Of a stretch of DNA of 64,000 nt, positions 1 to 64,000 are shown piece after piece. The stretch spans positions 18,727,851 to 18,791,850 of the forward strand of contig OZ024878.1 in assembly GCA_964017185.1 (NCBI GenBank), given 5' to 3'. This stretch comes from Rugalucina vietnamica. Taxonomy: Eukaryota > Mollusca > Bivalvia > Lucinida > Lucinidae. The notes beneath the pieces were generated by a model that had not been told where the DNA came from, ran no database searches, and was given only the letters and a program-made list of their open reading frames with translations. Position numbers and translations under genes: made by a program. The first letter of the stretch is position 1, and the number at the start of each line of letters is the position of its first letter.

Positions 1-366
1 AGAGTTGATTAGATTTTGGTGACCTTGACCTAATTTCCAAGGTCACTAGTTCATAACTGTTGAAATTAGTCTTTCGGACGAGATAACTTGTAAACCAATT
101 GATGGATTTTAACCAAACTTGCACAGAAGCATTGTTGTGAGGAGGTTCAGAGTTTATAAGAATTTGGTGATCATGACCTAATTTTAGACAGGGTCCAAAA
201 CAAGTTTAAACTACCACACCATACAGAACAAGATGGGCATGGTGTCTTCCATAGAAAAACTTCATATCACAAGGTAACTACATTTCAATTACTAAACGGT
301 TGGGGGGACATAGTTTTCCTCAGAAAACACTGTTTTAGTTGAGTTCCTTTAATACACAGTCATATT
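1..366. other. No gene; two diverged ~147 bp repeat units
   Basis: TTTGGTGACCTTGACCTAATTT near 13 and TTTGGTGATCATGACCTAATT near 163 suggest two old tandem units cut by the window edge. Nothing else recognised. Confidence 0.4.
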
Positions 367-421
367 TGAGTCACGACGCAAGAAAACCTGTCTTTGGAGT
401 TTCTGACCAGGTCCGACATAT

Positions 422-977
422 ACTATAATGTTATTAATCAAGTTATTTCGTATTGGACCAGTTACAGGTCCGAGGTTAGCTGTCCTTCGGCCTTGGTCCA
501 ATACAGCTGACCGAGGACCTGTAACTGGTCCAATACGAAATAACTTGATTAATGAGATTTTTATTAATTAACTGTCAAAAGTCCATATCGACCCATATCA
601 TCCGCTAGCACCTCAAGCATATCTTCGCCATTCTTAGCGCCCATGTCTGGCATTCTTTTCAAAGATGCTGACATGATTTTTGCTTGTTTGTTCACTATTT
701 TAGTCGATCGGCTGAATCGCCGCCATTGTTTTTGTTTCAACACATTCAACGCGGCGCGTGACCTTGCACATGAATTTTGACCAATCAGGTGTAGGGATTT
801 CCATATAGATAGCAGGTCAATCCATATAGATACGAGGTCAACCATATTAATGCGAGGTCAGCTGTATTAGGTTGAGGTGAAATCCAGTATAGACTATACG
901 AAAAAAGAAACATCACCAGTATGACACAGACCAAATTCTCTGTATAAGTACTATATACTAATAAGTTAATTAATAAC
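422..977. mobile_element. Insertion inside an M1 MITE, containing a long palindrome
   Basis: Separates two halves of an otherwise normal M1 copy. It contains a hairpin at 434-556 whose arms (ATCAAGTTATTTCGTATTGG and its complement) match for about 45 bp, and a second inverted pair TTATTAATTAACT / AGTTAATTAATAA around 562-975. No coding function recognised. Confidence 0.55.
434..556. repeat. Long palindrome (about 45 bp arms)
   Basis: Outer arms are essentially perfect complements, followed by an imperfect inner part (GAGGTTAGCTG / CAGCTGACC) around TCCTTCGGCC. Typical of a foldback MITE. Confidence 0.75.
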
Positions 978-1449
978 GATCTGTACAGTCACAGAAAAGA
1001 ACTAGAATCTTGAAGTGTTGGGTATAAGTAGAGGAGAAATTGTACTATCTGTGTAGCGAAAACAAAGGCGCTGATCAGCTTCGCAGTTACTGTGAAGCTG
1101 ATCTGCGCCTTTGTTTTCGCCTATGCAGATTGTTGGTTTTGCCATGCGGCGGCTCATTTAAATATGATTCTATGTCCAGCAGAGAAAAATATTGATTTTG
1201 GCTGTGCATGAACAATGTTATAGTACGGTAAACCAATTTATTTTCATGAGATTTTTTTCATGAGGAAGATGAGTTCGCAATAATAAATCAATGCGAAAAT
1301 GTCTATTTTGATATGCTTTACATTCTGCTTGTAAAAGCCAGTTCCATAATCCATGAAAATAAATGGCCACGGAAGGAAAACTTGAGAGACAAAATCACGA
1401 AAAACAATCCACTAATATGTATTGAGTGTGGCTATTGCATAAGGGGTTT

Positions 1450-1697
1450 TCAAGTCACATCTTGATCCGCATCAGTTTTCAAACTGTCTTTCTTCTGTTT
1501 AAAATGCCCTTTAGTTTTCAACTTCTCATTGAGATCACAAAGTTGTTGAAGGAATCCGTCATTGGGACAAATTTCCCGCTTTGATCTGACCAGTCTGGTT
1601 GCCTCGGCAACGGTCATGTGACGTTTTATCATGAGAAATGCGAGAACAATGGTGGCTGATCGACTGGCTCCCTGCTTACAGTTCACCATCACCTTGC
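1450..1697 (-). CDS. DUSP3: DUSP3-like coding exon 3 (P-loop and C-terminus)
   Basis: Acceptor ctggtttccag|GCAAGGTG. Encodes KVMVNCKQGASRSATIV, so the signature Cys and Arg are present, then the PNDGFLQQLCDLN helix and a Lys/Asp-rich tail before the TGA at 1450. The His normally preceding the Cys is Asn. Confidence 0.9.
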
Positions 1698-4600
1698 CTG
1701 GAAACCAGAACAGAAATGAGGGTATCAACTATCAATAGAGTTTACTGATTTGCAATTTTTGGACCTAATTTGTTACTGATTAGAGAATTTTTATCAGAAA
1801 GCTAAAAGATCACAGCAACCTTTGTTTCCATTCTGACTTGCTTGTAGTTGTGCTGCACTGTGAGAAAATGGGATTATTGTCTATGCAAAAACAAAGGCGC
1901 AGATTAGTGCCTTTGTATTTGCTACAAGGATAGTACAATTCCTCTTCTTCTTAAATCCGAAATTTCAAGCTTCTAGCCTTTTTCTGAGACTGTACAGGCT
2001 GGTTTGTGTCGGGCCTGATCGGAAACACCGAATGCCGGTTTTCTCATGTAACGGCTTAGTTATACATTATCTTAGAAATATTGTACAAAACACCTTAAAA
2101 TCAGTTAACAGTTCTAATACTAGATGAACAATATTTTACCTCCATTTTGAAGAGCTTCATCTATAAAGTCAGCACATTTATCAAAATATTTCGCCAAGTT
2201 AAAACTGAACATATCCGTAGCTTCTATCCCAAGGTACTTAATCCCGACCCTACTGTACATCACATGGTTGGTGTGGACATGGTACCCGTCATCTTTGCCC
2301 TGGGCAGCGTTCAGGATGTGGGTGATTCCAAGACGTTTCAGCCCACTTCTGTTTTTGGCTATAGTTCTGAAAAATATGTACAAATCTGAATATTGCAGGG
2401 TTATACTTTGAATGTATGGTCTTATTTCTATATGTCCTTAGCTGTTGGAGAGATTCTAAACAAAAAATGAAAAATTAAATTAGGACATTTTTGCGAGAAA
2501 AGTGTCATCAGTTACCAATGAGTATAATAAGGTCTTAGGATATTTGGAGAAAAACCAGAGGACCAACGGTCCTGTAAACGCTCACCTGAGATCTGCTATA
2601 TTGACCAAATATTTATTTGAAAAATTTGCCCTTTATGGGGCCCCACCAACCAATCAAAATAAAGGATTAGGACAAAAGTCAACCAAACTGTAGAGGACTA
2701 CTCTTTAAACATTTCTGCAAAAATAGAATTCAAATATCTGCGATTGGATCAGAAACTAGAGGACCATTGGTCCTGTAGCTCACCTGAGAGATTATCACAT
2801 TGTAAGCTCATGAGATTTAAACTAATTGAGAATCGACCAATGAAAGTCTATGCATGGACACTATTGACCCCCGGGGCATGGCCAAATTTGACCCAGGGGC
2901 ATGACTGGCACAATTTATAATGGGGACTACCAAACATTGCTACATACAAAATATAGAAGCTCTGGGCCTTCTACCCCCGGGGCGTGGCCAAATTTGACCC
3001 CAGGGGCATGGCTGGCACAATTTATGTAGAGGACTATTAGCCATTGCCACATACAAAATATCAAAGCTGTGTGCACTGTGGTTTCAGAGAAGAAGATTTT
3101 TGAATTTTTTCCCATAGCAAGTCTATTGAGACTATCAACCTCCGGGGCCTGGCCAAATTTGACCCCAGGGGCATGAATGGAACAATTTATGTAGAGGACC
3201 ATTAGCCATTGCTACATACCAAATATCAAAGCTGTGGGCCTAGTGGTTTCAGAGAAGAAGATTTTTTAATTTTTTTTCCCATAGTAAGTCTATGGAGACT
3301 ATCAACCCCCCGGGCGTGGCCAAATTTGACCCCAGGGGCATGAATGGCACAATTTGTGTAGAGGACCATTAGCAATTGCTACATACCAAATATCAAAGCT
3401 GTGGGCCTAGTGGTTTCAGAGAAGAAGATTTTTTTAGTTTTTCCTATTGTAGGTCTATGGAGACTATCGACCCCCGGGGCGTGGCCAAATTTGACCCCGG
3501 GGAGATGATTGGCACAATTTATGTAGAGGACCATTAGCCATTGCCACATACAAAATATCAAAGCTGTGGGCCCTGTGGTTACAGAGAAGAAGATTTTTTA
3601 ATTTTTTTCCCATAGCAAGTCTATGGAGACTATCAACCCCCGGGGCGTGGCCAAATTTGACCCCAGGGGCATGAATGGCATAATTTATGTAGAGGACCAT
3701 TAGCCATTGCTACATACCAAATATCAAAGCTGTTGGCTTAGTGGTTTCAGAGAAGAAGATTTTTTTAGTTTTTTTCCTATTGTAGGTCTATGGAGACTAT
3801 CGACCCCCGGGGCGTGGCCAAATTTGACCCCAGGGGCATGATTGGCACAATTTATGTAGAGGACCATTAGCCATTGCCACCTACAAAATATCAAAGCTGT
3901 GGGCCCTGTGGTTTCAGAGAAGAAGATTTTTTATTTTTTTTTGCCAGAGTAAGTCTATGGAGACTATCAACCCCCCGGGGCGTGGCCAAATTTGACCCCA
4001 GGGGCATGAATGGCACAATTTATGTAGAGGACCATTAGCCATTGCTACATACCAAATATCAAAGCTGTGGGCCTAGTGGTTTCAGAGAAGAAGATTTTTT
4101 TAGTTTTTCCAATTGTAAGTCTATGGAGACTATCGACCCCCGGGGCGTGGCCAAATTTGACCCCAGGGGCATGGCTGGCACAATTTATGTAGAGGACCAT
4201 TAGCCATTGCCACATACCAAATATCAAAGCTGTGGGCCCTGTGGTTTCAGAGAAGAAGATTTTTTAATTTTTTTCCCATAGTAAGTCTATGGAGACTATC
4301 GACCCCCGGGGCGTGGCCAAATTTGACCCCAGGGGCACGAATGGCACAATTTATGTAGAGGACCATTAGCCATTGCTACATACCAAATATCAAAGCTGTG
4401 GGCCTAGTGGTTTCAGAGAAGAAGATTTTTTTAGTTTTTCCCATTGTAAGTCTATGGGACCTATCTGTTGCCATGGAAACCACAATTGATACAATCTGCT
4501 CCAAAACCTAATGCCATCAATCCCCCAACCCAATTATGGTTCACATTAAATTTGATCAAGATCGGCCTACTAGCTTCAGAAATATTCTTCTTTGAAATTG

Positions 4601-7600
4601 TGGACGGACGACGGACGGACGACGGACGGACGACGACGGACGACGGATGCCTGCTTATCCTATAAGCTCACCTGTGAGCCTTCGGCTCAGGTGAGCTAAA
4701 AATAGCCAATTTCCACTTTTCCCGTTTTAAGTCAATCGAAACTTTCAGTTGCCATAGCAACCAGATTTCTTATCCGACTGAAATAAAAAACACAAATTAT
4801 GTAAAATTACTGTCAGGAACATGTATACAAAGTACAGGCTTCATGCCGTAGACAATTTCTGAGGAGAAGATTTTAAAATGTTTTTCGAAATTTTGGGCGA
4901 CGTGCATTAAGTGCCAAAAATAGCCCCCAACCGAGCTGAGTGACAATGATGTGAAATATAGCCTTGTTATTGCTCTTCATGAAAATAATAATAAAATATG
5001 TGTATGACCTTTCTTATAGGAATGACCTTGAGTCAACGGTCATGACCCATTCAAAGCAATTTCAATATTGATATATCAGCTAATGGGAAAAAATGGTCAT
5101 ATTTCAGCTTTTACTTGTTGTAGACCACTGAAGTTGGTATCAATTTAGAGCTTACACACCTGCCTTGCATTAATTGGTGTTATAATGAAAATTATATTGA
5201 ATTTTCATATTCATAAATATTAATGAAAACACTGAAAGTAATTGGAAAACACGTAAGTCTGTTAGAACTTCATAACTTCATTAATTTCAGTTCAAACCAT
5301 AGAATGATATGTTGCTATGGCGTCATTAATACTTCTGAACAAGTCATTCAGTTACCATAAAGAAAAGTGGTCATGTCGAAATTCATGAATTTTAATGAAA
5401 AACAAAAATGACTAAACTCATATCCATTTAAGGGTTGGCCTGTGATATTTAGACCTTCGTTACATACTTCAGAAAGAACATCACTGAAGCATTATAGTAA
5501 GAGGGACCTCCTTAATGTAAAAATGAGAGAAAAACCCATGAATTCTGCAAAAGTGCATATGGATAATGCATATATTCATGGTTTCCATAGCAACTGATAC
5601 TACAGTTCCAATAAGTTGAATAAGTAATTACTCGTATTCAAATACTAACATTGTCAACCTAATATGTTATTAACAATGCTTCGCCTCAGCTTTTGAACCT
5701 AATCTGCATTCAATATGCAAAATATGAAATTTGCATATTCCATATTCATGAATATTGATGAAAACCAAAGTGCTTTATCAGAAATTAACGAACAGAATAA
5801 AAATGTTTTGAGTGCCTTACAGATGTAAATGTACCTATATTGCACTTGTCCAATACCATCAATACCATACAGAGTCAACTTTATGCTAAGCCACTGTGGT
5901 TATGCAAAATTTCTAATTTGCATATTCATGAATATTAATGAAAACTTTAGAAAATACAGGAAAAAACCCAAATTAATACTGTTTACCACAACACACTGTT
6001 AATTCATCACATGTCTGCTATAGAATATTGAACAAGCATTAACTAAGAAATGGTTACAAACAAAACTTATTACACTGATCAGAAAAGCAAATTATCTAAT
6101 TTGAATACCATGAATTTGCATATGAATGATTATTTATTTTTATTCACCAAAGTAATCAAATTAATCACAATTTCAAACTTTAACGAAGCAAGTCTATGAT
6201 TCAACAGATATGACATGGGGATACATCACTCAGCTTTGACTTATATGGATAGACAGATCGATTGATTGATGCCACTGGTTCGATACTTTTGTGAATATTC
6301 AAATTTTCACATAGATTCATTACATGTTAGGTCATGCACATCGCATAAATGATTAACGACAACTTGACACGATGCTGGTGTTTGACTTAAATAAGTATGT
6401 TTACGGTTTTAATTGAACTTTCTTTCAATATCTTATTTTCAGATCAATATTCATGAATATGCAAATATGGTTAAGTTCATACGGGCCCCATGTATGTAAG
6501 AATAGTCATATTATATTACTGACCAACAATTACATGCCAAAAAGATTGTTTTAAATTGAAATAAGTATTTTTGAAATATTTATGCTGAAGGCTTGTTTCA
6601 AATTCTATCTCATTTTCTTGTTTCTTTGTATCATCGTATTCATGAAAATGATACAGTGAATATGCAAAGTTAGCAACCTAGATTCTTGTCATATAGTATT
6701 TTGCATGATAGGACAGTCAAATCGTATAAATGACAACATGCCACAGTGATGGTGGGTGGAATATTTACGGATTTTATTGAATTCCTCCCCCCGCCCCCCC
6801 CCCCTCATTTTCAATGTCCTTTCATTTTATTTTCATGAATATGCAAATTAGATTATTTTAATATTGGACCATTGCAGGTTAGAAAATGAAAAATTGTATA
6901 ACAAATGGACAACAACAAGCCGCAGTGATGATTTGTGACTGAAATTAGTATATCTTTTAAGTCCATTGAAATTTTTTTTCTTAATTAATTTCTCATATTT
7001 CTATAAATATTCATAAATATGCAAATGAGCTAACTTTTATGCATAGATTCATTACGTGTTAGGGTATATCAAGTTGTATCGCTTATCGACATGATGCAAA
7101 AATGGCTGTTTGTTATTGAAGTCAGTGTATTTTATGTTTTTTCTATTTATATATTTTCTATTATGATTCTGTCAATACCGGTATTCATGAATATGCAAAT
7201 TAGATGAATATATAATTTAGATATTTTACACAAGCTACAGTTGGATGAAAGGCCTAAGCATGAGCTTTAAAATGATACCATGTTTAGTGAGCTAGGATAA
7301 TCAGTAACTAAGTTATGTTTGATTTTGTAGGTATACCCCTATGTTCAAAAATCATATTTGTGGTTGCCGATCTGGCACAACCGCATGTGGTGACTGGTTT
7401 GTAGTTTGGAATCTACATGATCAAACTCCATATTTCTGAGATATTTTTCTGTACCAGTAGTTTGGTCAATGGTTGCGTAGTATCCAAAACTTGTATTTTA
7501 CCTGGTGCCTTATAGCAAAGTGAGGTGAACCTAAAGTGGCTGGAAATACAATATACAATACAATACAAGTTGCTATGGAAACCATGATTTTCTTCATAAC

Positions 7601-10600
7601 ACAAATAAGTGCGCCTTTGAAAAAAATCCCATTTTATTTCGGGGGTCCCAATCAACAATTTATCACCCATCAGAGGATGTCTTCTGGTGCTTGGTGGAAT
7701 TAATTGGCACAAGGCCTTATAATAAAGGTGTCTTACTTTGAGTGAAATGCAGGTAATCTATAGAGCAATTTTTTAAGAATTAGGTAGAATGAGCCCAGCT
7801 AAATACCAAAAAGATATTTTCACATTTTGTGCATCTTTGTAATACTAATCTTTTATGAAAATATCTTTTTGGTATTTAGCTGGGCTCTATGTAAACTTCT
7901 CTGTTAAACCTCTAAATTTCGGTCCAAAATTGTGATTTTCCTACTTTAGCCCATATTGGCGGCCATTTTGTGTAACCATAGCAACCATAAAAGTGAAATC
8001 AATATTAGATTAAAACATTTGGACATTTCATCTATTAAAACATATAAGATAAAATGTCGTACAGATACTTTTATTTTTTGGCTTTTGGGTGGGCCAGAAA
8101 ACCCTGTTAATGCACGTCCCTCTTTTACCCTTTATGTGGCCCCAGCAACCAATCAAAATAAAGGATTAGGAAAAAAGTCACATGAAACATAGAGATATAC
8201 TCATTAAATATTTCTGCAAAGACAAATTCAAATACCTACAATTGGTCCAGAAAAAAATAGCTACCGGTAATTTCCACTTTTCCCATTATAAGTCTATGGA
8301 AACCATAGCAACCAGAGTTCTTATCCGACTGGAATAAAAAAACACAAATTATGTAGAAGCTACTGTCAGGAACATGTATACAAAGTACAGGATTCATCCA
8401 CTTGACAGTTTCTGAGGAGAAGATTTTTGAATGTTTTTTTTTTTTCAAAATTTTGCCCTTTATGGGGCCCCAGCAACCAATCAAAATAAAGGATTAGGAC
8501 AAAACTCACAAGAAACGTCAAACACTACTCAATAAACATTTCTGCAAAACAAAATTCAAATGTCTGCAATTTTAGCGGAAAAATAACCAATTTCCACTTT
8601 TCCCATTATAAGTCTATGGAAACTTTAAGTTGCCATAGCAACCAGAGTTCTTATCCGCCTGGAATAAAAAACACAAATTATGTAGAGGCCACTGTCAGGA
8701 ACATGTATACAAAGTACAGGCTTAATTAATCCCCTTGACAGTTTCTGAGAAGAAGATTTTTGAATGTTTTTCGAAATTTTGCCCTATATGGGGCCCCTGC
8801 ATACAATCAAAATAAAGGATTTGGACAAAAGTCACATGAAACGTAGAGGACTACTCAATAAACATTTCTGCAAAAACAAAATTCAAATATCTCCAACAAG
8901 ACAGCAAAAACTGGCAATTTTCACTTTTTTCCATTATAAGTCTATGGGAAGCATAAGTTACCATAGTAACCAGATCCTTATCCAATCAAAACAAAAAACA
9001 CAATTATTCTTGCCCCCTACCTGTAGATGGTGTATGTGTAATATGAGAACAATCGGCCCAGCGGTTTCGGAGAAGAAGATCGATGATGACGGACGGACGC
9101 CGGATCATGGCCATCCTATAAGCTCACACATGAGCCTTTGGCTCAGGTGAGCTAAACAAGTAGCCCAGGGGCAACGATCGCTCACCTGAGAGTCAACAAG
9201 TACAGTCACTGGACAAAGTAATTGGGGTTTTTACCATATATGGGTATGGTGGCCATCTTGGTCATGTGACCTTGAAACCCTACTTACATCAGCAGAAGAG
9301 CTCTTGTCTGGATTGTGTATCCTCATTTCTGCCATTTTGGTTCACGTGAAAAAATCATCTAACAAGGTCAGGGTCCTATAATGACCCCCGGGGTGGGGCT
9401 ATATTTGACCCCAGGGGCAAGATTGGCAGGGTTTATGTAGAGCTCCACATGACAATGTTGTATATCAAATATACAAGCTTTGTGTCATGCTGTTGCAGAG
9501 AAGATTTTTTCATATATTTCCATTGTAAGTCTATGGTAGATAATGACATGCCTGGGGTGTGGCCTGTATGGACCCCAGGGGCACCGTTGGCAGCATTTAT
9601 AAAGGAGAGTATTACACATTGGTCCACACAACATATGAAAGCTCTGGGCCATATGGTTTCGGAGAAGATTTTTTTATGTTTTTCCCATGACGCCCCAGGG
9701 GCGGGGCCCGTATGGATCCCAGGGGCACAGTTGGCAGGATTTATAAAGAGGACCACTATACATTGATAAAAACAAAATATGAAAGCTTTGGGCCTTGTGG
9801 TTTTGGAGAAGAAGATTTTTTAAAGTTTTTCCCATGACGCCCCTGGGGCGGGGCCAGTATGGACCCCAGGGGTACGGTTGGCAGGATTTATAAAGAGGAT
9901 CACTATACATTGCTACAAACAAAATATGAAAGCTCTGGGCCTTGTGGTTTCGGAGAAGATTTTTTTATGATTTTCCCATGATGCCCCCGGGGCGGGGCCC
10001 GTATGGACCCCAGGGACACGGTTGGATTTATAAAGAGGATCACTATACATTGCTACTGACAAAATATGAAAGCTCTGAGCCTTGTGGTTTCGGAGAAGAA
10101 GATTTTTTTATGTTTTTCCCATTGAAAGTCTATGGGAGCTAATGACCCCCAGGGTGGGCCATTTTTGACCCCAGGGGCATGATTGGCAGGATTTATATAG
10201 AGGACCACTACACATTGCTACATACAAAATATGAAAGCTTTGGGCCTTGTGGTTTTGGAGAAGATGATTTTTATGTTTTTCCCGTGACGCCCCCGGTGCG
10301 GGGCCCATATGGACCCCAGGGGCACGGTAGGCAGGATTTATAAAGAGGACCATTATACATTGCTACACACAAAATCTGAAAGCTCTGGGCCTTGTGGTTT
10401 CGGAGAAGAAGATTTTTTAAAAGTTTTTCCCATGACGCCCCCTGGGCGGGGCCCGTATGGACCCCAGGGGCAGGGTTGGCAGGATTTATAAAGAGGAACA
10501 CTATATATTGCTACAAACAAAATATAAAAGCTCTGGGCCTTGTGGTTTCGGAGAAGAAGATTTTTTTATGTTTTACCCATGACCCGCCTCCCCCCCCCCC

Positions 10601-13600
10601 CAGGGCGGGGCCTGTATGAACCCCAGGGGCACGGTTGGCAGGATTTATAAAGAGGACCACTATACATTGCTACTGACAAAATATGAAAGCTCTGGGCCTT
10701 GTGGTTTCGGAGAAGAAGATTTTTTTATGTTTTTCCCATTGTAAGTCTATGGGAGCTAATGACCCCCGGGGCGGGGCCATTTTTGACCCCAGGGGCATGA
10801 CTGGCAGGATTTATAAAATGGACCACTACTCATTGCTACATACAAAATATGAAGGCTCTGGGCCATGTGGTTTCGGAGAAGAAGATTTTTTTATGTTTTG
10901 CCCCATCACGCCCCCGGGGCGGGGCCTGTATGGACCCCAGGGGCACGGTTGGCAGGATTTATAAAGAAGAACACTATACATTGCTACACACAAAATATGA
11001 AAGGTCTGGGACTTGTGGTTTCTTTTATGTTTTTCCCATTGTAAGTCTATGGGAGCTATCTGTTGCCATGGAAACCAGAGTTCCAATCCGACCTGGCCCA
11101 AAACCTAATGCAACCTTTTCCCCTCCTCAATGATGCTTTAGATAAAATTTGATAACGATCGGCCTTGTTGTCTTAGAGATATTTGAGTTTGAAAATGTGG
11201 ACGCACGGATGCACAGACGCACGCACGGACGGACGAACGCCGGCTCGACTACTGTACTATAAGCTCATCTTGTGAGCCTTCGGCTCAGGTGAGCTAAACC
11301 AGAGGACCATTGGTCCTGAGAGTGCTCACCTGAAGCCTGATCTTGGCGTATTAAGTCATCATGAAATGATCTTGACCTTGAATACTCACACACCTTTATT
11401 GACTTCACAAGTTGTCTGCATCTGCAAAGTTTCAGGTCTCAGGCTGCAATAGTTTCCAAACCCAGTGATTTCTGAGGAAACCATAATTTTAATTTTGATA
11501 TTCAAATGACCTTGGGTCAAGGTCAACAAATGACCTTGGCCTTCATTAATTACTTACCTTTATTGACTCCATTAGTTGTCTGCATCTAGCAACTTTCAGG
11601 TCTCAGGCTGCAAGTTTCCAAAATATCCATTGTTTTCACCTTTTCCCATGACTAAAAGCCTATGTTTCCAAAATTGACATTGCTGTAAAATAGGTCAAGG
11701 TCATCCTAGGGTCATCATTTCAACAAACTATGATGAGATGGAGTCCCAAATGCTACATACCAAGTTTCGCGTAAATCGGCCAGCCGGTTCTGGAGAAGAA
11801 GATTTTTGAGTGGTTTTTACCATAGTTGGGCATGGCGGCCATCTTGGTCATGTGACCCGAATTTCGCGATCACACTTTCGTTCCCCCTATCCATGGACGC
11901 TCCACATAAAATTTCACTTTGATTGGCCAAGTCGTTTCAGAGAAGAAGATCTTTGAAAAGTGTGTATGGACGACAGACTGGCCAAGGCCAAGAGATGACC
12001 TTGACCTAAATTAATCACATACCTTCATCTACTCCATTAGTTGTTTGCAGGTCTCAGGCTGCAACAGTTTTCAAAAAATCCATAGTTTTCACTTTTCCCA
12101 TGTACAAGCCTATGTTTCCAAAATTGAAATTGTCGTAAAATATGTCAAGGTCATCCTAGGGTCATCATTTGATCAAACTATGATGGGCTGGAGTCCCAAA
12201 TGCTACATACCAAGTTTCATGAAAATCGGCCCGCCGGTTCTGGAGAAGAAGATTTTTGAGTGGTTTTTACCATATATGGGCGTGGCGGCCATCTTGGTCA
12301 TGTGGCCTGGATTTCGCGATCAAACTTTCGTCTCCCCTACCCATGGATGCTCCACATAAAATTTCACTTTGATTGGCCGCGCAGTTTCAGAGAAGAAGAT
12401 CTTTGAAAAGTTTGTATGGACAACAGACTGGCCAAGGTCAAGAGATGACCTTGACCTATATTAATCACATACCTTCATCTACTCCATTAGTTGTTTGCAT
12501 CTACCACTTTTCAGGCCTCAGGCTGCAATAGTTTTCAAAAAATTCATAGTTTTCACTTTTTCCTATGTAAAAGCCTATGTTTCCAAATTTGACCTTGCCG
12601 TAAAATAGGTCAAGGTCATCCAAGAATCATCATTTTATCAAACTATGATGGGCTGAGGTCCTTGATGCTACATACCAAGTTTCGTGGAAATTGGCCCACC
12701 GGTTCTGGAGAAGAAGATTTTTGAGTGTTTTTTACCATATATGGGTGTGGCGGCCATCTTGGTCATGTGACCTGGATTTCACGATCAAACTTTCGTCTCC
12801 CCTACCCATGGATGCTCCACATAAAATTTCACTTTGATTGGCCAAGCAGTTTCAGAGAAGAAGATCTTTGAAAAGTGTGTATGGACAACAGACTGGCCAA
12901 GGTCAAGAGATGACCTTGACCTATATTAATCATATACCTTCATGTACTCCATTAGTTGTTTGCATCTACCACTTTTCAGGCCTCAGGCTGCAATAGTTTT
13001 CAAAAAATCCATAGTTTTCACTTTTTCCCATGTAAAAGCCTATGTTTCCAAATTTGACCTTGCAGTAAAATAGGTCAAGGTCATCCAAGGGTCATCATTT
13101 TATCAAATTATGATGTGCTGAAGTCCCCGATGCTACATACCAAGTTTCGTGGAAATCGGCCCACCGGTTCTGGAGAAGAAGATTTTTGAAGGGTTTTTAC
13201 CATATATGGGCGTGGCGGCCATCTTGGTCATGTGACCTGGATTTCGCGATCAAACTTGAAATGCCACTACCCAAGGAGGCTCCACATAAAATTTCAACTA
13301 GATCGGCCAAGCGGTTTCAGAGAAGAAGATCTTTGAAATTGTGGACGACGGACGACGGACGGACGGACGACAGACGACGGACGGACGGACGGACGCCGGA
13401 TCATGGCCATCCTATAAGCTCACCTTGTGAGCCTTCGGCTCAGGTGAGCTAAAAAATGCAATGTTTTCACTTTTTTCTTCAGACAGTAAAATTTCCTTTT
13501 AATCTGCTTTCTGAAAAATGTTTCAATCATGCATTTGGATGCAGACTGGTTTGCAAGTTCATAGAAGTTAATTTAGTCCCACTTCGTAATGGCCGTTGAC

Positions 13601-14046
13601 GCCAACAGATTTTGTACAAAAGCCGCGTTCTAACGGCACATTAATTTCACGACTTGAATATGGGTTGTGCTGTTTGAACACAGCATTCATCCTAATTGAA
13701 AATGGCTTCGAACAGCTATGTGGATAGCTATTTATGCAAGAATGATGATTTGTTCAGAATATCTTTCCTTTCTTCCCTTCATATAGGAAGTGAACATTAT
13801 ATTATTTGTGCATTGACCATGCAAGTTATCAGACTGTATATGTACTATGTATATACTTTAACATTATTTAGTATGGCATAATTTAACTTACTCTTCACCA
13901 ATGTAGAGATTAGGATACACCTCATTGTAATCATCACTAGGTAACAAGGTCAAGCCGCCAGTGTCTGCTGTGATAATCTGGTCTATTTCTCCCACTGTGT
14001 ATGGTTTATCATCATCAGTGTCATCGTCTTTAATGCTTTCACACAT
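1450..14046 (-). CDS. DUSP3: Atypical dual-specificity protein phosphatase, VHR/DUSP3-like (three coding exons)
   Basis: The spliced model joins 14046-13892, 2366-2140 and 1697-1450 (155+227+248 = 630 nt), giving 209 aa with all phases consistent. Such enzymes remove phosphate from Tyr and Thr/Ser, classically on MAP kinases, in cytoplasm and nucleus. Visible features are the N-terminal NEVYPNLYIGEE strand, LKRLGITHILNAAQG, the loop GIEATD carrying the likely general acid Asp103, the P-loop NCKQGASR with Cys134 and Arg140, and the tail PNDGFLQQLCDLN, which closely resembles vertebrate VHR. Length also fits VHR (about 185 aa) plus short extensions. The residue before the catalytic Cys is Asn133 rather than the usual His. 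The start at 14046 is chosen because an acceptor-like TTTGTAG lies just upstream; the ORF extension to 14115 runs into a MITE. A 5' UTR exon was not located. Family call is strong; orthology to DUSP3 itself is inferred. Confidence 0.88.
1735..1800 (+). repeat. Fragment of the TTTACTGATTAGCAATTTTT minisatellite element
   Basis: Two degenerate units of the ~31 bp repeat that fills the element at 38765-38972. It lies within DUSP intron 2. Confidence 0.5.
1851..2057 (+). mobile_element. Hairpin-core MITE (M1), degraded copy
   Basis: Shows AAAACAAAGGCGCAGAT, a shortened hairpin, TTCAAGCTTCTAGCC, TGTACAGGCTGG and CCGGTTTTCTCATG in the usual M1 order. Lies in DUSP intron 2 (1698-2139). Confidence 0.75.
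2140..2366 (-). CDS. DUSP3: DUSP3-like coding exon 2
   Basis: Acceptor tatttttcag|AACTATAGCC and donor AATGGAG|gtaaaa. Encodes the core of the fold (LGITHILNAA) and the general-acid loop with Asp103. It splices to exon 1 as GA|A and to exon 3 as G|GC, restoring Glu and Gly. Confidence 0.9.
2752..4697 (+). mobile_element. Family A element A1 with ten ~166 bp tandem units
   Basis: Starts AGAGGACCATTGGTCCTG-TAGCTCACCTGAG and ends with the GTGAGCCTTCGGCTCAGGTG hairpin after (GGAC)-rich sequence at 4603-4646. The core is a tandem array of ~166 bp units with CCCCGGGGCGTGGCCAAATT and GGTTTCAGAGAAGAAGATTT. Near-identical to the copy at 41599-43573, but with a ~65 bp deletion near 2965. Confidence 0.8.
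4906..8108. mobile_element. AT-rich foldback-type element inserted into A2
   Basis: Interrupts an A2 unit: uninterrupted copies read AATTTTGCCCTTTATGG, whereas here AATTTT precedes the insert and TTTTACCCTTTATG follows. The termini GGGCGACGTGCATTAA and TTAATGCACGTCCCTC are imperfect inverted repeats, and TTTT is a possible target duplication. The interior is diverged tandem repeats carrying a CATATTCATGAATATT-type motif, in one orientation at ~5200-6130 and the opposite at ~6440-7200. No coding potential seen. Confidence 0.55.
5200..7210. repeat. Diverged ~180-190 bp tandem repeats with ATTCATGAATATGCAAAT motif
   Basis: The motif appears at about 5205, 5735 and 5920 as GCATATTCATGAATATTAAT, and at about 6448, 6640, 6832, 7010 and 7186 as TTCATGAATATGCAAATTAG. 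Spacing in the second half is about 176-192 bp. The two halves are in opposite orientation. A C-rich run (6786-6806) interrupts it. Confidence 0.65.
9163..11296 (+). mobile_element. Family A element A3 with ~165 bp GC-box tandem units
   Basis: Begins with ATCGCTCACCTGAGAG next to the end of A2 and ends CTTCGGCTCAGGTGAGCT. The core from ~9380 to ~11040 is about ten units with GACCCCAGGGGCA, TTGGCAGGATTTATAAAGAG and GGTTTCGGAGAAGAAGATTT. It is followed by a unique ~130 bp segment and a short ACGGACGGACG microsatellite. Short overlapping ORFs on both strands are by-products of the repeat. Confidence 0.75.
11299..13451 (+). mobile_element. Family A element A4 with ~470 bp tandem units
   Basis: Abuts A3 (GAGCTAAACCAGAGGACCAT). 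Starts GGACCATTGGTCCTGAGAG, then repeats a unit containing AGGTCAAGGTCATCC, GGTTCTGGAGAAGAAG, ATGGGCGTGGCGGCCATCTT and GTCATGTGACCTGG about four times. Ends with the GACGGACGG microsatellite (13343-13395) and the GGCTCAGGTGAGCT hairpin. DUSP intron 1 ends 440 bp beyond it. Confidence 0.75.
13892..14046 (-). CDS. DUSP3: DUSP3-like coding exon 1
   Basis: Begins at ATG 14046, preceded by an acceptor-like TTTGTAG/GTACA, and ends GGTGAAGA|gtaagt, a near-perfect donor. It encodes an acidic N-terminus (DDDTDDD) followed by YNEVYPNLYIGEE, the conserved entry strand of the phosphatase fold. It leaves phase 2, matching exon 2. Confidence 0.85.
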
Positions 14047-14102
14047 TGTACCTACAAAGAAAGCATTATGATTTGTGTTTACACTATGCACTACAGACCA
14101 AA

Positions 14103-14340
14103 TGAGCCGCGTCATGAGAAAACCAGATTTTTGCCTATGCTAAAACAAAGACGCAGATCAGCTGTGCAGCAACTGCACATCGGATCAGCCCCTTTGTTTT
14201 CGCTACTCGGATAGTACAATTTCTCTTCTTCTTAAGTCGGAAATTTCAAGCTTCTAGTCTTTTTCTGTGACTGTACAGCCCGGTTTATGTCAGACCTTGT
14301 GGGACACCCCAGAGACTGGTTTTCTCACGGAGCAGCTCAT
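14103..14340 (+). mobile_element. Hairpin-core MITE (M1)
   Basis: Complete copy from TGAGCCGCGTCATGAGAAAA to TTTTCTCACGGAGCAGCTCA. It lies just upstream of DUSP coding exon 1 and creates the spurious N-terminal extension of that ORF. Confidence 0.85.
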
Positions 14341-15328
14341 GTTTGTGGCGGCTATCTTGATAGAGTGATCTGCCACACTTCCACTTACTTACAGAGTGGG
14401 TAATGAGTTCTTCGTAATGACATTTTATTTGAAGAATTGACCCCTTTTTATCAAATTTAATACATGAATAAGCATAAACCGTGGGTCTTATGTGTGGTAG
14501 TTTTAAATGTCTTTGTTCAGTTTAAAGATAGTGTACCTGAAGTCCTGTCAGTGTTTCCCAGGTGCTGATTGGCTGTATTTATTGCCATGGTATCTGCAGA
14601 CAGCCAATCATGTTCAGTTGCACATTGGGTGTCAATGTCAGTGCTCATTTGATTGTTTATATCTTGCACTGATTTTGGCAATGCCATTTCTGAAATTATA
14701 CTAAAATTGTGAAAAGTTGGAGAACCTCTGTTACATGCAGGCCAACTTACTCTGATGTATTTTTCTACGAGGGGCGAGCAAAAAGTTTGTGGACTTTGTC
14801 AATAAAATCAAAAGTACTTATGCGATTTCTCTGAAATTACCGTATGTTTGCGATCAATTTAATATAAGCATAGAAAGTTTCAGATAAATCGCATGATAAA
14901 CGTCATTGCTATGGCAATTTGTTTGATGCGTGTTAGCGCAACCCGGAGCACGCCAAGACGTTAACGTCATTTGCAACGGGTTTTCTGTATACGCTGGCCG
15001 AGTCAAAAGTTCCTATAAAAACATTTCTCATTCGACTTCAAGCAAATTTTCATATATTTATTCCCCATCCGTGGAGGATTACAGTAGAAAGTTTAAGGCA
15101 AATCGTTAGAAAAATTTAGTTTTTATGACAATTTCAGCGACATACCCTAGGATTATCCGGGACATGCCATGACGTTTATAATAATAATATAATAATAATA
15201 ATGACTTTATTTATAGAGGAAACTCAGTTGGAGTGATCCAATCTTCCCTGAGGTCCTCTCTTCAACATAGTACATATATACATAAAGATACAAAACAGCA
15301 AAAGAACAAAATATACAAGATAATATAA

Positions 15329-16111
15329 CTACAAAACATTTTGTGTGAAAAACCATTCTAAATACCTTTGCTTGAAGTGTACAACTGATTCAGAATGCTT
15401 AATATGCTCTGGAATGGAATTCCAAATCTTTGAGCCGGAATAGGAAAGAGAGTTTCTGAACTGCTCTATGTTTGGCTTAGGTATATACAGGAGATTATCA
15501 GAAGTTGATCTTAATGCTCTTTGGTGTATATCAGCTGTGTGTTGGAATAGTCCTTGTAAGTATTCAGGAGCCAGATTATTAAAGATTTTGTACATCATAA
15601 TTGCTTTCTGATACTGAACTCGCTGTGGGAATTGCACCCATTTTAATTCAGCAAACATTTCTTCTGAAGATGTGTCAATATCTTTGTCAAGAATGCATCT
15701 TGCTGCACGTTTTTGAAATTTTACAATGGACTCCATTTGTTCTACATTCGCATTACCCCATATTGTGCAACAGTAATCTAGGTGGGGCAAGATGTAGGCA
15801 CTGTAGAACAATTTTCGAACAGATATAGCTAGGTAACATTTTATTCGACGAAGAAGATACAACAGTGTGTTGCATTTTTTAATTGTATTTTCAATTTGAG
15901 TGATCCAAGAAAGAGTGCTGTCGATATTTATGCCCAAAAGTTTTTCATTGTCTGATATTTCAATTGTCTCATTCCCTATTTTCAGTATAGGTGGATTTGC
16001 CATGATCTGATTTATTTTGTACTTTGTAGACATGAACATTGCTTTGGTTTTGGGAATATTAACTACCATACCATTACTTTCACACCAGATCTTTAAAGTT
16101 TTCCAAATCAA
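15329..16111 (-). pseudogene. Retrotransposon ORF2, C-terminal part
   Basis: Continues ORF2 after the frame break: IWCESNGMVVNIPKTKAM, then the thumb and C-terminal region with RAARCILDKD, LKWVQFPQRVQYQKAIMMYK and FRNSLSYSGSKIWNSIPEHI, characteristic of CR1/L2 proteins. Ends at a stop 150 nt before the microsatellite tail. Confidence 0.82.
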
Positions 16112-18428
16112 TATTTAAGCTGTTTGTTAGGTTTAAAATGGATGAATCAGAGGATGATAAAGTTGCATCATCAGCAAACAGATCTAAAATACAGAACTGT
16201 AATGTCAAAGGCAAGTCATTGACATATAGGAGGAACAGTAAGGGACCTAGTACTGAACCTTGTGGAACACCTGCCTTTAGTTCTTTTGCGGTTGATAATT
16301 TTCCAGAAATATGAACTTGTTGTGATCTGTTACTTAGGTATGATTCAAACAGAGCAATAGCTGATGGACTAAATTTGTAGCATTTAAGTTTTTGTAGGAG
16401 AATGTTGTGGTTGACCAAGTCAAATGCTTTTGACAAATCCAAGAGAACTGTTCCTACAATATCATTGTTATTCATAGCTGTCAGCCAGTTGTCAACAGCT
16501 TTTGTCAAGGCAGTTTGACAAGAGTGTAGGCGCCTGAAGCCTGACTGTAGTTCATATATTAAGTTGTACTCATCCAAAAATGTAGTCACGCAATTACTGA
16601 TATGTCTTTCATATATTGAGTTAAGGATGGGCAGAACTGATATTGGTCGGAAATTGTTAACATCGGTTTTGCTTCCTTTTTTGTATATTGGTGTTACTTT
16701 TGCCTTTTTAAGGTTATCAGGGAATGTGTTGCTTTCTATGCTTAGGTTTAATACTTTGGTTAAAGGTTTGGTTATTGCTTGGGCTGCCATTTTTAGGTAT
16801 TTGGCACTTATATTATCAATGCCTGTTGCTTTATTTACATTGAGATTCTGCAGTTGATTTAGGACAAAAGACTCATCAACAAGTGTTATGTTAAACTCAG
16901 AATCGGTTGGTACTTTCTTTTTAACATAGTCCTCTAGCAGATCTGTATTGCACATTCTAATTGCTTGACATGGGCTAAATTTTTCATGTACTGAAGTGAA
17001 ATGATCATTAAACCTATTTGCGATTGCTTCCGGATCAGTAATTGGAATTCCATTCTCGTCATCTATGAAATTTGTAGACTGTTTAATAGATTTTCCTGTG
17101 ATATCATGAAGGTTTTGCCAAAGCTGCTTTGGATTTTTGTGATTCTTATTTATTGTTTCAGTGTAGTAATTAATTTTTGAGTTGTGAATCAGACTTTTAG
17201 TTTTATTGCGCCAAAAGCGATATAGTTCTGTATTTTGAGTTTTATTGTTATCTCTTTTCCTAATAGCATCAGATATATCACTGGTCATCCAATTTGGTTG
17301 CTTCACCCTTTTTACTCTTTTTTTCTTTTGGGGAGCATGTTTGTTGAGAACTGTATTAAAGATACCAGAAAAATAATCCAAGGCACCATTGGCATCATCA
17401 AAGATATCAAGCACTGTCCAAGGTTGATTTTCAAGGTCAGAAACAAAAGCTGACTCACTAAAAGATTTTGTGTCTCTGTATGAGATAAATTTATGCACAG
17501 GACCTTTGTCAAAGTCTTTTGTTATCTTCCTTGTCAAACACACAGGGTAGTGATCACTTATGGCATACACTGGCACTGTCACATTTATTATATTCTCACA
17601 AGAGTTGGTAAACGCATGATCAATCAGTGTTGCTGTTGTGTCTGTAACTCTTGTGGGAGTTTGAACTAGCTGTTTCAGATTTAAGTTATTGGTTGTGTCT
17701 ATCCATTGCCTCTTTGTGCTTGTTTCATTAAGTAGATTAATATTAAAGTCCCCTAACATAATTATTTCCTTTTGTTCAATACTGGCTTTCTCAATGGCAG
17801 ATTCTATTTTCTCTATCCAGTCACTAGTGCTGGAGGGTGGTCTATAACAATAGCAAAGTAGAAAAGGTTTTTGTCTATTATTTTTCACCTCTAGCCACAG
17901 CATCTCAACATCAGCAGTCTCCAGATCATCACGGTGAATGCATGTTAGGAAAGTTTTTGTATAGATAACAAGCCCACCGCCATGGGTCTTCCTATCTCTA
18001 TGTGTCATTTGGTAGTCATCTATATGGAGCTCATTGTCTGTGAATTCCCCAGTTAGGAAAGTTTCACACAAGCATAGTATATCAGTATCACTTTGTTCAT
18101 GCAGCAGGAGTTTGATCTCATCAAGTTTGGGGTATAGATAATGTACATTGAGATGTGTAATATGAAGACCTTTACTAGAAAACCATGCATTCACCTGATG
18201 ATTCTGCTGACTACTGTTTGCTGAGACATGTTGAAAAGTAGTTGTACTGCACTGATTGTTTATTGGTTGGTCCAGCTCACTTGATTTCCGGTTTGTTGTG
18301 TCCATGAGGGGAACGGCATCGGCATGAACATCATTGGCAAGTGATGTCCCATCCAATTGCTGTTGTTGTTCTGAGGGTTGTTGTTCCAAGTGTTGTTGTT
18401 GTTCGGAGAGTTGTTGTTCTTGTTCCAA
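16080..18428 (-). pseudogene. Retrotransposon ORF2: endonuclease and reverse transcriptase (frame broken)
   Basis: 782 aa. An APE-type endonuclease occupies ~85-305 (THLNVHYLYPK, LCLCETFL, GGGLVIY, IMLGDFNINLL, AISDHYPVCL). Reverse transcriptase occupies ~500-770 (NKATGIDNISAKYLK, VTPIYKKG, FRPISVLPILNSIYE, LQSGFRRLHSCQTAL, LLDLSKAFDLVNH, GVPQGSVLGPLLF, FADDATL). The frame then runs into a stop at 16080 where the next frame (from 16111) continues the protein, so one base is in excess. This may be a real mutation or an assembly error. The first ~45 residues are Gln/Glu-rich and overlap ORF1. Confidence 0.85.
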
Positions 18429-20416
18429 GAGTTGACATTGTTGTTCTGAGTGTGGCTGCTGTTGTTCTGTCTGTTGTGGTCTCTGTGGTCGGTTGTTCTG
18501 TTGCTCCCGTTGTTGTTCCTGTTGAGTGGTCTCCTCCCTGGTAGCCTCCCTATACGAAAATCCTGTTCATCAGTTGATGGTTGAACTGGCTGGGGCGGCA
18601 GTTTCAGTGTCTGTCTGATTGTGGAGTTTATCATTTCTCCAAATATCTTTCCACCTTTAGTATTTAGGTGAATATTGTCTCTGTACAGATCTGTCACAGG
18701 CTCATTGTCTTTCAAAACCTTTCCAGTTATGTCCATAAAGTCGTATGAATTTGATTCACATAGCCCTTTTAATGTTCTGTTTGTCTGATTGATCAGTTGA
18801 TTTGCCAGTCTATCATTTTTACGAGGCATCACCGAAGAGACTATGACTTTACAATCTGGGTTGATGTGTTTGATTTTCTGCACTATCTGAGAAACCTCTT
18901 TCTCAACACTATCCACAGAATCACCATCTGACAAATTATTAGTGCCACCGTGAATAATTACTGCATCAGCGGTGCAAATGAAATCATCTGTTTCTGCCAT
19001 ATGTATGACACTGTTGTACAGATCATGTAGTCGTCCACCTGCATGGCTTTTGATTTTCACTTGAAGATCATCATTAGACAGTTTGTTACTGCTCAGAATC
19101 CTTGTAGTTGAGTCCCCTATAATGAGAGCAGTGCATTTTCTACTACATGTAGCTGCTGACTGTTGCTGTGTGTCAGTCACAGTTGTACTGGTAGCTGTTG
19201 TGTCCTGTATTTCAGTCCTTTGAGGCATTTGTTGTATTTGACGAGTTTGAGTATCAGGTCGGGTCACTGTCATCGATTTTTCAATTTGGCTTTTCAGCCC
19301 ATTTATTGCTGCAAAAATTGAGTCCTTGAACCCTGTCATTTCATCTTTAAGTTCTGTCATTTCGTTCTCAATTTTTGCTTCTATTGTGTCTGTTGTGCCT
19401 GTTTGTCTGATTATTTGATCTAAGAGGGCTTCCTTCTCTTTGTTGATACTTTTAATTTCAAGTTTCAGTTTTTTATTCTCCTCTTGTAGCACAAGCGAGC
19501 ATTTAGTCTCTTCTGCAAGTTTGTTTCTCAGTGTTTTTACATCTGTTTCCTGCTTCTTAGATGTTTTGTTTGCATCACCAAGTTTCAGCTTAAGACTATC
19601 TATTTCCTCATTTTTTGAGTCTATTAATGCTAATAGTTTTTTATTTTCACTGTTTGCCTTTTTAGAGACATCCATAAGCTGCCTCAGGTTTTCCTGCAAG
19701 TCTCTGTTGTCACGTTGAAGCAAACTTATTGCCGACTTGCAGTTTTCTAGATCTTCCGAGATTGTCTGAGAAGCTATGCTTTCAAGTTTTTCAGGAGATA
19801 TTGTATTTGAAGTAAGTGTTTCCCCTACATTGTCTTGATCAGTGCTTGTTTTTACGTTGGTGTCTCTCGAGTTAATTTGTTGTGGTTCACATTCAACATT
19901 TGCACTTACTTCGTTTGTATTGTCCCTAGAGATAGATTTTTCCGAAATATTGGGCTCATGTTCTTTACAGGAGAACTCTTTGTCTGCACTGTTGTCTGTT
20001 TCATTGTGTGATTCTGTGACAGGTTTATAATTTGCTAGTCCACTGTTGCATTTCTTGTTTTTCTTGTTAAATACTGGGCTTGTCTGGAGATCAGTTTGAC
20101 CATAATTGGAAGGTGAGCTGGCAACACCTGAACCACCAAATACTAGTTTACTGAGGTACTTCAATGGGCTTTTGCTCTTACTAACTTTTGGTGGAAATGG
20201 ACCATATCGCCGACCACATGGCGTTTCTGGTACAACAGTAGTTCTTCTGTTATTGCCTGTAGTACTATCACTTTGGCTTTGGCATGTTTCTTGACTTGTT
20301 TCAAGGTTTGATGCTGATTCATCTGAGACTTGCGCAAACACTGTTGAAACCCACTCTTTACTGCCTGCACCTTGGATCATTAGTTTTTTCTGAGTATTGT
20401 ATAGTGTCAGAGTCAC
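18260..20416 (-). CDS. Retrotransposon ORF1 protein with SGNH esterase domain
   Basis: 718 aa. Residues ~215-370 form a Lys/Glu/Leu-rich coiled coil expected to trimerise or bind RNA. Residues ~430-600 are an SGNH hydrolase: LIIGDST (nucleophile Ser), IIHGGTNNLS (Asn) and YRDNIHLN (Asp/His), so the catalytic set looks complete. The tail is Asn/Gln-rich low complexity, then Met/Pro-rich. Such ORF1s occur in CR1/L2 elements. A separate 65 aa frame just upstream (20439-20636) looks like the displaced N-terminus. The last 169 nt overlap ORF2 in another frame. Confidence 0.85.
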   Translation of the reverse strand: MTLTLYNTQKKLMIQGAGSKEWVSTVFAQVSDESASNLETSQETCQSQSDSTTGNNRRTTVVPETPCGRRYGPFPPKVSKSKSPLKYLSKLVFGGSGVASSPSNYGQTDLQTSPVFNKKNKKCNSGLANYKPVTESHNETDNSADKEFSCKEHEPNISEKSISRDNTNEVSANVECEPQQINSRDTNVKTSTDQDNVGETLTSNTISPEKLESIASQTISEDLENCKSAISLLQRDNRDLQENLRQLMDVSKKANSENKKLLALIDSKNEEIDSLKLKLGDANKTSKKQETDVKTLRNKLAEETKCSLVLQEENKKLKLEIKSINKEKEALLDQIIRQTGTTDTIEAKIENEMTELKDEMTGFKDSIFAAINGLKSQIEKSMTVTRPDTQTRQIQQMPQRTEIQDTTATSTTVTDTQQQSAATCSRKCTALIIGDSTTRILSSNKLSNDDLQVKIKSHAGGRLHDLYNSVIHMAETDDFICTADAVIIHGGTNNLSDGDSVDSVEKEVSQIVQKIKHINPDCKVIVSSVMPRKNDRLANQLINQTNRTLKGLCESNSYDFMDITGKVLKDNEPVTDLYRDNIHLNTKGGKIFGEMINSTIRQTLKLPPQPVQPSTDEQDFRIGRLPGRRPLNRNNNGSNRTTDHRDHNRQNNSSHTQNNNVNSWNKNNNSPNNNNTWNNNPQNNNSNWMGHHLPMMFMPMPFPSWTQQTGNQVSWTNQ

Positions 20417-20438
20417 CTAGCCTGATTCAATAACAGTG

Positions 20439-20636
20439 TTAGCAATTGTTCTTGTTTTCCAAGAAGCTGTATAGTACTTTTAGGTTGTCTGCAATTTCAT
20501 TATACTGTGTTATGGAATGGAATGTAACAATAAAACAGCCATCAGTCTTGGGATTTACAATAAATCCTTTAGATTGTTTGCTATTTCCACATCCAGTATA
20601 AATACTATTAACTGGATAAGTGGGCATCCTTGCCAT
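20439..20636 (-). pseudogene. Probable frame-shifted N-terminus of retrotransposon ORF1
   Basis: 65 codons ending KNNC, 22 bp upstream of the ORF1 ATG in a different frame. Composition and the run into LTLYNTQKKLMIQG resemble the start of CR1/L2 ORF1 proteins. A small indel would explain the break. Could also be a short upstream ORF. Confidence 0.35.
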
Positions 20637-21622
20637 TGTACTGGTAATCTGTAAGAGTTAATCCTTGTGTTTGAGTTTGTTGTTTGTTTATGCAAGAAAT
20701 GGAAGTCACTTAACACAAAAATTCCACCAGTCTGTTAATCCCTTTTAATCCTAATGGCTTGGATAATCCAAAGAAAACAACCAATTATGTTGTCTACTGA
20801 TGTTCAAATTTTGTCTTCAAATTGCACTAATTTCCACTTTTTTCTTAAATTAAATGCAAAATTTCAAGAAATAATTTGCATCATTGTATTCCTGAGTCTG
20901 AGATCTATCCACTGATACAAAATTTGACAGTTTATCCAGTCTATTACTATTTTTAAAATCCAAATAATGTCAGAGCACTTTAAGCATGTCCTCACTCATT
21001 CAAGTCCAAAGAGCTGACCCCAACGTTTAAGTTGTTCGCGTAGATTTTTGTGCTTACTTGTTTTTAACAGCTATTTCATTGTGACTAACACTTTGCACAT
21101 CATTGAACACTAGTGTATGCTTCAGTTCTGATGTGTCTCTAGCTGTTCAAATCAGACGTTTCTGTAGTTTTTATTCAGAAGTCTCGCACAAACTTAATCG
21201 ATGTGCAAGTTTCCGCCATTTATTAGTAACGTCATTTTTACTGAATTTTTGCTTAGACTTGTCTTTCAAAAAGTGTCGCTGTAGCGTTGTCTTTAGAATG
21301 CAAGAACTGAAATTTCACATTTCAAGCCGAATTACATCATTTTCAATATTTCCATAATTTAAGGAGATTTGGAAATGACATTTTTAAAATATTTTTATAT
21401 TTATAAACATGTAAACAGAGATTTTACGGCATGCTCCGGGGTAGCAAACCCCACGTGTTTATCGATGTAATTTGACCAATCAAAAATAAGATTCGACAAA
21501 TAACATTTTACATGAATGTCGACAACAGATCATTATTACACTTGTGAAAATACGAAAACAATCAGACGTCAATTATAAAAGTTATTAAGAAAGTCTTCGA
21601 ACTTTTTGCTGGCCCCTTGTAC

Positions 21623-22140
21623 AACTGTAACCTTGCATAGTAGCTGTTCTTGACATACCCTTCTAGCACACAACTCGGCATTGTTACCTTTGCCTATTAT
21701 TCATGAACCATGAACTTCTTAAGAGCGATGTTGAAATCAGTGACCTTAACTACATGGCCCTGTAGGATATTTCAGTCATTATTTCCCATAATATAAGGGC
21801 AAACATGCAAGATCAAAAGCATGCAAAAAAAGGACAACTTTAACACTATTTTTTTTTTCTTTTCTTTTTTTTTTTTGTGTCACGAGCTGTTGCATGACAG
21901 TGCTTAGCGCTTGATAAGTTTAAGGTTCACTAATCAATCAAGAAACACTTTTAAAGCAAATAATTATTTATTTTCAACTTAAAAAAAGGTCGAAACAAAA
22001 ACATGATCCAAGTAATTGACATAAGAATATCCTATAGATACAAGCACACAAGTTGCATAAAATGCATACATATCCTTAACTTGGTAGCTTTCCATGCTTT
22101 TTGTTGTCTTCAAAACAAAGAATATTTTAAAAATATTCTC
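21623..22140. other. Intergenic sequence without recognised features
   Basis: Contains a T-rich run at 21850-21876 and AT-rich unique-looking DNA. No coding or structured signal. Confidence 0.5.
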
Positions 22141-22366
22141 AGCCACGTCATGAGAAACCCAAAATTTTGCATATGCGAAAACAAAGGTGCAGATCAGCTT
22201 GGCAGTAACTGCAAAGCTGATTGTTTTCGCTACGCGGATAGTACAATTCCTCTACTTTCTAAATCCAAAATTTCCAGCCTCTAACCATCTCCTATTCGTG
22301 TACAGCTTGGTTTGTGTCGGACCTATTTGGAAACCACATTGTTGGTTTTCTCATGATGTGGCTCAT
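22141..22366 (+). mobile_element. Hairpin-core MITE (M1)
   Basis: From AGCCACGTCATGAGAAACCC to TTTTCTCATGATGTGGCTCA. The central hairpin is shortened on its right arm (GCTGATTGTTTTCGC). Confidence 0.8.
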
Positions 22367-22461
22367 CTGAATTTATAACTTTAGATCTAATTTGAATCCA
22401 TTATAGGATTGTTTTTTGAGCTTATCAAGTTGATTGACATAGTCGTAGTTTTGATACTTTT

Positions 22462-23296
22462 TATACCCCGCCACTTGAAAAAGTGCGGGGTATTATATTA
22501 TATACCCTCCAAAAAAATTTGCATTCAAGTGTCCGTCCATCCGTCTGTCTGTCCATCAGCACTTCGTTTCCGGGCACTATCTTGAGCATTTATTGACCAA
22601 TTTTCTTCAAACTTTGTATAGGAGTTCATATCAGGAAGGAGTGGTTTGGAATTGAAGATGGATAAATTTCGTCAAATAAGTACAGAGTTATGGCCCTTTA
22701 TTTACGTTAAAATTTCGTTTCTGGGCTCTATCTTGAGCATTTATTGACCAATTTTTTTCAAACTTTGTATAGGAGTTCATATTAGGAAGGAGTGGTCTGG
22801 GATTGAAGATGTGTAAATTTCGTCAAATCAGTAGAGTTATGGCCCTTGATTTACGTTAAAATTTGATTTCCGGACTGTATCTTGAGCATTTATTAATGGA
22901 TTTCTTCATACTTTGTACAGGAGTTTATATTAGGAAGGAGTGGTTTGGGGTTGAAAATGGGTAAATTTTGCCAAATAAGTACAGATTTATGACCCTTGAT
23001 TTACGTTAAAATTTCTTTTCCAGGCTCTACCTTGAGCATTTATCAACCAACATTCTTCAAACTTTGTTTAGGAGTTTATATTAAGAAGGGGTGGTTTTGG
23101 ATTGAAAATGGGTAAATTTCGTTAAATAAGTACAGAGTTATGGCCCTTGATTTACGTTTAAATTTTGTTTCCAATTTGTATAGGAGTGGTTTGGGATTGA
23201 AGATGGGTAAGATTTGTCAATAAGTACAGAGTTATGATCCTTGATTTACATTAAAATTTCTTTTCCTTAATTAAATTTGCATGGCGGGGTATCATG
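22462..23296 (-). mobile_element. Family C element: ~150 bp tandem core, GTCC microsatellite, terminal hairpin
   Basis: On the minus strand it reads: end motif ...ATACCCCGCC, about five ~150 bp units (TTATTGACCAATTTTCTTCA, GAGTTATGGCCCTTGATTTA), a GGACAGACAGACGGATGGAC microsatellite (22527-22558), then a hairpin pairing GGGGTAT with ATACCCC around ACTTTTTCAAGTG (22462-22493). Layout matches family A with unrelated sequence. Confidence 0.7.
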
Positions 23297-23417
23297 CATG
23301 CCTGCAGCGCTTTTATTTTAAAATCAATCACATGATCAAATTTCTTGAAATCAAAAACAATACTATTCAAATACTGGTAATAGTTTTACAAACGTATAAG
23401 GGGCATCTTGTTAGTTA

Positions 23418-23537
23418 AGGCAAAGGATTCTCACATTTTATCAACAAAAAAATAACAGTGTATTTGTAATACTCATGTTTGAGATTTTGATGAATCATTA
23501 ACTAACGATTTCGTTTATTTTGAACAACTGGGCCCAG
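23418..23537 (+). mobile_element. Half copy of M3 MITE (GGGCCCAGTTGTTC ends)
   Basis: GGATTCTCACATTTTATCAA, ATAACAGTGTATTTGTAATA and TTTTGAACAACTGGGCCCAG match the right half of copies at 26598 and 44329. Confidence 0.6.
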
Positions 23538-23682
23538 ATTATGAGGTTATCAAAGCAACTGAAATACACGAACAGTTTCCTTTCCCCTTCATAAATGAGC
23601 ACTTTCTTTACAAGCTTAAACTTTAACAGTAAAATGACTAAAAACACTTAAACAGAAACAACTAGAATTGTCAGAGAATCTG

Positions 23683-25109
23683 ACTATAGCCCCGCTTCTC
23701 AGCTTTTTTGCAGGGTGGAAAAAACAATGACAGGTAACTATCACAGGCTATCACAAGCTAGATCTCGTCAATATTGATGCTCATAAAAAATTTGGTCTGA
23801 TTATGTCAATTCGTTCTCCGTCAAAATTTTGCGAAAAATGACGGGTAATAATCCCAAGCTAGATCTTGTCAATGATGATGTGCATACAAAATTTGGACCG
23901 ATTCTGTCAATTCGATCTGAAGATATTGAGCAGAAACAAAATTCTGAAGTCAATCAAGGAATGTAAACTCCGTCAAAATTTTGCAAAAAATGACGGGTAA
24001 TAATCCCAAGCTAGATCTTGTCAATGATGATGTGCATACAAAATTTGGTCCGATTCTGTCATTTCATTCTCCAGATATTGAGCGGAAATGAAATTCTGAT
24101 GTCAATCAAGGGCCATAACTCCGTCAATATTTTGCGAAAAATGCAAGTAACAATCCCAAGCTAGATCTTGTCAATGTTGATTTGCATACAAAATTTGGAT
24201 GGATTCTGTCAATTCGTTCTCAAGATATTGAGCGGAAACGAAATTCTGACGATAATCAAGGGCCATAACTCCGTCAAAATTTTGCAAAAACTGAAGAGTA
24301 ACAATCCCAAGCTAGATCTTGTCAATGTTGATGTGCATAAAAAATTTGGTCGGATTCTGTCTATGCGTTCTCAAGATATTGAGCGGAAACGAAATTCTGA
24401 CGTCAATCAAGGGCCGTAACTCCGTCAAAATTTTGCAAAAAATGACAGGTAACAATCCCAAGCTAGATCTTGTCAATGATGATGTGCATACAAAATTTGG
24501 TCCAATTCTGTCAATTCGTTCTCAAGATATTGAGCGGAAACGAAATTCTGACGTCAATCAAGGGCCATAATTCCGTCAAAATTTTGCGAAAAATGACGGG
24601 TAACAATCCCAAGCTAGATCTTGTCAATGTTGATGTGCATACAAAATTTGGCCGGATTCTGTCAATTTGTTCTCAAGATACTGAGCGGAAACAAAATTCT
24701 GACGTCAATCAAGGGCCGTAACTCCGTCAAAATTTTGCAAAAAATAACAAGTAACAATCCCAAGCTAGTTCTTGTCAATGTTGATGTGCATACAAAATTT
24801 GGTCAGATTCTGTCAATTTGTTCTCAAGATAATTATAGAGCGGAAACGAAATTCTGATGTCAATCAAGGGCTGTAACTCCGTCAAAATTTTGCAAAAAAT
24901 AACAGGTAACAATCCTAAGCTAGATCTTGTCAATGTTGATGTGCATACAAAATTTGGTCAGATTCTGTCTAGCCATTCTCAAGATAATGAACGGAAACTA
25001 AAATGTCAGAAGGACCGAAGGACGGAATGACAGAAAAACGGAAGGACAGAACTACGGAAGGACAGGGTGAATCCAGTATAGCCCCCACTTTTTCAAAGCG
25101 GGGCTATAA
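23683..25109 (+). mobile_element. Family B element: 151 bp tandem core, ACGG-like microsatellite, terminal hairpin
   Basis: Starts CTATAGCCCCGCTTCTCAGC. The core is about eight units of almost exactly 151 bp (starts near 24154, 24305, 24456, 24607, 24758, 24909) containing CCAAGCTAGATCTTGTCAAT and GCATACAAAATTTGG. Then GGACCGAAGGACGGAATGAC-type repeats (25010-25065) and the hairpin TATAGCCCCCACTTTTTC...GGGGCTATA. Small ORFs every 151 bp reflect periodicity, not genes. Confidence 0.75.
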
Positions 25110-25175
25110 TGACAAAAGTAATCAACAAGGTAAGATTTGTGCCAAACCAACTGAATTTTTTTTGTTTGTTTTTGA

Positions 25176-25450
25176 ATTGATGTTTTACGTCCCAGTCAAC
25201 AGCTCAGGTCATGTCGGGACGTTACCTGCACTTTATGGGACTTTTACCCAAAATAAGGATGTCATAACATCCAACAAGACAGTGCTTAAAATATAACCAT
25301 CCAACAAAGCCATAAAGGCTTATATGTGTGAACGGTTTGACTTGAAACCACTTTTCCTGGTCAAGCTCAGACCTGAGTGGTTAACCAGTAATCAGATGGT
25401 CAGTCAGCAGCAAACAAGCTTTGCCTGGAGGCACAAGCAGCCCATCTATT
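25176..25450 (-). mobile_element. Degraded SINE (family S1)
   Basis: GTTTTACGTCCCAGTCAACAG and GGTCATGTCGGGACG match the inverted S1 tail (GACTGAAAAATTGTTGACTG on the minus strand). The tRNA-like head is not clear. Confidence 0.5.
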
Positions 25451-25512
25451 TCTTTAGGCCCCAATGGGCGGGGGCCCTGAATTTTTTTTTATCTTAAAAA
25501 ATAGTAGCATGC

Positions 25513-25781
25513 CATCAGAAAAATATACCCGTGCAATGGATACCTCCTTAAACCCCACTTTTATATAGTAAAACTGGGGTATGCATGGGTATACCTATTT
25601 TTCTTATGTTTGCACCAAAACATAGATTGTGGGTACTCGTTAGAACTGCCTCGCCATGGTGGTTCTAACGTGTACCCACAATCTATGTTTTGGAGCAAAA
25701 ATAAGAAAACTATCAATTTTTTTCCAATGAAATTTTCAATTTTTACAGCTGAAAAATATTGCATGGGCAAGTTTTCCTAAT
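25513..25781. mobile_element. MITE family M2 with 30 bp hairpin core
   Basis: Inverted ends CATCAGAAAAATATACCCGT...GCATGGGCAAGTTTTCC flank a central palindrome, AACATAGATTGTGGGTACTC facing its complement around CGCCTCGCC. Confidence 0.75.
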
Positions 25782-26177
25782 GCAAAAGCAGGCATCGTAC
25801 CCATATAGCTGACAATTGCCTTTGTCTTTGTTTATCTCTTGACTTTTTCAATCCATAAAACAACTCCAATGTTCTCCCAAGATTTCATTTCACTGCAAAA
25901 CGTTTTATCACATGTAAGAATTTCATGCTTTGACTACAACTTGCACTTAGATTTGTTTCTGTCAAAGCAAAATAAGCTGTGCTACAGGCATTTTAAGTAG
26001 GGAGGGGTCAGAAAAAAGACTGTAAAGTCAGCTGCACGTTAAACTGAAATTCCCAAACTGATCTGCAGCGATCGCGTGGTCCTTTTTCTGACCCCATACT
26101 TGTTAAAATGCATGCAGCAATGTTCTGTTTACTTTCACAGAATCGATCCAAAGTGCAAGTTATAGCCAAAGAATTAA

Positions 26178-26398
26178 TTTTTTTTTTTTTTTTTTTTTTT
26201 AATCACTGAGGCTTAATGTCCCAGTCAACAATTTTTCAGTCATGTCCGGACGGAGCCAACGCTTCCTGGATTTAACCAGTACTGTAGGGAGTTAATGTGT
26301 CTTGCTCAAGGACACAAAACAGTGATGCCAGTGGGGATCCAACCCAGGACCTCTCAATTCGGAATCCGACGCTCTACCACTATGCCACCGTGCTCCCT
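26178..26398 (-). mobile_element. tRNA-derived SINE (family S1), with target duplication
   Basis: On the minus strand it starts GGAGCACGGTGGCATAGTGG (A-box region TGGCATAGTGGTAGAGCG) with a B box GGTTGGATCCC. A central domain CTTGAGCAAGACAC and tail GACTGAAAAATTGTTGACTG follow, ending in poly(A) seen as the T run 26178-26200. AGAATTAA flanks both sides (26170-26177 and 26399-26406). Confidence 0.85.
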
Positions 26399-26507
26399 AG
26401 AATTAAATTCTTATTTGTAATGAAACGTTTTGCAAGGCAGCTTTTCAAGATAGTATGTAAGTGTAGCGTTTTCACTTTTGTTTAGTATATGAATCAATAT
26501 CTTTTCT

Positions 26508-26585
26508 CTTACCATCTGCTGCTGCAGATTTGAGTTAGACCTGGCTGGGAACCCCAAAGACAGGTTTTCTGAAGATCTGACTCAT
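26508..26585 (+). mobile_element. 3' fragment of M1 MITE
   Basis: TAGACCTGGCTGGGAACCCC, AAAGACAGGTTTTCTGAAG and CTGACTCAT match the right end of M1 copies only. Confidence 0.5.
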
Positions 26586-26597
26586 ATATCACATTCT

Positions 26598-26892
26598 GGG
26601 CCCAGGTGTTCACAATTAACGACATCGTCGGTTAATGATTCATCAAAATTTCAAACATGAATATTACAAATACACTGTTATTTTTTGTAGATAAAATGTG
26701 AGAATCCTACTGCTATTTTTTGTAGATAAAATGTGAGAATCCTTTGCTATGCAAATTTTATCAACAAAAATAACAGTGTTTATCAACAAAAAACAATAGT
26801 GAATTTGCTTATGTAGTCGGCATTTACTTAACAAGTTGAGGTCTTAACGATGACATTAATAAGCTAACAAAGTTTTGAACAACTGGGCCCAG
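26598..26892. mobile_element. MITE family M3, complete
   Basis: Starts GGGCCCAGGTGTTCACAATT and ends TTTTGAACAACTGGGCCCAG, inverted copies of each other. The inner arms carry TAACAGTGTATTTG-type sequence on both sides, with an internal ~33 bp duplication (TTTTTTGTAGATAAAATGTG twice). Confidence 0.7.
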
Positions 26893-26991
26893 GTAGATCA
26901 AAAATAAGTAACAAATATGGCACAAAACAGTAAGTACACTCAACCTGTGTTTAACAAACTTGATCCATATGAGTATATTTTCACATTACCG

Positions 26992-27274
26992 GTATGAAAA
27001 CATGCCCATGTAATATACAGATTTTTAAAAGTTGTAAAAGTTTCTTTCTACTGAAAATTTTTGCTCAAAACATAAATTGTGGGTACAAGTTAGAACTGCC
27101 TCGGTGAGGCGGTTCTAACGAGTACCCACAATCTATGTTTCTAATGAGTACCCACAATCTATATGTTTTGGAGCAAAAATTAGAAAAATAGGTATACCCC
27201 TGTGTACTCCAGTTTTACTATATAAAAGTGGGGTTTAAGGGGGTATTCATTGCATGGACATGTTTTCCTGATGA
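26992..27274. mobile_element. MITE family M2
   Basis: GAAAACATGCCCATGTAAT to CATGGACATGTTTTCCTGAT, with central hairpin arms AATTGTGGGTACAAGTTAGA and complement. ACGAGTACCCACAATCTAT is locally duplicated on the right arm. Confidence 0.7.
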
Positions 27275-27311
27275 GAACCGTATTAAATCTTATGTTCCAG
27301 CACAATAAATA

Positions 27312-27927
27312 AGCTGCATCATGAGAACATCTACTTCTTACCCATGCAAAAATAAAGATGCTGATCAGTTGCCACTGGCTGCTTCCTTTGTCCTGATATA
27401 AAAAGGTTTTGTTTGATTTTTACTATAGGTCCCTACAGGATTTGGTTTTGTTTGATCCTGGAATCAGATTTTTTTTCTACAATAATTCCTAGAATTTGGT
27501 CAATAATTTGATTTGATTCTAATTGATGATGTAATTGAAAGAATTTCAAATCATAAAATAGTGTTTTAAATGCAATTTTATAGTAAGTTTTTATTTGATT
27601 CGTTAAGAAGTGATATAAATTATGCAATTAATGTTATTGCCGACTCTGTTTTGTGGATATTTGCTGTGCGAATGTAGTAGAACAAAGTCTGTTACCAAAA
27701 AGTCAAACAAAACCTTTTTATATCAGGACCAAGGAAGCACCCAGTGAGTTGCCCAGTAACTGCACAGCTGATCAGTGCCTTTGTTTTCACTTCATGGATA
27801 GTAGAATCGATCTTCTTCCTAAATCCAAAACTCAGAACTTCCAGCCTTTTTCTGTGACTCTACAGTCTAGGTTGTGTCTAATTTGGTTGGAAACTATGAA
27901 GATATGGTTTCTCATGGCACAGCTCAA
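27312..27927 (+). mobile_element. Hairpin-core MITE (M1), interrupted by another palindromic element
   Basis: Left part AGCTGCATCATGAGAAC to GATGCTGATCAG. The right part resumes at ~27741 with GTAACTGCACAGCTGATCAG and ends ATGGCACAGCTCAA. The insert is 27379-27740. Confidence 0.75.
27379..27740. mobile_element. TIR element nested in M1
   Basis: About 36 bp inverted repeats. The inner 26 bp (27391-27416 and 27703-27728, key sequence TCCTGATATAAAAAGGTTTT) match perfectly. The AT-rich interior has no coding region. Young by terminus identity. Confidence 0.75.
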
Positions 27928-27985
27928 ATAACGCTCTACCAAATAAGCCGCGACGCAAGAAAACAGGTCTTCAGGGTTATCGACC

Positions 27986-28307
27986 TGGGGTTAGTTACTC
28001 AAAGCCATCTTAAGCTTAAGATCATCTTACGACCAACTTAAGTATCTCTTAGGGATTATACTGAATAACTGAAAAGAACCTTAACTTGCGATGACAACTT
28101 AACAGCATCGTAACTTTCATGTCAACTCAAGCCACCTTAGCATCGTATTATTGTACGAAGTGGCGCCTTTCATTTAAAAAAAAAAGTTACGATAGTTTAG
28201 AGTAGCTGGAATAGCAAGGGTGTAAATACTAAGGCGGTCGTCTTAAGATCATCGTAAGTATGTCGTAAGAAGGGGAACTTACGATACCTTCGAGTTACTA
28301 ACCCCAG
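27986..28307. mobile_element. Palindromic MITE with CTGGGGTTAGT(T/A)ACTC ends
   Basis: Starts CCTGGGGTTAGTTACTCAAAG and ends CTTCGAGTTACTAACCCCAGG, near-perfect inverted repeats. The inner sequence (CTTAAGATCATCTTACG / CTTAAGATCATCGTAAG) is also partly symmetrical. Inserted in the M1 copy. Confidence 0.8.
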
Positions 28308-28316
28308 GTCTGACAT

Positions 28317-28574
28317 TTTTTTTTTTTTTTCATTCAGTTTAATGTCCCTTTCAAGATTATTTCAGCTCATATGAGACGGGCCAATCAGTAGGTGGGGCGA
28401 AAACGGGAGAACCCCGAGAAAAACCACCTGACACACCCGCAAGCAGAACTTGGCTTGTCTCACATATGGCCAGAGCGGGGCTCGAACCCACACCAGACAC
28501 AGCGGTGAGATGATCGAATGGTTAAGTGCGGTAATGAAATATCAGCGCTCTTAACCACTCGGCCACGGGGGCCG
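28317..28574 (-). mobile_element. tRNA-derived SINE (family S2) with 12 bp target duplication
   Basis: The minus strand begins GCGGCCCCCGTGGCCGAGTG and continues GTTAAGAGCG (A box of Ser/Leu tRNA type), then GGTTCGAGCCCCGCT (B box), a middle domain with GAGACAAGCCAAGTTCTGC and GAAATAATCTTGAAAGGGAC, and a poly(A) tail. CAGGTCTGACAT occurs at 28305-28316 and 28575-28586. Confidence 0.9.
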
Positions 28575-28970
28575 CAGGTCTGACATAGACCGGCCTGTGC
28601 AGCTACAGAAGCAATCTAGCAGCTTGAAATTTCGGATTTAGGAAGAAGAGAAATTGTACTTTCTGAGTAGTAAAAACAAAGGCGCTGATCAGCTGTGCAG
28701 TTCTGCGCCTTTGTTTTCGCACAGGCAAAAAATCCGGTTTTCTCATGACGTGGCTCAAATATTAATCTTGTTTCTGATTTTGATATTAACTTCTTGTGAT
28801 GACATTTATTTCAATTAAATCATATTTTTCATTACAACAATGGTGATTAATCGAAAACAGACAGTATGAAGTAATAGCTGAATATCTTGAACAAAGCTCC
28901 TACTTTGACTAAAATATGAAATTGCATACAACCTAGTTGATTGCCAAAGACAGGTTTGATGTGGCTTATA

Positions 28971-29200
28971 TGAGCGACAACATGGGAAAACTTTTCTGCC
29001 GAGGCAAAAACAAGTACTCGGATCAGCTGTGCAGAAACTGCACAGCTGATCAGCATCTTTGTTTTTGCTTCACAGATAGTACATTTCCTTTTCTTAAATC
29101 CGAAATTTCAAGCTTCTCGTCTTCTGTGACTGTACAGGCTGGTTTGTTTCAGACCTGGTTGGAAACCTTGAAGCCCAATTTTCTTGCATCATAGATCATA
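28971..29200 (+). mobile_element. Hairpin-core MITE (M1), first of a head-to-tail pair
   Basis: TGAGCGACAACATGGGAAAA to TTTTCTTGCATCATAGATCAT. The central hairpin (GGATCAGCTGTGCAG / CTGCACAGCTGATC) is intact. The right terminus is replaced by GCATCATAGATCATA, exactly as in the next copy. Confidence 0.75.
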
Positions 29201-29439
29201 TGAGCCGCATCGTGAGAAAACCGGATTTTTGCCTATGCGAAAACAAAGGCGCAGATCAGCTTCGCGGTAACCGCGAAGCTGATCAGCGCCTTTGTTTTCG
29301 CTACACGGATAGTATATTTCCTCTTCTTCTTATATACGAAATTTCAAGCTTCTAGCCTGCTTCTGAGACTGTACAGCCCGGTTTGTGTCGGACCTGGTCG
29401 GAAATCCCGAAGACCGGTTTTCTCGCATCATAGATCATA
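29201..29439 (+). mobile_element. Hairpin-core MITE (M1), second of a head-to-tail pair
   Basis: Best hairpin in the window: GGCGCAGATCAGCTTCGCGG over its complement, arms ~30 bp, at 29238-29302. Ends CTCGCATCATAGATCATA like its neighbour, so either TAGATCATA is a 9 bp target duplication or the unit was tandemly duplicated. Confidence 0.8.
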
Positions 29440-29489
29440 TCTTTTACCCCTCCTCATACACACCAAAACATGATTGCAGAATCTGCTTG

Positions 29490-29703
29490 AATTGATGCTT
29501 TATATCCACAATCAACAGCTAAGGTAATACCAGACAGTCAATTATCCTAGCCAAACTATTCCTGGGCAAGTTTTCCAGAAGCAGATGACCAGTACTTAGT
29601 GCACATTTCATTCATCACTAACTGACAAATACTCAACATAAATCAGAGGAAGAGGAAGAATCATGGCAGCAGAAAATTTTTCATGACCAAAATTAATCTC
29701 CAT
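29490..29703 (-). mobile_element. SINE-like repeat (family S3)
   Basis: Shares CTATTCCTGGGCAAG, CAGAAGCAGATGACCAGTAC, TTAGTGCACATTTCATT and TTTTTCATGACCAAA with 56540-56830 and 63165-63425. Confidence 0.55.
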
Positions 29704-29985
29704 CATCAGGAAAACATGTCCATGATGTATACCCCCTTGAACCCCAATTTCATATAGTAATACTGTGGTTTACAGGATATACCTATTCTTATTATTGACC
29801 CATAACATAGATTGTGGGTACGCGTTAAAACCGCCTCAGCGAGGCTGCTGAGGCAGTTTTAACATGTACCCACAATCTATGTTTTGAACAAAAATATGGA
29901 AAATATCATTTTTTTCCAGGTGAAAATTTTCAATTTTTACAAAATAAAAAATTACTGTATATTGCATGGGCATGTTTTCGTGATG
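29704..29985. mobile_element. MITE family M2
   Basis: CATCAGGAAAACATGTCCATG to GCATGGGCATGTTTTCGTGATG. The central hairpin AACATAGATTGTGGGTACGC / complement has an extended loop stem (GCCTCAGCGAGGCTGCTGAG). Confidence 0.8.
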
Positions 29986-30323
29986 ATGAAAGAAATATGC
30001 TGGATGTGGGGATCGTTATGAATTGGACAAACTGCCAATCAAGCTATCATGCTCGCTTATTTCAAGGCACATGAATTGCACATAGGTTTTGGATTTCTAA
30101 GCACATGGCACATCGATTGACTAGTCATTACATTAATACAATAATGCAATCATCAACAATTTTTAACACAAAACATAAATTATCTGTAATCATTTGAACA
30201 GTGTTAAATTTGATGCTAAACATCCAAGTAAAAAGTTTTTCAGTCCTGTAGAGACAATGCCATATCATGGGCATTTAACCAATCAATTAACTGGGTAGTA
30301 AAGCAGTATACTATGTTTACATA

Positions 30324-30529
30324 TGAGCTGCGACATGGGAAAAACAAACAATCTGCCTATGCGAAAACAAAAGACGCAGACAGCTGATCAGTGCCTTTGT
30401 TTTCACTACTGGGATAGTACAATGCCTCTGCTTCCTAAATCTTAAATCCAGCCTCTAGCCATCTTCTGTGCTTACACAGTCCAAATTGTGTCAGACCTGT
30501 TCCCAAACCTTATTGTTGGCACGGCTCAT
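30324..30529 (+). mobile_element. Hairpin-core MITE (M1)
   Basis: TGAGCTGCGACATGGGAAAA to TTGTTGGCACGGCTCA. Hairpin partly deleted. Confidence 0.7.
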
Positions 30530-30653
30530 ACCAGAAAATTCTTTGAGTTGGTGCTCAGCATGCCAGTACATATTTTTCAGTGATTTTATCACATTTTAAG
30601 AGGACCCATAACTTAAGTTTTCATGAAGATATCAGCAAAATTATCCTTTAATT

Positions 30654-30888
30654 AAGCCTCATCATGAGAAAACAAGATTTTTGCCTATGCGAAAACAAAA
30701 GAGCAGATCAGCCATGCAGTAACTGCACGGCTGATCAGCGCCATCGTTTTCCTACACCGTTAATTCAATCCCTCTGCTTCTTAAATCCGAAATTACAAGC
30801 TTCCAGCCTTTATTCAAAACTGTAGAGGTCGCTTTGTGTCAGACCTGGTGAGAAATCCCAAAGACCGGTTTTCTCGCGTCGCGGCTCA
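30654..30888 (+). mobile_element. Hairpin-core MITE (M1) just downstream of the helicase gene
   Basis: AAGCCTCATCATGAGAAAAC to TTTTCTCGCGTCGCGGCTCA. Begins 66 bp beyond the stop codon of the fusion gene and carries an AATAAA on the gene's strand. Confidence 0.8.
30809..30814 (-). terminator. Possible poly(A) signal AATAAA supplied by a MITE
   Basis: AATAAA on the minus strand, about 140 nt downstream of the fusion gene stop codon and inside the hairpin-core MITE at 30654-30888. It is the first canonical signal noticed after the stop. Use is inferred, not shown. Confidence 0.35.
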
Positions 30889-30953
30889 GTAATCATGAAG
30901 TACTCCACTTATCTAGCCTGTTTATGTCACATCCATTTTTCTAAATCGCTGCT

Positions 30954-31211
30954 TCAACGTTCTGTTTCCAAACTCCTTCGGTACAGTATCTCTGATGCCT
31001 CTATCATGTTATTTTCCCGCCTTTTCAAGTCTTCTATATACTTTCTCTCCTCCTCACTGCTACACAGAACCACAAATTTACTGTTCTTCTTCCGAGCCCT
31101 ACCCCTCATCTGGACAAGGGCTGTGAGCGTGGAGGGCGGGTACAGACTGACGACTAGCTCACACTCCGGCCAGTCCACTCCCTCTTCCGCTACAGATGTT
31201 GCTACAATCAC
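30954..31211 (-). CDS. Fusion gene exon 6: motifs V and VI and C-terminus
   Basis: Acceptor tttccccatag|GTGATTG. Encodes VIVATSVAEEGVDWPEC (motif V) and TALVQMRGRARKKNSKF (motif VI), then a charged helix ending SLETER and TGA at 30954. No convincing donor was seen before the stop, so the protein appears to end without a RIG-I-type C-terminal domain. A longer alternative transcript cannot be excluded. Confidence 0.85.
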   Translation of the reverse strand: MIVATSVAEEGVDWPECELVVSLYPPSTLTALVQMRGRARKKNSKFVVLCSSEEERKYIEDLKRRENNMIEASEILYRRSLETER

Positions 31212-34200
31212 CTATGGGGAAAAAGGTACTTGTTTGTTTTATGGTTTAATGTCCTAGTCAACAATTTTCAGTCAAGTCCAAAGCAACCACTTCCTGGGTA
31301 GTATTAATCAGTACTATGAAGGGTTTGAACTAAAGAGCATCTCAATTCAGAGTCTGATGTTTTACCACTATACTACCACACTCAAACCCCCCAAAAAACG
31401 TGCAAAATTGGTTGGCTAGTTGATTTCATGTTTTTGTGCTCCACACAACAGCTAAAGAACTTGGTTAAAAGTCTCATCTGAAAGACGAGAGAAGCCAGGA
31501 ATAAAACCCTTGACCCCTAGTTACCACTACAACATAGAGGCTTCTGAGTTAAAGTTGTGGAGCTAGAATAATTTCCATTCAGGCTCAAAATAATTGAAAG
31601 ACTTGAAGCATTAAACTAAGGAGACAAGGAAAAAGTGCAAATGTGTATGCAGAATGATTATCTCACGGCCACCAATCCAACTCTTTCATAGCAAAATGCA
31701 ATGATAATAAATTCATTTGCGGTTCTTCCCACTATGCAGCTGCGGGGTTCGAAACATGTAAGTGACTTCGTGTTCTCTTGTTTTATTATCAATAACTCCT
31801 ATTTTAAGACATCTTTCAAAATTCGGAGAATGACATGATGTGGGTAACTTATCTAGCGTCTTTCATCTCCAGCCGATCTGCTATAAACACAGCACGTGGT
31901 TTGGAATCACTTTTGAGGCGAGTGCAACTCATGCGTTTTTAGGTTGTGTGCTATATTTTCAACACAAACAAGCCGCATTACTTCGTTTTCCAACTTATGC
32001 AATGCATCCGTTTTCTTCTGAAGATTTTGTTATAACTAAGGATAAAGGTTTGTTATTATAAATTTTATTAATATATCTGTTATTGGAAAATAATCGATAT
32101 GCTATGAAGTGGTGTGATAAGTGATGAAGAAAGGGGTCTAGCTATGAAGAAAACTGCCTATGCTTTGAGGAAGAGCACTCCAGTTGATTTTACTATAACG
32201 AAATACGCTGATCAGCACTGTATCATCAAGAGGCGTATTTAATAGCTTCCTCAGCTTCGACAGCAACTAAGCAAATCTGGTAAATGTCTTTCTTGTTTTG
32301 AAAAAGCATGATTCTTCCTTTACAAGAGCATGTTTTGTCTTACAGTATGTATTTATATATTGCAGGTATTTTTTTTCGATATGTATGCTTACTTATATTT
32401 ATTTACTGTATATATGTACTTCGCTTCTTATTGGAGCAACAAACCAAAGGACCAATGGTCCTGTAAACGCTCACCTGAGATCTGCTGTATATACGAATGC
32501 TATAGAAAAGAGTCCCAGTATAGGGGCAGATGAAGCCCTTGGGCCATTTTTTTTTTCAGAATAATCAATATACTGTCCATACAAGTTTTTCCCTTCAAAT
32601 GACATTTTAACATTTTACCCATTCAAATACATAGGCAACCCATGTTGACATTGCCTTAAAATAGGTCAAGGTCATCACAGGGTCATGACTTATACATACA
32701 TTGTAGTACTTGAGTCATCGATGCTTCATGCCAAGTTTCTTCGAAATTGGTCCACTGGTTCTGGAGAAGAAGATTTTTGAAGGGTTTATACCATATATGG
32801 GCATGGCGGCCATCTTGGTCATGTGACCTTGATTATTTATATATACATTGATTCCCCCATTCTATAGATGCTTCACATGAAATTTGGCTTTGATTGGCCA
32901 AGCGGTTTCAGAGGAGATGTTTGAATATTATGGTAATATACATGTATAATGCCCCTGGGCTGTGGCAAATGAGCCCCTGGGGTCCAATTTTTTTCAGAAT
33001 CATTAATATTCAGTCCTACTGCCCATTTCCTGCAAGACTTTCACTTTAAATGACATTTTAAAAGTTTTCCCCATTCAAATGCATTGGCGACCTATGTTGA
33101 CCTTGCTGTAAAATAGGTCAAGGTCATCCAAAGGTCATAATTTATAAACACACTGTAGAACTTCAGTCCCCAATGCTTCATGCCAAGTTTTGTTGAAATT
33201 GATCCAGTGGTTCAGGAGAAGAAGAATTTTAAAGGGTTTTTACCATATATGGGCATGGCGGCCATCTTGGTCACGTGACCTGGATTATTTATAAACACAT
33301 TGGTTCCCCCTTCCCACAGATGCTTCCTATAAAATTGGGCTTTGCTTGGCCAAGTGGTTTCAGAGAAGAAGATCTTTGAATATTTTTGTAATATATATGT
33401 ATATTGCCCCGGGGTGGGGGCAGACCAACCCCTGGGGTCCAAATTTTTTTCAGAATTACCTAACTTCAGTCCATTTGCCCATTTCCAGCAAGATTTGCCT
33501 TTCAAATGACATTTTAACAATTTTCCCCATTCAAATGCATTGGCGACCTATGTTGACCTTGCCGTAAAATAGGTCAAGGTCATCCAAAGGTCATAGTTTA
33601 TAAACACATTGTAGTACTCTAGACCCCTATGCTTCATGCCAAGTTTCGTTGAAATCGGTCCAGTGGTTCCGGAGAAGAAGAATTTTAAAGGGTTTTTACC
33701 ATATATGGGCATGGTCGCCATCTTGGTCATGTGACCTGGATTATTTATAAACACACTGATTCCCCCTTCCCATAGATGCTTCCTATAAAATTGGGCTTTG
33801 ATTGGCCTAGTGGTTTCAGAGAAGAAGATCTTTGAATATTTTTGTAATATATATGTATATTGCCCCGGGGTGGGGGCAGACCAACCCCTGGGGTCCAAAT
33901 TTTTTTCAGAATTACCTACCTTCAGTCCATTTGCCCATTTTCTGCAAGATTTGCCTTTCAAATGACATTTTTACAATTTTCCCCATTCAAATGCATGGGC
34001 GTCCTATGTTGACCTTGCCGTAAAATAGGTCAAGGTCATCCAAAGGTCATAATTTATAAACACATTGTAGTACTCTAGACCCCGATGCTTCATGCCAAGT
34101 TTCGTTGAAATCGGTCCAGTGGTTCCGGAGAAGAAGAATTTTGAAGGTTTTTTACCATATATGGGCATGGCGGCCATCTTGGTCATGTGACCTGGATTAT

Positions 34201-37200
34201 TTATAAACACATTGGTTTCCCCTTCCCATAGATGCTTCATATAAAATTGGGCTTTGATTGGCCAAGCGGTTTCAGAGAAGAAGATCTTTGAAAATGGTGG
34301 ACGACGGACGGACGGACGGACGCCGGATCATGGCCATCCTATAAGCTCACCTTGTGAGCCTAACGGCTCAGGTGAGCTAAAAAGAGCTATTTGCATTACA
34401 GAAAATGATCAGTTTACTTCCTCTTGTACATGGAACTATCAGGGTTCATACAGTAACCAGCATTGCTACATTATAACCAGAGGACCAATGGTCCTGTAAA
34501 CGCTCACCTGAGATCTGCTGCATATACCAATAAACATGTTTGAATATTATGGTATTTAACTCCAGTGCAGGGGCAGATGAAGCCCTTGGGCCATTTTCTT
34601 TTTTCAGAATCTTCAATATTCTGTCCATTTGCCAATTTCCTGCTGGCTTTTCCCTTCAAATGACATTTTAACAATTTTCCCAATTCAAATGCATAGGCAA
34701 CCCATGTTGACCTTGCCATAAACTTGGTCAAGGTCATCACAGGGTCATGATTTATATATACATTGGAGTACTTTAGCCATCGATGCTTCACGCCAAGTTT
34801 CCTTGAAATCAGTCTATTGGTTTCAGAGAAGAAGATTTTTGATGGGTTTTTACCATATATGGGCATGGCGGCCATCTTTGTCATGTGACCTAGATTATTT
34901 ATATACACATTGATTCCTCAATTCTATAGAGGCTTCACATAAAATTTGGCTTTGATTGGCCAAGCGATTTCAGAGGAGAAGAGGTTTGAATATATATTAT
35001 GGAAATATACATGTATATTGCCCCGGGGTGGGGGCACATGAGCCCCTGGGGTCCAATTTTTTTCAGAATCATTAATTTTCAGTCCTACTTCCCATTTCCT
35101 GCTAGACTTTCACTTTAAATTACATTTTAAAAGTTTTCCCCATTCAAATGCATTGGCGACCTATGTTGACCTTGCCGTAAAATAGGTCAAGGTCATGAAA
35201 AGGTCATGAATTATATATACATTGTAGTGCTTGAGCCATCGATGCTTCATGCCAAGTTTTGTTGAAATCGGTCCACCGGTTCTGGAGAAGAAGATTTTTG
35301 AAGGGTTTTTACCATATATGGGCATGGCGGCCATCTTGGTCATGTGACCTGGATTATTTATATACATATTTGTTACCCCTTCCTATTGATGCTTCACATA
35401 AAATTTCGCTTTGATTGGCCAAGCGGTTTCAGAGGAGAAGATGTTTGAATATTATAGAGATATACATGTATATTGCCCCGGGGTGGGGGCGGATGAGCCC
35501 CTGGTGCCCAATTTTTTTCAGAATCATTAATATTCAGTCCTACTGCTCATTTTCTGCAAGATTTTTCCTTTAAATGACAATTCAACAATTTTTCCCATTC
35601 AAATGCATTCGCGACCTATGTTGACCTTGCCGTAAAATAGGTCAAGGTCATCATAGGGTCATGATTTATATACACATTGTAGTGCTTGAGCCATTAATGC
35701 TTCATGCCAAGTTTCGTTGAAATCGGTCCAGTGGTTCTGGAGAAGAAGATTTTTGAAGGGTTTTTACCATATATGGGCATGGCGGCCATCTTGGTCATGT
35801 GACCTGGATTATTTATATACACATTGGTTCCCCCTTCCCATAGATGCTTCATGTAAAATTTGGCTTTGATTGGCCAAGTGGTTTCAGAGGAGAAGATCTT
35901 TGAAAATGGTGGACGACGGACGGACGGACGGACGACGGACGACGGACGGACGACGGACGGACGGACGACGGAGCATGGGTATACTATAAGCTCACCTTGT
36001 GAGCCTGACGGCTCAGGTGAGCTAAAAAGAGTTAAAAAAGAGCGCGTCGGTCTCAGATTTAAAATCCATGATCCGATGTAAGCGCAAGAGTGATTGATAA
36101 TAAGCTAGAAAAAGTGCAGCGGTCTAATTATGTGCAATGATAACTTACTTTTTCCATACTTTGTCAAAACAAGAAAGACATTTATCAGCTTTGCTTAGTT
36201 GCCGAATAAGCTAAGTAAGTAAGTAACTTCTTTATTTAATAGCTGAGGAGGCTCTTAAATACGTCTCTTGACAATACAAGGCTGAACAGTGCATTTCATT
36301 ATAGTATAATGAACTGGACTGCTCTAGCTCATAGTATAACAAGTTTTCTTCATAGCTAGTCTCCTTTCTTCATCGCTTATCACGCCACTTCATAGCATAT
36401 TGATTTTTTTCCAATCACAGGCATACAGATGACGTTTATTGTCACAAATCTTCATCATTAGTCAAAATATAATCTTCCAAATAAAATGGACGCATTGCAT
36501 AAGTTGGAAAACGAAGTCATGCAGTGTGTTTGTGGTGAAAATCTAGCATACAACCTAAAAACTCATGTGTTGCACTCACTTCAAAAGTGATTCCAAACCA
36601 CGTGCTACGTTTTCAGCTCATCGGCTGGAGGTGATAAAAGCTAGATGAATTACCCACATCATGTCATTCTCCTATTTTTGAAAGATGTCTTAAAATAGGA
36701 GTAATTGATAATAAAACAAGAGAACATGAAGTCGCTTACACGTTTCGAACTCCGCAGCTGCATAGTGGGAAGTACTGCAAATGAATTTATTATCATTGCA
36801 TTTTACTATGAAAGAGCTGAATTGGTGGCTGTGTATCTGGAAATTTCCTGATTGGATTTTGCATAAAGGTTGTCATGATTTGATTTTGAAATGTATTGAA
36901 TATCATGGATGCCATCATGAAAAGTAGAAATAGCAAAACCAAGAATTGATACAATTAAAAATTCCAACCCATACAGTACACCTGAGAAAGATATTAAAAT
37001 AGTGGTCACATTTTGATCTAATTTTGTCATGTATCATAGGCGTACCACCCTATACTCACAGTACGCACATGCGTAATGTAAATTAAATAAAAGAAGCTTA
37101 TAACATGGCTTTTTTGTCATTTCAAGATAACAACAGGACCAATGGTCCTGTAAACGCTCACCTGAGAACTGGGATATGCAACCGTAGCTGACCTTGCCGT

Positions 37201-40200
37201 AACATAGGTCAAGGCCATCCAAGAGTCATGATTTATACAAACATTGTAGAGCTGTATTCATTGATGCTTCAGGCCAAGTTTCAAAGGCCTTCTGGTTCTG
37301 AAGAAGAAGATTTATAATGGTTTTTGCTATTTATAGCCATGGCAGACATTTATAGTCATGTGACCTTGACCATTTATATAACCTTCATTCTCCCTTCCTA
37401 AGAATACTCAACAAGATGTTTGGCTTTGATTTTTAGCCAAACGGTTTCAGAGAAAAAGATCTTTGAATATTATGGTAATATACATGTATATTGCCCCGGG
37501 GTGGGAGCAGACTTGCCCCTGGGGTCCTTTATTTCAGAATCATAAATATTCAGTCCATTTGCCCATTTCCATAAAGTTTTTCCCGTCAAATGACATTTTG
37601 AAAATTTTCCCCATTCAAATGCATGGGCGACCTATGTTGACCTTGCCGTAAAATAGGTCAAGGTCATCCCAGGGTCATGATTTATATAAACTTTGTAGAG
37701 CTCCTCCCCCTGATGCTTCATGCCAGGTTTCAAAATCATAGGCCTTCTGGTTCTGGAGAAGAAGATTTTTAAAGGTTTTTGCTATTTATAGCCATGGTGG
37801 CCATCTTGGTCATGTGACCTTAACTATTTATATTATCTTTCATTCTCCTATCCTAAGGATACTAAATATAAAATTTGGCTTTGATTGGTTGAGCGGTTAC
37901 TGAGAAAATTAAGTTTAACATTTAATTTGTAAATGACCTTTGGCCAAGGTCAAGAAATGACCTTGACCTTTAATACTTACACCACTTCACTTCATAAGCT
38001 CAATATGTTGTCTGTATCTACCAACTTTCAGGTCACAGGCTACAAAACTTCCTGAAAAATTCAATGTTTTCACTTTTTTCCATTGAAAAGCCTATGTAAC
38101 CAAAATTGAGCTTGTCGTAAAATAGGTCAAGGTCAACCCAAGGTCATGATTTATATAAACTATGATGGGCCAGAGTCCCTGATGCTACATACCAAGTTTC
38201 GTTGAAATTGGTCCACCGGTTCCAGAGAAGAAGATTATTTTATGGTTTTTACCATATATGGGCATGGCGGCCATCTTGGTCATGTGACCTGGATCATTTA
38301 TATAAACATTCGTTCCCCCTTCCTAAGGATGCTCCACATGAAGTTTGGCTTTGATTGGCCCAGTGGTTTCAGAGGAGAAGATCTTTGAAATTGTGGCCGG
38401 ACGCCGGACGCACACCAGAGCATGGCCATCCTATAAGCTCACCTTGTGAGCCTTTGGCTCAGGTGAGCTAAAAATTTTGCTATTTTTGCACTTTGAGCAA
38501 ATAACTTAAAATTTTATGGTTACATCCTTGTGTATGGCCTAGCAGGCTTGAGGAGAAAATCTTCCAGGCAAGGGTAAAACCTAGTACCTGATATTTATAT
38601 TGTTTGATCTCCTCCAGAATTCTCTTCTGTTGGTTAACTTTCATCCCAGCAGCCTCGGAGCCTGTCTTACCATGGCCAACAACAGACGTAACTCGTAGGT
38701 TCATACGCTGCATCACTTCATTGTTCTGTAATATATATGTATATGTCTACATGCACATTGTATGAGGGTCTCAATGGGGTTTACTGATTGGCGATCTTTG
38801 GCCATTCTGTTTACTGATTAGCAATTTTTTAACCCAAATTTTAATGATTAGCAATTTTGGGCCAATTGTTTTTTACAAATTAACAATTTTTGGGCCAAAC
38901 TTTTACTGATTAGCAATTTTTGGGCCAAAACTTTACTGATAAGCAATTTCAGAGGTACCCCACTGAGACCCTCTTGTATGCATCATAATAATTCATTCTG
39001 TATCACTGTAAGTTTGGTAATATTGGTGAGAACTGCTACTATTTTGTGAACTGATTGCTTTGTGTCTTAAAGATTCTCCAAAATAAAGACTTACTAAAGG
39101 CTATAAAGGCACAAATATTTAATTGCAACTTCTAGAACTCATGAATAATTTGTTAATAAGCAATTTACAAAATAAAGACCCCGCAAAAATTTTCCATTTC
39201 CAGCAACATATCATCATAGAATCTATTTTCATATTGTTTTACGAGCACATTTACATTAAAGTGGGTGCTTGAAAATTGAGCCGCCACATGGGAAAACCAA
39301 CAATCTGCATAGGCGAAAACAAAGGCGCAGATCAGCTTCGCAGTGACTGCAAAGCTGATCAGCGCCTTTGTTTTCGCTACTCGGATAGTACAATTCCTCT
39401 TCTATTTAAATCCAAAATTTCAAGCTTCTAGCTATTTTCTGTGCTTGTACAGGGCGGTTTGTGTCGGACCTGTTCGGAAACCACATTGTTGGTTTTCCCA
39501 GAAGAGGGCTCAATTACTGTACCTGCAAGACATAAGTTATCTTGTGGACTGTGGCTCTCTCTTTCACCAGGACCAGAGCCATAGGTTTCACCGTTGCTCT
39601 CTGCGACCAGTCTATGTCTAGAGAATTTGTCAACTCGTCCACTAGCCGAGATATGTGTGAATCAAACTGCAGTTCTTTGGGATTGTCCAACAGCCCTTTA
39701 GTATGATTGTATATAGCCTGTAGCTTTTCACAAGGCAAGTCAAAAGTTTTAGCAAAGTCAAAGTTATATTCTTCATTTTGCAGTCCTGTCATTTCTTCAA
39801 GAGCACATGGCACCCCACCTTCAAGCAAACTGTTCAAGGTCATTAAGATGCTTTCCGCATGCTTTCCTAATAGCCTGACATGATATTTGTTTTCAGCTTC
39901 CAGACACTGAATATTAGCCACAGCCAACTGATACTCTTCCAGAAAGTAGTCCTCCCTTTTGTTACACTCGGCAACCATTCTGATTTTACCATGACTTGAA
40001 GACTGGTTCACATCTTTTATAGTTAAGAAAAACTGAATGTCAGAGATTGGAACCAGTCTGAGATAGCAGTATACCAAATAAACATGAAGCTCCAAAACAA
40101 ACAAATCCACAATCTCATTGAACTGGTCGGGCTGAGGGCGGATTATTATCTCGGCGTTGGACTGAAACTTAGCCAATGTGGATTTATGTTTCTGCACGAT

Positions 40201-43200
40201 GTTCATTGACACTCCTCCCATATTTCCAACCAGCTTTTCCAACATTCTCAGTGTAGCAGGCACACTTTCTTTACCAGCTGGCGATGCTGTCAGGCCTAGA
40301 ATCTTTGGTCGGAATTTCCCCTCATAGATTTTAAGATGGTGGGAGTATAGCAGCATATTGAAGGGATGTTTCTTATCACAGTGATGAGCTTCATCAAAGA
40401 CAACGAGGCTGAAATCCTCCCATCTGATGATCTTCCTGTCTAGTAAGTTCTGACAGAAAGCTGAAATGAAATTATAACCAGAGGACCATTGGTCCTGAGA
40501 ACGCTCACCTGAAGCTTGATCTTAGAGTATAAAGTCATCATGAAATGACCTTGACCTTGAATACTCACACACCTTTATTGACTTCATAAGTTGTCTGCAT
40601 CTGCAGAGTTTCAAGTCTCAGGCTGCAATAGTTTCCAAACCCAGTGATTTCTGAGAAAACCATAATTTCAATTTTGATATTTAATTGACCTTGGGTCAAG
40701 GTCAAGAAAATACCTTGGCCTTCATTAATTACTTACCTTCATTGTCGCTATTAGTTGTCTGCATCTAGCAACTTTCAGGTCTCAGGCTGCAACAGTTTCC
40801 AAAATATCCATTGTTTTCGCCTTTTCCCACGTAAAAGCCTATGTTTCCAAAATTGACATTGCCGTAAAATAGGTTAAGGTCATCCTAGGGTCATTATTTC
40901 AACAAACTATGATGGGCTAGAGTCCCAAATGCTACATACTAAGTTTCGCGTAAATCGGCCAGCTGGTTCTGGAGAAGAAGATTTTTGAGTGGTTTTTACC
41001 ATAGTTGGGCATGGCGGCCATCTTGGTCATGTGACCCAAATTTCGCGATCAAACTTTCATTCCCCTTACCCTAGGACGCTCCACATAAAATTTCACTTTG
41101 ATTAACCAAGCAGTTTCAGAGAAGAAGATCTTTAAAAAGTGTGTATGGACGACAGACTAGCCAAGGTCAAGAGATGACCTTGACCTAAATTAATCATATA
41201 CCTTCATCTACTCCATTAGTTGTTTACATCTACGACTTTTCAGGTCTCAGGCTGCAACAGTTCTCAAAAAATCCATAGTTTTCACTTTTCCCATGTAAAA
41301 GCCTATGTTTTCAAAATTGAAATTGCCATAAAATAAGTCAAGGTCATCCTAGGGTCATCATTTGATCAAACTATGATAGGCTGGAGTCCCAAATGCTACA
41401 TACGAAGATTCATGAAAATCGGCCTGCCAGTTCATGAGAAGAAGATTTTTGAGTGGTTTTTACCATATATGGGCGTGGCGGCCATCTTGATCATGTGACC
41501 TGGATTTGGCTATCAAACTTTCCTCTCCCCTACCCATGGATGCTCGACATAAAATTTCACTTTGATTGGCCAAGCAGTTTTAGAGAAGATGATATTTGAC
41601 TAGAGGACCATTGGTCCTGTAGCTCACCTGAGAGATTATCACATTGTAAGCTCATGAGATTTAAATTAATTGAGACTATGCATGGACACTATTGACCCCC
41701 GGGGCATGGCCAAATTTGACCCAGGGGCATGACTGGCACAATTTATAATGGGGACTACCAAACATTGCTACATACAAAATATAGAAGCTCTGGGCCTTTT
41801 GGTTTCAGAGAAGAAGATTTTTGTTAGTTTTTCCCATTGTAAGTCTATGGAGACTATCTACCCCCGGGGCGTGGACAAATTTGACCCCAGGGGCATGGCT
41901 GGTACAATTTATGTAGAGGACCATTAGCCATTGCCACATACAAATATCAAAGCTGTGTGCCCTGTGGTTTCAGAGAAGAAGATTTTTGAATTTTTTTCCC
42001 ATAGCAAGTCTATTGAGACTATCAACCTCCGGGGCCTGGCCAAATTTGAACCCAAGGCCATGAATGGCACAATTTATGTAGAGGACCATTAGCCATTGCT
42101 ACATACCAAATGTCAAAGCTGTGGGCCTAGTGGTTTCAGAGAAGAAGATTTTTTAATTTTTTTCCCATAGTAAGTCTATGGAGACTATCAACCCCCGGGG
42201 CATGGCCAAATTTGACCCCAGGGGCATGAATGGCACAATTTATGTAGAGGACCATTAGCCATTGCTACATACCAAATATCAAAGCTGTGGGCCTAGTGGT
42301 TTCAGAGAAGAAGATTTTTTTAGTTTTTCCTATTGTAGGTCTATGGAGACTATCGACCCCCGGGGCGTGGCCAAATTTGACCCCGGGGACATGATTGGCA
42401 CAATTTATGTAGAGGACCATTAGCCATTGCCACATACAAAATATCAAAGCTGTGGGCCCTGTGGTTTCAGAGAAGAAGATTTTTTAATTTTTTTCCCATA
42501 GTAAGTCTATGGAGACTATCAACCCCCGGGGCGTGGCCAAATTTGACCCCAGGGGCATGAATGGCACAATTTATGTAGAGGACCATTAGTCATTGCTACA
42601 TACCAAATATCAAAGCTGTTGGCCTAGTGGTTTCAGAGAAGAAGATTTTTTTAGTTTTTTTCCTATTGTAGGTCTATGGTGACTATCGACCCCCGGGGCA
42701 TGGCCAAATTTGACCCCAGGGGCATGATTGGCACAATTTATGTAGAGGACCATTAGCCATTGCCACCTACAAAATATCAAAGCTGTGGGCCCTGTGGTTT
42801 CAGAGAAGAAGATTTTTCATTTTTTTTCCCATAGTAAGTCTATGGAGACTATCGACCCCCCGGGGCGTGGCCAAATTTGACCCCAGGGACATGAATGGCA
42901 CAATTTATGTAGAGGACCATTAGCCATTGCTACATACCAAATATCAAAGCTGTGGGCCTAGTGGTTTCAGAGAAGAAGATTGTTTTAGTTTTTCCAATAG
43001 TAAGTCTATGGAGACTATCGACCCCCGGGGCGTAGCCAAAGTTGACCCCAGGGGCATGGCTGGCACAATTTATGTAGAGGACCATTAGCCATTGCCACAG
43101 AACAAATATCAAAGCTGTGGGCCCTGTGGTTTCAGAGAAGAAGATTTTTTAATTTTTTTCCCATAGTAAGTCTATGGAGACTATCGACCCCCCGGGGCGT

Positions 43201-46200
43201 GGCCAAATTTGACCCCAGGGGCATGAATGGCACAATTTATGTAGAGGACCATTAGCCATTGCTACATACCAAATATCAAAGCTGTGGGCCTAGTGGTTTC
43301 AGAGAAGAAGATTTTTTTAGTTTTTCCCATTGTAAGTCTATGGGACCTATCTGTTGCCATGGAAACCACAATTTTGATACAATCTGCTCCAAAACCTAAT
43401 GCCATCAATCCCCCAACCCAATTATGGTTCACATTAAATTTGATCAAGATCGGCCTACTAGCTTCAGAAATATTCTTCTTTGAAATTGTGGACGGACGAC
43501 GGACGACGACAACGGACGACGGATGCCTGCCTATCCTATAGGCTCACCTGTGAGCCTTCGGCTCAGGTGAGCTAAAAATATTGGGACAAATCCTGAAAAA
43601 AAAGTATTGGGACATATCTGAAAAAAAATATTGGAACACAAATAACGGGACATGTCCTGACACAAATATTAAGACACATCTTTTTAACTACACAGTACAA
43701 TCCTTCTACATATAAAAACTGAAATTTCAAGCTTCTAACCTTCTTCTTTTGACTGTACCGGCCAGTTCTGAGAACTGTTTTTCTCACATCGCTGCTCATA
43801 TAAAAGACTACATACCTGCTGTGACCACTACAATATCATGTTTCCACAGTGGTACACCATGGGTGCTCTGTTGGTCCATACAAAGTGTGGCTATGTTCAG
43901 TCGTCGCCTACCCAGGTCTGACAGAGTTCCACCATCTGGTTTGAACCTAGATTGAGTAAAACCAATAACTGAACCACCTCATGAGAAAACCCAACATTTT
44001 GTATATGCAAAAACAAAGGTGCAGAACAGCTTCCCAGTAACTGCAAAACTGCTCAGCGCCTTTGTTTTCGCTACTCAGACAGTACAATTATTCCTCTTCT
44101 TTCTAAATCCAAACTATCCAGTCCCTAGCCATCTTGTGTGCTTGTACAGCTTGGTTTGTGTTGTACCTGTTAGAAAACCACATTGTTGGTTTTCTCATGA
44201 CGTGGCTCAATTATTCATAAGAACAAAATTACGGGACAACCAACAAACCTGAGAACAACGAACGCAAATGAAATCAATATAAGACTGAAAGATGCAAATA
44301 CATGTATGGGAATGACTTACCACAGACCAGGGCCCAGTTGTTCAAAACTAACGACGTCGTTAGTTAACGTTTCGTTAAAATTTCAAACATTAATATTACA
44401 AATACACTGTTATTTTTTGTTGAAAAAATGTGAGAATCCTTTGCAGTGCAGACCAGGGCCCAGTTGTTCAAAACTAACGACGTCGTTAGTTAACGTTTCG
44501 TTAAAATTTCAAACATTAATATTACAAATACACTGTTATTTTTTGTTGTAAAAATGTGAGAATCCTTTGCATTGCAAAGGATTCTCACATTTTTTCAACA
44601 AAAAATAAAAGTGTATTTGTTACTTTTGCTGATCTTTGCTTAACAAATTTATGTCTTAACGATATCGTTAAGCTAACGATGCTTTGAACAACTGGGTCCA
44701 GAATGATTACTTGGAAAGTTATTTTCTCCATATTGTTGCTTATTGATTTCATCTTCTCTGGTTTTTCTCATTTGCTTTGGTTGTTCAGTTGTGTTGGTTG
44801 TCTCTGGATTACCTGTGTGAAAATTCAGGTTTCATGATGGTTCTGCAGGTTGCCGTTTATCCTGTTTGCCAGTCTATCATGCTTGTCATTTTGTTTTTGA
44901 TTGCTACTAGCTTGATGACTACCTTGCTGGGAAAGAGCTAGGATCTCACTTTTCATGTGTTAAAGGAAAATAACAAATAGGCATTTCTATACAATTGTTC
45001 ATGTAATTAGGTAATAACATTTTTAACATTTTTGTAATGTCTTGTAGTCTGTAGATGTATTACATGCGCGGATCCAGAGGGGGGGACCGGGGGTCCGGAC
45101 CCCCCCTGGAATATGAAAATTTTACCTTAAAAAAAGGTAATTTCGGGATTTTGGGGGGGTTGGACCCCCCCTCGTCTGTGACCAAAAATTACCATTTTCG
45201 TTGGACCCCCTCTCATGAAAATTTCTGGATCCGCGCATGTATTATCCTTTCTTTCCTGCCTGGTGATTGGGTTTGGATTTTAAATTGTATCAATTTCTGG
45301 ACTTCTTACATTTCGGTTTAGATTACCAACATACAGGTATCTTCTAATACAAACCTGGTAAATTCAAAGCCTCCAAGCTCTGCGGTGATATACTTAGACT
45401 GCTGCAGAACCAGTAAGACCTTGTCGACAATAAACAACACACATCTGGTGGGGTACATCTCCAACATAGTACTCATCAGCATCACTGATACCAGAGTCTT
45501 ACCAGTTCCTGTAAAAACAAGTATTAGATGACATCTTTCTTGAAATTTTAAAATCGATGTTGTTTTTCCAGTAGCTTATATTATAATCCCTTAATCAATA
45601 ACAAAGCTTTTACCTTGTACATCTTAATATCAATGATTGAGCTAATATAACAAGAAATTCATCTTAATCATATTGATATTTAAAAGATCCCTTATTTGTT
45701 GTTTGACCTTGTTTATTTACGTGTTTTTCAAGAACAGGTTCATGTAAATGAGTGTGCCATTTCCTATCCATTGCTTACTTTTTACTTTTATATTTTTATT
45801 TTCTCAGTTAAAAAAGAGCAGTTTTTAGGTATACCAAATACCACTAGTGCTAAATTGTGTCCTTGAGGAAGACATTTACTCCATAACTTTCTATTTTGTA
45901 AAGTACTCATGAAACATCCCAACATGACTGAATTGTTGACTGGGGTATTTTAAAAGCCACTAAAAAAACAAACTTTATACCTGTAGGTAGGAAGCACACT
46001 GTGTCTGACTTTATGGCATTATCATACAACTCCATCTGGTAGTCTCTAGGCACTGACTGGGTCTGGGGTTTGAACTCTGGTCCCAAGTTTCGACCACCAC
46101 GATGTTGTCTCACAGGCGCTGGCTCAATCCCGACTTTAGCCATATGACGTTTTCCAAGCAGATGTGTTTCGTAGCTTTCTCTTGTGTTGGCAGGAGCGTT

Positions 46201-49200
46201 ACATGTGTGGCAGTAGTAGGAGTGAGTGGCAGCGAACGGGTTCACCCTGGGTGACTGTTGACTAGTACTGACATCAGCTTTCTGACTTCCAGAACCTCCT
46301 GCGTTCTCAGTGGCAGAGCTATTCTGATTTCCCATACTCCTATTTTTAGTAGCAAATGCTAGATCTGACCCAAAAGTTTTCCTTGCACCACCACCAGAAC
46401 CTTGCTCTATATCATTTTCATTTGCCTGTGGCATAGTGGCAAATCTAGGTTTCAATTCAATCGGATGAGCTGTGGTGATTTCTGGCGTGATGAAGCGACT
46501 TTCAGCACTAACTGGAACTTTATCAACACCTGCTGTGTTTTGGTCAGGAAATGGTCCTAATCTTGATTGCACTTGTTGATCTATGGCAGTTTCTGGTTTT
46601 AGAGGGACTCTAGATTGTCCAACATTGGCAAGATCAGCAGGCTCATTATTGCCACTATCTCCAGGATCTTTGTGTTCTGGAAACAGCTCCAATGACAAAA
46701 ACTCCTCCAATGGATTTGAAAATGATCCCTGTCTGTTTCCTAAACAGTTATCACCTACAATGGGTCCCACACCTTGAACTGCTGTTTGCAAATTATTGAA
46801 TGGGCCTCTTCCTACAACTGAAACTGTTTGAAACATTTCAGGGTGTTTCATTCTCTGATGAACAAGTAGCTGTTCTTGGGAGTTAGCTACACAAGTACAG
46901 ATTTCACATTGGCTAGTATTCTGCTCTGATCCACCAGCTAATAGCTTCTTTCTATGTTTTTCTCCTGCAAGGTGTTGTTTGTAGTTGTCCTCTCCTGAAC
47001 ATTCTACTTTACATATATCACAGACATAAACATCTGGTTTATCAGTTCCACCTCTAGTTAGCTTCTTTCTGTGTTTCTCACCTTTCAGGTGCCTTTGGTA
47101 ATTTTCCTCACCAGAAGTTTCAACTTTACATACATCACAATAGAAGAAACCAGGCCTACTTTCAATCACACCACTACCTTGGTTCAAAGCTGGTAAGTTA
47201 TTTGCCGGCATACCGCTAGATGTCACATTCACATTGACTTGCCCAATCTCAGGTCCAACATTACTCATGGGTTGACCAGAAACTGGTAGCTTCAGTGCCT
47301 TGGCATTCTTGTGTTTCCTTCCACTTAGATGTTGCTCCATATGCTGGACTGATGTTAGCGCTAAATTACAAATGTTGCAATGGCCTCTGTTTAAATCTCT
47401 ATCAAATATATATTCAGATTCTCTTTTATCAGGAGTTAGCAGCTGTATACCAGGCATTGTGCATCTGTTTTCTTGGCCATGGTTGTCCGTCCCTTGAAAA
47501 GTATAGTTCTGCCTGTCTATAGATGGATGAGTGATATTATCCCCTGTACCTCCAGTGAAGGGTTTTGCATCTATACTGTATTCTTGGACATTTGGTCTTG
47601 GTGCTGTTGTTTCTGATGGAAAAGGCTTTGCATCAATACTGTATTCAGAATATTTTATGGAATTATTATTTTCATTTTCTCTGGAAGGACTTTCAGTAGC
47701 ATTGTTATTATCTTCCATCTTAAGATTACTTATCATTGTAGATAAATCTATATTGTCTGAAGTTTCACATTGATTCTGATTTTGTTCAAGATGTACATCT
47801 TCCGACCTTCTGTTATTGAACTGTTCTTCAGTTTGTCTTATCAAATTACTCTGTTTAGTTATAATCTGTACAGGCTGATCATTGTTAAATTTAAGAAGTC
47901 CTCTCCCAAGACCAACTGGCCTATCAGCATTATTTAGCAATACAGGCAATGACGTGGGCCCTGTTTCATGACCAGAGGATCTAAGATTGTTTCTGATAAA
48001 TCTGGCTGGCCCTGGCTCTGAACTCGAAGATACTGATCTATTTATTTCTCTTTGTCCATCTCTATAGAAAGTGTCTGGAATTTCGTCTGATCTATTTTGA
48101 GCAAATTCTTGTCGATCCTGAAGACCTCTTTGACTATTATCTTCCCTTGGAAATGGTTTTGCTAGTATTTCTCCACTGACAGGCTCTTGAGCAGTTCGGT
48201 ATGAGATTGATCCCTCACCACTTACTAAACTGTCAACAGATAGATTGGCAGAATCAATGTTAAAAAACTTCTGCAACTTATTTTCTGTCTCCTGATTTTC
48301 TCTAATATTTCCATATACTGGTTCTGGCTTAACAAAGTGTGGTAAATGTCCTTGTTGCTGTTCATCTGAGATCATTAGTTCTGACATTTGCTGAGATATA
48401 GCAGAATAACTAACATAATCAGGTGGATTATTTCCTAATATATTCTCCATTTCATGGACTGATGAAAAACTTGAACTTCTTGATGATTTAATACTTTTGT
48501 TCAGCAAATTTGTCTCATGTTTTAAACTTTTTAGATGATCAACCATTTCATCAAGACTTTCTACACGGATATCACATACTTCACAGTATAATTTATCACT
48601 ACTTTGACCATTTCCATGGACTGGTTTCATAAATGGACTGCTACTCTGGCTAACTCTTGATACAGGACTGTTACTCTGGACCAGTCTGCTGACTGGACTA
48701 TAACTCTGGACTGGTCTAGCAATTGGACTGCTACTTTGTATAGGTTTCACAAATGGACTAGTAGCCTCAATAGGATTGACACCTTGCCTGAAACTCTGGA
48801 CATGTCCTAAATCTGGACAACCACCTGGGTATGGGCCCACAATTTGAGAACTCATCATTTGTTTTTGTTGGGTTTCTTCACTTATTTGGACATTTCTAAA
48901 CATTCCAGTGTCTGTTTGTGGGTTTATGGGCTGTGGTGGTGGTGGCCTAATGTTAAATGTCTGAACAACTTGTTTCTTTTTATGTTTTGAACCATTAAGA
49001 TGTTGAGTGGCGTGCTGTTTAGAGGTCAGTTGAATGTCACAAAGATAACAATATCCTCTGCTACCATCAAAATCATATTCTCTCTCTTGATTTACTTGTG
49101 ATTGCCTCCCTTGGACAGTTGGTGAGCAGGCTTCTGCTAAACCTTGATTTACAGCACTAGAAGCTTGACCAATATGTGTTCCAGTTTGTGCTGCAAATTG

Positions 49201-49466
49201 TTGCTTCTTCTGTACATTTGCTAAATGCCTTGGGGATGCCTTATGCTGTTCAAGGATCATAAAAGTATCACAGGATATGTTGCAAACATCACACACATTC
49301 TGACTCAATGTGCCAGCTGAAGCGGTCTGCCTTGCCGTAGCTTCTTTCTTCTTGTGTGCGGCACTGTCGAAATGTTGTTTAGCCGGAATGGCTCCACTGA
49401 AGCTTTTGTTGCAGTAGTTGCACTGTAATGGAATCTCAGAACCAAACTCCATCATCACACAAGCTT
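30954..49466 (-). CDS. Zinc-finger / RIG-I-Dicer-clade helicase fusion gene (six exons)
   Basis: Exons 49466-45981, 45508-45355, 43946-43816, 40460-39523, 38725-38588 and 31211-30954 join in phase. From ATG 49455 they give 5094 nt, or 1697 aa plus stop. Residues 1 to about 1115 hold nine C-x2-C-x12-H-x5-H fingers (finger 8 has shorter spacing) separated by disordered linkers. This finger type in JAZ/ZNF346 and dsRBP-ZFa binds double-stranded RNA. Residues about 1137-1697 form an SF2 helicase: LPTGTGKT (1156-1163), VDKVLLVLQQ (Ia), DEAH (1276-1279), LGLTASPAG (III), ATSVAEEGVD (V, 1616-1625) and QMRGRARKK (VI, from 1646). The sequence around motifs Ia, III and V-VI is RIG-I/MDA5/Dicer-like, not FANCM- or DEAD-like. 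No CARD, PAZ, RNase III or C-terminal RNA-binding domain is seen. An RNA-sensing or RNAi role is inferred. An upstream 5' exon exists but was not fixed. Confidence 0.87.
31229..31390 (-). mobile_element. SINE (family S1) in helicase intron 5
   Basis: GGTTTAATGTCCTAGTCAAC, AATTTTCAGTCAAGTCC and CTTCCTGGGTAGTATTAATC match S1. The tRNA-like end (GATGTTTTACCACTATACTA) is degraded. Confidence 0.65.
32443..34379 (+). mobile_element. Family A element A5
   Basis: AAAGGACCAATGGTCCTG, GCTCACCTGAGATCTGCTG, then about four ~470 bp units (AAAATAGGTCAAGGTCATC, ATGGGCATGGCGGCCATCTT, GCCCCGGGGTGGGGGCAGAC), ACGGACGGACGGACG and the final GGCTCAGGTGAGCT hairpin. Confidence 0.75.
34478..36024 (+). mobile_element. 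Family A element A6
   Basis: CCAGAGGACCAATGGTCCTG through three ~470 bp units to a long GGACGGACGACGG microsatellite (35910-35975) and GGCTCAGGTGAGCT. Same subtype as A5 and only 100 bp from it. Confidence 0.75.
36834..37132. other. Helicase intron 5 sequence between foldback and A7
   Basis: About 300 bp with no recognised feature. The small minus-strand ORFs here lack splice or family support. Confidence 0.4.
37133..38469 (+). mobile_element. Family A element A7
   Basis: AGGACCAATGGTCCTGTAAA, GCTCACCTGAG, then three diverged ~470 bp units and a short GGACGCCGGACGC tract. Ends GGCTCAGGTGAGCT, about 120 bp before helicase exon 5. Confidence 0.75.
38588..38725 (-). CDS. Fusion gene exon 5: helicase domain 2, part 1
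   Basis: Exactly 46 codons between atatattacag|AACAATG and AATATCAG|gtacta. It reads VTSVVGHGKTGSEAAGMKV then QQKRILEEIKQYKY, matching the RIG-I segment GRGKTNQNTGM...QKCILDAFK before motif V. Phase 0 on both sides. Confidence 0.88.
38765..38972. mobile_element. Small TIR element made of ~31 bp tandem units
   Basis: Inverted ends AGGGTCTCAATGGGGT / ACCCCACTGAGACCCT. The interior is six diverged copies of a unit like TTTACTGATTAGCAATTTTT plus GGGCCAAA. Lies 40 bp upstream of helicase exon 5, in intron 4. Confidence 0.8.
39277..39513 (+). mobile_element. Hairpin-core MITE (M1) at a splice donor
   Basis: TGAGCCGCCACATGGGAAAA to TTTTCCCAGAAGAGGGCTCA with an intact GGCGCAGATCAGCTTCGCAG hairpin. 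Its end is ten bases from the 3' boundary of helicase exon 4 (39523). Confidence 0.85.
39523..40460 (-). CDS. Fusion gene exon 4: motifs II and III and the helicase insert
   Basis: Acceptor ttcatttcag|CTTTCTG, donor GTCTTGCAG|gtacag. Encodes LVVFDEAHHC (motif II), LGLTASPAG (motif III) and a long mostly helical stretch consistent with the insert (Hel2i) region of RIG-I/Dicer helicases. Motif II is DEAH, whereas animal RIG-I, MDA5 and Dicer have DECH. MITE and family A copies abut both ends of the exon. Confidence 0.9.
40478..41598 (+). mobile_element. Family A element A8, 3'-truncated
   Basis: CCAGAGGACCATTGGTCCTG then the same two-unit series as A4 (GCTCACCTGAAGC, AGGTCAAGGTCATC, GGGCATGGCGGCCATCTTGG). 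Cut by A9 at 41598 with no continuation found beyond A9. Begins 17 bp from the acceptor of exon 4. Confidence 0.7.
41599..43573 (+). mobile_element. Family A element A9, near-identical to A1
   Basis: Same start, same order of ~166 bp units and same end as 2752-4697 (GGGGACTACCAAACATTGCT, CCAATTATGGTTCACATTAA), with scattered substitutions and without the ~65 bp deletion of A1. Lies in helicase intron 3. Confidence 0.8.
43690..43799 (+). mobile_element. Fragment of M1 MITE
   Basis: TGAAATTTCAAGCTTCTAAC, GACTGTACCGGCCAGTTC and TTTTTCTCACATCGCTGCTC are the right part of M1. Ends 16 bp from helicase exon 3. Confidence 0.6.
43816..43946 (-). CDS. Fusion gene exon 3: helicase domain 1
   Basis: Acceptor ctcaatctag|GTTCAAACC, donor ACAGCAG|gtatg. 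Encodes 43 residues ending LWKHDIVVVTA, matching the strand before motif II where RIG-I-like proteins have DIIISTAQ-type sequence. Phases restore Arg and Ala codons at the junctions. Confidence 0.85.
43971..44210 (+). mobile_element. Hairpin-core MITE (M1)
   Basis: GAACCACCTCATGAGAAAAC to TTTTCTCATGACGTGGCTCA. It starts 24 bp upstream of helicase exon 3 (43946), in intron 2. Confidence 0.8.
44329..44700. mobile_element. MITE family M3 with 126 bp internal duplication
   Basis: Ends GGGCCCAGTTGTTCAAAAC and TTTGAACAACTGGGTCC. The left arm is present twice in tandem (44325-44450 and 44451-44576), with about two differences in 126 bp. Confidence 0.8.
45060..45243. mobile_element. Short TIR element, GCGCGGATCCAGA ends
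   Basis: ACATGCGCGGATCCAGA and TCTGGATCCGCGCATGT are perfect inverted ends of a 184 bp element with G/C-run interior. Lies in helicase intron 2. Confidence 0.85.
45355..45508 (-). CDS. Fusion gene exon 2: Walker A remainder and motif Ia
   Basis: Acceptor tgtttttacag|GAACTGG, donor TTTACCAG|gtttgt. Joining to the previous exon completes LPTGTGKT. It continues as TLVSVMLMS and VLFIVDKVLLVLQQ, the motif Ia region, which resembles the VLLVxQ of MDA5-type helicases. Length 154 nt, phases 2 and 2. Confidence 0.88.
45509..45980 (-). other. Helicase intron 1, no element recognised
   Basis: The intron between the zinc-finger exon and the Walker A exon, AT-rich. It starts GTATAAAG and ends TTTTTACAG on the gene strand. 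The shortest intron of the gene, and the only one without an obvious mobile element. Confidence 0.7.
45981..49466 (-). CDS. Zinc-finger exon of the fusion gene (nine U1/JAZ-type fingers)
   Basis: One 3.5 kb exon between acceptor tatgctttcag|AAGCTTGTG and donor CTACCTACAG|gtataaag. Fingers, N to C, lie near nt 49422-49354, 49293-49225, 49050-48982, 48592-48525, 47380-47310, 47135-47067, 47015-46945, 46900-46835 and 46205-46135. Fingers 6 and 7 are near-duplicates (SGEENYQRHLKGEKH, SGEDNYKQHLAGEKH). Linkers are Gln/Ser/Asn-rich and contain an SSPxxKPVQ-type repeat near 48620-48770 and a duplicated EYSIDAKPF near 47560-47650. The exon ends in PRDYQMELYDNAI...FLPTG, so the helicase entry motif is encoded with the fingers. 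First ATGs are at 49455 and 49452; the open frame continues upstream of the acceptor without meaning. Confidence 0.9.
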
Positions 49467-50365
49467 CTGAAAGCATAGCATAACATGATTTTTTTTGTAT
49501 TCTGGCAATTTTTGCCAGGCAACTTAAAATTCAAAAGTGGCTTCAATGAGATATATGCTCTTTATAAAAAATATTTTGATACCTTACAGGTTTAACTTTT
49601 TTGTGAATTTAGAAAATTTAAGCAAACTAAGCATTCATTAGAACAAATACAGTACGGTGATTCTTGAAAACATTATACAATTTTGAAATATACATATATA
49701 AAGTTTCAAAATGAACTTGAGAGTACTTTGCAGAGAACTTGCTCATTGTAAAATATGCTGTGTTTCGGCAACTACTACAAATCTTTACGCTCACCATTTC
49801 ACTAGTACTCGAGTTATAAGGAAATGAACAGGCTTGTTACGGAGGGGAGATTTTGTGTTTGTGCTATAAATATGTCTATAGATACTTAGAACTTAAGGGT
49901 ATTTATCACTTTAGGACATTACTGTTTCATGTGAATAACAACCTTTTATGCTACTAGCATCCTTTTTGAGTAACTAACACACTCACCTTTGTAATAAATG
50001 ACCTCTTCTCTGTAACATCTCCTCCGTAACGACAGAACAAGGCAAAATTATTAACGTCAACAGGAAACATACATTTCATGTTGTCTAACCCTCACACAAT
50101 CTATTACAGAAACACATAAAAGTGTTTTTCCCTCCCGACATGACTGAAAAATTGTTGACTGGGACATTAAACCTTAATAACAAAAATAAAAGTATTTATT
50201 GTTGGAACTTTCCCGGTATTTGCATAAAACAGTGTTACGGAGGAGAGTCTGTGAAGAGTGAAAAGTAAACTTAAGTACTGTCTACTTAATGCAATGATAA
50301 TTCATTTTCAATATATTTTTTCAATGAAATATAACAAAACTGAAGTTTTATTCAAAAATATAATA
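49467..50365. other. Region upstream of the zinc-finger/helicase exon
   Basis: AT-rich. It contains an SINE tail at 50128 and no convincing 5' exon or promoter. It is either an intron or the 5' flank of the fusion gene. Confidence 0.4.
50128..50180 (+). mobile_element. SINE S1 tail fragment
   Basis: CATGACTGAAAAATTGTTGAC and TGGGACATTAAACCTTAAT match the 3' end of S1. No head is present. Confidence 0.6.
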
Positions 50366-50583
50366 TGAGCCGCCACACCAGAAAACCAACAATCTGCATA
50401 TGTGAAAACAAAAACGCAAATTAGCTGTGCAATAACTGCACAGCGCCTTTGTTTTCACTACACTGCACAACCACTCTTCTTCTTGAATCTACAAGCCTCT
50501 AGCCTCTTTCTGTGACTGTACAGGCTGGTTTGTGTCAGACCTGGTTGGAGACTTAATAGCTGGTTTTCCCACGCTAAGGCTGA
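50366..50583 (+). mobile_element. Hairpin-core MITE (M1)
   Basis: TGAGCCGCCACACCAGAAAA to TGGTTTTCCCACGCTAAGGC. Hairpin reduced. Confidence 0.75.
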
Positions 50584-50670
50584 TATCTGCATGTAAGTTG
50601 TTGGACACAAAATTGTGTTTGATTTTGAATACGTTTTACAAGCTGACTGTATGCATGTCTGTCAATATGG

Positions 50671-50920
50671 CATCAGGAAAACATGTCCGTGCAATGTATA
50701 CCCCCTTGAACCCCACTTTTATATAGAAAAAATGGGGTTTGCAGGGGTAGACCTATTTTTTCTTATTTTTGCTTCAAAACATAGATTGTGGGTACTCGTT
50801 AGAACCGCCTCGCCAAGGCGGTTCTAACGTGTACCCACAATCTATGTTTCGGAGCAAAAGTAAGAAAAATAGGTTTTGCTATATAAAAGTGGGGTTTAAA
50901 GGGGTATACTTTTCCTGATG
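50671..50920. mobile_element. MITE family M2, best-preserved hairpin
   Basis: CATCAGGAAAACATGTCCGTG to TTTTCCTGATG. The central arms AACATAGATTGTGGGTACTC and GTACCCACAATCTATGTT flank GAACCGCCTCGCCAAGGCGG. Confidence 0.8.
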
Positions 50921-53900
50921 TGGTGACATTAGCTTCAGTCGGAATGATTTTTTGACGATGTATGCCTGTCCCAAAAATTTCTGCTATAGTTTATTGAAAA
51001 TATAATGCTGATCTTTCGAATTTCTATTATTATAAAATTCAATTTTTCAAACAATTCTGTCAGTCCTGATCAAAGAAATTACTACTAATTTACCCCTTGA
51101 AAGTTGAAGCCGCAAACTGCCAATCAAGAACATGATTTCTTTGTGAAGATCAATTATTACACACCTGGGTGATTTCGCAGGTATATCCCCTTTAACTGCC
51201 CTTTAAGTAAAAGGCATCGGATTAACAATCACACTATTATGTAATGAAACTTAATTGAGTACGGTAGATGATGTCTTTAATTGAAATTGATTGCAACAAT
51301 TACTTGTTTGATGAATACACTGTAATTGTCTGTATGAAAATTTACAAATATGTCCCATTGTTGTTTTTTTGGTGACTTTCGGATGTTCAAACTCTCAGTC
51401 ATTCGAAAGAGTTTATGTGGCCCCTTTCACTTCAAATTATTGAACTTAAGACTGTATTTCAAAACAAAAATTCTGCTTCTGAACTTTTGTATGGTTGATA
51501 CAAATTAAGCCCCAGTCATCAATTTTCCTGTCCCACCTCTTTCTAGAAAAAGATAGTGATAGTGTTGTTCTATCTATAGAGGAACGAAATGGTAGTTTTT
51601 TGTCCCATGAACACATGAGACAATACCCATTTAATGAGCACATTTTTGTTGACTAAAGTTGATAGATAGTGGTAAATGTTTTGCATGTCTTCTTGTAATC
51701 AGTTTTTTTTTTCTGTACCATATTTTTCATTTGATTACTTTCACACATTCAGTCATCTTATGGAAAAAAATAAGCAAAAAGTGTTCCTGGGAGCAACCAT
51801 TTTGGATGACAGTTGTAAAATAGTCTATAAAATATATAAAATAAAAATCACAACATTTTATCTTCTAGCTTGGAAATCAAACAATTTTGATAGTGACATC
51901 CAAAAGTATGAGATTATACTTTGGATCCTTCAACATGAGAAATCGTGTGCTGATGAGATTAAGTTGAGTTTGAGATTTTATCCTAAAGTAAGCATGAGTT
52001 TTTTCTCAGGGTGAGAAATAAGACCCCATTTCCAATGGAATTTTAGCCTTAAAATTATTAATAGTTGACTTTTTTCCCAATCTAAAGAAAAAAATCTCAA
52101 TCAAAGCTGAAAACAATTTTCAACAGTTTCATACATTGTGAAATTCAAACCCTGCTGTTTAAAATTATATTTAACTTTGGGTTTTAAGTTATTATTTAAT
52201 GATTCTAAATGAATAACTTAAGTAATTAGATATATATCAACTAGAAAAATATCATCAACTTTGAATATTCAATTTCTGAAAATTCCCCAAATTCAGGGTT
52301 TATGTCGCTAATTTTCTCAATCAGTGCCTTAGGGCCCCTTCCCAAAATTGTTCAAATAAAATCCCTGCTAAGACGTTTTTAACTTCTTAGAATATGGTAA
52401 AATATCTTGGAAGCAGTCTGGCTCTGTTGCAGCTGAATCCTAGCATATTAAGAAATGGTCCACACTTAAAGTGCAGTAGTGTTGTGGTGAGTGCAAGACT
52501 CCTGAGCAAGAGGTCCATGTAGTGTCCTTGAGCAAAGCACTATAAGCTTCCCAATGTACTGTTTAAAACCCAAAAAGGCAATTGCTCGTACCACCCCCAA
52601 CATGACAGAAATATTATTGACTGGGACGTAGTCACGTTGCCATAACCAAACCAATATATATAATATGTGACGTTCTCTGAGATTTTTGGTCTTGTGGAGG
52701 TATGACGTTGACGTCACAAAACGTGAACTAAAGTTGACGTCACAAAACTGCATGCGACGTTAATTGGAGTTTTGTGCAGTCAGTCATTAGTTCTAAAACG
52801 CTGCCTAATAAGATAAGATGGATATTTCTTGAAGACCTTCGCAATTTTCGATTCTATAATATTGAGACAACATTCACTGTTAAGGTTAACAGAACAGATT
52901 AATATAACACTGTATTACACAAGATTTTCTAATGCCAATTATTTTTTTACCAATTAAGAACCCTAAGATGCAAACTGTGGGTGGGGCGTGTTTTCTCTGT
53001 TTTTCTTATTAATCGTTAGCGCTATTTATTAAAGCCTTTGGACATGGGTCATTAACATAATAAAAACTGTAAAAATGTTAAAAACGAAATTTGCAACTTT
53101 GACTCGACAAGACCCAAAATGTCAGATAATGTCACATATATCCCCACCCTTTCTATGACATAGACAGAAAGGATGTGCTATATTTTCATGCTACATTAGT
53201 GCCTGTGCAGCTGTTGAGCTACAAGTGTGCAAGCCAGTTTGCATTCATCTGCAGTTGGACTGGCAATAGGTTAAGTTTTATGAACCTAAAATACAATAGA
53301 AGGCAATTCTGCCATCCTGTCACAGATTCAAAATGTGCTAAACAATTACCTATCGTTGGAACTTGCCTATAAAAACTGAAAAAATTAACACCAAAGTTGA
53401 GAGCTTTCTTGAAAACGAAACTGAAAGTAGGAAAATTTGGCTGGACTGGTTTCATCAAGGTGTGCCTAAACACAGTATACCTCGCAATGGGTCGTTTCGA
53501 TTCTTGTATATTTTCAATTTCCCCAGAACCAAATATATCTACATATATACACATATCCAATAATTATTACTGAACTTTGTGTTGGTGATGTTTGTTTCCA
53601 TCCCACTAAACAGCTAAGTTGATATGGAGATGGAAACTCAGTTTCATGTCCGACCCAAAAGGCTTCCATCTTGAGACCCCAGGTTTACACAGCAAATGAC
53701 CCAACCACTAACAGAGACTGACAAACCCACAAAAAAGCAACTGCGTTGGATCGGTCAAGAACAGATTACTAGAAGCATTTTAGTGTAAAAATATCAGCTA
53801 GCCTCAGGTGACTCAATACATTTGATCACATTTAGCTTGTTTCAGAAGTTGGCTTGTTGAGCATTGACAAAGTCAGTGCACAGTGTAGTCTGGTTCAAGG

Positions 53901-54029
53901 TAAGAACTTCAGGGGCAATGTGCATTAGTTTTATCAGTAGCATGTCTGTCTTGCAGTTTAAGTAGACCCACAATCAATTCTCATGTCAACTTTAACCCTA
54001 TTCAATCATTCTACCCCCACATGGGGCAC
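50921..54029. other. Mostly feature-free AT-rich DNA between the two zinc-finger loci
   Basis: Apart from the S1 SINE at 52470-52635 nothing was recognised. ORFs of 112-113 aa at 51676-52014 and 53219-53560 have biased composition and no motif. Confidence 0.45.
52470..52635 (+). mobile_element. SINE (family S1)
   Basis: Weak tRNA-like start GTGTTGTGGTGAGTGCAAGA, central TGTCCTTGAGCAAAGCACT and tail CATGACAGAAATATTATTGA, then GACTGGGACGTAG. Confidence 0.6.
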
Positions 54030-54180
54030 GAGACAAGCCAAGTTCTGCTTGCAAGTATGCTAGGTACATGTAGTTTTTCTCAGGGTTCTTCCATTTTTGA
54101 CCCACCTACCGATTGGCCCGTCTCATATAAGCTGAAATAATCTTGAAAGGGACGTTAAACCGAATAATAATAATAATAAC
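54030..54180 (+). mobile_element. 5'-truncated SINE (family S2) with AAT tail
   Basis: GAGACAAGCCAAGTTCTGCT through CCGATTGGCCCGTCTCATAT to CTTGAAAGGGACGTTAAAC and (AAT)n. It is the non-tRNA part of the SINE at 28317-28574. Confidence 0.75.
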
Positions 54181-54888
54181 AAAATAACCTAAATTAAGCC
54201 AAGGTAATCCCTAGCTCCACTATATATGTAATGTTACATGCCAAGTTACATGGGACCTCGAGTCCTTTAATATGTAGATTTTAAGGTATTATGGCCAATT
54301 GCGAATTAGTGTCTCCATTTGTCGAAATCAAAGACAACCCCAAGATGTTTCAACATCAGACTTCAAAGACTATGAAAACCCTTTGTAGTAAAAAGTGAAC
54401 CAAGTTAACCTCGAGACAGTGGCATAGAATTAGCCAATAATAGTTTACTCAAGCTGGTAGATAAACCTAAGTCCCGCCCATATAGTTTATGTGACAGCTG
54501 GTCAGTTCACTGACTCAGTTGAATTGAAGTAAAATCAATTAAATATTTACATGCTTCAAAATATCTAGTCTTCCTATGATTAGATCAAATTGCAAGATTA
54601 AATGTTGTTCTTGTCTGTTTAAATGTGCTTTTGTATGTGTCCACAAGACACATATTTCATGTACTTTATTGAAATAAATTCAGCCACTGACAAGTGACAA
54701 TAAATAATAATTAGAGGTCAGGCGGAGCTAAACTTGTCTTTAGTAAATGGCTAGTTGGGTAAATTGTTTGTACTGAAAATGAACTGTTATAGTGGTGCTA
54801 TTTTGGGAACTCAAATTCTTTGATCTTATGATTAGACATCATGCAGGTGTTATGTCAGAAAACCACAAAAGGGGCTGGAATATCGCAA

Positions 54889-55076
54889 ACAGCCATAATC
54901 ATATTATGGTAGTCATCTTGGTCATGTGACCTGGATCATTTATATAAACTTGTTCCCTTTGAAATTTGGCTTTCATTGGCCAAGTAGTTCGAGATCTTTG
55001 AAAATGGTGGATGCCCCGACAAGAGGATGTCTTTACTTTAAGCTCACCTTGTGAGCCAGATGGCACAGGTGAGCTA
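54889..55076 (+). mobile_element. Family A fragment A10
   Basis: The last ~190 bp of a family A element: GGTAGTCATCTTGGTCATGT, TTGGCCAAGTAG, then AGCTCACCTTGTGAGC and ACAGGTGAGCT. The microsatellite is lost. Confidence 0.65.
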
Positions 55077-56257
55077 ATAAGAACTGGTGATAGCAATAGG
55101 TCTAAGTGTTACCTTTGTTGTTGAACATGACTGTCAAGAGAAAGGGTCATGTCAGAATATCAATTTTTGTCAGAATATCAATTTAAATTGTACTTCTTAA
55201 CAGATTTGGAGAATGTGGGTCTGTGGTAGACTCCAAAACGAAGGTCTGGTTTGAAACCCATCTCCATAGAACAGTATCCTTTAGCCATCTCTTGACACTT
55301 TAAGCTCCACAAATTACTGGTTTAGTTGTTAGTACCCATTCTGTGGTTCAGATTTGAATGGGATGTTTAGTAACATGAACAAAGGTGAGCGCTTGCACGT
55401 CAAGACTGTGATCGAGAGGTCTAGGGTTCTAAACCAAATGGGCGTCTAGTTGTGCAAGACGTGATATTACAATTTTGTAACTGGTTAAAACACAAAATGA
55501 CATGACTGAAAAATTGGTAATCATGTGGTCTGACAGTTAACCTGTCTCACTCATTCTGAGCAAGTGTTCAGAGGCAGTTATAAACCATGAGTTTCTTGTG
55601 CCAATCACTGATAATTGCTCTCTTCAGAGAAACAGAAGAAAAGACAAGTTTTTTTTTTAAATGACCAAATAGTCACAATAGAAATGTGCAAAATGTGATG
55701 ATAGTCTTTCTAGTCGCTTCTATCTTCACCGGCCTGGCTATGTATCTGGCTACTGTGCACTGGACCTTCATGGGAATTCTTGATGAGAAAGAAACTGTTT
55801 TTTTTTAGGAATGTATTAAACTACAACGGTATCAAATTACATATACAAAACTAAACACATATACAAAACTAAACACATTTATGATATATATGAAATGATG
55901 TTGGCATGAAAAGAAATGACATCTTTGGCAGTGATCAAGACAGATACATGTGGTTGCTGTGTGCTCATAACTGCCACATCAGTTCTAGCATGTGGTCGGT
56001 CACTTCCTCTTTTCAAGGTACATGCATCTCCTGAATGACTGATTATCCTTAAAACAAGGGAAAAATTCTTTATAGGCTGTTAAAACTAAATATGTACACA
56101 ACAACAAAATACATGTAATGATGACTAATCAGAATAATAGTATTAACAGTCTGCCATTTTACTTTTAATACTATTCTAATTTACATATCTTGTATTTTTG
56201 ACTGTTAGGTCCCAAACAACAGTTTTGTTCAAGAAATAATATTTGTGTTCTTATAAA
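55077..56257. other. No recognised feature; possible SINE remnants
   Basis: CATGACTGAAAAATTGGTAAT near 55500 is an S1-like tail fragment. The rest is unassigned and may include the 3' UTR of the 17-finger gene. Confidence 0.4.
56163..56168 (-). terminator. Weak poly(A) signal candidate (ATTAAA) for the 17-finger gene
   Basis: The nearest ATTAAA variant noticed by eye, about 735 nt beyond the stop. No AATAAA was seen on this strand until near 54665. The true 3' end is unknown. Confidence 0.2.
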
Positions 56258-56500
56258 TGAGCGTGATGCGAAAATGATGCGAGAATACCTGCCTTCGGAG
56301 TTTCCAAACAAGTCCGACACAAATCGACCTGTACAGTCAAAGAAGCAGGCTAGAAGCTTGAAATTTTGGATATAGGTCGAAGAGGAATTGTCTTATCGGG
56401 TGTAGCTAAAACAAAGGCACTGATCAGCTGTGCACTGCACAGCTGATCTGCACCTTTGGTTTCGCATATGCAGGTTGTTGGTTTTCTGATGCAGCGCCGC
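56258..56500 (-). mobile_element. Hairpin-core MITE (M1)
   Basis: TGAGCGTGATGCG...GCCTTCGGAGTTTCC to GGTTTTCTGATGCAGCGCCG, with hairpin GCACTGATCAGCTGTGC. Confidence 0.75.
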
Positions 56501-56539
56501 ATTTGTGTTCCTATAAATGATAAAGCGCATTGCCAAAGC

Positions 56540-56830
56540 TGTATTATTTAACTGTTTTACATCCTCAGTCAATAGCTGTAATTTCTGGATAGTCCAAATT
56601 CATAGCTACACTATTCCTGTGCAGGCCTTCCAATGGCAGATTATCAGTACTTAGTACACATCACTATAACCAATAACTGACAAATACACTGTTGAATACA
56701 CGGAAAATTAAGAAGCTGTAGAAATAGTTTCATGACCAAATCTTCAAGAAAACAATATGCAAGGCATGAGGATTAAGCCATTACAATATCCAGCACAAAA
56801 CACTACCAACTGAACTACCGTTCATGATTT
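56540..56830 (-). mobile_element. SINE-like repeat (family S3) with tRNA-like head
   Basis: The minus strand starts CGGTAGTTCAGTTGGTAGTG (A-box-like). The body shares CAGATTATCAGTACTTAGTA and CACTATTCCTGTGCAGGCC with 29490-29703 and 63165-63425. Confidence 0.6.
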
Positions 56831-56901
56831 CAAAGCCGTTTGCACTATCAGTTCATATAAGAACATGCCTTCAGGAACAGTTGCAAATCCTAACCCCTAG
56901 T

Positions 56902-59900
56902 TCAACCAGCAGACATATTGTCATCTTCAGCACTACCTGAATCTTTCTGCCCAGATTCATATTCATGGAACACAATACCCTCAGGCAGAGCCCTAAAAGC
57001 TAGGTTATTATTATTTTCAATAGCATTGTTTTCAATTCCTTTAACATCAGCCACAGCAGGTTTAATATCCTCAACCATATTCTTTCCCAAGAGATCATTG
57101 CTAGCAGCATTAGTTCCACATTCAAGGTCACCGTTTAGGACTTGCTCATCAACTATGTCACTTTCGATTTTATCGGTTGTTTCCTTCTTCCTCACATGAA
57201 GATTGCTACCTAGGTCACATTCAGTGTTAGCATCAATGACTCTAGACTCATCATTTGTAGCAGTTTTTGATTCTTGCAATTTATCATTTTCCATGACCGC
57301 TGTATTATTGTTACTTTCAAGATTGGTAGTTTTGCTAATGCACTCAACTTCAATATCATTTAGCTTATTGTCAAATGCTACCCCCTTTAGGAAAGTATCA
57401 TCATCAGTCATAGCAGACAGGATTTTATCAAGCATATCATCATTCAGGACAGCATTACTCACAAAGTCGCTAGTACTTTCAAGACCAGTATCCAATGCCT
57501 CACCCTTATTATCCACGGCATATTGTATTTTATCAACAATTTCTTTCATTATGAGATCCTTGATCACTGAGTTGCTGTTTCTTTCACGACCAGGATTTAA
57601 GACTTCGCTTACTTGTTCAATAGCAGTTTGGATGTTATCCATTATTTCTTTCTTTACATTGGCATTAAATGCTGAGTTTTTATGACTTTCGACCTCAGCG
57701 TCAACATTACAAATTTCATCTTCAAGGACTGTTTGCACTTCATTCATACATGCATTTACAGCGCTATTTGTATTATTTCTAGCAGTATGCATATCAAACA
57801 TGTCAACAGTGCTCTGTAAGTTGTCATCATTTTCATTCTTTATTAAAGTGCTGTTATCTGATTTACTTCCACTTTTAACATTAGTAGCAGTGTCATCACC
57901 CTCAACATTTAAATCATTTTGTATTTCATCAACTATCTCCTTTTTCACCTGAACATTGTCAGCACAGTCATTATCATCAATAAAGTCTGTATTAACAATG
58001 TCATTTTCCTTATCAGTCTGTATTTCATCAAATGGTTCAGTCTTCACCTGAATGTTTCCAGCACAGTCACATTCATGTCCAAGACCAGTATTGCTTACTC
58101 CACTCTCATCTTCAATAGCAGACTGTTTAGTATCAACTACTTCCATTTTTATAGCTAAATTCTTCATCAGTATTTCTGAATGTTCTACGCCTTGATGGAC
58201 CTTAATCTCTTTTTCCATATCTAAATTTGTGATGCCATTTTCATGTTTACATGCATTTTGTTGCGAGTGTGTCTTTGTATTACTTTCATGTTTACAAGCA
58301 ATTTGTTGTGTATCTAATTTTGTATTGTCACTTTCACGGTCACTAGCATTTTGTTTTGTGTCCGACTTTGTATTACTTTCATGTTCAGAAGCATTTTGTT
58401 GTGGGTCTGTTTTTGCATTGTCTGACTGACTTTCACATGTTAGTTCATATGCTTTCTGCTTGTGATCCTCCCCAGCAATATGTTCTCTAAAGTTATCCTC
58501 TCCTTCATAATCCAGCTGGCACACAACACAATAGAACACATCAGGCCTACCATCTTCAAATTTTGCCACTGTTTTCTTGTGGTTTTTACCAAACAGATGG
58601 CGATTATAATTGTTTTCTTCTGCACAATCAATATTGCAAAAATGACAATAGAAAATGCTGACACTATCATTTTCTGAAAACATCATCCTCTTTCTGTGTT
58701 TTTCTCCAAGTAAATGCTGCATAAGATTCTTCTCACCTGAGCATTCAACATTACAAGCATCACAATAGAATATACCTGCTATTTCGCATTCAAATTCTTC
58801 AACTCTTTGTCTATGTGTCTCTTCATTTTCATGCTGAGTGTAAGTTTCATCATTCTCACATTGAAATTCACATAGGACACAATAGAAAACATTGCCCTGT
58901 GCCAGTTGCTGCAACTCAGCAGATTTCTTTCTATGTTTTGTTCCTGAAATATGTTGCTGGTATGAAGCCTCATTGTGACATTCAATGTTACAAAGCTGAC
59001 AACGGATCATACCAGATGTATTATCTTCTTTTTCTTTTAGATTCACAGAATGTTCAGTATCTAGCAAATGCTGCATTAACTTGTTTTCACCATCATACTC
59101 CGTTTTACAAATATCACAACAGTAAACGTCAAATTTGTCTGTTTGGAACTTCATCAAATTATCTTTGTGTTTTTCACTTTCAAGATGAATTGTATAAGTA
59201 TCTTCACTGGGACATTCAACACAGCAAAGGGGACAATACAAAATGCTCTGTTCGGCCTTGATAACATTTTTTCTATGTTTAATGCCCTTCAAATGTTGTA
59301 CAAGGTTATTTTCACTATAACATTCAATCACACAATATTCACAAAAGAAGATACCAGGTTTGTCCGGTTGAAATTTAGTGACTTTCTTCTTATGTTTCTG
59401 ACCCAAAACATGCTCGGCATAATTTTCCTCACTGCAACATTCCACTTCACAGATTACACAATACGTTAGATTCATCTTTGCGTTTTCATCTTCAGCAATT
59501 ATTTTTGCAAGTTTCTTTCTATGTTTCTGTCCAGAGCAATGCTCTAAATAGCTGTTTTCGCTTTTGCAGTCCACTTCACAAATTTCACACACATATGCAT
59601 CTGGTCTGGTTTCCACACCCTCTGATAACTGTTCAGCATTTCCACCACTCAGAGAATAGTTTTGTAGATCTGACGTCAGGATTACAAATTTCTTGGGATG
59701 AAGTTCCTTTTGGTGACTAACAAGTCCTTCAATGGTATTGACACAGTGGTTGCATATTTCACACTGTGGCAACATACCAGCCACAAAGTTTTTCATTCTT
59801 AATGTATGTGTGTTATCAGTCAGATGATATCTGCATTCTTCTTCCTCTACACAGATGATATTGCATAATACACATATGAAACATTTTACTGAATTATCAA

Positions 59901-61369
59901 TTTTCCCATTATTAGTTTTCTTAACATTGTTACCTAGATTTCTATCTGGCATTTGTTCCATTGTAACTGGCACAAGACAAACATCATACAATTGGTTCTC
60001 ATTACTTCCTGAGGGTAATACTTGCAAAGTAGATTTTGCATTTTTATGTTTCCTACCATTTAGATGCTGTTGCATAACATGTTTAGAGCTAAGATCAACA
60101 TTACAAATATAGCAGTGACCTTTGTTTGATGCCATATCAAAGGTGAATTCAGGTCCTTCATTTTTCAAAGCACTGTCAACATTATCTAACTTCTGTGATC
60201 TGTTAGTATTATCATTCTCCTTAAATAGAGCAGGTTCATATGCTTGATTTATAGTTTGGTTTTCCCTGTTAACAACTGACTGATCCATTTTTGTTTTACC
60301 ATCTTTAGAGGTTGATTGTTTCTCAGTTTTACTCACTTCTTCTGCAGTTCTATATGCAACTGAATTTTCTTCATTTAAAAGACTAGCAATATCTATATTG
60401 GCAGATTTCATATTCAAGAGCCCTTCTGGTTTGTTTTGAAGCTTAGCCATTTCCATAAATTTTTCTGTCATATGTTCTACTTCCCATTTTTGTTTTGCTG
60501 TGTCAACAAGTACTTTGTCTTGGCCAGCCGATTGTTTCTGGTCTGGTTGTGATTCATGAAGAGATGAGAAAACTGCATTCATTAGAGAATCATTACTACG
60601 CATCTTTCTTCCCAGTTCTAAGCCAGAGAATGACATGAACATATTTACACTCCTGTTGACAACATTTGTGTCATGTTCAACACTCTTTAGATGACGAATG
60701 ATTGTATATAAACTGTCAGTACGAACATCACAGAGTTTACAATACAGAATGTCATCATCATCATTATTACCACTTTGCTTTGGTTTAGGATTTTCAGTAT
60801 CTTTTTCAGCAGCTTTTGGTTGTTGCTCTTTCATTCCTTCACCTTCAACATTACTACATTTATTTCTGTGTTCCGACCCATTCAAATGTTTAATAGTTTG
60901 TTCTACAGAGTTCAGATCTACTTTACATACATAACAATGTCCTTTTTCCCCATCGAAGTCATACTGCTGCCCTGCTGAAGCTTCATTGGGTTGAACTCTT
61001 CCAGAAGTGTCATTATTTGTTGCTAAATTCCCATCATTTTTTTCATTAACTGTGTTAATAGTCTTTGAATCACACTGATTGACCTCTCCTGAAATTGCAT
61101 CTTTAAGCAACATATTCTTATGTCTCCTTGATGCATTATGATCCTCCAGAGATTTAGCTGAGTTACAGGTAACACTGCATATATGACACATGAAAGAGTT
61201 GGTGTTTTCGGTAGATTCACCAAATGGTGAATGCCTAATAGCTGCTTCTTTTTTCTTGTGAGAACGGCTTTCAAAATGCTGCTTAGCTGAGACTGGGTCA
61301 ACAAAGTTCTTCATGCAGAAGCTACAGCGGTGGAGGAAGTCATCACCAGAGCTGTCCATCTTGTCACTC
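56902..61369 (-). CDS. Seventeen-finger U1/JAZ-type zinc-finger protein, paralogue of the fusion gene N-terminus
   Basis: A 4.5 kb open exon encoding 1485 aa from ATG 61359 to TGA 56902. It contains 17 C-x2-C fingers with HLxGxxH-type ends, a class linked to double-stranded RNA binding. Fingers 1-5 are collinear with those of the fusion gene (both begin with CSFC/CNYC...AKQHF and share GHCYICN...HLNGRKHKNAK). Fingers 8-17 form a tandem expansion of about 60 residues per unit. The last ~470 residues are acidic, disordered and repetitive, with V/I-K-x-E motifs such as VKTEPFDEIQ and VKKEIVDEIQ. No helicase motif is present. The exon starts after acceptor aacttccag|GAGTGAC, and joining to 62541-62445 adds in-frame residues upstream. 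Function is unknown; RNA binding is inferred from finger type. Confidence 0.85.
56931..56937 (-). other. Candidate alternative splice donor inside the 17-finger ORF
   Basis: TTCAG|GTAGTG lies 12 codons before the stop and leaves phase 1. The zinc-finger exon at 49466 starts AA-GCT-TGT and needs exactly one upstream base, so this junction would fuse both ORFs in frame. The donor is weak at positions +5 and +6. It is a hypothesis for one giant transcript. Confidence 0.3.
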
Positions 61370-62444
61370 CTGGAAGTTATACTATTACATTACAAATAGT
61401 TAAAATATTTTAAGATTTTTGAAGCTGTATGGTAAATTTAAATTTTTATTTCACATGTATACTTGAAGCCAGTAAAAACGCAACTTTCAGCATATAACCT
61501 ATCCAACGATTCTTGGATATTTTCACAATGTTATTATATAAAATCATGAAATTGTCATCCCGATATGAAGGCCATATTCGTCTTGTGCTAAATTAGCAAG
61601 TGAAGTAAAGTGATCTGCGTTTGTCGAGTAAGGGACACAACTCAAACATGGAAAAAACAAAAGCAAATGCACCTTATCAATCCAGCTATACGTTAACCTT
61701 TATGACTAGCTCTTTTGTGTTCAAACTTTCGGTCATTGCCAATATTGCTCTAAAGTCTATGTAAACCATTCCGTAGATTGTTTTTTTCAAGTTTTGATCT
61801 TATAAAAGGCCATCAAAGTCAGTACATGAAAACCGGAAGTGAATTCAAGAATGCCATTTTTGAAAATTAAAACTGTCATAAAATGGACCCATATGCTAGA
61901 ACGTAACATCTCCTGTGTCCAAACTATGGAATAATTCTGTTTTATTGAAGTTTCGGTAGATTCTCAAAATCTGTTATTTTTTTCGAAAATTTGAACATTT
62001 GGAAATTAATCTTGGTCGTTCCATCAGGTGGAATTGTCGGTATAACACCGTTTTTTTTTTGTTGCTGGTATTCGGCCGCATACTTCCGCATTGAAATTGG
62101 GTGGCAATGCAAGGTTGAATGGGTTTAAAATCAATTTTTAATGATTTTGTCATTTTTCACTCAAAAATCAATCAGAAGTGCTAAATTGAGTTCAGTTTTC
62201 GCTGAACGATTCTCGGGCGAGGGGCAAGCTGACTTCGCTATAAACAAAGCGCACAAGGTGTCCCTGAAAGGTAGAAATAACCTGTATATCAGTTGCGTTT
62301 TTAATGGTTTTAAGTATACTTATTTAAAAAAACTGTTTTCGTTTAATATAAATTGTTAGAATATGATTAAATGACCTCTACAAAGTCAGGCCACCTATGA
62401 AACAAACACGCTTTTAAGCCTTAGACAGATACTGAGATACAGAC
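61370..62444 (-). other. Predicted intron between acidic exon and 17-finger exon
   Basis: 1075 bp bounded on the gene strand by GTCTGT and AACTTCCAG. AT-rich, with no mobile element recognised. Confidence 0.5.
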
Positions 62445-62541
62445 CTACAATCTGACTCTGTGGGAACTTCTGGGCTAAGGTCAACCTCAAGATTCTCTTC
62501 TTCTCCAACTATTTCTTCTATTGGGTCCAAACTGCCATAAA
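62445..62541 (-). CDS. Acidic upstream coding exon of the 17-finger gene
   Basis: A 97 nt segment between acceptor atatgtttcag|TTTATGG and donor GATTGTAG|gtctgt. In the only long open phase it encodes YGSLDPIEEIVGEEEN then LEVDLSPEVPTESDC. Its end (AG) plus the start of the 61369 exon (GAGTGACAAG) gives R-S-D-K-M-D in frame with the zinc-finger ORF. It does not join in frame to the 49466 exon. The gene therefore probably starts beyond 64000. Confidence 0.6.
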
Positions 62542-62602
62542 CTGAAACATATCAATTTGAAACATTTTTTTTAAACTATACATGTATTTGTTTTCGTTTG
62601 TT

Positions 62603-62886
62603 AGTTTTCTGGTTTAATGTCTCAATCAACAGTTTTTCAGTCATTTTGGGACAGAGCCAGACTAATCATAATCATAATTTTACTATAAAGACAGCTGAGT
62701 AATTGTAATTTAATTGTTACTGATAACCCTGTAATCGCCCAATCTCTGGCCCACAGCTTCCTGGGTATTAACTAGTACAAAGAGAAGTTAACATGTCTTG
62801 CTGAAAGACACAGCCAAGTATTAGTGGGGTTTGAACCCTCAACCCCTGAGTAATAACATACTACCCACTATGTCACTGCACACCCG
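62603..62886 (-). mobile_element. SINE (family S1), interrupted or diverged
   Basis: GGTTTAATGTCTCAATCAAC, AGTTTTTCAGTCATTTTGGG, CTTCCTGGGTATTAACTAGT and GTGGGGTTTGAACCCTCAAC are S1 parts. About 85 bp of extra AT-rich sequence lies near 62660-62745. Confidence 0.65.
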
Positions 62887-62894
62887 TCACTATA

Positions 62895-63131
62895 TGAGCC
62901 GCGACGCGAGAAAACCGGTCTTCGGGGTTTCCAACCAGGTCTGACACAAACCGACATGTACAGTCCCAGAAGCAGCATAGAAGCTTGAAATTTCGGATTT
63001 AATAAGCAGAGAAAGTGTACTATCCGTGTAGCGAAAACAAAGGCGCTGATCAGCTTCGCAGTTACTGCGAAGCTGATCTGCGCCTTTGTTTTCGCATAGG
63101 CAAAAATACAGTTTTCTTGTGACGCGGCTCA
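62895..63131 (-). mobile_element. Hairpin-core MITE (M1), near-consensus
   Basis: TGAGCCGCGACGCGAGAAAA to TTTTCTTGTGACGCGGCTCA, with hairpin arms GGCGCTGATCAGCTTCGCAG and complement at ~63030-63100. Confidence 0.85.
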
Positions 63132-63164
63132 TATTTTTTTAACAATATATTTTTTCAATTTGTT

Positions 63165-63425
63165 TTTAACTCCTTTACATCATTATCAACAACTTCAATG
63201 TTATATTGGGACATTCAGTGATCATAACATCACTGTTCCTGGGCAACCCTCTCAGAAGCAGATTACCCGTATTTAGTGCACATTTAATTATGTTTTCACC
63301 ATTGAATGACAACTTCTTTTCTAGAATCAGTGGCTGTAAAAATATTTTCATGACCAAATCTTCATGAAAAGAAAGTAAAAGATCCATTACAGGTCAGCAA
63401 ATCTGAGCTAAAGCATTAGACACTA
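63165..63425 (-). mobile_element. SINE-like repeat (family S3)
   Basis: CACTGTTCCTGGGCAACCC, CAGAAGCAGATTACCCGTAT and TTTCATGACCAAATCTTCA are shared with the two other S3 copies. Confidence 0.55.
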
Positions 63426-63432
63426 TAAAAGG

Positions 63433-63671
63433 AACAGCTACGTGGGAAAACCAACATTGAACAATTTTGGGTTCCCGACCAAGTCCGACACAGACCTGAC
63501 TGTACAGTCACAGAAGACTAGAAGCTTGAAATTTCGGATTAAGAAGAAGAGGGATTGCACTATCCTTGTAGCAATAACAAAGGTGCTGATCAGCTGTGCA
63601 GTTACTGCACAGCTGATCTGCATCGTTGTTTTCACCTGAGAGTTTAGTTTGTTTTCTTATGCAGTGGCTCA
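63433..63671 (-). mobile_element. Hairpin-core MITE (M1)
   Basis: CAGCTACGTGGGAAAACCAA to GTTTTCTTATGCAGTGGCTC, with hairpin GGTGCTGATCAGCTGTGCAG and complement. Confidence 0.8.
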
Positions 63672-64000
63672 AATACTATAAATGATCTTTATTTTACTAG
63701 AAGATCATTGTTGAAATTTTGTGCAACGCGGGTGTAATAAACTGCAATGTTTTTAACAGACAGCTTGGTTTTACTTTGGTAATGCTGGTCAATGTCAGGC
63801 CTGGCCCCGAGGTTATAAAACTTTTTTCATGCTCAACTCAGCTGAGACTAAAATTATCCTGCTCATAAATGTTAAAATGCCAACAATTGTTGGCATTTTT
63901 AACTTTTATTAGCAAGATAAATTACAGGCTTTGGCAATATGAACCTTAAATTTGAACCAATTTTGGTTATTTCATTAATTATGAGCAGTTTAAATTTCAT
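63672..64000. other. Right window edge, no feature except a short palindrome
   Basis: TAAAAATGCCAACAATTGTTGGC-type palindrome near 63873-63902 (GTTAAAATGCCAACAATTG and complement). Nothing else recognised. Confidence 0.4.

Follow-up and report, generated by a model that had tools for sequence, protein, structure and literature searches.

The window, that is, the whole 64,000-nucleotide stretch of Rugalucina vietnamica contig OZ024878.1 that was analyzed, encompasses two tandem genes that encode arrays of JAZ-type zinc fingers, one of which continues into a helicase (Table 1). This fusion gene, rebuilt from the window sequence on the minus strand (49452-30954), is predicted to consist of six exons that join into a single frame of 5091 nt, namely, 1696 codons and a stop. 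All five introns are of the GT-AG type, the phases match (exon 1 ends at 45981 with a GT donor in phase 1), and the frame is stop-free across the junctions; an AATAAA lies at 30814, beyond the stop in exon 6. The fusion had been noticed in a preliminary description of this DNA, and our predicted model recovered the frame, splice sites, phases, fingers, and helicase motifs alike. The exact sum of the phases reported there holds, but the protein comprises 1696 aa, the previously given 1697 including the stop; likewise, the first exon stands, but its reported start, 49466, is the first base past an acceptor-like AG, and the first ATG of the frame is at 49452.

Table 1 Predicted exons of the fusion gene and the tandem paralogue in the window.
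Feature	Position	Strand	Content
Exon 1	45981..49452	-	Nine C2H2 fingers of the zf-met/JAZ type after the first in-frame ATG, followed by helicase entry PRDYQMELYDNAIKSDTVCFLPTG
Exon 2	45355..45508	-	Motif I, remaining part (GTGKT); motif Ia region (VDKVLLVLQQ)
Exon 3	43816..43946	-	Linker up to motif Ic region (KHDIVVVTA)
Exon 4	39523..40460	-	Motif II DEAH, motif III TAS, putative inter-RecA insert, start of helicase domain 2
Exon 5	38588..38725	-	Stretch from motif IV to motif V (NLRVTSVVGHGKTGSEAAGMKVNQQKRILEEIKQYKYQ)
Exon 6	30954..31211	-	Motifs V (ATSVAEEGVD) and VI (QMRGRAR), then a short tail and the stop
Tandem paralogous gene	56902..61389	-	1495-codon frame, ATG at 61359, 17 JAZ/zf-met fingers, without helicase

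A single 3.5-kb exon carries both finger 9 and the beginning of helicase motif I (LPTG) in the same frame, as previously claimed for the helicase entry, with GTGKT completed by exon 2, so that the fusion is independent of any predicted junction. The two longest stop-free frames of the window, 1495 and 1207 codons, are both finger exons and are not due to chance given that the longest frame in 30 mononucleotide shuffles of the window spanned at most 207 codons. In exon 4, the frame also runs through a hydrophobic stretch (VDLFVLELHVYLVYCYLRLVPISDIQFFLTIKD), possibly a short intron left unspliced. In the tandem paralogue, located about 7.5 kb upstream of the fusion gene, counterparts of fingers 1-5 and of one linker motif are present in the same order. 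A second helicase copy next to this paralogue was sought and not found: the helicase matches in the window are the exons of the fusion gene itself, the one extra match being a chance hit (E 2.6). A search of the genome did not find a second close copy of the fusion helicase either.

The nine C2H2 fingers are separated by long low-complexity linkers. The spacing C-x2-C-x12-H-x5-H, originally ascribed to all nine, is exact in eight, whereas finger 8 (residues 849-870) has C-x2-C-x12-H-x4-H. In the Pfam search of the protein, zf-met (E 7e-34) and zf-C2H2_jaz (1e-24; 86.3 bits against a cut-off of 22.6) both score above the curated cut-offs, which bears out the JAZ half of the earlier label 'U1/JAZ', "U1-type" being a loose term. 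The best of five weak finger models (mean pLDDT from 55.6 down to 22.7) has the order strand-strand-helix-break-helix, and a study of ZNF346 describes a helix-kink-helix in its dsRNA-bound fingers and reports a nuclear function (PMC10957929). Taken together, the Pfam scores, the spacing, and the helix-break-helix of the weak model support the JAZ-like character of the fingers. The best 50 of 315 fold matches to the finger model are mostly DNA-binding C2H2 proteins, so that the fold cannot separate RNA from DNA binding; the sole sequence match of the fingers is dsRBP-ZFa (PDB 1zu1, E 0.047). Fingers of the JAZ/ZNF346 and dsRBP-ZFa class grip dsRNA, and zf-met/JAZ-type fingers are found in proteins with other partners, too. 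From this family membership, we infer a probable dsRNA role for the fusion protein.

The SF2 helicase core of the fusion protein is complete, with intact ATPase motifs, and each of the motifs listed in the preliminary description (LPTGTGKT, VLLVLQQ, DEAH, TAS, ATSVAEEGVD, and QMRGRAR) is present. Pfam detects ResIII (4e-14), Helicase_C (2e-12), and DEAD (1e-9), all above the curated cut-offs. Among the best 60 of 78 PDB matches, the top one is the ancestral reconstruction of Dicer, AncD1D2 (PDB 9mw6, 1.2e-38), followed by LGP2 (1.6e-27), RIG-I (1.5e-26), and plant DCL1 (7eld, 1.9e-26), with 30-37% identity to these four, and, with weaker scores, by Hef (1wp9, 8.7e-20), Dicer-2 (3.3e-19), the DRH structures 8t5s (2.3e-18) and 9t99 (1.3e-18), and FANCM (3.9e-15). 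Across the aligned core, identity to the RIG-I-like receptors (RLRs: RIG-I, MDA5, and LGP2) is 28-33%, with 33% for LGP2. With the Hel2 half alone, Hef and FANCM rank over DCL1 and Dicer-2; because of this order and because Hef outranks Dicer-2 and DRH, the ranking by itself leaves room for the FANCM/Hef side. Motif VI (QMRGRAR) conforms to the RIG-I/Dicer type: all eight RLR and Dicer rows that cover this motif contain QxxGRAR or QxRGRGR, whereas the three FANCM/Hef rows contain QRxGRTGR. Motif II is DEAH, as in FANCM/Hef, as opposed to DECH in the RLR and Dicer rows. Between the RecA folds, a putative insert of some 150-200 residues, as judged by eye, would occupy the Hel2i position (mean pLDDT of the exon 4 model, 34.7); the Pfam domain RIG-I_C was identified at only two places in the genome, both on contig C2. 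The Pfam and PDB matches, along with motif VI, support the assignment to RIG-I/Dicer-type helicases made at the outset.

In the best small tree, the fusion helicase, whose branch is very long (1.97 changes per site), is placed beside Dicer with modest support (85/94); a split at 100/99 separates FANCM/Hef from the remaining 12 rows. Grouping with the RLRs (p 0.18) or with FANCM/Hef (p 0.22) is not rejected; pairings with LGP2/MDA5 (p 0.033), with the RLRs A and B of the same genome (p 0.045), and with its RLR C (p 0.030) are weakly rejected, with p values uncorrected for the number of tests. These trees omit the Hel2i insert, Dicer-2, and DRH; the exon ends in the rows for the RLR, Dicer, and FANCM genes of this genome are approximate, and the MDA5 and DCL1 rows are less than half filled. 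The place of the helicase in the tree is thus tentative.

Pfam scans of the fusion protein detected no CARD (E<=0.1), RIG-I C-terminal domain (PF11648), RNase III, PAZ, or Dicer-dimer domain, and genome-wide scans placed no PF11648 on C10 and neither RNase III nor Dicer-dimer (PF03368) at the locus. This fits the earlier proposal that the fingers stand in for CARD, RNase III, or C-terminal modules. The protein does not, then, qualify by definition as an RLR or as a Dicer, and an ordinary member of either family was rejected on domain content; LGP2 is an RLR that itself lacks CARDs. A FANCM orthologue was rejected as well: motif VI differs, and the FANCM MHF-binding region (PF16783) is not found at the fusion locus, its only genome match being on C4. 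The genome has three RLR-type genes, one Dicer, and one FANCM (C4), all separate from the fusion gene; RNase III matches are confined to C4 (two) and C2 (one), and PF03368 to C4. The Walker A motif of this Dicer reads GSSTGRT, with the lysine replaced (GRT); PMC10159624 mentions that the ATPase motifs of some mollusc Dicers are degenerate.

We searched viral contigs as well as bacterial and archaeal genomes with six 8-residue patterns per scan, taken from a single protein and hence capable of showing close relatives only; 2 viral and 12 prokaryotic stretches matched a pattern, and none was confirmed. In a full-text literature search of incomplete coverage, no title or abstract start among the matches listed combined such fingers with a helicase. 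The view that this architecture has not been characterized is accordingly not contradicted, and the fusion may be an undescribed dsRNA-handling protein.

The fusion protein is most likely an ATP-driven dsRNA-binding sensor or cofactor, and we assign a probability of roughly 0.55 to the specific reading that the 1696-aa protein binds dsRNA through its nine JAZ-type fingers and an ATP-hydrolyzing RIG-I/Dicer-type helicase core. The fingers would grip the backbone of dsRNA irrespective of its sequence, assuming the anchoring role that belongs to the C-terminal domain in RLRs and to PAZ/dsRBD in Dicer, whereas the helicase would close around the duplex and spend ATP on movement or proofreading. 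Having no CARD and no RNase III, the fusion protein would exert its effect in trans, either as a cofactor or modulator of antiviral defense, comparable to LGP2 with the RLRs and DRH-1 with worm Dicer, or as a dsRNA remodeler. That DRH-1 teams with Dicer in antiviral defense of the worm is stated in PMC10159624.

A less probable alternative is an LGP2-like modulator of RIG-I/MAVS signaling, that is, a helicase of the RLR type that lacks CARDs and either hands over dsRNA or competes for it, with the fingers replacing the C-terminal domain. Motif VI, the identity to LGP2, and the presence of the RIG-I C-terminal domain at three places in the genome (two on C2 and one on C13) are compatible with this role, as is the finding of PMC5557890 that the expression of CARD-less RLR genes in virus-infected oyster larvae resembles that of CARD-bearing ones. 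The tree, however, favors Dicer as the neighbor and weakly rejects, before correction, the pairings with LGP2/MDA5 and the RLRs of the same genome, and the Pfam scan detected no C-terminal domain in the fusion protein.

We consider it rather unlikely that the protein is a non-defense nuclear factor acting on RNA-DNA hybrids, in DNA repair, or in transcript processing, with a job nearer to that of FANCM/Hef. The shared DEAH, the unrejected FANCM/Hef grouping, a Hef score equal to or better than that of Dicer-2 among the best 60 of 78 matches, and the nuclear function described for ZNF346 in PMC10957929 point in this direction, but motif VI has the RLR/Dicer form, FANCM scores far below AncD1D2 Dicer and the RLRs among the same matches, and an ordinary FANCM gene is already present on contig C4. 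Least plausible is that the six exons do not form one transcript and belong to a finger-only gene, like the tandem neighbor, and a separate or decaying helicase gene. One intron of 7.4 kb and the finger-only upstream paralogue would suit such a split, which is at odds with the in-frame helicase start in the finger exon, its completion by exon 2, the five matched junctions, and the intactness of every motif.

Under the preferred reading of an ATP-driven dsRNA-binding sensor or cofactor, and given the degenerate Walker A of the Dicer in this genome, the fusion helicase could supply the dsRNA-driven ATPase that Dicer lacks. A bolder and doubtful extension is that animals have, in addition to RLRs and Dicers, a third class of dsRNA helicase, a finger-armed motor that restores in trans the dsRNA-stimulated ATPase step lost by an ATPase-degenerate molluscan Dicer, in which case sensing (fingers and motor) and cutting (Dicer) would be divided between two proteins. 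PMC10159624 raises the open question of how viral dsRNA is sensed in molluscs and of whether Dicers there retain an antiviral activity driven by the helicase. The fusion gene, together with the altered Walker A of Dicer, offers a concrete gene for probing this question and would show that RIG-I/Dicer-like helicases can exchange their dsRNA-anchoring part.

Compared with known systems, the fusion protein shares with ZNF346/JAZ and dsRBP-ZFa (1zu1) the zf-C2H2_jaz/zf-met domains and, in the weak model, the helix-break-helix, and it resembles these proteins in how the fingers are spaced and in the length of the linkers. It differs in the helicase that follows the fingers, the known ZNF346/JAZ and dsRBP-ZFa proteins consisting, to our knowledge, of fingers only, and its match to 1zu1 is just E 0.047. 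The DRH proteins (8t5s and 9t99, presumably of C. elegans) have a RIG-I-type helicase as well, with a weaker sequence match than those to Dicer and the RLRs; we know of no finger array in DRH. With RIG-I, MDA5, and LGP2, the fusion protein has in common the SF2 core and similar motif V and VI signatures, but it has nine fingers and neither CARD nor RIG-I C-terminal domain. Dicer (AncD1D2 and DCL1) provides the best helicase match, a QxxGRAR-type motif VI, and the neighboring position in the tree, whereas the fusion protein has N-terminal fingers and DEAH instead of DECH, and no RNase III, PAZ, Dicer-dimer, or dsRBD was found in it. Finally, Walker A is degenerate in the Dicer encoded in the same genome but intact in the fusion protein.

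The fusion gene, in which nine C2H2 fingers precede an SF2 helicase core, was rebuilt from the window as a predicted six-exon gene with GT-AG introns, agreeing phases and a stop-free product. The coordinates and motifs of the preliminary description proved correct apart from small corrections: the start placed at 49466 comes after an acceptor-like AG, the ATG being at 49452; the protein has 1696 rather than 1697 residues; and, of the nine C-x2-C-x12-H-x5-H fingers, the count holds but one has the spacing H-x4-H. Exon 1 (3.5 kb) encodes the nine fingers and then PRDYQMELYDNAIKSDTVCFLPTG, with LPTGTGKT completed by exon 2, 472 bases further on; downstream of the stop, an AATAAA is present at 30814. 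No stop-free frame in the window is longer than those of the two finger exons, with 1495 codons in the paralogue (a finger-only tandem gene upstream) and 1207 in the fusion gene, against at most 207 codons in 30 mononucleotide shuffles of the window. By eye, the window also contains non-LTR retrotransposon-like frames of 828 (endonuclease/reverse-transcriptase-like) and 718 codons, and two stretches of dual-specificity phosphatase-like exons with a CKQGASRS loop.

Positions of the features in the window and in the R. vietnamica assembly
Feature	Position	Strand	Detail
Fusion gene, ATG to stop	49452-30954	minus	6 exons
Paralogue	56902-61389	minus	1495-codon frame
Linker motif, fusion protein	within 45981-49452	minus	residues 401-423
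Linker motif, paralogue		minus	residues 319-341
Retrotransposon-like frames	15329-20416	minus	by eye
Phosphatase-like exons	1450-2437	minus	by eye
RIG-I C-terminal domain	contig C13, 4.785 Mb		genome profile scan
RIG-I C-terminal domain	contig C2, 37.171 Mb		genome profile scan
RIG-I C-terminal domain	contig C2, 34.452 Mb		genome profile scan
Sole Dicer found	contig C4, near 47.343-47.347 Mb		locus L036
FANCM MHF-binding region	contig C4, 19.62 Mb		one place

In Pfam, the fusion protein exceeds the cut-offs for zf-met (115.5 bits, cut-off 21.2), zf-C2H2_jaz (86.3, 22.6), ResIII (53.5, 22.5), Helicase_C (47.7, 23.5) and DEAD (38.9, 26). Eight further families at E<=0.1 are below cut-off, all of them finger or helicase models, and no CARD, RIG-I C-terminal domain, RNase III, PAZ, Dicer-dimer or dsRBD was detected at this threshold.

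Four fingers precede residue 320, four lie at 692-870, and the ninth (1081-1103) directly precedes the helicase, with long linkers between them. By sequence, the sole PDB match of fingers 5-8 at E<=0.1 is dsRBP-ZFa (E 0.047). The single-sequence structure prediction for these fingers is weak (mean pLDDT 55.6 for the best of five models, 44.5 to 22.7 for the others), the better fingers containing ten-residue blocks at pLDDT 70-80; in this weak model, a pair of strands in fingers 6 and 7 leads into two helices separated by a break. The available text of PMC10957929 describes a helix-kink-helix of ZNF346 that contacts the dsRNA major groove, and binding to the backbone with no sequence preference. 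The 50 fold matches listed for the model are mostly DNA-binding C2H2 proteins, and fold matches of such a predicted structure do not discriminate RNA from DNA binding.

We searched the finger part against the R. vietnamica assembly (GCA_964017185.1; 1.09 Gb, 47 contigs) and obtained ten matches at E<=0.001, one to the fusion gene and nine to the paralogue frame, which encodes 17 JAZ-type fingers and in which no helicase was found. Both genes have an acceptor-like AG close before the ATG and are collinear across fingers 1-3, finger 4 with the linker motif after it, and finger 5 onwards (29-32% identity); the motif, SANxxxxSLxxxxxSxxYRTAxE, is kept in both outside the fingers. Either the helicase was lost from the duplicate or it was gained by one copy. 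JAZ-type fingers as such are also present elsewhere in the genome: 11 single-finger PF12171 matches were found among 150 of 4065 candidates scored, three in the window and eight outside it. The C-terminal region of the paralogue is acidic, with repeated V/I-K-x-E-like segments that resemble the consensus of SUMO sites.

Among the best 60 of 78 PDB matches, the helicase core is most similar to AncD1D2, a reconstructed ancestral Dicer helicase (E 1.2e-38), followed by LGP2 (1.6e-27), RIG-I (1.5e-26), DCL1 (1.9e-26), further RIG-I and MDA5 entries, DCL4 (6e-23) and Dicer (2.4e-21); Hef (1wp9, 8.7e-20) ranks over Dicer-2 (3.3e-19) and the DRH helicases (1.3e-18), and FANCM is at 3.9e-15. AncD1D2 is the top match for each half searched separately; with Hel2 alone as query, Hef (1.3e-10), like FANCM (4.4e-9), outranks DCL1 (8.8e-9) and Dicer-2 (2.1e-8). 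Motif VI, QMRGRAR, is of the type seen in all eight RLR/Dicer rows covering it (QxxGRAR or QxRGRGR; DCL1 and rows A and C from the RLR-type genes of the same genome stop short of the motif) and differs from QRxGRTGR in 3/3 FANCM/Hef rows. Motif II has the DEAH of FANCM/Hef, unlike DECH in the RLR/Dicer rows covering that motif. Over the aligned core, the fusion helicase shares 24.5-37% identity with the other 13 sequences in the first tree.

In that tree (14 rows), the fusion helicase groups with Dicer at 87/96; in the second (15 rows, 314 columns, Hel2i omitted), it clusters with the four Dicer rows (85/94), short of decisive, on the sole branch flagged as long (1.97), while the three FANCM/Hef rows separate from the remaining 12 at 100/99 and the RLR rows do not form a single clade in the best tree. 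Constraining it to all RLRs or to FANCM/Hef was not rejected in the 15-row tree (p 0.18 and 0.22; 0.13 and 0.17 with 14 rows). Placement with own-genome RLRs A+B (0.045), own-genome RLR C (0.030) or LGP2/MDA5 (0.033) was weakly rejected, with p uncorrected (14 rows: own-genome RLRs 0.024, LGP2/MDA5 0.038). We therefore claim only that the protein belongs to the RIG-I/Dicer/FANCM superfamily and that its motif VI is of the RIG-I/Dicer type.

Six of the seven genome matches of the helicase core at E<=0.001 are the fusion gene's own exons; the seventh, a weak one (1.6e-4, 44% over ~50 residues), falls within the RLR-type gene at about 37.177 Mb of C2. Each of the three RIG-I C-terminal domains adjoins an RLR-type helicase core, RNase III occurs at three places (two at the C4 Dicer, one on C2) and the Dicer-dimer domain at one, on C4. 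Given these RLR-type, Dicer and FANCM loci, the fusion gene is an addition to the ordinary set. The resident Dicer retains motif II (DECH) and motif VI and has a degenerate Walker A, GSSTGRT, versus GTGSGKT in AncD1D2. The available text of PMC10159624 reports degenerate ATPase motifs in some mollusc Dicers and raises the question of whether Dicer-helicase antiviral defence reaches molluscs.

The fusion protein is most likely a dsRNA-binding, ATP-driven factor, with a mechanism that we wholly infer. The fingers would assume the anchoring role held by the RLR C-terminal domain or the Dicer PAZ/dsRBD and, lacking CARD and RNase III, the protein would be expected to work in trans, whether as a cofactor of Dicer, an LGP2-like modulator or a dsRNA remodeller; that the resident Dicer has a degenerate Walker A lends some weight to the cofactor role.

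Among the matches listed from the openly licensed literature, the available text holds no mention of a JAZ-type finger array fused to a RIG-I/Dicer-type helicase, which is weak evidence for the novelty of this architecture. As far as the available text of each source goes, oyster RLRs include forms with CARD, helicase and C-terminal domain along with CARD-less forms (PMC5557890), two Aplysia proteins combine the helicase with the RIG-I C-terminal domain without CARD (PMC9334734), and the number of RLRs encoded by the Pacific oyster is put at up to 12 (PMC6723221).
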